A stretch of DNA of 40,160 bases, taken from a virus. The notes below the pieces were generated by a model. The model ran no database searches and was not told the DNA's origin. It was given only the letters and a program-made list of their open reading frames with translations. The DNA lies in IMG/VR virus record IMGVR_UViG_3300044846_003281, positions 1 to 40,160 of that record. One strand, written 5' to 3'. This document shows, piece after piece, positions 1-40,160 of the stretch. The stretch's first letter is position 1; each line of letters starts with the position of its first letter. The translations under genes were made by a program, and so were the position numbers.

Positions 1-948
1 AAAATGATAAAGGGGTTACAAAAGGACGGTTACAAGAAACCTCTACTTACGGGTTATGTTCCGTCCTTCGACCCTGAAAATGACCCAGCAGGTCGTTCTC
101 AAGAAGCATGGAGAATGGTGTTTGATAGATTCATCCCCGAAGGTGCAGTATTCTTCTTACCTGAAACAATTCCAGGTTGGAGAGAGATGAAAAAACCAGT
201 AGCTGCAAGATTTTACTCAGCTCACTTTTGTTTCACATTAGGAGAGTTTTCAAAAGAAGTTCAACATAACCCCGAATACTATTTCCACGGAGAAGAAATT
301 TCAATCGCAGCTCGAGCTTACACTTGGGGTTATGATTTATTCCATCCACACATTCCTGTAGTTTATCACGAATATACTCGTAAGGGTAGAACAAAACAAT
401 GGGATGATGATAAAACTTGGGGTGAAAAGAATAAACATTCACATCACACAAATAGAAAATTATTTGGTATGGATGGTGAAAAACAAGAAGGACACGATGG
501 ACTTTATGGTTTTGGACCGGTTAGAACTTTAACTGAATATGAAAAGTATTCTGGTATATTGTTTGAAAAACGAGCAATTGATAGATATACTTTAGATAAG
601 AATTATCCACCAAATCCATATACATTTGAAACAGAAGAAGAATGGAAAAAAAGTTTCTGTACTATCTTCAAACATTGTATTGATGTTGGATATTCAAGTG
701 TTCCTGAGACCGATTATGATTTTTGGGTGGTTGCTTTCCACGGTAAAGAAGATAAAACATTATTCCGTAAAGATGCTGACAAAAATGAAATTGCTGGATT
801 TATGAGAGACCCTGATAAGTATTGTAAGATATGGAGAGAATTTCAAACTGATGAAATGCCTTCTCATTGGGTTGTTTGGCCTCACTCAGAATCAAAAGGA
901 TGGTGTGATAGGTTAACAGGTCAATTAAACAATGATGTTGTAAGTTAA
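1..948 (+). CDS. GlcNAc-transferase-like glycosyltransferase, 5' partial
   Basis: The reading frame is open to the first base of the window, so the N-terminal part (the start of the GT-A fold) is missing. The visible 314+ residues match what I know of the Skp1-type GlcNAc transferase family (Pfam GlcNAc, PF11397): a SAHFCFTLGEF stretch, then PEYYFHGEEISIAARAYTWG, then FHPHIPVVYHEYTR and a WDDD motif. The family adds GlcNAc to hydroxyl acceptors; the substrate here is unknown. The last 48 codons (from M267) form a separate C-terminal segment copied at 2740-2886. The gene heads a plus-strand run of glycan genes; the next starts 2 nt after its stop. The ATG at position 4 is probably internal. 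Family call fairly sure, substrate unknown. Confidence 0.8.
   Translation, partial: KMIKGLQKDGYKKPLLTGYVPSFDPENDPAGRSQEAWRMVFDRFIPEGAVFFLPETIPGWREMKKPVAARFYSAHFCFTLGEFSKEVQHNPEYYFHGEEISIAARAYTWGYDLFHPHIPVVYHEYTRKGRTKQWDDDKTWGEKNKHSHHTNRKLFGMDGEKQEGHDGLYGFGPVRTLTEYEKYSGILFEKRAIDRYTLDKNYPPNPYTFETEEEWKKSFCTIFKHCIDVGYSSVPETDYDFWVVAFHGKEDKTLFRKDADKNEIAGFMRDPDKYCKIWREFQTDEMPSHWVVWPHSESKGWCDRLTGQLNNDVVS
802..948 (+). repeat. Direct repeat copy A (3' end of GlcNAc-transferase gene)
   Basis: These 147 bp, from the in-frame ATG of codon 267 to the TAA stop, reappear at 2740-2886. By hand alignment 130 of 147 bases match without gaps (about 88%) and 38 of 48 encoded residues match. The similarity starts at the ATG and ends at the stop, with no obvious extension on either side. 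Confidence 0.95.
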
Positions 949-950
949 TT

Positions 951-1385
951 ATGATATTAATATCACATAGAGGAAACTTAAACGGTCCTAATGAAGATAG
1001 AGAAAACTCACCATACTATATTATGGAAGCTATTGATGATGGATATGATGTTGAAGTTGACTTATGGTGGGTTGATGGTAAAGTTTATTTGGGACACGAT
1101 AAACCACAATATGAAGTTAGTGATGAGTGGTTAGGTGAAAGAATTGATAAATTATGGGTTCATTGTAAAAATTTTGAATCTTTAAATTGGATTAGAAACA
1201 CCTCATTACATTATTTTTGGCACGAACAAGATACACTAACATTAACATCTAAAAACTATATGTGGGTTTATCCAGGTAAACAACCTATTATTGGAAGTAT
1301 TGCAGTTATGCCTGAAATACATAATGATGATATTTCAATATGTTTGGGTATTTGTTCAGATTTTATAAAAAAATATAATGATTAA
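951..1385 (+). CDS. GDPD-like (glycerophosphodiester phosphodiesterase-fold) protein, short
   Basis: This 144-residue protein begins with an ISHRGN motif (H6, R7), followed by ENSP (E18, N19), the metal-binding pattern DVEVDLW (E35, D37) and GHD (H49, D50). This is the N-terminal active-site half of the glycerophosphodiester phosphodiesterase / PI-PLC-like TIM barrel. Typical enzymes are about 240-300 residues, so this is a minimal or shortened form, though the catalytic His and acidic residues are present. It may hydrolyse a phosphodiester in a glycan or glycerol precursor (inference). It overlaps the following HAD/nucleotidyltransferase gene by 8 nt, which suggests translational coupling and a shared pathway. 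Confidence 0.75.
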   Translation: MILISHRGNLNGPNEDRENSPYYIMEAIDDGYDVEVDLWWVDGKVYLGHDKPQYEVSDEWLGERIDKLWVHCKNFESLNWIRNTSLHYFWHEQDTLTLTSKNYMWVYPGKQPIIGSIAVMPEIHNDDISICLGICSDFIKKYND

Positions 1386-2736
1386 AACAATAATATTTGA
1401 TTTAGATGGAGTATTGGTTGAGGCCAAAGAAATTCATTATGAATCTTTAAATAAGGCATTAGGTAGTTATTCAATAACTTGGGATGAACACTTATCAATT
1501 TATGATGGTTTAAAAACAAATCAAAAATTAGATATGTTACACGAACGTAAAGGTTTACCTAAAGAACAATTCAAAGAAATTTGGGATAATAAACAAACTT
1601 ATACTTTACAATCTTTAAGGAATTTAAAATATAATACGGATTTAATTACAACAATGACTATGTTAGTTAATGAAGGTTATAAGTTGGCGGTGTGTTCTAA
1701 TAGTATTAGAAAAACTGTTTTAACGGTATTATCTAAGTTAGGGATTATTGAATTTTTTGATTTAATTTTATCTAATGAAGATGTTAAAAATTCAAAACCT
1801 CACCCCGAAATTTATTGGAAAGTGATATCTATGGTTGGGTGTTTACCTGAAGAAACTTTAATTGTTGAAGATTCTCCATATGGTTTACTTGCCGCGTCGA
1901 GAAGTAAATCTCACGTTTTTAGAGTAAAATCTCCAATTGAAGTTACTTATATTAACATAACAAAAAAAATATTAGAAATAAAATCAGGACATAATATGAT
2001 GACACCAAAATGGGAAGACCATAAAATGAACATTCTTATTCCAATGGCTGGAGCTGGGTCAAGATTTCAATTAGCCGGATATACATTTCCAAAACCACTT
2101 ATTGATGTAAATAATAAACCAATGATTCAAGTTGTTGTTGACAATTTAAACATTGATGCCAACTACATTTACGTGGTTCAAAAATCACATCGTGAAAAAT
2201 ATAACTTAGATACTTTATTAAATTTAATAACACCAAATTGTAAAATTGTTGAGGTTGATGGTATTACCGAAGGAGCTGCATGTACCGCTTTATTATCTAA
2301 AGAATTTATTAATAACGATTCTCCATTGTTTTTTGCTAATTCAGACCAATTTGTTGAATGGGATTCAAATGAATTTATGTATAAGATGAATGAGACTGAT
2401 GCGGATGGTGGTATAGTTACGTTTAAAGCCACTCACCCTAAATGGTCTTTTGTTAAAATAGATGAAACAGGATATGTTACTGAAGTGGCAGAGAAAAATC
2501 CAATTTCGGATAATGCAACTGTAGGGTTTTATTATTGGAAACATGGTTCTGATTTTGTAAAATATGCCGAACAAATGATTGAAAAAAATGTTAGGGTTAA
2601 TAATGAATTTTACGTTTGTCCTGTTTTTAATCAGGCGGTAGAAGACAATAAAAAAATAAGAGTTTATGAAGTTAAAAATATGTGGGGACTAGGAACTCCT
2701 GAAGATTTAAACTTTTATATTGAAAATAAAAAATAA
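1378..2736 (+). CDS. Bifunctional HAD phosphatase / sugar-phosphate nucleotidyltransferase
   Basis: Two domains are fused in 452 residues. Residues 1 to about 205 are a beta-phosphoglucomutase-like HAD phosphatase, with FDLDGVL (nucleophile D8, acid D10), a VCSNS motif II, the lysine of SKPHPEIY and VEDSPYG as motif IV. From about residue 218 a nucleotidyltransferase begins with NILIPMAGAGSRF, then PKPLIDVNNKPMI, EGAACTAL and FFANSDQFV, the signature of NTP-dependent sugar-phosphate uridylyl/cytidylyltransferases. The likely role is to make a nucleotide-activated sugar or polyol for the downstream transferases; the exact sugar cannot be read. An internal ATG at 2029 coincides with the start of the second domain and could allow separate synthesis. 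The gene overlaps the GDPD-like gene by 8 nt. Confidence 0.85.
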   Translation: MIKTIIFDLDGVLVEAKEIHYESLNKALGSYSITWDEHLSIYDGLKTNQKLDMLHERKGLPKEQFKEIWDNKQTYTLQSLRNLKYNTDLITTMTMLVNEGYKLAVCSNSIRKTVLTVLSKLGIIEFFDLILSNEDVKNSKPHPEIYWKVISMVGCLPEETLIVEDSPYGLLAASRSKSHVFRVKSPIEVTYINITKKILEIKSGHNMMTPKWEDHKMNILIPMAGAGSRFQLAGYTFPKPLIDVNNKPMIQVVVDNLNIDANYIYVVQKSHREKYNLDTLLNLITPNCKIVEVDGITEGAACTALLSKEFINNDSPLFFANSDQFVEWDSNEFMYKMNETDADGGIVTFKATHPKWSFVKIDETGYVTEVAEKNPISDNATVGFYYWKHGSDFVKYAEQMIEKNVRVNNEFYVCPVFNQAVEDNKKIRVYEVKNMWGLGTPEDLNFYIENKK

Positions 2737-2739
2737 ATT

Positions 2740-2886
2740 ATGAGATACCTTGATAAATATTGTAAGATATGGAGAGAGTTTCAAACTGATGAGATACCTT
2801 CTCATTTGGTTGTTTGGCCTGACTCAGAATCAAAAGAATGGTGTGATAGGTTAACAGCTCAATTAAATCATAATAACGTTAGTTAA
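2740..2886 (+). pseudogene. Duplicated C-terminal fragment of the GlcNAc-transferase gene (48-aa ORF)
   Basis: An ATG-to-TAA reading frame of 48 residues begins 3 nt after the HAD/nucleotidyltransferase stop and ends 7 nt before the next start. It is about 79% identical (38/48) to residues 267-314 of the first gene, keeping the core DKYCKIWREFQTDE and WCDRLT. Nothing corresponding to the catalytic domain is present. It is best read as a leftover from a duplication or recombination. Because the frame is intact, with some silent differences, a small expressed protein is possible. No promoter motif precedes it. Confidence 0.85.
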
Positions 2887-2893
2887 AAATAAA

Positions 2894-3499
2894 ATGGAAC
2901 AATATAATACGGATAAATACGCACATGGATTCATAGATGTTTACGAACCATATTTTAATGAAGTAAGTGATAGTAAACATATATTAGAGATTGGAGTATA
3001 TTATGGTGGAAGTCTTAAATACTTATCAGATAAATTTAAAGATGGTAACATTTACGGAATTGACATTGAGGATAAAACTCAATATGATGAAGAAAGAGTT
3101 AAAACATACATCGTTAATCAAGAAGATAGAGACTCTTTAAATGGTTTTTTAAAAGAAGTTGATGTTGAGTTTGATATAATTATTGATGATGGTGGTCACA
3201 CAATGAAACAACAACAAGTATCGTTTGGAATATTATTTAAAAGATTAAAGAAAGGTGGAATTTATATTTTAGAAGACTTACATACATCAAGAATAGAAAA
3301 TTTTGGGACTATTTTTCCCGATGATTTAATAACTACTTTAGATATGTTACAATCATTTAAATTTACTAACAACATTGCATCCAATCATATCTTAGACGAT
3401 GAAAAGGAATACATAAAAAATAATGTTGCCGATATTAGAATATGGTCTAAAACACCAGAATATAATCAAAGTGTTACATCAATAATAAAAAAGAAATAA
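2894..3499 (+). CDS. Class I SAM-dependent methyltransferase (TylF/macrocin O-methyltransferase-like)
   Basis: A 201-residue single-domain enzyme. SAM-binding motif I is HILEIGVYYGGSLKYL (about 29-45), followed by an acidic strand end GIDIED and then DIIIDDGGHTMKQQQVSF and GGIYILEDLHTS. The DDG-H motif and the following helix are typical of metal-dependent sugar O-methyltransferases related to TylF/MycE and of cephalosporin-hydroxylase-like proteins. It probably O-methylates a sugar assembled by the neighbouring transferases (inference). It is clearly paralogous to the N-terminal domain of the next gene, which shares the TDK opening, the IIIDDG-HT motif and the IEDLH/LEDLH strand. The leader is A-rich with no Shine-Dalgarno sequence. 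Confidence 0.85.
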   Translation: MEQYNTDKYAHGFIDVYEPYFNEVSDSKHILEIGVYYGGSLKYLSDKFKDGNIYGIDIEDKTQYDEERVKTYIVNQEDRDSLNGFLKEVDVEFDIIIDDGGHTMKQQQVSFGILFKRLKKGGIYILEDLHTSRIENFGTIFPDDLITTLDMLQSFKFTNNIASNHILDDEKEYIKNNVADIRIWSKTPEYNQSVTSIIKKK

Positions 3500-3510
3500 C
3501 TCATTAATTT

Positions 3511-4902
3511 ATGACACTAACAGAAATAGCAAATAGACTTGGTACTGATAAAGGAACCAAACATTTTGAATATCACTCTTATACCGAAACATATCAAGAA
3601 TTATTTTATCCATTAAAAGATGAAAAAATTAAGATGTTAGAAATAGGTGTTGCTGACCCAAGATTTCCTGGTGCTTCAATACAAATGTGGACCGAGTTCT
3701 TTTCAAATATTGATTTTATTGGCTTTGACATAAATCAAGATTGTAAAAAATATGAAAAAGAAAATGTTCGAATATTCATTGGAGACCAAAGTGTAACTGA
3801 GGATTTAAACCGATGTGTAAGTGAGTATGGAGGTAATTACGATATTATTATTGATGATGGACTTCACACCCATTTTCACCATATTAAAAGTTTTGAGACA
3901 TTATATCCTCATTTAAAAGAAAATGGGTTATACGTTATTGAGGATTTACATGCGTATGATTGTGTTAATACAATAGAATGGTTTAAAGAAAAAAATATAC
4001 CTTTTGAATTACATAATAACAACAAACTTTTAATTCATAGAAAACAAACAAAACCTCTTAATTTAATTTGGCAAACATTTAATGGAGACCAAACGACTTT
4101 TGAATTTGAATATACCACAGAATTTTTATTTAAAAATGTTGAACAAAACAGAATATTTGATGACGGTAAATTATCTACTGTTTTAGATAACTCTGTAATT
4201 ATTTATTCTAACAATTCAAATAACATATCTGATGACTTCAATAACTATTTAAACAAGTTTGTTGAACTAGGTTATACTTTTTATTTGTTACATTTCTCTA
4301 ACGAAAACTTAAGTCATAATTGTGACTATTATTCAAAGGCAAAAAATGTTTTTAGAAATTATTATGATTCAAATATTAGTGATGAAAATGTTACATTTAT
4401 TCCTTTAGGTGTAAAATCAGGATTTCTTAATAAGAATGAAAATTTGTCAAAAACAAAAGAGTATGTGTTTGCGTTTATCGGACAACCAAAATCAGATAGA
4501 CAAGAGTTATTGTCTGTGATTGAAAATATGGAAAATGTTTTTATACATAAAACAAATTCATGGAATTGTTCGACATCATTAACTCAAGACGAATGTATTT
4601 CAATTTACGGTAAAACAAAATTTGTTCCGTGTCCTATGGGATGGGTTCATCCTGACTCATTTAGATTGATGGAGTGTTTAGAATCAGGTTCAATACCAAT
4701 TTTAAAAAATTACAACAACTTAGAATATTTTACTAAAGTTTGGGGAGATTCTCCATTACCTGTAGTTAATTCTTGGAATGAAATTGTAAAATATTATAAT
4801 ATGGACAATAACCAATATAATGAATTACACAATAACGTATTTAATTGGTACTCAACCTTTAAAAGTAATTTGGATTTAAAAATTAAAAATAAATTAAATT
4901 AA
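3511..4902 (+). CDS. Fusion: TylF-like methyltransferase + exostosin-like glycosyltransferase
   Basis: Residues 1 to about 185 repeat the methyltransferase fold of the preceding gene, with MLEIGVADPRFPGASIQMW as motif I, IIIDDGLHTHFHHIKSF and YVIEDLHAYD. The C-terminal part (about 195-463) resembles exostosin/GT47-type GT-B domains: FAFIGQPKSDRQELL, then KFVPCPMGWVHPDSFRLMEC followed by LESGSIPIL, the usual nucleotide-sugar binding region. A protein that both methylates and transfers a sugar could cap a glycan chain in one step (inference). The middle (about 185-290) has no recognised signature. It lies 11 nt after the previous stop and 1 nt before the next start. Confidence 0.8.
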   Translation: MTLTEIANRLGTDKGTKHFEYHSYTETYQELFYPLKDEKIKMLEIGVADPRFPGASIQMWTEFFSNIDFIGFDINQDCKKYEKENVRIFIGDQSVTEDLNRCVSEYGGNYDIIIDDGLHTHFHHIKSFETLYPHLKENGLYVIEDLHAYDCVNTIEWFKEKNIPFELHNNNKLLIHRKQTKPLNLIWQTFNGDQTTFEFEYTTEFLFKNVEQNRIFDDGKLSTVLDNSVIIYSNNSNNISDDFNNYLNKFVELGYTFYLLHFSNENLSHNCDYYSKAKNVFRNYYDSNISDENVTFIPLGVKSGFLNKNENLSKTKEYVFAFIGQPKSDRQELLSVIENMENVFIHKTNSWNCSTSLTQDECISIYGKTKFVPCPMGWVHPDSFRLMECLESGSIPILKNYNNLEYFTKVWGDSPLPVVNSWNEIVKYYNMDNNQYNELHNNVFNWYSTFKSNLDLKIKNKLN

Positions 4903-4903
4903 T

Positions 4904-5650
4904 ATGAATAATTTTGACATTGGTATTACCACATTTTCATTACGATATGATTTTGTCGAGTCATTAGTAAAAAGTATTCGAACTTTAGGTGTTGATAATA
5001 ATATTTTTATATGCATTAATGGTGAAAAGGATTCAAACTTTTCTGAAGAATATAGACAAAAAATGTTATCACTATGTCTTAATTATAAAAATGTATTTCC
5101 AATATTTTTTGTTGAGACAAGAGGATTATCAAAGATGTGGAACACGTTATTAATACATTCAACTAAAGACGATTTATTAATATTGAATGATGATATTAAT
5201 GTTACTTCTGACAATATGTTTGAAGTTGTCTCTGGTCATATTAAATCTCCAGAATATTTTGGATTAAGTATTATTAACAACACATTCTCATTTTTTGTTG
5301 TTAACAAAAAATTTGTTGATGAGTTAGGATATTTTGATGAACGATTAATTGGATTTGGGGAAGAAGATGGTGATATTATGTATCGGTTAAATAAACAAAA
5401 GGGAAAAAAAGTTTTCAGATTACATGCAGGAGGTCTTGAAAATATTATTTCAAATATAAGACATGAACATATAAAAAGTGGAGTTGGCAAATACTCTTTT
5501 TTTAATAGGAATTATATCTTTAACCAAAAATATAAATGTAATGGAGACATATATTATTTCCCTGAAGATATAGAATGTGAACAACTATTAGAAGACATAC
5601 AACTATATCCATACGAAAGATTTTTTATGGAAAATAAAGAAAATTTATAG
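4904..5650 (+). CDS. GT-A glycosyltransferase (family 2 / galactosyltransferase-like)
   Basis: 248 residues. The N-terminus has the GT-A start IGITTFSLRYDFVESLVKSI; LLILNDDINVT supplies the DxD-type metal site near residue 95; and YFDERLIGFGEEDGDIMYRL (about 142-162) matches the C-terminal galactosyltransferase/chondroitin-synthase-type motif F-G-x-E-D-x-D. The enzyme should transfer a sugar from a nucleotide donor with retention of the GT-A fold. It shares this E-D-G-D motif with the gene at 8040. Its stop codon overlaps the GTG start of the next gene by one base. Confidence 0.8.
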   Translation: MNNFDIGITTFSLRYDFVESLVKSIRTLGVDNNIFICINGEKDSNFSEEYRQKMLSLCLNYKNVFPIFFVETRGLSKMWNTLLIHSTKDDLLILNDDINVTSDNMFEVVSGHIKSPEYFGLSIINNTFSFFVVNKKFVDELGYFDERLIGFGEEDGDIMYRLNKQKGKKVFRLHAGGLENIISNIRHEHIKSGVGKYSFFNRNYIFNQKYKCNGDIYYFPEDIECEQLLEDIQLYPYERFFMENKENL

Positions 5651-6501
5651 TGGAAAGTAAAATAGTTAATAAAAGTGAATTATTTTATGAAACAAAATAT
5701 GGTAATTCAAATATAAACGAATATTACCAATATATTCTTAATGGTATTATTTTGTTTTTAACAAAAAATAATGTTCCCTATTCAATTAATTTTGGGTGTA
5801 ATAATATATCAAAAGATGTTAATTTAAACTTTCAATATGAACACACCATTACTAATAATGGTGATGGTACTTATTCTTGTGAGGTGTATAGATTTGAAGA
5901 ATTAATTAAATTAGAATCAGTTTTTGAGTACTCAAACTCAAATATAAATAACATAAAAATATCTAACCATTTTAAAGAATATTCAGATATTTTTCGGTAT
6001 TATCCTCCATTAATTTATGATATTAGTGATATAGATAATATTGGTAATAGGGTTAAAAATTGTTTAACAATTCATAGTTCAACTCCAAGAAGGAATAATA
6101 TCCATCAAAAAGTTGATATGGATTATTTTCATAATGCGTGTGGAGGTAGTGTTATGTATTCTAAAGATATTATTAAAAGTGTTATGGATGACTATAAAGT
6201 ATTAGTTAATATACACCAAACAGACAAATATTGTACTTTAGAAGAATTAAGAGTTTTACCCGCTTTAATGACAGGTATATTAGTTATTAGTGAAGAATCT
6301 CCATATAAAGAACATATTCCATACCATGAACATATTATATGGTCTTCATATGATAAGATGGTTGAAACCATAAATAACGTTTTAGAGAATTACAATTTTT
6401 TTAGACAAAAATATTTAACTAATTTAAATTTAACGTTAAAAAAAATGAAAGATGATTCGGACAATGAAATGTCTTTAATTTTTAAAAATTACATAGTATG
6501 A
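5650..6501 (+). CDS. Putative glycosyltransferase (exostosin/GT-B-like C-terminus), GTG start
   Basis: 283 residues starting at a GTG that overlaps the previous TAG by one base; no nearby ATG would keep the full frame. The first half is not recognised. The second half carries VLVNIHQTDKYCTLEELRVL, then PALMTGILVISEESPYKE and IPYHEHIIWSSYD. I associate this with GT-B-type transferases found in phages and large DNA viruses: a conserved E-E-x-R-x-x-P-A stretch followed by a G-x-x-V-I-S-E donor-binding strand. It probably acts on the same glycan as its neighbours. The last codons overlap the next gene by 4 nt. Confidence 0.65.
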   Translation: MESKIVNKSELFYETKYGNSNINEYYQYILNGIILFLTKNNVPYSINFGCNNISKDVNLNFQYEHTITNNGDGTYSCEVYRFEELIKLESVFEYSNSNINNIKISNHFKEYSDIFRYYPPLIYDISDIDNIGNRVKNCLTIHSSTPRRNNIHQKVDMDYFHNACGGSVMYSKDIIKSVMDDYKVLVNIHQTDKYCTLEELRVLPALMTGILVISEESPYKEHIPYHEHIIWSSYDKMVETINNVLENYNFFRQKYLTNLNLTLKKMKDDSDNEMSLIFKNYIV

Positions 6502-7097
6502 TACATTTTATTACCCCTCTTTATCGATATAATAATTTAAAGGTGATATACTCAACAATTAAACATCAAGTTGATGATTTTAATTGGCATTTAATCGAGG
6601 GTAGTAATACCATTGGAGAAGATGATTTTAGTTTTTTAAAAGAAGATGATAGAGTTAAATTTTATAAGATAGACACTTCACATATTTGGGGTCACGAACA
6701 AAGAAATTATTTTATCACCGATATACCTGTAGATGATAATGATTGGTGTTATTTTTTAGACGACGATAATGTTGTTACTTGGGATTTAATTTCAACATAT
6801 AATGAAGAAAAAAATTCTAATGTTGATTTAGTTTTATTTTCACAAAAAGCGGGTTTGACTGAAAAAATTAGATTGTACGGTGATGGTGAACATAGATTTA
6901 ATTTAGGTCTTTGTGATATTGCATCGTTCATGATGAGATATCGTATGATAAAAAAAACATACATACATAATATTTCTTATAGGAATGCCGATGGTCATTA
7001 CGCCTTAGACATTAGACAACTTAAAAATGAACATGTTTTTAAATATTGTCCTGATAAATTTGTAAGATATAATAGCCTATCTATGGAGATTGTATAA
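6498..7097 (+). CDS. GT-A-type glycosyltransferase, small
   Basis: 199 residues. The opening FITPLYRYNNLKVIYSTIK is the first beta strand and nucleotide-binding loop of family 2-like transferases. WCYFLDDDNVVT (about 76-87) is the DxD metal site at the expected distance. The rest, with LFSQKAGL and a YRNADGHYALDI stretch, resembles small viral and bacterial GT-A proteins that lack the second half of the domain. It overlaps the previous gene by 4 nt (ATGA), typical of translational coupling. Donor and acceptor are unknown. Confidence 0.75.
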   Translation: MIHFITPLYRYNNLKVIYSTIKHQVDDFNWHLIEGSNTIGEDDFSFLKEDDRVKFYKIDTSHIWGHEQRNYFITDIPVDDNDWCYFLDDDNVVTWDLISTYNEEKNSNVDLVLFSQKAGLTEKIRLYGDGEHRFNLGLCDIASFMMRYRMIKKTYIHNISYRNADGHYALDIRQLKNEHVFKYCPDKFVRYNSLSMEIV

Positions 7098-7111
7098 TTA
7101 AAAAAAATAAT

Positions 7112-8047
7112 ATGATTAAAATAAAATTAGAATGTTGGTGGACCGATGCATTGTCACTAAATTCAAGAATGATTAGACAATTTGTACCGAGTGCAGATTT
7201 AACAGAGTATTCTTTTGTTACTGAAAATCCGGACTATACAATAGTATTTGGTAGAACCGATTGGGACAAAATTGAAACCCAAAAAGAAAAAACTTTTTAT
7301 GTCTCACAGGAACCTTTATGGTCCCCAAATCAACCAAAAGATGGGATACACGATTACTGTTCAAAAATATTAATATCTGATAAATTAGAGTATCCTGATA
7401 GAGAAGAATACATAGAAACATTATTACCAATGTTTTATGCGGGTCGAGGAGAAAATGACCATAGAGAAGAATGGGATTGGTCTTCTAAATTAAAAGATAA
7501 AGACTATTCAAAAAACAAGTCAGTTTCAATCATAATTAGAAAAGACACTTATAGTCATTACAATCATTTACAGAATCCAAATACTAATAAAATAAATTAT
7601 GAAGAAAGAACCAATTTAGGTATTGAATTATCTAAAGATAACAGGATTGATGTTTACGGAACTTATTGGGTATCTAATGGTGAAAATATTAAAGGAGAGG
7701 TTTGGAACAAACATGTTGGTCTTGATGACTATAAATTTTCCGTGGCTTGTGAAAACACCATTCAAAAAAATTATATTAGTGAAAAATTTTGGGATGCAGT
7801 TTTAACAAACACAATCCCAATTTATTTAGGATGTTCCAACATTAATGAATTAATACCTGATAATTGTTATATCTCTATTAATAACATGACTATGGATGAA
7901 ATGGTTAATAAAGTTAAGTCTATAGTGGATAACGAATCAAACCTATATGAACAATACTATGACAACATAAAAAAATTAAAAAAAGATTTTTTCATAAATC
8001 CTAAATATAATATTTGGGAAAGAATTAAATTACTAATAAATGAATAG
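7112..8047 (+). CDS. GT10 fucosyltransferase-like glycosyltransferase
   Basis: 311 residues. The region 208-240 carries the hallmark of family GT10 alpha-1,3/4-fucosyltransferases: KFSVACENTIQKNYISEKFW followed by DAVLTNTIPIYLG. This corresponds to the family pattern with FEN, the Y-x-(T/S)-E-K core and P-(V/I)-x-x-G, which bind GDP-fucose. A preceding VYGTYW (about 181-186) matches the conserved V-D-x-Y-G strand. The N-terminal acceptor domain is shorter than in eukaryotic enzymes but similar to bacterial ones. GDP-fucose would have to come from the host or from genes outside the window. It overlaps the next gene by 8 nt. Confidence 0.85.
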   Translation: MIKIKLECWWTDALSLNSRMIRQFVPSADLTEYSFVTENPDYTIVFGRTDWDKIETQKEKTFYVSQEPLWSPNQPKDGIHDYCSKILISDKLEYPDREEYIETLLPMFYAGRGENDHREEWDWSSKLKDKDYSKNKSVSIIIRKDTYSHYNHLQNPNTNKINYEERTNLGIELSKDNRIDVYGTYWVSNGENIKGEVWNKHVGLDDYKFSVACENTIQKNYISEKFWDAVLTNTIPIYLGCSNINELIPDNCYISINNMTMDEMVNKVKSIVDNESNLYEQYYDNIKKLKKDFFINPKYNIWERIKLLINE

Positions 8048-8759
8048 TATTTCATTAAACATGAAATTTTGGGATGATGGTCAACCCGACTCAACCAGAA
8101 TAAGAAATGTTAATTTTTCTTGGAAGGAATTAAAAAAATTGTCAAGTTATCTTAACTTAAACGATATTACCGTTGAATCGTCTTTATATGATTTTTCACC
8201 AGAGCAAATAATTTCAGATTCAATTCACATTTCATATCCTTTAGGTGTTTATAAAAAATCAGAAAAAACTAACATAATTCTAAAGGATAAACAAAACTAT
8301 GATTTTTTTATGGTAATTGATTGTGATGCTTTCTTCCATGAACAAGATTACGAAAAACTTTTGGAATTAATTAAATCTTTAGATAAAGGAGATGTTTGTA
8401 CTTTTGATTTAGCAAAATTAAATGACAATGTTTCTGATTATATTATTGATGATAAATTTATTATTGAAAAGGCGGATTGGTCTTATGCATATTCAGGAGC
8501 CAAAGAAAATGGTCCATTAAGACATCATACCGGTGGATTAGGTGGTGTTTACATTTCCGATACTAATTTATTAACATCTTTGGGTGGGTTTGATGAAAAG
8601 TATGTTGGGTGGGGTGCAGAAGATGGAGATATGATGGGTAGAATTTACTATTCAAAAATCCAACATAAAATTAAACCAACAAATAATTTTGCTCCATTTC
8701 ATTTACCACATTTTTCAGATTGGGGAAATGAAAAATATAATAAAAGATTTAATGAATAG
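8040..8759 (+). CDS. GT-A glycosyltransferase with galactosyltransferase-type C-terminal motif
   Basis: 239 residues. DFFMVIDCDAFFHEQDYEKL (about 90-110) gives the DxD motif. LGGFDEKYVGWGAEDGDMMG matches the beta-4-galactosyltransferase / Glyco_transf_7C signature G-W-G-x-E-D-x-D, and the closing PFHLPHFSDWGNEKYN fits the metal-binding His region of that family. The N-terminus is compact. It is probably a retained paralog of the GT-A gene at 4904, with which it shares the E-D-G-D motif but little else by eye. The start overlaps the GT10 gene by 8 nt. Confidence 0.8.
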   Translation: MNSISLNMKFWDDGQPDSTRIRNVNFSWKELKKLSSYLNLNDITVESSLYDFSPEQIISDSIHISYPLGVYKKSEKTNIILKDKQNYDFFMVIDCDAFFHEQDYEKLLELIKSLDKGDVCTFDLAKLNDNVSDYIIDDKFIIEKADWSYAYSGAKENGPLRHHTGGLGGVYISDTNLLTSLGGFDEKYVGWGAEDGDMMGRIYYSKIQHKIKPTNNFAPFHLPHFSDWGNEKYNKRFNE

Positions 8760-8762
8760 AAG

Positions 8763-9644
8763 ATGAAAAAAATTAAAATTATTACGGCAATATACACAAA
8801 ATTAAATGGAACTGAATTAGGTGGTAGACATAGTCGTGAAGGACATTATAGATGGAGTTTATTATCATTATTAAAAATGAATGATGCTGATTTTATATGT
8901 TATACTTCCGAAGAAGAATTAAATAGTTTAGAACAATTTTTCTACGATGAAAATAATGTTAGTCGAGATAAATTACAATTTTCCGTGTTTAATTTACACA
9001 ATAATGAATTTTCTAAACTTATCGGTAAATATAAGGATATCGAAGGAATTAAAGTGGGGGATAGATGTATTGAGATTCAATATATGAAATTTATTTGGTT
9101 TTTATCTGAAGATATGTCTTACGATTATTATTTTTGGATTGACGCGGGATTATCACACTGTGGTTTAATACCTGACAAATATTTAATACCGGGAGGACCT
9201 CACAATAAAGGTTATTATGAGAGTTCATTATTTAATAATAAATTCTTGGAAAACTTAATGGTTAATACTGGAGACAAATTTACATTAATTGGAAAAGAAA
9301 ATGATAGAAACTATTGGTCTGGAACAGTAAACCCAATTCATTTTACCGAATATAATAGAATGATTCATATTATAGGTGGTATTTTTGGTGGTAAAAAAGA
9401 AATATGGAAACCAATTGTTGACTTATTTAGAGATTATGTTTATAAAGTTTCTGAACACGATAATAGATTATACCATGAAGAAGATATTATGACATTAATG
9501 TTTAGAAATCATCCCGAATTATTTTACAATTATTATTTTGAAACTTGGTGGCACGAGAATGAAAGAATGACTGGTATAGATATGGTGGAACACGTAAAAA
9601 ACAATAAAAGCTTTTATAAAATATTAGAAGAATTAAATGAATAA
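8763..9644 (+). CDS. HtrL/YibB-like protein, putative glycosyltransferase
   Basis: 293 residues resembling the HtrL_YibB family (WlaTC/HtrL), known from LPS and capsule loci but without a well-defined reaction. Visible family features are the opening IITAIYTKLNGTELGGRHSR, MKFIWFLSEDMSYDYYFWID with AGLSHCGLIP, and a late HIIGGIFGGKKEIW motif. The FWIDAG strand resembles a GT-A donor site with a single acidic pair. It lies 3 nt after the previous stop and overlaps the next gene by 8 nt; the next gene begins with a related domain, so the two are tandem paralogs. Confidence 0.75.
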   Translation: MKKIKIITAIYTKLNGTELGGRHSREGHYRWSLLSLLKMNDADFICYTSEEELNSLEQFFYDENNVSRDKLQFSVFNLHNNEFSKLIGKYKDIEGIKVGDRCIEIQYMKFIWFLSEDMSYDYYFWIDAGLSHCGLIPDKYLIPGGPHNKGYYESSLFNNKFLENLMVNTGDKFTLIGKENDRNYWSGTVNPIHFTEYNRMIHIIGGIFGGKKEIWKPIVDLFRDYVYKVSEHDNRLYHEEDIMTLMFRNHPELFYNYYFETWWHENERMTGIDMVEHVKNNKSFYKILEELNE

Positions 9645-11313
9645 AATAACATTAGTAACCGGTATTTGGGATATCGGAAGGGGGGATTTATCTGAAGGAT
9701 GGTCAAGACCATTTCAACACTATTTAGATAAATTTGAACAATTATTAAAAGTTGAAGAAAATTTAATAATTTTTGGTGAAGATGAACTTGAAAAATTTGT
9801 ATTTGAAAGACGAAGTCCTGAAAATACACAATTTATTAGTAGACCATTATCTTGGTTTCAAGACAATGAATTTTTTAAAAACATTCAAAAAATAAGAACT
9901 AATGAAGATTGGTTAAATCGAGCTGGGTGGTTAAGAGAGTCAACTCAAGCAAGATTGGAAAACTATAATCCACTTGTTATGTCTAAAGTTTTCCTATTAA
10001 ATGATGCCAAGATTATGGATAAATTTAATTCGGAATATATGTTTTGGATTGATGGTGGTTTAACAAATACGGTTCATTCGGGATATTTTACTCACGATAA
10101 AGTTTTAGATAAATTATCAAAATACATTTCAAAATTTTCATTTGTTTGTTTCCCGTATGACGCTGAAACTGAAATTCACGGATTTGAATATAATAGGTTA
10201 AATGATATTGCGGGTGACAAAGTTAATAAAGTTGCTCGTGGTGGTTTTTTTGGTGGACCAAAACACACAATAGGTGACATTAACGGAATTTATTATAATT
10301 TATTACAATCTACATTAAATGAAGGTCTTATGGGTACTGAAGAATCTATATTCAGTATTATGTGTTATAAACATTCTGACATTATTGATTATTTTGAAAT
10401 TGATTCAAATGGATTGATTGGTAAATTTTTTGAAAATTTAAAGAACGACGAACTTAAACTTAAGTCTGAAAATATTCATAAAAGTGAAAATAATTTGGAT
10501 ATAAATAAAGTTGGTTTATATGTAATAACATTTAATAGTCCGAATCAATTTAGGACACTAATTGATTCTATGATTGCCTACGATAAAGATTACATATATA
10601 AGACAAAAAAGTTTTTATTAGATAATTCAAGTGATTTGTCAACTACCGAGGAATACTCGGTAATTTGTGAAGAGTATGGTTTTGAACACATTAAAAAAGA
10701 TAATTTAGGTATTTGTGGTGGTCGTCAATGGATTGCAGAACATTTTCAAAATGAAACAGATTTAGATTTTTATTTGTTTTTTGAAGATGATATGTTCTTT
10801 TATCCAAACGAAGGTAAAGTATGTAGAAACGGATTTAATAGATATGTTCCAAATTTATATTCAAAAACATTACAGATTGTTAAGAAAGAAAATTTTGATT
10901 TTCTTAAACTTAATTTTAGTGAATTTTTTGGTGATAATGGAACTCAATGGGCTTGGTATAATGTACCACAACATATTAGAGAAAAATATTGGCCAGGTAA
11001 GAATAGACTACCTCAACAAGGATTAGACCCCAACGCTCCAAAGGCATTATATGATTCTGTAAGAACATTTCAAGGAATTCCTTATGTCACGGGTGACGTT
11101 TATTATTGTAATTGGCCTCAGATTGTAACCAGAACAGGTAATCAAAAAATGTTTTTAGATACAACTTGGGGGCATCCATTCGAGCAAACTTGGATGAGTC
11201 ATATGTATCAGTTGGTTAAAGAGGGTAATTTATATCCTGGTTTATTACTTATGACACCGACCGAACACGATAGATTTGAACATTACGAAAGAGGGCTAAG
11301 AAAAGAGTCATAA
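9637..11313 (+). CDS. Fusion: HtrL/YibB-like domain + GT-A glycosyltransferase
   Basis: 558 residues in two parts. Residues 1 to about 280 repeat the HtrL/YibB-like fold of the preceding gene: the LVTGIWDIGRGDLSEGWSRP opening, YMFWIDGGLTNTVHSGYF and GGFFGGPKHTI. From about 290, VGLYVITFNSPNQFRTLIDS starts a family 2-like GT-A domain, with GICGGRQWIAEHF and the metal site YLFFEDDMFFYP near residue 382. It ends with a HPFEQTWMSHMYQLVKEG region. This is the last gene of the glycan cassette; its TAA opens an 8-bp inverted repeat (11311-11330) that reaches the next start codon. Confidence 0.8.
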   Translation: MNKITLVTGIWDIGRGDLSEGWSRPFQHYLDKFEQLLKVEENLIIFGEDELEKFVFERRSPENTQFISRPLSWFQDNEFFKNIQKIRTNEDWLNRAGWLRESTQARLENYNPLVMSKVFLLNDAKIMDKFNSEYMFWIDGGLTNTVHSGYFTHDKVLDKLSKYISKFSFVCFPYDAETEIHGFEYNRLNDIAGDKVNKVARGGFFGGPKHTIGDINGIYYNLLQSTLNEGLMGTEESIFSIMCYKHSDIIDYFEIDSNGLIGKFFENLKNDELKLKSENIHKSENNLDINKVGLYVITFNSPNQFRTLIDSMIAYDKDYIYKTKKFLLDNSSDLSTTEEYSVICEEYGFEHIKKDNLGICGGRQWIAEHFQNETDLDFYLFFEDDMFFYPNEGKVCRNGFNRYVPNLYSKTLQIVKKENFDFLKLNFSEFFGDNGTQWAWYNVPQHIREKYWPGKNRLPQQGLDPNAPKALYDSVRTFQGIPYVTGDVYYCNWPQIVTRTGNQKMFLDTTWGHPFEQTWMSHMYQLVKEGNLYPGLLLMTPTEHDRFEHYERGLRKES

Positions 11314-11318
11314 CAATA

Positions 11319-11326
11319 TATTTATT
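11319..11326 (+). promoter_or_regulatory. Putative late-promoter octamer TATTTATT
   Basis: The octamer lies 3 nt before the ATG at 11330, inside the perfect inverted repeat TAACAATA-TATT-TATTGTTA (11311-11330). So short a spacing would give a nearly leaderless transcript if it is a promoter, so this is one of the weaker members of the set. Confidence 0.4.
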
Positions 11327-11329
11327 GTT

Positions 11330-11734
11330 ATGGAATTTTTTATCAAAAAGAATGCGACATTACCGTTATTGAAAATGCAAGTTGTTCAAGACGGAAGGTC
11401 AGGTTATCAACAATTAATGGAAACTTTAGAATGTTCAACAATCTATTTCACGATGATTGATGTTGAAACAGGTATTCCAAAGATTGTTTCGGGTCAATGT
11501 GGTATAACATCTTTATATTTACCTGAGGGTGCTCCTACCGAATATTATGTTTATTTTAGATTTACTGAAAGAGATACAAACACACCGGGAAGATATCAGG
11601 GACAATTTTTAATTCAATCTGATAAACCTTGTGCCAATCAATCAGTTGAAATCGGGACATTAATTTTACCAATCAGGGAAGAATTATACATTAATGTTCA
11701 AGATAGTTTTATTTCAAAATCTCCTTGTTGTTAG
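11330..11734 (+). CDS. Small beta-rich phage protein, probably structural
   Basis: 134 residues, no signal peptide or membrane segment. I do not recognise a definite family. The pattern of alternating hydrophobic residues (STIYFTMIDVETGIPKIVSG, YYVYFRFTERDTNTPGRYQG) ending in LILPIREELYINVQDSFI resembles an immunoglobulin- or BppU-N-like beta sandwich of the kind found in baseplate or fibre proteins. The protein ends with a Cys pair. It lies between the glycan cassette and the polymerase with its own promoter-like octamer, so it may be expressed separately from both. The structural role is inferred. Confidence 0.55.
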   Translation: MEFFIKKNATLPLLKMQVVQDGRSGYQQLMETLECSTIYFTMIDVETGIPKIVSGQCGITSLYLPEGAPTEYYVYFRFTERDTNTPGRYQGQFLIQSDKPCANQSVEIGTLILPIREELYINVQDSFISKSPCC

Positions 11735-11759
11735 TTTGATTTATTCAAAAATTTAGTTA

Positions 11760-11767
11760 TATTTATA
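11760..11767 (+). promoter_or_regulatory. Putative promoter octamer TATTTATA upstream of DNA polymerase
   Basis: It sits 54 nt before the polymerase ATG, the longest leader in the set, leaving room for the hairpin at 11780-11796 in the transcript. Confidence 0.55.
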
Positions 11768-11779
11768 AACGAAGGTAAA

Positions 11780-11796
11780 TTTCACCGTGAGTGAAA
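11780..11796 (+). promoter_or_regulatory. Leader hairpin of the DNA polymerase gene
   Basis: TTTCAC and GTGAAA pair perfectly around the 5-nt loop CGTGA, 25 nt before the start codon. T4 gp43 represses its own translation by binding a hairpin just upstream of its start, so an analogous operator is conceivable. No sequence match to the T4 operator is visible. Confidence 0.35.
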
Positions 11797-11821
11797 GCTA
11801 ATAAACCACCGTTATAATATT

Positions 11822-14554
11822 ATGATATCAACTGAAGAAATTGAATCGTTCCTACATGGAAACGACCCCGAAGAATTTATAGTCGCAATCGAGTTCGACT
11901 ACGCATCCAATTCTATTTACAAAATCAAAGAAATTCCTGGTAAAGGTAAAGAAATCCGTAAGGATACATTTATTCCATTTGCTTGGGTTGGTGATTTGAG
12001 AAACCTTAACTTTTATGGTAATTCAAAAGAAGCTCAAAAGGCTGCTATGACAAAGTATGGGATTATGATTGAAAAATTGGAAACCCACGAAAATGATAGA
12101 TTGGAAAAAGGATTGACCTTTATGGTTAAATCTTTAAAAGGTTATAGAGAACTTATCCAATTCTTTAGAGATGGTAATTTGGACCCGTGGGGTGAAAAAG
12201 GAAAAGATAAGATAATGATTCTACCTCCTGTAGAACAATATTTAATCTCAAAAGAAAAAAGATTATTCAAAGGTTTTGAGAATTATAACGAAGTAACACG
12301 ACTTGTATTCGACTTAGAGACTACCTCTTTAGAACCTAAAGACGGTAGGATTTTTATGATTGGAATTAAAACAAACAAAGGATATCATAGAGTTATTGAA
12401 TGTATTGATGAAGACCAAGAAAAGGGTGCCATCATAGAATTCTTTAATGTTATTAACGAATTAAAACCAAGTATTATCGGTGGTTATAACTCAGCAAACT
12501 TCGACTGGCATTGGATATTTGAAAGATGTAGATTGTTGGGTATTGACCCCAAAAAGATTTGTAAATCATTACACCCCCAACATTCATTCACAAGAAAAGA
12601 TGGTATGTTAAAACTTGCAAACGAGGTTGAGACATATGTTCAGACTTCAATTTGGGGTTATAATGTTATTGATATTATTCACTCTGTTCGTAGAGCACAG
12701 GCAATCAATTCGAGTATTAAATCTGCAGGTTTGAAGTATATTACCAAATTTATTAATGCCGAAGCTCCTGACCGAGTTTATATTGACCACTTGGATATTG
12801 GACCATTTTATAAGAACAAAGATGAGTTTTGGTTGAACGTTAATAACGGTAATTATAAAAAAGCAAACAATCCTACTTTTGATAATTTAGATACAAAATT
12901 TCCTGGTGTATACAAAAAGATTGGTGGTGATAAGTTAGTTGAAATGTATCTTGACGATGACTTGGACGAAACTCTACAAGTGGACCAAGAATTTAATCAA
13001 GGTTCGTTCTTACTTGCTGCGATGATTCCAACAACATATGAAAGAGTTTCAACAATGGGAACTGCGACATTATGGAAGATGTTGATGCTTGCTTGGTCTT
13101 ATAAACATAATATTGCCATCCCCGCCAAACAAGGTAAAACTGATTTTGTTGGTGGATTATCAAGATTGTTAAAGGTTGGGTATTCGAAGAATGTATTAAA
13201 ACTCGACTTTAGTTCCCTATATCCGTCAATTCAATTGGTTCACGATGTGTTTCCTGAGTGTGATGTTACAGGAGCAATGAAAGGTATGTTAAAGTATTTC
13301 CGTGATACTCGTATTAAGTATAAACAACTTGCCGAGAAGTTTTATGAAACTGACCGTAAGAAGTCCGAATCATATGGAAACAAACAATTACCGATTAAGA
13401 CTTTCATTAACTCTATGTTTGGGGCCCTCTCAGCTCCTCAAGTGTTTGCGTGGGGTGATATGTATATGGGAGAGCAGATAACCTGTACAGGACGACAATA
13501 CCTACGTCAGATGATAAAATTCTTTATGTCCCGTGGTTATACTCCACTTGTAATGGATACGGACGGTGTAAACTTTTCATTACCCGATGGTGTGGAAGTT
13601 AGGACATATATCGGTAGGGGTCTTAATTGGAAGGTAAAAGAGGGTAAAGAATTTACTGGTCCTGAGGCAGATGTTGCAGAATATAACGATACGTTTATGA
13701 AGGGTGAAATGGCACTTGATTGTGATGGAACTTGGCCTTCGTGTATTAACTTAGCTCGTAAAAACTACGCCACTATGGATTATAAGGGTAAGATTAAACT
13801 TACCGGTAATAGTATTAAATCTAAAAAATTACCACTTTATATTGAGGAGTTCTTGGACGTAGGTGTTAGATTATTACTTGAAGGCAAGGGAAAAGAGTTT
13901 GTTGAATATTATTATGAATATTTACAAAAGATTTATGACAAACAAATCCCTTTAAGTAAGATTGCTCAAAGAGCGAGGGTTAAACTTTCTATTGACGAAT
14001 ATAAGAAAAGATTAACGACTAAGACAAAGGCGGGGAATAGTATGAGTAGAATGGCTCATATGGAACTTGCTATTCAAGAAGGTATTAATGTAAACTTGGG
14101 TGATGTTATTATGTATGTTAATAACGGATTAAAATCATCTCATGGTGATGTTCAGAAAAAAGGTGATGGTGTTCAAATTAATTGTTATATGTTAGATAAA
14201 AATATTTTGGATGATAATCCTGATTTGACTGGTGATTATAATACGGCAAGAGCGGTAACAACTTTTAATAAAAGAATCGAACCATTATTGGTTGTCTTTA
14301 AAGATGAAGTTAGAAATGATTTAATCGTGACTGAACCTGAAAAAAGAGGTATTTTTACAACAGCACAATGTGAGTTGATAAATGGTTATCCATTAGGTGA
14401 TGGTGACCAAGATAGTTTGGTAGAGGTAATGACACCATCTGACAATGAGTTATCTTATTGGGAAAAAAGAGGTCTTAGTCCTGATTATATGTATGAACTT
14501 GCTGAAGAAGGTTGGGAAGAAAAGTTAGGAGTTTTTCAGACCGTCACTACTTAA
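11822..14554 (+). CDS. 43: Family B DNA polymerase (T4 gp43-type)
   Basis: 910 residues, close to T4 gp43 (898). The 3'-5' exonuclease is present: ExoI VFDLETTSLEP (D164, E166) and ExoII GGYNSANFDWHW (D228). The polymerase motifs follow in order: motif A LKLDFSSLYPSIQ (D462), motif B KTFINSMFGALS (K526, N530, G534) and motif C VMDTDGVNF (D579, D581). Motif C has Gly where most family members have Ser after the DTD, and the preceding aromatic is Met. Both catalytic aspartates are kept, so the enzyme should be active in replication and proofreading. No intein or split is seen. Its 3' end overlaps the convergent gene at 14525 by 30 nt. The expression leader carries a hairpin. Confidence 0.97.
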   Translation: MISTEEIESFLHGNDPEEFIVAIEFDYASNSIYKIKEIPGKGKEIRKDTFIPFAWVGDLRNLNFYGNSKEAQKAAMTKYGIMIEKLETHENDRLEKGLTFMVKSLKGYRELIQFFRDGNLDPWGEKGKDKIMILPPVEQYLISKEKRLFKGFENYNEVTRLVFDLETTSLEPKDGRIFMIGIKTNKGYHRVIECIDEDQEKGAIIEFFNVINELKPSIIGGYNSANFDWHWIFERCRLLGIDPKKICKSLHPQHSFTRKDGMLKLANEVETYVQTSIWGYNVIDIIHSVRRAQAINSSIKSAGLKYITKFINAEAPDRVYIDHLDIGPFYKNKDEFWLNVNNGNYKKANNPTFDNLDTKFPGVYKKIGGDKLVEMYLDDDLDETLQVDQEFNQGSFLLAAMIPTTYERVSTMGTATLWKMLMLAWSYKHNIAIPAKQGKTDFVGGLSRLLKVGYSKNVLKLDFSSLYPSIQLVHDVFPECDVTGAMKGMLKYFRDTRIKYKQLAEKFYETDRKKSESYGNKQLPIKTFINSMFGALSAPQVFAWGDMYMGEQITCTGRQYLRQMIKFFMSRGYTPLVMDTDGVNFSLPDGVEVRTYIGRGLNWKVKEGKEFTGPEADVAEYNDTFMKGEMALDCDGTWPSCINLARKNYATMDYKGKIKLTGNSIKSKKLPLYIEEFLDVGVRLLLEGKGKEFVEYYYEYLQKIYDKQIPLSKIAQRARVKLSIDEYKKRLTTKTKAGNSMSRMAHMELAIQEGINVNLGDVIMYVNNGLKSSHGDVQKKGDGVQINCYMLDKNILDDNPDLTGDYNTARAVTTFNKRIEPLLVVFKDEVRNDLIVTEPEKRGIFTTAQCELINGYPLGDGDQDSLVEVMTPSDNELSYWEKRGLSPDYMYELAEEGWEEKLGVFQTVTT

Positions 14555-14860
14555 AATATACCAACTACCACCACAGAATCTGAATTCAACACAAGCATAT
14601 CGGTCCATTACGATTTCATCATAGTCTTCGTCGATTTTACCGATATCAGGTTTAATTGTTATCATTGTCATTGCTTTAACAACAATATGGTCAGTTGTTT
14701 TGGAATTAAGTGTCACCACTGATTCCGAAACACCTCTGACAATGATACATTCTTCACCATTTGTTTGGTATTCTTTTTCTGATACTAAAGATACTTCTGA
14801 AGTGTTAATTACTTCACCGTTGATTAATCTTTGAGATGGTATTGTTCTAATTATTGACAT
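14525..14860 (-). CDS. Unknown small protein, last gene of minus-strand block
   Basis: 111 residues, not recognised. It is predicted to be mostly beta strand (ECIIVRGVSESVVTLNSKTT, IVVKAMTMITIKPDIG, ACVEFRFCGGSWYILSSDGL). The terminal pattern, a beta strand, then an aromatic pair and SSDGLK, is common in small virion decoration or tip proteins, so a structural role is possible but only inferred. It begins 1 nt after the stop of the neck-like gene and has no promoter motif of its own, so it is probably co-transcribed with it. Its last ten codons run antisense to the end of the polymerase gene. Confidence 0.65.
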   Translation of the reverse strand: MSIIRTIPSQRLINGEVINTSEVSLVSEKEYQTNGEECIIVRGVSESVVTLNSKTTDHIVVKAMTMITIKPDIGKIDEDYDEIVMDRYACVEFRFCGGSWYILSSDGLKNS

Positions 14861-14861
14861 A

Positions 14862-15986
14862 TTATATTACGTATATTTGTCGAGGCATTGCTCTAAATTT
14901 CATTTGTTTATTTAAGTTTTCAGCAATTAATGCTTCTCGCTCCATTACTTTTTCAGGTCTTAATCTTGTTAACCAACCTTCAGCACCTGTTAATTCTTCC
15001 ATTAACTTAGACTTTTCATCTTTTGCTTCTGTTAAAAGACTTGTATAATCCATTGTTATTTCCGAATCAGGTGTTTTCAAATTACCACTATATTTTCCCC
15101 TAACTCTTGCTAATGTTTCTTTAACATATGCGGTGAACCATCTTCTAACCCATTGTTTAGCTGGAACATTTAAGTCCGACCAAGTAAGTTCTTCTAATGG
15201 AACATCTGAAGGTAATTTAATAACATCTGGGTTATTCTTTAAACAATCTGCTCTACTATCAGGACCAACATCATAATACCAATACCATACGGCTTTACCT
15301 ACGTAATCACTATATTGGTTCCAGTTAAATCTTCCACCGGGAGTATTGTATAAGAATACATTTCTTTTACCATCAGGTAAACCTGTAATTCTATATGTAA
15401 GTGAACCACCTAAGATACGATTCAAGATATTTGCTTCTTGCATTCTTATTAGGTAATCAAAACCTGACATCATAAAATAAGAACCTTGATAACCTGCTTG
15501 AGCAAAACCTGCTTCATTGGCACCTAAACCGACACCACCAAAACCACCAGCCATACCACCTAATCCAAATGCCGAAAAAGATTGATTACTGAACCATAAA
15601 AGTTCGTTAACCTCTCTACCTGCAGGTATTTCATAGTTTTGAGTATTAGCACTTAATATGAAATAGTCTTTCTTTAGAACCCAAGGACCAACGGTTTGTA
15701 AACCAACAATTTTAGAATAAGAATAACTGAATTGTTGTTCAAAATCCATTGTTTTAGTAATCAAAGCGTTCGCCACAGATTTCTCCGTCATATTTAAATT
15801 TACTAAGTTAACCCATTGACTATCGATTAACCATTGTAAAATATATTCTTCATAATCTTGAATAGATAGTTCCATTAAAGAATCCATCATTTCATCTTCA
15901 ACTTCAACACTTCTAATTGGAGCACCTAATAAGTGCTTTACTCGTGTGTATATTTTACTTCTTTCCGGTTCTGGTATTACTGACAT
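14862..15986 (-). CDS. Neck protein, T4 gp13-like (head completion)
   Basis: 374 residues. The N-terminal helical part (VKHLLGAPIRSVEVEDEMMD, then SIQDYEEYILQWLIDSQW) and the C-terminal WVRRWFTAYVKETLARVRGK, then MDYTSLLTEAKDEKSKLMEE and LRPEKVMEREALI resemble gp13-type neck proteins of large T4-like phages, which close the filled head and receive the tail. A Gly/Ala/Phe-rich insert (SAFGLGGMAGGFGGVGLGAN) near residues 135-155 is unusual and probably a flexible loop. It is encoded opposite to the gp14-like gene, which lies about 3.4 kb away. The identification rests on overall pattern, not on a sharp motif. Confidence 0.6.
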   Translation of the reverse strand: MSVIPEPERSKIYTRVKHLLGAPIRSVEVEDEMMDSLMELSIQDYEEYILQWLIDSQWVNLVNLNMTEKSVANALITKTMDFEQQFSYSYSKIVGLQTVGPWVLKKDYFILSANTQNYEIPAGREVNELLWFSNQSFSAFGLGGMAGGFGGVGLGANEAGFAQAGYQGSYFMMSGFDYLIRMQEANILNRILGGSLTYRITGLPDGKRNVFLYNTPGGRFNWNQYSDYVGKAVWYWYYDVGPDSRADCLKNNPDVIKLPSDVPLEELTWSDLNVPAKQWVRRWFTAYVKETLARVRGKYSGNLKTPDSEITMDYTSLLTEAKDEKSKLMEELTGAEGWLTRLRPEKVMEREALIAENLNKQMKFRAMPRQIYVI

Positions 15987-15990
15987 ATCA

Positions 15991-15998
15991 AATAAATA
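15991..15998 (-). promoter_or_regulatory. Putative promoter octamer TATTTATT (minus strand)
   Basis: Reads on the minus strand 4 nt before the start of the gp13-like gene, within the 24-nt gap after the SOD-fusion gene. Confidence 0.45.
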
Positions 15999-16010
15999 TC
16001 TTTTAATTTA

Positions 16011-17543
16011 TTATTGTATATTGTAAACTAATGAATCTGTTGAAAAAACAAAATTACCATTAACAATTTTTGGTTTTTTATTAAAAATTAAAACACTTCT
16101 TCCTTTTTGAAAAATCATTAAATCAGTTTTGTATACACTTACAGCTGCGGTTCCTTTGAGTGTTATTTTGTCATCATCAAGTATCATTTCTCTATATGGT
16201 TTTATTTGACCTGTTAATGTTTTACCATCTTTAGTTATTTCAATATCAATACCACCTATAGCATCTTTTTTACTACCCGGTTCACCAATCAAAGTTACGT
16301 TAACTTTATTACCAAAAAATCTTTTTAAGATTGCAGCTGTAATTTCTTCTCTTTTTGCTCCCGCATCATTTTTTTCGGTAAGTGTTCTCATTAAGTTTAA
16401 GAACGTAGAACTTTCAGTATCGAATATTCTAAATTTATAATCATTTAAAGCATTGATAAATCTTTTTGTTTCTATTTTTTGAGCAAAAGGATTTTTATCT
16501 TTAAAATTAATAATATCTTCATTTGTTTTTGACTTTATTACGACATTTAAGTCTTGTAATAAAATACAAAATGCTGTGTAATTTGTGTTTAGTTTATTAA
16601 TTACAGACCTACCAGTTCCTTCTAAATCATAAAAACCAGGTAATTGGTCTCTTTCAGGTTTTTCAATAAATTTTTCACTAAAAACATCTCTCAAAATACT
16701 ATCAATACCATCTCTATAAGTCCATTTAACTTCAGGAACGGTATTAAATAAGTTTCTATAAAATTCATTTTCTTTTGATGAACACATTTCAGATTTACCT
16801 TCACTTAAAATTTGTTTCATTTTTTGAGATTCCATTAATTTTGTTTGGGTTTTCATTTCGTACATTTTGGTTACGAAATCCCAATTTACAACACCCCAAA
16901 AATTTGTGATGTATTCATCTCTTTTATTTTTGTATTTCAGATAATATGCGTGTTCCCATAAGTCCAAACCTAAAAGTGGAAATCCACCATTTTCAATTAC
17001 GTTCATTAACGGATTGTCTTGATTTGGAAGTGTCATAATTTTCAAGGTATTACTTGAAGTAAGGACTAACCACACCCAACCTGAACCGAATCTTTCCTTG
17101 GCAATTTTTTCAAATTCTTTTTTGAATTTTGTAAAAGTTCCGTATTGTTTTGTGATTTTTTTATATAACTCACCAGTTAATCTTTGTGGTGTTGGTGTTA
17201 GCATATTCCAAAACAATGCGTGGTTAAATGCTCCACCGGCATTATTTCTTATATCTTTATCGAAACGACTAATTGTTCTAATAATCTTTTCTAAGTCTAA
17301 GTCCCCTTGTTTTTTCTTAGATAGTGCGTTGTTTAATTTGTCTACGTAACCTTTATAGTGTTTGTTGTAGTGAACATTCATTGTCTCTGGGTCAATGAAG
17401 TTTTTGAGGGCTGAGTAAGAATAGGGTAATTTCTCTATTCCAATTTTTTTCATTTCAGAAATTAAAACTTTTTTTCCTGTTTCAACTTTTTCGTTTACTA
17501 TTTGTTTTTCAAGTTTCTGAATTTTTTCTTGTATTTTTTTCAT
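16011..17543 (-). CDS. Superoxide dismutase (Mn/Fe family) fused to a putative PD-(D/E)XK nuclease domain
   Basis: 510 residues. After a short charged coiled-coil-like leader (1-35), residues 38-230 form a complete Fe/Mn superoxide dismutase: LPYSYSAL, VHYNKHYKGYV (ligand H58, H62), NNAGGAFNHALFWNML (ligand H108), GSGWVWLV and LDLWEHAYYLKY (ligands D194, H198). Gly104 and Gln175 (PNQDNPL) are the pair typical of Mn-type enzymes. The enzyme converts superoxide to peroxide. Residues 240-510 are an extension not normally found in SOD. Within it, AKREEITAAILKRFFG (E399/E400), GGIDIEI (D433) and GKTLTGQIKPY (Q446, K448) resemble the Mrr-like D-x(n)-Q-x-K nuclease core. The gene lies between the helicase and neck genes with its own promoter motif. 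SOD domain very sure; nuclease domain tentative. Confidence 0.92.
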   Translation of the reverse strand: MKKIQEKIQKLEKQIVNEKVETGKKVLISEMKKIGIEKLPYSYSALKNFIDPETMNVHYNKHYKGYVDKLNNALSKKKQGDLDLEKIIRTISRFDKDIRNNAGGAFNHALFWNMLTPTPQRLTGELYKKITKQYGTFTKFKKEFEKIAKERFGSGWVWLVLTSSNTLKIMTLPNQDNPLMNVIENGGFPLLGLDLWEHAYYLKYKNKRDEYITNFWGVVNWDFVTKMYEMKTQTKLMESQKMKQILSEGKSEMCSSKENEFYRNLFNTVPEVKWTYRDGIDSILRDVFSEKFIEKPERDQLPGFYDLEGTGRSVINKLNTNYTAFCILLQDLNVVIKSKTNEDIINFKDKNPFAQKIETKRFINALNDYKFRIFDTESSTFLNLMRTLTEKNDAGAKREEITAAILKRFFGNKVNVTLIGEPGSKKDAIGGIDIEITKDGKTLTGQIKPYREMILDDDKITLKGTAAVSVYKTDLMIFQKGRSVLIFNKKPKIVNGNFVFSTDSLVYNIQ

Positions 17544-17564
17544 AATTTTGGATTATCCATTACA

Positions 17565-17572
17565 TATAAATA
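17565..17572 (-). promoter_or_regulatory. Putative promoter octamer TATTTATA (minus strand)
   Basis: A perfect match on the minus strand 21 nt before the SOD-fusion start. It overlaps a 7-bp inverted repeat, GGATTAT at 17550-17556 with ATAATCC at 17570-17576, which could be an operator or an mRNA hairpin. Confidence 0.55.
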
Positions 17573-17584
17573 ATCCGTTAGTTG

Positions 17585-19336
17585 TTAATATCGCAGTTGA
17601 TTTATTTTTTGTAAGATTTCTTCGGCTGCGTCCGTTGTTATTTGATTGTCACCCATAACTGTTGCGATGACTTGTTTTTTATTATTTAAGATATCATAAA
17701 TGACACCTTCGATTGTGTTTTCAAATATTGGATAATAAACCAATACATTATTTTTTTGACCATATCGGTATGCTCGGTCTTCCGCTTGGGCGTGGTCTGA
17801 GGGTAAAAATGATAGGTCATTCATAATAACAGCTTCTGCTGAGGTTAAAGTAATACCAACACCTGCCGCTTTAATATTTCCAACAAAAACCTTAACTTTT
17901 GGATTATCTTGAAATTCATCAACACTTCTTTGTCTTTCAGGTTTTGACATTGACCCGTCAAGTTTTACTGCCGATTTTCCAAAGTGTTCAATAATTTTAT
18001 TTAATGAATCAGTAAAATTACAAAAGATAATTACTTTTTTATCTTGTTCGATGATGTTCTCAGCAATTTCAATTGTTTGTGATATTTTTTCATCGGCAAT
18101 AATCTGTCTAACTTTTGTGAGCTTTGAAAATTGAACCGTTAATGATTTTGATTCGTCAGGATTTTTATCATACCAATCATAATATTCACCCATAACTTCT
18201 TCATAGTTTTTTGATTTTAATCTCAAATAAACTGGTGTAATAATTTTATCGGGTAAATCCAAAACATTTTCTTTTAATCTTCTTAAAATTGTTGATGCCG
18301 TTCTTTCCCTTAACTCGTCCAAGTTCGACGCTCCGGTGATGTTCCATATCTTTCTACCACCGACATTGAATTGATAACCCTGACAATACCTAATTGCGTA
18401 TGCCATCCAATTTTTGGACACGGGACTATCCACCAAACTTAATAAGTTAAAATAATCCATCGGTCTTGATGTCATTGGAGTTCCCGTTAATAACCAAAGT
18501 CGGTCAACGGTTTTAACCAAATCATTAATTAACTTTGTTCTTTGAGCTTGTCCATTTTTAATATAATGGGCTTCATCAACAATAACCAAATCAAAATTTG
18601 CTTTAAGAATTTCCGAATCATCTTTTTTCTTTGGGTCGTGGAAGTTTTTTATAATATCATAGTTGATGATAACAAAATCGGCATCCGTACTAAAATTTTT
18701 ACCTTCAGCAATATAAATTGATTTGTCGGAATAATTTTCAATTTCTCGTTTCCAGTTAATCTTTAATGTTGCAGGACAAATAATTAAAACTTTCTTTGAG
18801 TTTGCTTCCAACGCAGCAATAATTGTTGATGTGGTTTTTCCCAAACCCATATCATCCGCCAAAATAAATTTCTTATTTTCAACCAATTTTTGGACAGCTT
18901 CTTTTTGATGTTCAAGTGGTGGACGATTAGAATATTTGTCATAATTGATAACAACATCTTTAACCGTGTTGTCTTTTATGACCGCAGCTTTTGGTAACCA
19001 AAAATCGTGAAATTCTTCTGTTTCTTTTATCTTTCCCCAAATATGAAACGCCTTTTCTTTTTCTGCCAATAACTTTTCCACCCAAACTTTTTCAGGTACT
19101 TCGGTCATTAACTTATCGTCGGCCAATTTCTGTGCGAAGTATGCGTCCAAGATAACCCACTTTCTTGCTACCTTTGGTTGTTTATCGTGGAAGTTAATGA
19201 TATACTCGGATTGACTCCGAGTTGGGTAAAATTTCTTATTTAACTTTGATTTTTTCTTTAACACCAAAAGGTAATTATTACCACCCTCATATGTTTCAAG
19301 AATCGTCATTGCTTTTGATTCTAAACTTATTTCCAT
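17585..19336 (-). CDS. SNF2-family helicase/translocase (SMARCAL1/ZRANB3-like)
   Basis: 583 residues. All core motifs are present: LEHQKEAV (Q-motif region), Walker A ADDMGLGKTTS (K167), Walker B IVDEAHYIKN (DEAH 254-257), motif III LLTGTPMTS (283-287), then the second RecA domain with IIFCNFTDSLNKII, LDGSMSKPERQ, AGVGITLTSA and motif VI EDRAYRYGQ (521-527). The DEAH box with the R-x-x-R-x-G-Q ending is specific to SNF2 proteins. Cellular relatives of this compact type remodel forks and anneal DNA, and T4 uses UvsW for a similar job, so a role in replication restart or recombination is likely (inference). The N-terminal 130 residues are not recognised. It is divergent from the gp14-like gene across 56 bp. 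Confidence 0.92.
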   Translation of the reverse strand: MEISLESKAMTILETYEGGNNYLLVLKKKSKLNKKFYPTRSQSEYIINFHDKQPKVARKWVILDAYFAQKLADDKLMTEVPEKVWVEKLLAEKEKAFHIWGKIKETEEFHDFWLPKAAVIKDNTVKDVVINYDKYSNRPPLEHQKEAVQKLVENKKFILADDMGLGKTTSTIIAALEANSKKVLIICPATLKINWKREIENYSDKSIYIAEGKNFSTDADFVIINYDIIKNFHDPKKKDDSEILKANFDLVIVDEAHYIKNGQAQRTKLINDLVKTVDRLWLLTGTPMTSRPMDYFNLLSLVDSPVSKNWMAYAIRYCQGYQFNVGGRKIWNITGASNLDELRERTASTILRRLKENVLDLPDKIITPVYLRLKSKNYEEVMGEYYDWYDKNPDESKSLTVQFSKLTKVRQIIADEKISQTIEIAENIIEQDKKVIIFCNFTDSLNKIIEHFGKSAVKLDGSMSKPERQRSVDEFQDNPKVKVFVGNIKAAGVGITLTSAEAVIMNDLSFLPSDHAQAEDRAYRYGQKNNVLVYYPIFENTIEGVIYDILNNKKQVIATVMGDNQITTDAAEEILQKINQLRY

Positions 19337-19355
19337 TTATAAAATAAAAGTTTGG

Positions 19356-19363
19356 AATAAATA
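19356..19363 (-). promoter_or_regulatory. Putative promoter octamer TATTTATT (minus strand)
   Basis: Reads towards the helicase gene, 19 nt before its start. It forms one half of a divergent pair with the plus-strand site at 19379-19386. Confidence 0.5.
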
Positions 19364-19378
19364 TAAGTAAAAATAAAG

Positions 19379-19386
19379 TATTTATC
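19379..19386 (+). promoter_or_regulatory. Putative promoter octamer TATTTATC
   Basis: Lies 6 nt before the ATG at 19393, reading into the neck/tail-completion genes. The two divergent octamers are separated by only 15 bp. Confidence 0.5.
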
Positions 19387-19392
19387 AATTAT

Positions 19393-19905
19393 ATGCAGAA
19401 ATTAGTTCCAATAACAAGGTTAGGTAAGTTCTTCGGTGGTGAAGACTACGAGTTAGACGTGGGTATGGGTCAAGAGTGGTTAGAAGGTGATATGAACTTT
19501 ACCGTCGTATTATATCGTATTGACAGATATAAAACAAAAACTGATGCGGTTTATGGTGAGGTTCTTGAAGATGGTGTTCAATTTATGGCACCTATTGAAT
19601 TAAAAGGATTAGTTCAAGTTATGGCACCAACCAATAAATTTTTAGGTACATCAAGAGTTGAACAACAAGAACCAGGTAATATGAAATTTTCACTTTATCA
19701 AAAACAACTTGATGATTTGGGTATTGAAATATTCATGGGTGACTACATTGGTTATTATGAAACTGAAGACCGAGTTAGATACTATTCAGTTAGTGATGAC
19801 GGATATGTTAGGTCCGACAACAAACATACATATGGTGGTTACAAACCATTCTATAGAACGATTATTGGAACGTACGTAAGTGAAAACGAATTTAGGGGAT
19901 TATAA
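19393..19905 (+). CDS. Neck protein, T4 gp14-like
   Basis: 170 residues. The order of features matches gp14-type neck proteins by eye: an early DAVYGEVLEDGVQF segment (T4: YGED), IELKGLVQVMAP, a central GNMKFSLYQKQLDDLGIEIF, then the GDYIGYYETEDRVRYYSVSD strand and a final FYRTIIGTYVSENEF. In T4, gp13 and gp14 together form the collar between head and tail. It starts a three-gene operon that overlaps the following gene by 1 nt (TAATG). The protein is shorter than T4 gp14 (256). No single motif proves the assignment. Confidence 0.5.
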   Translation: MQKLVPITRLGKFFGGEDYELDVGMGQEWLEGDMNFTVVLYRIDRYKTKTDAVYGEVLEDGVQFMAPIELKGLVQVMAPTNKFLGTSRVEQQEPGNMKFSLYQKQLDDLGIEIFMGDYIGYYETEDRVRYYSVSDDGYVRSDNKHTYGGYKPFYRTIIGTYVSENEFRGL

Positions 19906-20318
19906 TGAAAGTATTGATAACCGAATCACAATTTGATTCTTTGTTTATTGGTAAAAAAGTTATGGTATATTATAATTTACATAAACATACTTTTTCAATA
20001 ACTTATAACAATAAAGTAATTATGCATGCGGATTACGTTAAATTGGGTGATGTTGAATTTAGAGTTAGACCCGGTGGAAAAGATAGAGTTAGAAAAGAAA
20101 AAAGCAAAAATGTTCACGCATTTGTAATTGGAAAATTATTAGAATATTGTGAATATCCTTGTGAAGATTTACCTGTCACAAATTCTAATAAAATTGTGAC
20201 ATATGACCCATATAGATTTAACACTTTTGTTTATAAAAATAGTGAAGAACCAATATATGGGGCAAATGAAGTTGATATGATAAATTCAACTAATAAAATA
20301 TTTGTAGTAAAAAAATAA
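19905..20318 (+). CDS. Unknown phage protein between neck and tail-completion genes
   Basis: 137 residues, not assigned to a family. It begins KVLITESQFDSLF and has a basic, beta-rich core (KVMVYYNLHKHTFSI, VEFRVRPGGKDRVRKEKSKN) followed by a HAFVIGKLLEY helix. The dense Lys/Arg patch at about 60-75 could bind nucleic acid, but no known motif is present. It overlaps the gp14-like gene by one base, and 1 nt separates it from the next start, so it belongs to the same operon and may take part in head-tail joining. Confidence 0.7.
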   Translation: MKVLITESQFDSLFIGKKVMVYYNLHKHTFSITYNNKVIMHADYVKLGDVEFRVRPGGKDRVRKEKSKNVHAFVIGKLLEYCEYPCEDLPVTNSNKIVTYDPYRFNTFVYKNSEEPIYGANEVDMINSTNKIFVVKK

Positions 20319-20319
20319 A

Positions 20320-21615
20320 ATGGCATTACCAAAACAAGTTGTAAAACCAACATTACCATTGGTTCCTAAGAAAACGTTATCTGCTAGAAGAGAACAACTT
20401 TTAGAATATATTAACGCAGATGGAACTTATCTACCAAAGTCAGTATTACATGCCGATTTGGATAGGGGTATGTTAGATTTTGTTAAAACAGATTTACAAG
20501 TTGTAACCGCTGGAAAAATTGTACCTATGTTGGATATCCTAATTACAACACAAAACTGGTCACAATATTTAGAAACTTGGAAGTTTGTGGATTTGGATTA
20601 CAACCCGTCACCACCATTTATAACCGTTGTTAGAACCCCCGAAGTAAAATATGGAACCAACCCCTCATTACAATATACGATACCAAATAGAAAACAATTC
20701 TATTATGCTTCCGTTCCAACTTGGAATGGTAACGAACAAGGTATGGATATTTATACAATCCCACAGCCAGTACCTGTTGATATTAACTATAGTGTAAAAA
20801 TAATTTGTAATAGAATGAGAGAATTAAACGAGTTGAATAAAGTTGTTATGCAAAAGTTTTCATCTCGTCAGGCATATACTTTTATAAAAGGTCAATATGT
20901 TCCAATCGTTCTTAATAATATTTCAGACGAGTCTCAAATGACTATGGACGCAAGAAAATATTATATTCAAAATTATGACTTTACGATGTTAGGTTATTTA
21001 ATTGATGAAGATGAGTTTGAGGTTAAACCCGCAATTCAAAGAGTTACACAACTAATGGAAGTTGAAACTTCAACAAGAAGTCGTAGAAGAAATTCTACAG
21101 AAAATCCTGATGAATTTAATTTTAATTTTTTATATGTTGATAATAATAATGTATTAACTGATAAAATAGATTTTACTGCTAATATGAATTTTATTTCATC
21201 AAATAATATTAACACATATGATGTTTATATTAATGGTGATTACTATGGTGTTGATGTTCAAAATATTCAAATAACAACAAACGATTCGTTAACGATTAGT
21301 GTAACCAAACAAATCACAGGACAAACCGCTAACATACAATTTGAAAACACTTTATATGGAAATACTCCAATATATTTTAGAACAAATTCATATTCTAATA
21401 ACACATATACTTTAGGTGTTCAGAGTGGGTCAACTTTTAATATATCAAAAAATTTAATTTTTAAAGAAGGAGATAAAATTAAAATTGTTCACGATGAAAA
21501 AAATAGTCAAAATTCTATTGTAGTTTCTTATTCTCCTGAAACAGGTATCTTAGTTTTTTCAGGAGCAACCAAAGTAATTGGTTCAGGAACTTATAGTAGT
21601 TGGGACATTTATTAA
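20320..21615 (+). CDS. Tail completion / sheath stabiliser protein, T4 gp15-like
   Basis: 431 residues. Residues about 60-245 resemble gp15-type tail terminators of T4-like phages in order and in spacing: MLDILITTQNWSQYLETWKF, an early PPFITVVRTPEV stretch, FYYASVPTWNGNEQGMDIYT, PVPVDINYSVKIICNRMREL, then KFSSRQAYTFIKGQYVPIVL and YTF-like strand repeats. Such proteins cap the tail before head joining. Residues 270-431 are an added beta-rich domain with Asn/Thr-rich repeats (NTYDVYINGDYYGVDVQN), not seen in T4 gp15 (272 residues). It precedes the sheath gene, as in T4. Its stop codon overlaps the antisense small gene by 4 nt. Confidence 0.6.
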   Translation: MALPKQVVKPTLPLVPKKTLSARREQLLEYINADGTYLPKSVLHADLDRGMLDFVKTDLQVVTAGKIVPMLDILITTQNWSQYLETWKFVDLDYNPSPPFITVVRTPEVKYGTNPSLQYTIPNRKQFYYASVPTWNGNEQGMDIYTIPQPVPVDINYSVKIICNRMRELNELNKVVMQKFSSRQAYTFIKGQYVPIVLNNISDESQMTMDARKYYIQNYDFTMLGYLIDEDEFEVKPAIQRVTQLMEVETSTRSRRRNSTENPDEFNFNFLYVDNNNVLTDKIDFTANMNFISSNNINTYDVYINGDYYGVDVQNIQITTNDSLTISVTKQITGQTANIQFENTLYGNTPIYFRTNSYSNNTYTLGVQSGSTFNISKNLIFKEGDKIKIVHDEKNSQNSIVVSYSPETGILVFSGATKVIGSGTYSSWDIY

Positions 21616-21773
21616 TCCTCTCCGTAGATATCTTTCTTCTCTTTACACCTTTCTATAATTAAGTTTTCTAAAAATTTATAAATCTTAATTCCTCGTTTTT
21701 CACAATACTTTTTCAGTATATCATGTGATTCTGGTGATATTTTAATGTTCTTTATTTCTTTCTTTGTTTTCAT
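21612..21773 (-). CDS. Small ribbon-helix-helix (Arc/CopG-like) DNA-binding protein
   Basis: A 53-residue antisense gene. The protein reads as one beta strand (IKNIKIS), helix 1 (PESHDILKKYCEKRG), a turn and helix 2 (IYKFLENLIIERCKEK), the layout of a ribbon-helix-helix monomer. Such proteins dimerise through the strand and contact operator DNA with it; Lys5, Lys8 and Lys11 would face DNA. It has a basic N-terminus and an acidic tail. A perfect promoter octamer (21808-21815) and a terminator-like hairpin lie upstream on the same strand. It could repress the neighbouring sheath or neck promoters (inference). No toxin gene lies next to it, so an antitoxin role is unlikely. Confidence 0.75.
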   Translation of the reverse strand: MKTKKEIKNIKISPESHDILKKYCEKRGIKIYKFLENLIIERCKEKKDIYGED

Positions 21774-21779
21774 AGGGTG

Positions 21780-21804
21780 AAAAAAGGTAGAATTTTTTCC
21801 TACC
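21780..21804 (-). terminator. Terminator-like hairpin (possible attenuator) ahead of the RHH gene
   Basis: On the minus strand GGTAG pairs with CTACC around a 9-nt A-rich loop, followed by six T. It lies between the promoter octamer (21808-21815) and the start codon of the RHH gene 7 nt further on. Transcripts would meet it before the gene. Confidence 0.5.
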
Positions 21805-21807
21805 GTT

Positions 21808-21815
21808 TATAAATA
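21808..21815 (-). promoter_or_regulatory. Putative promoter octamer TATTTATA (minus strand) for the RHH gene
   Basis: A perfect match on the minus strand 34 nt before the RHH start, divergent from the sheath octamer at 21853-21860. Confidence 0.55.
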
Positions 21816-21852
21816 GTTATTAAAAAGTAAAGTTTTTTCGTCTTTTTACGAA

Positions 21853-21860
21853 TATTTATG
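21853..21860 (+). promoter_or_regulatory. Putative promoter octamer TATTTATG for the tail sheath
   Basis: Lies 32 nt before the sheath ATG, exactly the spacing seen at the tail tube gene. The leader is A/T-rich with no Shine-Dalgarno sequence. Confidence 0.6.
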
Positions 21861-21892
21861 TATAAAATAAATCTGCAATATAAAAATTTATA

Positions 21893-24800
21893 ATGGCAAC
21901 AGCACAAGCAAATCAAAAAGTATACGTATCACCTGGAGTATACACATCTGAAACGGACTTATCGTTCGTAGCACAGAGTGTCGGGGTTACTACGTTAGGT
22001 TTGGTAGGTGAGACTTTAAAAGGTCCAGCTTTCGAACCAGTATTCATTACTAATTATGACGAGTTTCAAGCTTATTTTGGTGGAACAGAACCAGTTAAGT
22101 TTGTTAATACTCAAATCCCTAAATATGAAGCGGCATACATTGCTAAATCATATCTTCAACAATCTAATCAGTTATTCGTAACAAGAGTATTAGGTTTGTC
22201 GGGTTATGACGCGGGACCTTCTTGGTCTTTAACCGTAACTGCGAATGTTGACCCATTAACAATTGGATTAAATCCATCTACAGGAACTACTTGGAGTGCT
22301 ACTTTTACAGGAACATCTTCAGGTGGAACGGTAACATTTTTAAATCCAAATAATTTACCATCACAAGTATCGGCAAATTATAATACACAATATAGATTGG
22401 CTGATGGTTCAGTTTCAACATATTCAAATGACTTTAATAGTTACTTGGATACAATTATGGACACACCATCATTATCAGCAACAACTGCGATAGTATATGG
22501 TGCAATTCCTGAAACTGATTACAATAGTTTAGTTTCAACTTATAGTGCTGTAACAAATGCTTATGATTGTTATTCAGTTGATTTATCACAAAATGATTTA
22601 AGTGCTGGTTCTAACGATTCTTGGTATTATGCTAACTTCCAAAACTATAGTGCTGATAGTTATTCAGGTTATTCATTTGATTACGTTGTAAGTTCATTAA
22701 CTTCAGGTTCTTCACAAAGTTTTACAGGAACTGTATCGGGTAATGTTTATAACTTCTCAGGTACTGCTTACCCTGAATACAATAATATGGTTGTTGCTAC
22801 TTTACGTTCAAGAGGTATTTCATTATACACTAATAGTTCTACAAGTGAAAATCACGGACCTGTTTATCAAGTTACTGGTTTAACCGATGTATCATTACTT
22901 TGTACTGGTCAATATTCAGGTATAACAACTTCACCATATGCAACATTTGCAATTTCAGGTGTTACTAAAGAAAATGAAGTATTCACATTTGAAACTTCAT
23001 TATTGGCGGCATCATCAAAATATCTTACAAAAGTTTTTGGTTTTGATAATTTTGGTAAATCAAGATTTGAAGTTCCATTGTTTATTGAAGAAGTTTATCC
23101 AGCATCATTAGCTTATGGTTACAACCAAGGTTATATTCGTGGATTAAATTGTACTTTAATCGAGTTACCTGAAGCAAGAGATACAACATCAACTACTTCA
23201 ATTGCTTGGAATTTAGAAAAATATCAATCACCAGAAACTCCTTTCTTAGTATCTGAGCTAAGAGGTAATAAAGTTTATAACTTATTTAAGTTTATTTCAA
23301 TTTCAGATGGTGATTCCGCAAATACAGAAGTTAAAGTTTCAATTGCTAACTTATCATTTAATAATATGACATTTGATGTGTTGGTTAGAAGTTTCTTTGA
23401 TACGGATGCAAATCCTGTTGTAATTGAAAAATTTACAAATTGTAATTTGGACCCAGCATCTAACAACTTTGTTGCTAAGAAAATTGGTTCATCAAATGGT
23501 GAATACGCTTTAATTTCAAAATTTATTATGATTGAAATGGCAGACGAAGCACCAATAGATGCAATTCCTTGTGGATTCTATGGTTATACTCAAAGAGAAT
23601 ACGAAAATTATTCAGTATATCCATCACCTTATATTCAATATAAAGTGAAATATAATTACCCTGGTGAAGTTATTTATAACCCACCATTTGGTACAACTAC
23701 AGGTGGAGTTTCAAATGCTGTTGAATCGGGTGGAGATATTGTAAGAAGAACTTACTTAGGATTTTCAACAGCTCAATATGGTGTTGATGAATCATTCTTC
23801 TCTTATAAAGGTAAACAAAATCCAACAGTAGATTGGGGGAATAGAACAGATTCAATTAAATGGAATGTGTTAAGTAAAGGTTTCCATATGGACTCAGGTG
23901 CTACGGTTGTTAATATTGGTAATACCTCTGTTGATAGTGGAACTACCGCATTTGAATGTGGTGTTGCTGATTTTAGAGAAGACCCACAAACTCAAGAAAA
24001 TCCATATTACTTCATTTACTCAAGAAAGTACACAGTATGTTTCGCGGGTGGATTTGACGGATGGGATATCTACAGAGAATTTAGAACAAATCAAGATAGA
24101 TTCCAATTAGGAGATTCAGGATATTTGGCAGGTGCTGCGGCATCTCCAAGATACCCAACGGCAACTGGTGATGGTGTATTCAAAAGAATTATTGTTCAAA
24201 ACAATACTCAAGACTTTGCAAACACTGACTACTATGCTTACTTATTAGGTGTATTAACATTTGCAAACCCTGAAGCAACAAACATTAACGTTTTTGCAAC
24301 AACAGGTATTGATTATGTTAACAACTCTAATCTTGTTGAAGAAGCAATCGATATGGTTCAATATTCAAGAGCTGACTCGGTTTACATCGCAACAACTCCT
24401 GATTACAATATGTATACTCCGGATTCAACTAACTCTTTAGATATTATTTATTCACAAGAAGCGGTTGATAACTTGGATAATACAGGAATTGATTCAAACT
24501 ACACAGCTACCTACTATCCTTGGATTTTAGTTAGAGATACTGTAAGTAATACTCAAATCTATTTACCACCAACTGGTGAAGTTTGTAGAAACTTAGCATT
24601 GACTGATAACATTGCTTTCCCTTGGTTCGCATCTGCGGGTTACACAAGAGGTTTAGTAAACTCAGTTAAAGCAAGACAGAAACTAACTCAAGAAGATAGA
24701 GATACTTTATATCAAGGTAGAATCAATCCAATCGCGACTTTTGCTGATGTTGGAACAGTTATTTGGGGTAACAAAACTCTTCAAGTTTCTGACACAGCAT

Positions 24801-32400: not shown

Positions 32401-34491
32401 TCTATGGCTTGTAGAAGAGCGTTTATTTCAGATATTCAATCTAAATTAGATGAACCACCATCTCAAGCACCACAACAAAAAATAGATGTTAGTCTTGGTA
32501 ATGTTGTTATTAAGACGGTTACTCAGAATGTTTTAGAACAAAAAACTGTTATTAGAGATAATATTAGTAAAAGAGTACTAAGGGCGTTATTATCTGAGTG
32601 TGATTATTTTGAAACAATAAAAGAAGAAACTCCGATGGTTTATGATAACTTAAAAGAAAAGTTAAAGTTTTTCCAACCGGCTTTTCACTCAATGACACCC
32701 GAAGGATTAAATTCTAGACTTACATTCTTACAACAATGTATGAGACCTGGTGACACAATACCAACAGTTAAATCTGTTGGTGGAAAAGATGTTTTAGAAT
32801 ACAACAACGCCACAAACACGTCTTTTGGAGCACCTCCTGTTTTAGTATTAAGAATCGGTGACTTTTATAATACAAAAATTATTCCAACAAGTTTAAATTT
32901 TACCTATGAAGAGTTAGATATTAATCCTGAAGGTATTGGTGTTCAACCTATGATTGCCAATGTTACAATGGGATTTAACTTTGTTGGTGGTAGTGGATTA
33001 AAAGAATCGGTTGATAAATTACAGAATGCGTTAACATTTAACTATTATGCTAATACTGAAATTTATGACGATAGAGCAACACCAACAGATGATAGTTATA
33101 AGGTTATTGATAAACAAATTTTAGATGCTAATAAAAATATTCCAGCACCAACACTTAATGACGCGTTGCCTAATCAAGGTCAGACAAATGAATCAACAGT
33201 TGGAACAATATTAACAACGATTAATGTTGGTGATATTGTTTCGGGTACAACAAGTTATCAAACTTTTATGGATAATTTAATTACGGATACTCAAACATAT
33301 TTCACAAATGTTGTTAATAAAAATAAAGAGTGTGTTAATCAATATAATAATGCTTTAAGACAACAATGGATGTTGGAAAGAACTTATACTGAAGGACAAT
33401 TTAATGTGTATATAGATGCTAATATTCAAAAAGTACTATTATTTGGAAAACCATATAATGTTGAAAAAAGAATTGACGAAATATTTTCAGATTTAATTGC
33501 TGATGTTAAAGGTGATGATGAAGGGTTCATTAAAATTTTAAATGGTGGAAAATTTAATGATGAAAAGAAAACAAAATATAATTTCCCAAATAAAATTATT
33601 CGTCAAGTTAAAGATAATTACGTTAAATTCTTACAGGATAAAAAAGGTGTTTATCAAAATCCTGTAACGATGATAACTCAAGGAATGGTAAATGTTCAAC
33701 AAGATTATATTCCAAAATTATCAAGGACTAATACAATTACTTATCAAGTTCCAGCGTTTACCGATACTGGTACTGATGGATTTGCTAAAAAGAATGGACA
33801 AATAACAACATACATTACTTATGGAACTAGTGATGTTGATACTACTTCAGGTGTTTCATCAACATTATTAGAATTAAGAAACGATATAAAAAAAATTGGT
33901 GAAAATATTTCCGAGTTTAATACCAGTATAACTACTAATACCGAAATAGTATGGACTGATGGTAAACCATATTCCGGACCATTAGTGTTTCCTGAAGGTA
34001 CAAAAATTAAAACAAAAGATGTTTTCAATCCTTTTCTAAAGGATGATTTTCAAGACAATTCGTTAAGAAGGGTTTATATGTTAATGTCAAATGACGTTAT
34101 TGATTTAAAAAAACAAGAAACATTTAAAAACGCTTTAATTGGTAATGTTATTATTAATCCGGATTACAAAACGTATAGAACTGACTTGGAAGATGCATTT
34201 AAATTTTATTGGGAAGACCAAACAAGACCACAATTTGAAAACGAAAATAAAATTACCATTGCAATAATTGATAAAAAAGAAAAGGAAGAATTGGTTAGGT
34301 TTTTGAAATTTGACCCTTATACTAAAGGTAAGAAACGAGTGTTTACTTATACAACAGAAAACGCCAATAGTGATAATCAAATAACGTTGATTAAAGGGTT
34401 AGGACAATTTGGTAATTTAAACACTGACGCTAAAACTTGGAATGATGAAATTTCACCATCAACTTGGGTATCTAAAACAAAACTATTATAA
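29473..34491 (+). CDS. Giant baseplate/hub protein with an internal OmpA-like domain
   Basis: 1672 residues. A central part (about 555-710: YCRVFAKDTPYLQFNDLQ, ENLAWATSNAPGYAVADLPV, MWFPPYGLTFTEAVSANWN, GRPEPIYTYKNTSRTGTLTW) looks like a tube-cap or hub domain of contractile tails. Residues about 845-1000 match an OmpA C-terminal (peptidoglycan-binding) domain: VTISLAGSASAP, YNQKLSKRRIDSAITYM (R904) and MACRRAFISDI (R981/R982). The aspartate usually found 15 residues before the key Arg is Ser889 here. The C-terminal third holds a further structural domain (DTIPTVKSVGG, GAPPVLVLRIGDFYNT, then FTYEELDINPEGIGVQPMIA), and long Asn/Gln-rich linkers occur. It overlaps the next gene by 1 nt. Baseplate role inferred from position and pattern. 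Confidence 0.75.
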   Translation: MATSPLDLINIENFLTRLTKRNLQPYSKSPSKFTPPINFEYSQSDYSVIDSPDQLIDEPSLANKLFPLNQYGNDGGYRQAPDPNGLLNSKSNEGEYGYQDANIVDESFIASDKGIGNISPAWKPLNAYAGVGQGLDAANAIGTFNSVTPDQDRQGNGQPYSNNFNPSLFIPSSYSPVSILLFKNPQGSDGLLSQDSYIARMGAENLRKDFQARIAAQILQDTIGRANIFNVRSGTDILSLITGRVPLIEPNYRITISSNPILAASDFALRLAGSILPVSTIPGSYFDPSINPGQPTTIQQLQNAYRQSTVGKLLTGLLGANTTGSQLFYNNMGGGQKSRLFGNIDYNKYKPSFDRTLFDRLGGAIVGSTTNNSDYYVGSITSDPSRVFSPSGDLPVNTYGQEQQMPVYGPQELAQLYEGPSQEVRLGANGPTYSNGGGIEGGFTWVSPKYKDNAGKKVGLGGAIFNQDEDFRPSSYNSTESTNRVYREGSILDDTQRIIDSQPQGGKRLQHVGNAIDQVSKVFHDGYKEITKGSRVLSYIGSIGQEVGTEYCRVFAKDTPYLQFNDLQKTDGITTQGRRFSYSVLDNTYNLNIAPNKQEGGQDSTNLIGNENNGYAKKYMFSIENLAWATSNAPGYAVADLPVCERGPNGGRVMWFPPYGLTFTEAVSANWNANEFLGRPEPIYTYKNTSRTGTLTWKIVVDHPSVLNVIVNKVLNNETNKVRIDSILESFFAGCRKYDLYELAKKYYTIKQNDLFQIQQAITSKELPQESLKYAVDTVSNINAVAQGTITAAEANTKLNSYNKVGLGFYFDNDVPKQLGVNYIDTYTPYISQEGSYGPNTTIIAQTTNFFQTVIKPNKDSIEEFINELKTQMTNYPGTVTISLAGSASAPAKKEYNQKLSKRRIDSAITYMTADTKIQEFVQLRRLLFIEKPLGENAQVQKFDSKTKKFITGTKVKCTDNDFDSLSKTQKIYSTNSMACRRAFISDIQSKLDEPPSQAPQQKIDVSLGNVVIKTVTQNVLEQKTVIRDNISKRVLRALLSECDYFETIKEETPMVYDNLKEKLKFFQPAFHSMTPEGLNSRLTFLQQCMRPGDTIPTVKSVGGKDVLEYNNATNTSFGAPPVLVLRIGDFYNTKIIPTSLNFTYEELDINPEGIGVQPMIANVTMGFNFVGGSGLKESVDKLQNALTFNYYANTEIYDDRATPTDDSYKVIDKQILDANKNIPAPTLNDALPNQGQTNESTVGTILTTINVGDIVSGTTSYQTFMDNLITDTQTYFTNVVNKNKECVNQYNNALRQQWMLERTYTEGQFNVYIDANIQKVLLFGKPYNVEKRIDEIFSDLIADVKGDDEGFIKILNGGKFNDEKKTKYNFPNKIIRQVKDNYVKFLQDKKGVYQNPVTMITQGMVNVQQDYIPKLSRTNTITYQVPAFTDTGTDGFAKKNGQITTYITYGTSDVDTTSGVSSTLLELRNDIKKIGENISEFNTSITTNTEIVWTDGKPYSGPLVFPEGTKIKTKDVFNPFLKDDFQDNSLRRVYMLMSNDVIDLKKQETFKNALIGNVIINPDYKTYRTDLEDAFKFYWEDQTRPQFENENKITIAIIDKKEKEELVRFLKFDPYTKGKKRVFTYTTENANSDNQITLIKGLGQFGNLNTDAKTWNDEISPSTWVSKTKLL

Positions 34492-34814
34492 TGGCATTTC
34501 AATATTGGAACAGATATAGTGATTTTTTAATTAATGGAGAACAAACAGTTGTCCCCTTCGTTGAGTTACCACAAAAAACCACAGATAAAAATTACATTTA
34601 TAAAGTTGCTCAAAGTAGATTAGATATTATTTCACAAGAATATTATAACTCACCATATTTTGGTTGGTTAATATTACAAGGTAATCCTCAATTTGGAGGA
34701 CTTGAAAATAATATATATGATGGTGCGGTATTGATTATTCCTTATCCATTACTACCATCATTACAAGACTATAAAGCGTCTTTAGATAATTATTTTTATT
34801 ATTATGGCAGGTAA
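34491..34814 (+). CDS. Baseplate wedge protein, T4 gp53/LysM-like
   Basis: 107 residues. The N-terminal FQYWNRYSDFLINGEQTVVP and the segment YKVAQSRLDIISQEYYNSPY, FGWLILQGNPQ, then NNIYDGAVLIIPYPL have the helix-strand order of a LysM module as found in T4 gp53 and in LysM-type hub-binding proteins of other contractile systems. Such proteins join the wedge to the hub. It is shorter than T4 gp53 (196). It starts on the stop codon of the preceding gene (TAATG) and its last 11 nt overlap the next start, so the three baseplate genes form one translationally coupled operon. Confidence 0.7.
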   Translation: MAFQYWNRYSDFLINGEQTVVPFVELPQKTTDKNYIYKVAQSRLDIISQEYYNSPYFGWLILQGNPQFGGLENNIYDGAVLIIPYPLLPSLQDYKASLDNYFYYYGR

Positions 34815-37800
34815 CAGACCAGGAGACAACAGTGGAAACATATTAGTTGATTTTGATTACAACAATATAATTGTTGTTGACCCCAACAAAACAATTGATG
34901 CGTTTGGTAAAATTGCTGAAAGATTAGTTGACCACGAAAATTTGGTTATGTATGCTAACTTAGAAGCAGAAGTTGTACCAAGGACAAAATTATCTGTTGG
35001 TGGTAGTCCTGAAGATAGAATTAGAACCATTTCGGTTGCTAAGATGAATTTCTTAAGACCAACAGAAGGAACTTACTTAAGTAGTGGTTATTATGATGAA
35101 TTAACTGGTAAAGATGCTACAAACCAAAAAGGTGTTAATCAACTAAAGGAGAAGACAATAATTGGTCCAAATAATCAAGCTTATAAGATAATGTCACCCA
35201 ATGAAGAAGGTAAAACTGTTGATAGTGGGTTGTTAGGTATTACATCGATTGAGGTTACAACAAACACTTCATTTATTCCAAGTGTTACAATTTTATTAGA
35301 AGATATTCAAGGTAAAGCATTATTTCAATTAGGTAATAGTTCACCTTATGCCGCATTTTTTAATTTACCATATTGTCCATTTTATTTAACCCTTAAAGGT
35401 TATTATGGTCAAGCCATTAAATACCAATTAAACCTTAAGACATTTAATGCTAGTTATAACTCATTTAGTGGTAATTACCAAGTTAGATTAGAGTTTGTTG
35501 GATATAAGTTTAATATTCTTAATGAAATTTCTATTGGAAACTTGTTGGCAGCACCACATATGTATAGTACAAGATATGATGTTTCGAGACCAACAGAGAC
35601 ATTAGAGTTAGGAAAAAATTCATCAGCTTTAGGTGTTAGAGTTTCAGAACCAACAAATAGCCAAGATAATGTTGTAACACAAATAGTTTCGGAAAGAGGT
35701 TATGAAAAAATAGTTGAGGTTTATAGTGAATATAAAGCCAAAAAATTAATTCCTGAGGACTTTCCTGAGTTAACGGTTGCTCAATTAATGAGTAAACTTA
35801 GTAATTTCGAAAAATCGATTATTGCTTCTTATCCTCCTGCTAATGTTCAACCTTTAACCGATATCCGACAATATAAAGATGTTTTATCTTCGTATTTCAA
35901 TCAAGTTAGAGGAGCTTCTAATTCTTGGTTTAAAACATATATGAACCCAAAACCAATCGTTTTGGTGACAGGTGAATATGTTTATACATTTAAAAACCAA
36001 TATTTAACACCGGCAAATGCTCAAGTTAGAGTTACAGCAAAAAGTTTATTGAGTGGTCAAACAACGGACTATAATAATTTATTGGCATCAAATCCTGTTT
36101 TAGGTAAAAAAGGTTTATCACCAATTAAAAATAGTATTACGTATAATATGTTTATTATTGATATTGATGTTGAAAGTGTTGATTTGTTAAAGACACTTCA
36201 AGAACAAACTGGAATTACTTCTCCAACTAATGAAGACTTAGTTAATTTAAAAAGATATATTGAAAATATTTTAAGACCTGTTCAAGAAACAACTAAAGGA
36301 ACTCAACAAAACCCATCTAAAGTTTCAAAAATTAACGAACCGTTGTATATTTTTGATGGTGTAGATAGATTTGATAGAACAATATCACAAATTGAAACTG
36401 AGGCCAATAAAAAACTATCGGAATATGAAACTGCTATATCGGCAGATTTGGCTAGAAAGATTGAAAACTCTGATACGGGTATTGGATTTAAACCTAGTGT
36501 AAGAAATATTTCTGCGGTTGTTATGGCATCGGCGGAAGGGTTTATTAGATTACTTGATGATGTACACACCAACGCTTGGAATGTTAAGTATGACCCAGTT
36601 AGAAAAGAAGTAATTATAAATAATCAAACTGCGGCACAAGGAACCGACACTGTTGATAATGTTCCTGTTGCTCCAACGGCATTAAATAATAATTCAAATT
36701 ATGATAATTCACAAATACCTGTTTATCCTTGGCCTCAATTTTTTGTTGAAACTCCTGATGATAAAAGAGGAAGATTTCAATTAAAATATATTGGTGACCC
36801 ATCGGTCGTTGGTGTTACTAAAGGTTATTTGTATGAAAAATGGCCTGAGGTTGAATTTGTTGAAGAGTTTATGAGAGGTTTAACTCAAAAGTTTAATCCT
36901 CCGGTTAATCAACCACCAACCGACAACGGACAGACAACTAAAATAATTAATATAAACGCGATTGAATTTCCTTCAATTGGTCTTGCTTATGCTAATAAAG
37001 AAGAAGTTAAATTTTTTTATGAAATATGGGAAAGACAATTCTTAACCGCAAATTATTCTGGATTTATCAGAGCAAATCAAAATCAAGTTAATCAATTAAT
37101 TAACTTAAATATTGAAACAGAAACTAATAATATTGTTTCAGGTCTTGGAATTAGTTCACCGTATATTACTTTTAAATTAAAAAATTATGATTTAAATGAC
37201 CCAAGATATCCTTTGTTTTTAAAATCAATATCAAACGAAGGAACTGGTAGGGCTTACCAAGAATTTAGTAGAGATTTATTCGTAACTCCATATATTAAAA
37301 ATTTAACAGAAAATTCGTTTAATATTCTTAGTATAAAAGATTTAGGTAAAATTCCTCAAGAATCACCAAGTTCTGAAGCATTAACTCAATTGGTTAAAAA
37401 TGCTTCAAATACTCCTTTGGTTATTGATACATATCCGTTTACTAATCCTTCTTGGGTTGAAAATAATATGAGTTCAAGTAACCTTAGTAAAGGTGAATTA
37501 GTATATGATACTAAGAATGTAATGACAGTATTTGATGAAAGAAATGTTATATCTAATTTCACCAGTGTTTACAATAAAACAACAAACCGACCTGTTACCA
37601 ACTTTTCATATTTAAATCCAACAACACCAAGTTTAAATAATATTGTTGGATTAGATGCATTCTTTAAAGGTAGAGAGGTATTTGATTTTGTACCAACAGA
37701 AGGTTATGTTAATTACATTTCACCAACACTTAGTTTATCAACTCAAACAATTACATCAATACTTAATACTCCATATTTTATTAATGCGATACAAAATGGA

Positions 37801-40160
37801 GTTTATAATTGGAGAAGAAATGATAAATACCCATATATCCAAGCCGCTTATTTATTTTTAAATTCATTACCATTAGCATCATTAAGAGAAAGATATAAGA
37901 CATTAGGTACTTCAAATGATTTAGATTATATTGCTTCTTGTTTTAAAAAGTTTGGTGCTATTCATAAAATGCCATATGCTTGGATTCTTAAGTTAGGTTC
38001 TGTTTGGTATAGATATAAAACATATAAAGAACAAGGTATTGATATTATTGATTCCGCTTGGAAAAACTTTAACTACAAAGAAAACTTTGACCCTATTACA
38101 AGTGCCGAAACAAAGACATATGAGTTCACATTTGATGGTGTTAAACAAATAACATTACAAGAACAAACAACATCAAACATTAAAATTCAAACAGGATTTT
38201 TCCCTAAAGTTATTAATGACTTTAACGTATTTTACAAGGGATATGATTTATATAGTGGATATACTAACTCTGAAATACAGAAGAGTGTTAATGAAGGTAT
38301 GAAAGTTTATAACTTTGATGATTCTAATTTTAATGCAACACAAAATAACACAACACTTAATTTTCAAACTTGGTCAGTAATCCTTCCTGATAATATTGAA
38401 GACCCAACAACGAGTAGTGAACCTTGTGAAGTACCACCATCAATTGTGGTTACTGGACCAAAATATTTTATTGTTCCATCATTTGGTTCAGTGTTGGCAA
38501 ATCAAGCCGAATTGAATTGTGTTTCAAATGGAACAACCAAAGTTAATTTAACAAATAACGAATCTATGTATAATGGTTCTGTTAGATTATTGTGGTCAAC
38601 ACCAAACTATGGTTATTTTGATGCCAATCAAGTTGTAAAACCACAACCTGATTCATATGTTAATAAAATATTACCAAACACACCAAGTCAATCTCCATTC
38701 ACATTATTATCAAGTGATGAGTATAGTAAAATAGAAGAAATCTTTTCTGTATTTGATAGAAGTATTTTAGATAAATTAGAACAAGAGTTTTTAAACTTTT
38801 GTAAACCAATCGCGGATATTGATTTAGGTCCACAAGTTCAAGTAGCAATTGGTGTTTCACCTGTTGATATTAATGCTGTTTATAAAAACTTCCAATATCT
38901 TTTTAGAGGTTTGATGAGTGTTACGACAAAACAATCAACAACAACAAATACGGAATATTTTAATTCACTTGCTGACAATCAATTAGGTGTTTTTACTAAT
39001 ACGATGAAGTCTTTCTTAGAGTATGATGTTCTATTAAAGTATGGTAATCCTGCAAACTATAAAAGAAGAATTTTTGATTCGTTTTTATCACAAAATTTAA
39101 CAACTCCAATTGTTGTTGACCCAATTCAATTTGACCCTTATGTTCTTAATACATTACCTGGTGGAGGAACAATAACTTTAGAACAATCTAAATTATCTTA
39201 TCCACAACAATGGGCGGCATTAGAAACTGAAGTTGGATTTTCAACAATTCAAAATTTAATTTATAGTGATAGTGGTTCATATATAACCGATTTTTTTATT
39301 GATAATAATATTGGATTCAATACTCAAAATATTACATTATGTGCTCCTTTAGTTAAGATGTATGCCACACAAAAATTATATTCTCCGAGTATAACAAGTG
39401 ATGGTTTTAAACAAACAATTCAAAATTATTTAGGTGATACATCTAATTTACAAAAAAATTTATTAAATACATTACTAACACAAGTAAGAGAAAAATTACC
39501 TAATCAAGACCAATTACCTGAAAAGACTATTAAAAGTGTTATTGATGGACAACAAAGTAAAGTTGAGAATTATGAAGTCTTTAAAGCATTAAATGATAAA
39601 TGGATTGCCGGTTCCGATTATAAAAGTAAAACATTATTTGAGGACTTTTTATTCTTAGATAGAGCATCAAGAAATATTGGGGATACTATTATTATTGATA
39701 TTTTTGCTCTTAGAGATGCTTTTGGTGATGTAGAAAATAACAAAGCGTTGAATTTAGGTATGAGTGTATTCACATTCTTAAGTGGTATGTTGATTAAAAA
39801 TAAGTTTAATGTTATGCCATTACCATCTTATGTTAACTTCTATAATATTCAAGAAGTTGATGGTACTACAATACCACAAAACAAAGAAGGTTCGTTAAAA
39901 TTTGCGGATAATATGTGGGGAACATTCTTGGATGTTGACTATAGAAATTCATCACCAAAAATGGTTTGTTTTTATACTGCCCTTCCATCACAATATTTGG
40001 ATTTACCTAAAGGTAATTCTAGATATAGAGATGATGCGTTTGAGATGAGACGAGCTTCGGATAATCCTTTACTTGAAAACCTTACAGGTAAAAATGATTA
40101 TGCGTTATCAAATAGGTGTGTTGGATTTAATGTTGACTTAGGTATTAGAAATCAAAATAT
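34804..40160 (+). CDS. Giant baseplate-type structural protein, 3' partial
   Basis: The frame starts at an ATG that overlaps the preceding gene by 11 nt and stays open to the last base of the window, at least 1785 residues. It begins MAGNRPGDNSGNILVDFDYN. Around residues 150-255 it reads NTSFIPSVTILLEDIQGKAL, ALFQLGNSSPYAAFF, LTLKGYYGQAIKYQLNLKTF, then YQVRLEFVGYKFNILNEISI, a beta-rich pattern like a tail-hub or tube-like domain. The rest is mixed, Asn/Thr/Ser-rich, with no catalytic motif or collagen-like or pectin-lyase repeats. Position after the gp53-like gene points to the hub or wedge. It is one of the largest proteins in the window; the family is not recognised. Confidence 0.85.
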   Translation, partial: MAGNRPGDNSGNILVDFDYNNIIVVDPNKTIDAFGKIAERLVDHENLVMYANLEAEVVPRTKLSVGGSPEDRIRTISVAKMNFLRPTEGTYLSSGYYDELTGKDATNQKGVNQLKEKTIIGPNNQAYKIMSPNEEGKTVDSGLLGITSIEVTTNTSFIPSVTILLEDIQGKALFQLGNSSPYAAFFNLPYCPFYLTLKGYYGQAIKYQLNLKTFNASYNSFSGNYQVRLEFVGYKFNILNEISIGNLLAAPHMYSTRYDVSRPTETLELGKNSSALGVRVSEPTNSQDNVVTQIVSERGYEKIVEVYSEYKAKKLIPEDFPELTVAQLMSKLSNFEKSIIASYPPANVQPLTDIRQYKDVLSSYFNQVRGASNSWFKTYMNPKPIVLVTGEYVYTFKNQYLTPANAQVRVTAKSLLSGQTTDYNNLLASNPVLGKKGLSPIKNSITYNMFIIDIDVESVDLLKTLQEQTGITSPTNEDLVNLKRYIENILRPVQETTKGTQQNPSKVSKINEPLYIFDGVDRFDRTISQIETEANKKLSEYETAISADLARKIENSDTGIGFKPSVRNISAVVMASAEGFIRLLDDVHTNAWNVKYDPVRKEVIINNQTAAQGTDTVDNVPVAPTALNNNSNYDNSQIPVYPWPQFFVETPDDKRGRFQLKYIGDPSVVGVTKGYLYEKWPEVEFVEEFMRGLTQKFNPPVNQPPTDNGQTTKIININAIEFPSIGLAYANKEEVKFFYEIWERQFLTANYSGFIRANQNQVNQLINLNIETETNNIVSGLGISSPYITFKLKNYDLNDPRYPLFLKSISNEGTGRAYQEFSRDLFVTPYIKNLTENSFNILSIKDLGKIPQESPSSEALTQLVKNASNTPLVIDTYPFTNPSWVENNMSSSNLSKGELVYDTKNVMTVFDERNVISNFTSVYNKTTNRPVTNFSYLNPTTPSLNNIVGLDAFFKGREVFDFVPTEGYVNYISPTLSLSTQTITSILNTPYFINAIQNGVYNWRRNDKYPYIQAAYLFLNSLPLASLRERYKTLGTSNDLDYIASCFKKFGAIHKMPYAWILKLGSVWYRYKTYKEQGIDIIDSAWKNFNYKENFDPITSAETKTYEFTFDGVKQITLQEQTTSNIKIQTGFFPKVINDFNVFYKGYDLYSGYTNSEIQKSVNEGMKVYNFDDSNFNATQNNTTLNFQTWSVILPDNIEDPTTSSEPCEVPPSIVVTGPKYFIVPSFGSVLANQAELNCVSNGTTKVNLTNNESMYNGSVRLLWSTPNYGYFDANQVVKPQPDSYVNKILPNTPSQSPFTLLSSDEYSKIEEIFSVFDRSILDKLEQEFLNFCKPIADIDLGPQVQVAIGVSPVDINAVYKNFQYLFRGLMSVTTKQSTTTNTEYFNSLADNQLGVFTNTMKSFLEYDVLLKYGNPANYKRRIFDSFLSQNLTTPIVVDPIQFDPYVLNTLPGGGTITLEQSKLSYPQQWAALETEVGFSTIQNLIYSDSGSYITDFFIDNNIGFNTQNITLCAPLVKMYATQKLYSPSITSDGFKQTIQNYLGDTSNLQKNLLNTLLTQVREKLPNQDQLPEKTIKSVIDGQQSKVENYEVFKALNDKWIAGSDYKSKTLFEDFLFLDRASRNIGDTIIIDIFALRDAFGDVENNKALNLGMSVFTFLSGMLIKNKFNVMPLPSYVNFYNIQEVDGTTIPQNKEGSLKFADNMWGTFLDVDYRNSSPKMVCFYTALPSQYLDLPKGNSRYRDDAFEMRRASDNPLLENLTGKNDYALSNRCVGFNVDLGIRNQN

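Follow-up and report, generated by a model that had tools for sequence, protein, structure and literature searches.

A superoxide dismutase-nuclease fusion in an uncultured phage clade: modular composition and probable role as head cargo

Organization of the fusion gene and its locus

The window, meaning the whole 40,160-nucleotide stretch of viral DNA analysed here (IMG/VR record IMGVR_UViG_3300044846_003281), encodes a protein that joins a superoxide dismutase (SOD) domain to a C-terminal half with a nuclease-type fold (Table 1). The coordinates and residue numbers given for it in the original prediction are correct, to which the minus-strand orientation of the reading frame must be added. 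The phage setting assumed there is borne out by genes for a tail sheath, a head-tail adaptor, a helicase and a DNA polymerase within the window. Gene order around the fusion is strongly conserved among relatives. The neck gene adjoins it in all 143 loci with room, and the SNF2 helicase gene in 130 of 134; in L097, L098, L100 and L139 a distance of 0.9 to 1.7 kb separates the helicase from the fusion.

Table 1. Features of the SOD-nuclease locus, in window coordinates
Feature	Coordinates	Strand	Basis
Head-tail adaptor (neck) protein, downstream neighbour	14862..15986	minus	phrog_211, 7e-11
SOD-nuclease ORF, 510 aa, ATG start	16011..17543 (read 17543→16011)	minus	ORF calling; fusion conserved among relatives
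C-terminal half, residues 250-510: mostly helical part and PD-(D/E)XK core (last ~115 residues)	16014..16796	minus	model, fold searches, alignment
Q446-x-K448	16200-16208	minus	nuclease core alignment
D433	16245-16247	minus	nuclease core alignment
E399	16347-16349	minus	nuclease core alignment
Linker, residues 231-249, two candidate prohead-protease sites	16797..16853	minus	motif and column counts, low pLDDT
L246-S247-E248, candidate site	16800-16808	minus	50/51 nr90 sequences
L236-M237-E238, candidate site	16830-16838	minus	49/51 nr90 sequences
Fe/Mn (Mn-type) SOD domain, residues 36-230; H58, H108, D194, H198	16854..17438	minus	Pfam, PDB, alignment
N-terminal leader, residues 1-30, ending I28-S29-E30, candidate prohead-protease site	17454..17543	minus	motif count, low pLDDT
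SNF2-type helicase, upstream neighbour	17585..19336	minus	profile searches

The SOD half shares with other Fe/Mn SODs a full-length domain, the four metal ligands and the Mn-type Gly/Gln pair, and differs from ordinary members in its phage leader and C-terminal nuclease. Pfam profiles match in the order Sod_Fe_N (residues 37-115, E 1e-22, 80.8 bits against a cut-off of 27) then Sod_Fe_C (residues 123-226, E 5.1e-39, 132.9 bits against 20.9). Top matches in the PDB are mostly MnSODs (E 1.9e-57), and identity to ordinary bacterial SODs is 44-46%. Retention of the ligands and of Gly104/Gln175, claimed originally for the single protein, is confirmed by alignment: H58, H108, D194, H198, G104 and Q175 are invariant in 114/114 distinct near-full-length sequences. 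These derive from 160 ORFs, of which 152 are near full length, 114 distinct and 51 below 90% identity (nr90). A regular-expression screen of the SOD motifs across 263 ORFs flagged 15; 13 deviate outside the ligands, and the remaining two are fragments of one frame-broken copy in L300. An intact Mn-type signature is hence supported, and the domain is predicted to act as a dismutase. The nearest cellular SODs found, from Ignavibacteria, Fluviicola and Apibacter, reach 47-50% identity (26 loci, two peptide patterns, no tree), which would fit, without establishing, a Bacteroidota host.

The original prediction proposed a search for the same fusion in related genomes, and 151 distinct SOD-nuclease ORFs were found, three of them truncated or split. 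An IMG/VR scan with the whole protein confirmed 171 relatives, with 80 loci kept. Seeding with the C-terminus alone confirmed at least 403; the best 80 were kept, 79 under new locus identifiers, at least one of which (L082) comes from a contig already met in the whole-protein scan. Both halves are present in all 159 loci from these two scans and in the window's copy, and identity in the first alignment of relatives extends down to 49%. Judged from these sequences, the fusion is real and old, and no assembly artefact. None of the annotated phage records provided a match covering 80% of the protein. In BFVD, the predicted structure of A0A6J5L953 (uncultured Caudovirales phage, 501 aa) matches the nuclease half with E 1e-22 and TMq 0.86, a comparison of predicted structures and not of sequences. 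A protein of this kind is therefore already in UniProt under the name 'superoxide dismutase', which refers to the SOD alone.

Fold of the C-terminal half

Modelled alone from 35 sequences, the C-terminal domain reached a pLDDT of 90.5 and a pTM of 0.84. Foldseek against the PDB returned the homing endonuclease I-Ssp6803I and Hjc resolvases in its top rows, with a best E of 3.8e-3 and none at or below 0.001. With VIA-align, the best row was Hjc (Z 8.3 over 100 residues, rmsd 3.6); Z was at least 5 in 53 of 998 chains and at least 8 in two of them, and values below 8 may, by the tool's own notes, reflect merely a common arrangement. Because VIA re-ranks Foldseek's own matches, the absence of a fold from its list proves nothing. 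The fold matches cover the last ~115 residues and are modest in score, and their top rows concur on one fold, PD-(D/E)XK.

Placement of the catalytic residues agrees with this assignment. In the predicted secondary structure, E399 lies within a long helix, D433 opens one strand and Q446-x-K448 sits on the next. A wide separation of D433 from Q446 and K448 had been named originally as grounds for doubting a nuclease; read from secondary structure, they occupy neighbouring strands of one hairpin (434-438, 441-449). The C-terminal motifs first pointed out in the single protein are present, and 144 of 147 distinct closed ORFs that carry the nuclease domain, fused or stand-alone, retain E399, D427, D433, Q446 and K448. 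The other three (L190, L226 and L238) are truncated or split, without the catalytic stretch.

The combined evidence supports a PD-(D/E)XK nuclease by predicted fold, nearest to Hjc resolvases and presumably able to cut. The initial proposal of an Mrr-type core thus survives in its fold class. Membership in the Mrr family specifically gained no support, the nearest solved folds being Hjc-type resolvases and I-Ssp6803I. Archaeal Hjc is itself a fold neighbour only. It shares the core topology and the E...D...QxK layout, but identity is ~14%, a glutamine (Q446) stands before xK where the PD-(D/E)XK motif usually has D or E, and ~140 mostly helical residues precede the core.

Profile and sequence searches with the C-terminal half gave no Pfam match above cut-off (best DUF6602, E 0.01), no match in PHROGs and nothing convincing in the PDB. 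When genomes were scanned with the C-terminal alignment, none of 139 pattern matches could be confirmed as a bacterial or archaeal relative.

Candidate cleavage motifs and exchange of payload modules

The leader and the linker carry (L/I)-x-E motifs (Table 1). In T4, L/I-X-E is the recognition motif of the prohead protease gp21, which cuts after it (PMC9026906). An [IL]xE motif ends at E30 in 47 of the 51 nr90 sequences. Model pLDDT falls below 50 at residues 15-32 and 235-249, and the model shows a helix of low confidence for the linker. Within the linker, the -2 position and the glutamate of both motifs are nearly fixed and most other columns vary; K250, S251 and C254, where the nuclease half begins, show conservation as well. 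The motif also occurs inside folded parts, at E197 of the SOD signature (48/51) and at E390 (34/51). Since (L/I)-x-E is short, common in charged helices and present inside folded parts too, the motif alone does not define a cut site.

Comparison of gene content next to the neck gene revealed extensive exchange of modules. The best 80 of at least 593 neck-seeded loci were fetched, and what lies beside the neck gene was scored by tblastn. SOD accompanied the window's nuclease class, here termed type A (nucA), in 36 loci; SOD without type A was found in 39, nuclease without SOD in three and neither in two. Among the latter, L189 leaves no room, and type-C ORFs were later recognized in L211 by profile search. 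The 39 loci without type A comprise SOD alone (19), SOD fused to types B, C, D and E (18) and truncated type A (two, L226 and L238). In 16 of the 19 SOD-only loci the protein ends roughly at the linker start, and L213, L229 and L242 keep a linker stub.

A wider set of 363 loci was assembled from five seeds (whole protein, C-terminus, neck, type C and type B, each but the last limited to its best 80). As some loci were re-fetched from the same contig, the counts refer to distinct ORFs, and they are seed-biased. The arrangements are SOD-nucA (151), SOD-C (44, of which 39 have an N-terminal HEWxH-motif domain), SOD-B (35, all with the HEWxH domain), SOD alone (19, ten with HEWxH, including one frame-broken piece), SOD-C-D (4), SOD-E-C (4), SOD-D (3, one of which seems to contain an undetected type C), SOD-C-B (2) and SOD-E (1). 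The HEWxH domain accompanies the type-A nuclease in 0 of 151 ORFs. Among relatives, the payloads also include an HExxH-motif domain.

Type C and the type-A nuclease are distantly related by hhalign (probability 91.9, E 7e-7), with the catalytic residues aligned. Types B and D are not called nucleases, because hhalign found no relation between either and type A. An E...D...S-x-K pattern can be seen by eye in type B. PDB profile searches with types C and B returned chance matches only.

A neck-protein tree of 127 rows implies at least 30 changes of cargo state; it was built by a quick method from rows thinned within cargo class, and loci possibly cut short could mimic loss. One example is the starred sister pair L198 (SOD-only) and L221 (SOD-C). 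Across the clade, computation shows the SOD to be the steadier module, with a partner that is swapped, fused or split off. The locus would therefore behave like a cartridge for delivered enzymes.

The motifs follow the modules. At least one (L/I)-x-E is held by 185 of 187 distinct linkers; among same-length windows inside the domains the share is 7-36%, depending on class. Two or more motifs occur in 102 of 112 SOD>nucA linkers (shuffled mean 16.4, maximum 30), in 32 of 33 SOD>typeC linkers (4.5 and 11) and in 26 of 30 SOD>typeB linkers (5.5 and 14), based on 300 shuffles. For the minor boundaries, the corresponding counts are 2/2 for SOD>D, 1/1 for E>C, 1/3 for C>D, 0/3 for SOD>E and 0/1 for C>B, after a length filter had dropped one SOD>D and one C>B linker; at least one motif is present in 3/3 SOD>typeE and 1/2 typeC>typeB linkers. 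Between the HEWxH domain and the SOD, all 69 linkers contain the looser [ILM]xE at least twice, a count made without shuffle control.

Separate genes display the same feature. L223, L227 and L228, whose sequences are identical over this region, encode SOD and nuclease in two adjoining genes, and the nuclease gene starts with its own leader ending L-N-E. Stand-alone payloads open with a motif-bearing leader in 14 of 15 distinct ORFs, as assessed by eye and without a control: nucA in L196, L200, L223 and L231; type C in L191, L196, L328, L329, L334 and L340; type B in L385; type D in L192 and L194; and type E in L272 and L273. The exception is the nuclease of L231, which has no strict motif. The count excludes stand-alone ORFs in L008, L013, L190 and L211, the type-C ORF of L385 and repeats, whose start was not visible or which are fragments or copies. 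A tblastn search of phage records with one 24-aa leader gave no match, the query being perhaps too short.

In one large relative, the 171 mechanically called ORFs show a modest N-terminal enrichment. The motif falls at positions 2-16 in 56/2565 cases versus 593/47334 (Fisher p 1e-4), and the motif followed by S in 9/2565 versus 37/47334 (p 5e-4).

Head machinery in relatives and the reading as head cargo

Components of a T4-type head are encoded by relatives of the window phage. Peptidase_S77, the gp21 type, scored above cut-off in six of 17 larger related records chosen by hand and was not found in the other 11, the completeness of which is not stated. In G001, the terminase, portal, protease and gp23-type capsid genes are clustered, and a long acidic protein is encoded between protease and capsid. 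T4 has its scaffold gene at that place in the order. Near residue 60, the capsid protein of six related records contains L-I-N-E|A. At the corresponding position, the sequence is L-I-S-E|A in the isolate Microcystis phage Mel-JY01 and I-V-S-E|A in Flavobacterium phage immuto, the latter not being the strict motif. Among annotated records, the neck protein matched only the Mel-JY01 and immuto phages (E 2e-8 and 2e-6, five records).

The reading preferred here, to which we assign a probability of about 0.7, is that the ORF encodes a modular head-cargo polyprotein of a T4-type myovirus, which capsid maturation would split into SOD and nuclease, both of them probably then injected. The ~30-aa leader and the linker would serve as targeting tags ending in (L/I)-x-E, through which the polyprotein would be incorporated into the prohead core. 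A gp21-type prohead protease would then cut after E30, E238 and E248, leaving a free Mn-type SOD (about residues 31-238) and a free PD-(D/E)XK nuclease (about 249-510) in the mature head. Both would enter the host along with the phage DNA. The SOD would clear superoxide in the vicinity of the genome, whether incoming or packaged, and the nuclease would act on DNA in the new host, be it host, plasmid, rival-phage or branched DNA. If the linker is cut, SOD and nuclease need not act as one enzyme. Points that count against this reading are the lower motif counts at minor boundaries, the modest N-terminal enrichment, the missing strict motif of the L231 nuclease and the 11 records in which no protease was found. 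Three roles had been guessed at the outset. A virion-carried enzyme is now the best supported of them, since each domain is bordered by prohead-protease motifs of the form (L/I)-x-E; a redox-sensing nuclease finds no support in this analysis.

Internal head proteins are best known from T4, where the cargo consists of separate gene products. The present system resembles the T4 proteins IPI-III and Alt in its short leader ending (L/I)-x-E, its fast-changing cargo and its likely delivery to the host, and its relatives have a T4-type protease and a gp23-type capsid protein. It departs from T4 in that a single chain joins several enzymes separated by candidate cut sites, that the cargo is SOD and nuclease, and that SOD is the steadier module. 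The first ten residues of IPIII are enough for head targeting (PMC9026906). An active nuclease borne in the head would need to be held off the phage's own DNA. Packaging of such an enzyme is not impossible, since the T4 head can hold a foreign nuclease, active upon calcium addition (PMC3012670, in the part available).

Viral precedent for a packaged SOD comes from PBCV-1. Its virion packages the Cu/Zn SOD A245R, thought to lower superoxide in infected cells, and PBCV-1 hosts contain less superoxide than those with a relative virus lacking the SOD gene (PMC7019647, available text). That enzyme differs from the present one in belonging to an unrelated SOD family and to a eukaryotic algal virus; the same excerpt of PMC7019647 mentions no nuclease partner. 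The accessible text of PMC6950013 (phage PA5oct) and PMC9875498 contains nothing on phage SOD. Among the matches listed in a search of PMC titles and abstract openings, with subscription papers and preprints mostly outside its reach, there is no account of a SOD-nuclease fusion or a phage-head SOD.

More tentatively, and at slightly under even odds, the whole locus may constitute one exchangeable cargo cartridge, in which polyproteins load SOD with varied nucleases or other payloads into the capsid at a fixed ratio. The injected kit would neutralise superoxide and attack DNA before phage gene expression. If true, a wide uncultured clade that strings enzymes together with maturation-protease sites would represent a new way of virion loading. 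A leader or linker ending in (L/I)-x-E would then supply a reading rule for finding delivered proteins among unknown phage genes. Were a SOD to enter along with the genome, the influence of superoxide on the early stages of phage infection could be tested directly. The natural split, fused and swapped versions offer ready-made comparisons.

A finer version of the head-cargo reading is possible, if on the unlikely side: the cargo would be a delivered weapon for host attack or superinfection, with the SOD as its defensive part, shielding the injected genome from a host response based on superoxide or triggered by damage. It shares the delivery evidence given above, and host oxidative-stress genes influence infection by a Campylobacter phage (PMC8540345), although parent and escape phage are described there as alike on a sodB mutant. 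Against the weapon stands the PADLOC search, in which the window's nuclease was unmatched.

Less probable again is an uncut two-domain enzyme that works inside the infected cell as an auxiliary antioxidant, the nuclease acting on host or replicating branched DNA, the SOD sparing DNA, and the linker being conserved merely as an interdomain helix. The adjoining helicase gene, the helical if low-confidence model of the linker and a nuclease fold closest to junction resolvases all suit such a function, as do single-domain SOD-like genes outside such a locus in Vibrio phage 2.275 (189 aa) and PA5oct (182 aa); the record of the PA5oct protein is marked 'ESI-MS/MS'. Against it, the -2 hydrophobic and glutamate positions are among the most conserved in a linker where most others vary, and the motifs recur ahead of unrelated payloads and in the leaders of stand-alone payloads. 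A single chain is moreover not needed, because L223, L227 and L228 encode the two halves in separate genes.

A head or neck morphogenesis factor, in which an Hjc-like nuclease trims branches from DNA at the portal as the genome is packaged, as T4 endonuclease VII does, and the SOD is a passenger or protects stored-virion DNA, is very improbable, for the constant neck neighbour (143/143) and the nearest solved folds (Hjc, Z 8.3; I-Ssp6803I, E 3.8e-3) are countered by the 39 of 80 neck loci that have SOD without a tblastn-detectable type-A nuclease (two truncated), which would be odd for a packaging part, and by the fact that a common fold does not establish a substrate.

Distant stand-alone matches to the nuclease occur in three huge-phage records at 24-25% identity, namely two records of a 735-kb phage (E 1e-4) and one of a 634-kb phage (E 1e-2). 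A viral scan seeded by the nuclease of the 634-kb phage confirmed no relatives among eight pattern matches. On inspection, the homologue of the 735-kb phage (L161) has no clear leader, which counts against the head-cargo reading. The nuclease of the 634-kb phage begins with a leader that contains I-K-E.

Cargo candidates and distant nuclease relatives

The proposed head cargo may extend to further proteins. A protein found in two relatives carries the leader MKFRITE, a zinc-finger-like, Cys-rich stretch and a C-terminal nuclease-profile domain, which matches the type-A profile (that of the nuclease half of the window's SOD fusion) in L008 and the type-C profile in L013. Judging from this arrangement, the protein is likely to be another cargo. 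Distant nuclease matches, stand-alone in both cases, occur in two huge uncultured phages of 735 kb (L161) and 634 kb (L162), and the match in the latter has I-K-E within a leader at its start. In the structure collection BFVD, entry A0A8D9CCA0, a 1113-aa protein of an uncultured marine phage, includes a domain with the predicted fold of the nuclease half (TMq 0.81, 20% identity). Based on this model comparison, the entry is perhaps another multi-cargo chain.

Domains and leaders at N termini

An N-terminal domain with the motif HEW(V/I)H, which looks zinc-protease-like, is fused ahead of SOD in 91 distinct ORFs of relatives. These ORFs have a payload of type B, C, D or E, or none at all, and the domain was absent from all 151 distinct ORFs that join SOD to the type-A nuclease. 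A comparison with Pfam returned nothing above cut-off. In the large related record G001, three proteins with differing downstream parts share the N-terminal segment MKK(I/V)xxLTE(S/T)D..., behind which lies another (L/I)-x-E, the candidate prohead-protease site. This segment is possibly a general head-targeting leader of the clade. In the window, a 137-aa protein begins MKVLITE-SQ, a leader of the kind seen in some stand-alone payloads.

Coordinates of features in the window and its relatives
Feature	Location	Strand	Remark
MKFRITE-leader protein, ~495 aa	L008 and L013	minus	zinc-finger-like and nuclease-profile parts
HEW(V/I)H domain, examples	L202:617-1021; L218:2039-2338
Three proteins with MKK(I/V)xxLTE(S/T)D...	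L174:5382; L175:5705; L175:6638 (G001)
137-aa protein	window 19905-20318	+	Pfam Phage_L5_gp82, 2e-28
Glycosyltransferase- and methyltransferase-like run	window 951-11313	+	beside DNA polymerase gene
Ribosomal protein S21 gene	L261 (PP395634.1, Microcystis phage Mel-JY01) 2499-2726		close to prohead protease

Neighboring genes and database records

The window also holds a run of genes that, by eye, are glycosyltransferase- and methyltransferase-like. One gene of the run encodes a HAD/nucleotidyltransferase fusion and another a protein with an HtrL_YibB domain (7.6e-20), and sugar modification is a possible function. Regarding S21, PMC9723584 describes Bacteroidetes lake phages in which this gene lies close to the head genes and is carried by the opposite strand. 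When annotated phage records were searched with the window's SOD fusion, several records among matches H1-H9 and H12-H14 held ordinary bacterial SODs. By title and identity, these records resemble host contigs that were entered as phages; two Salmonella whole-genome contigs are examples.
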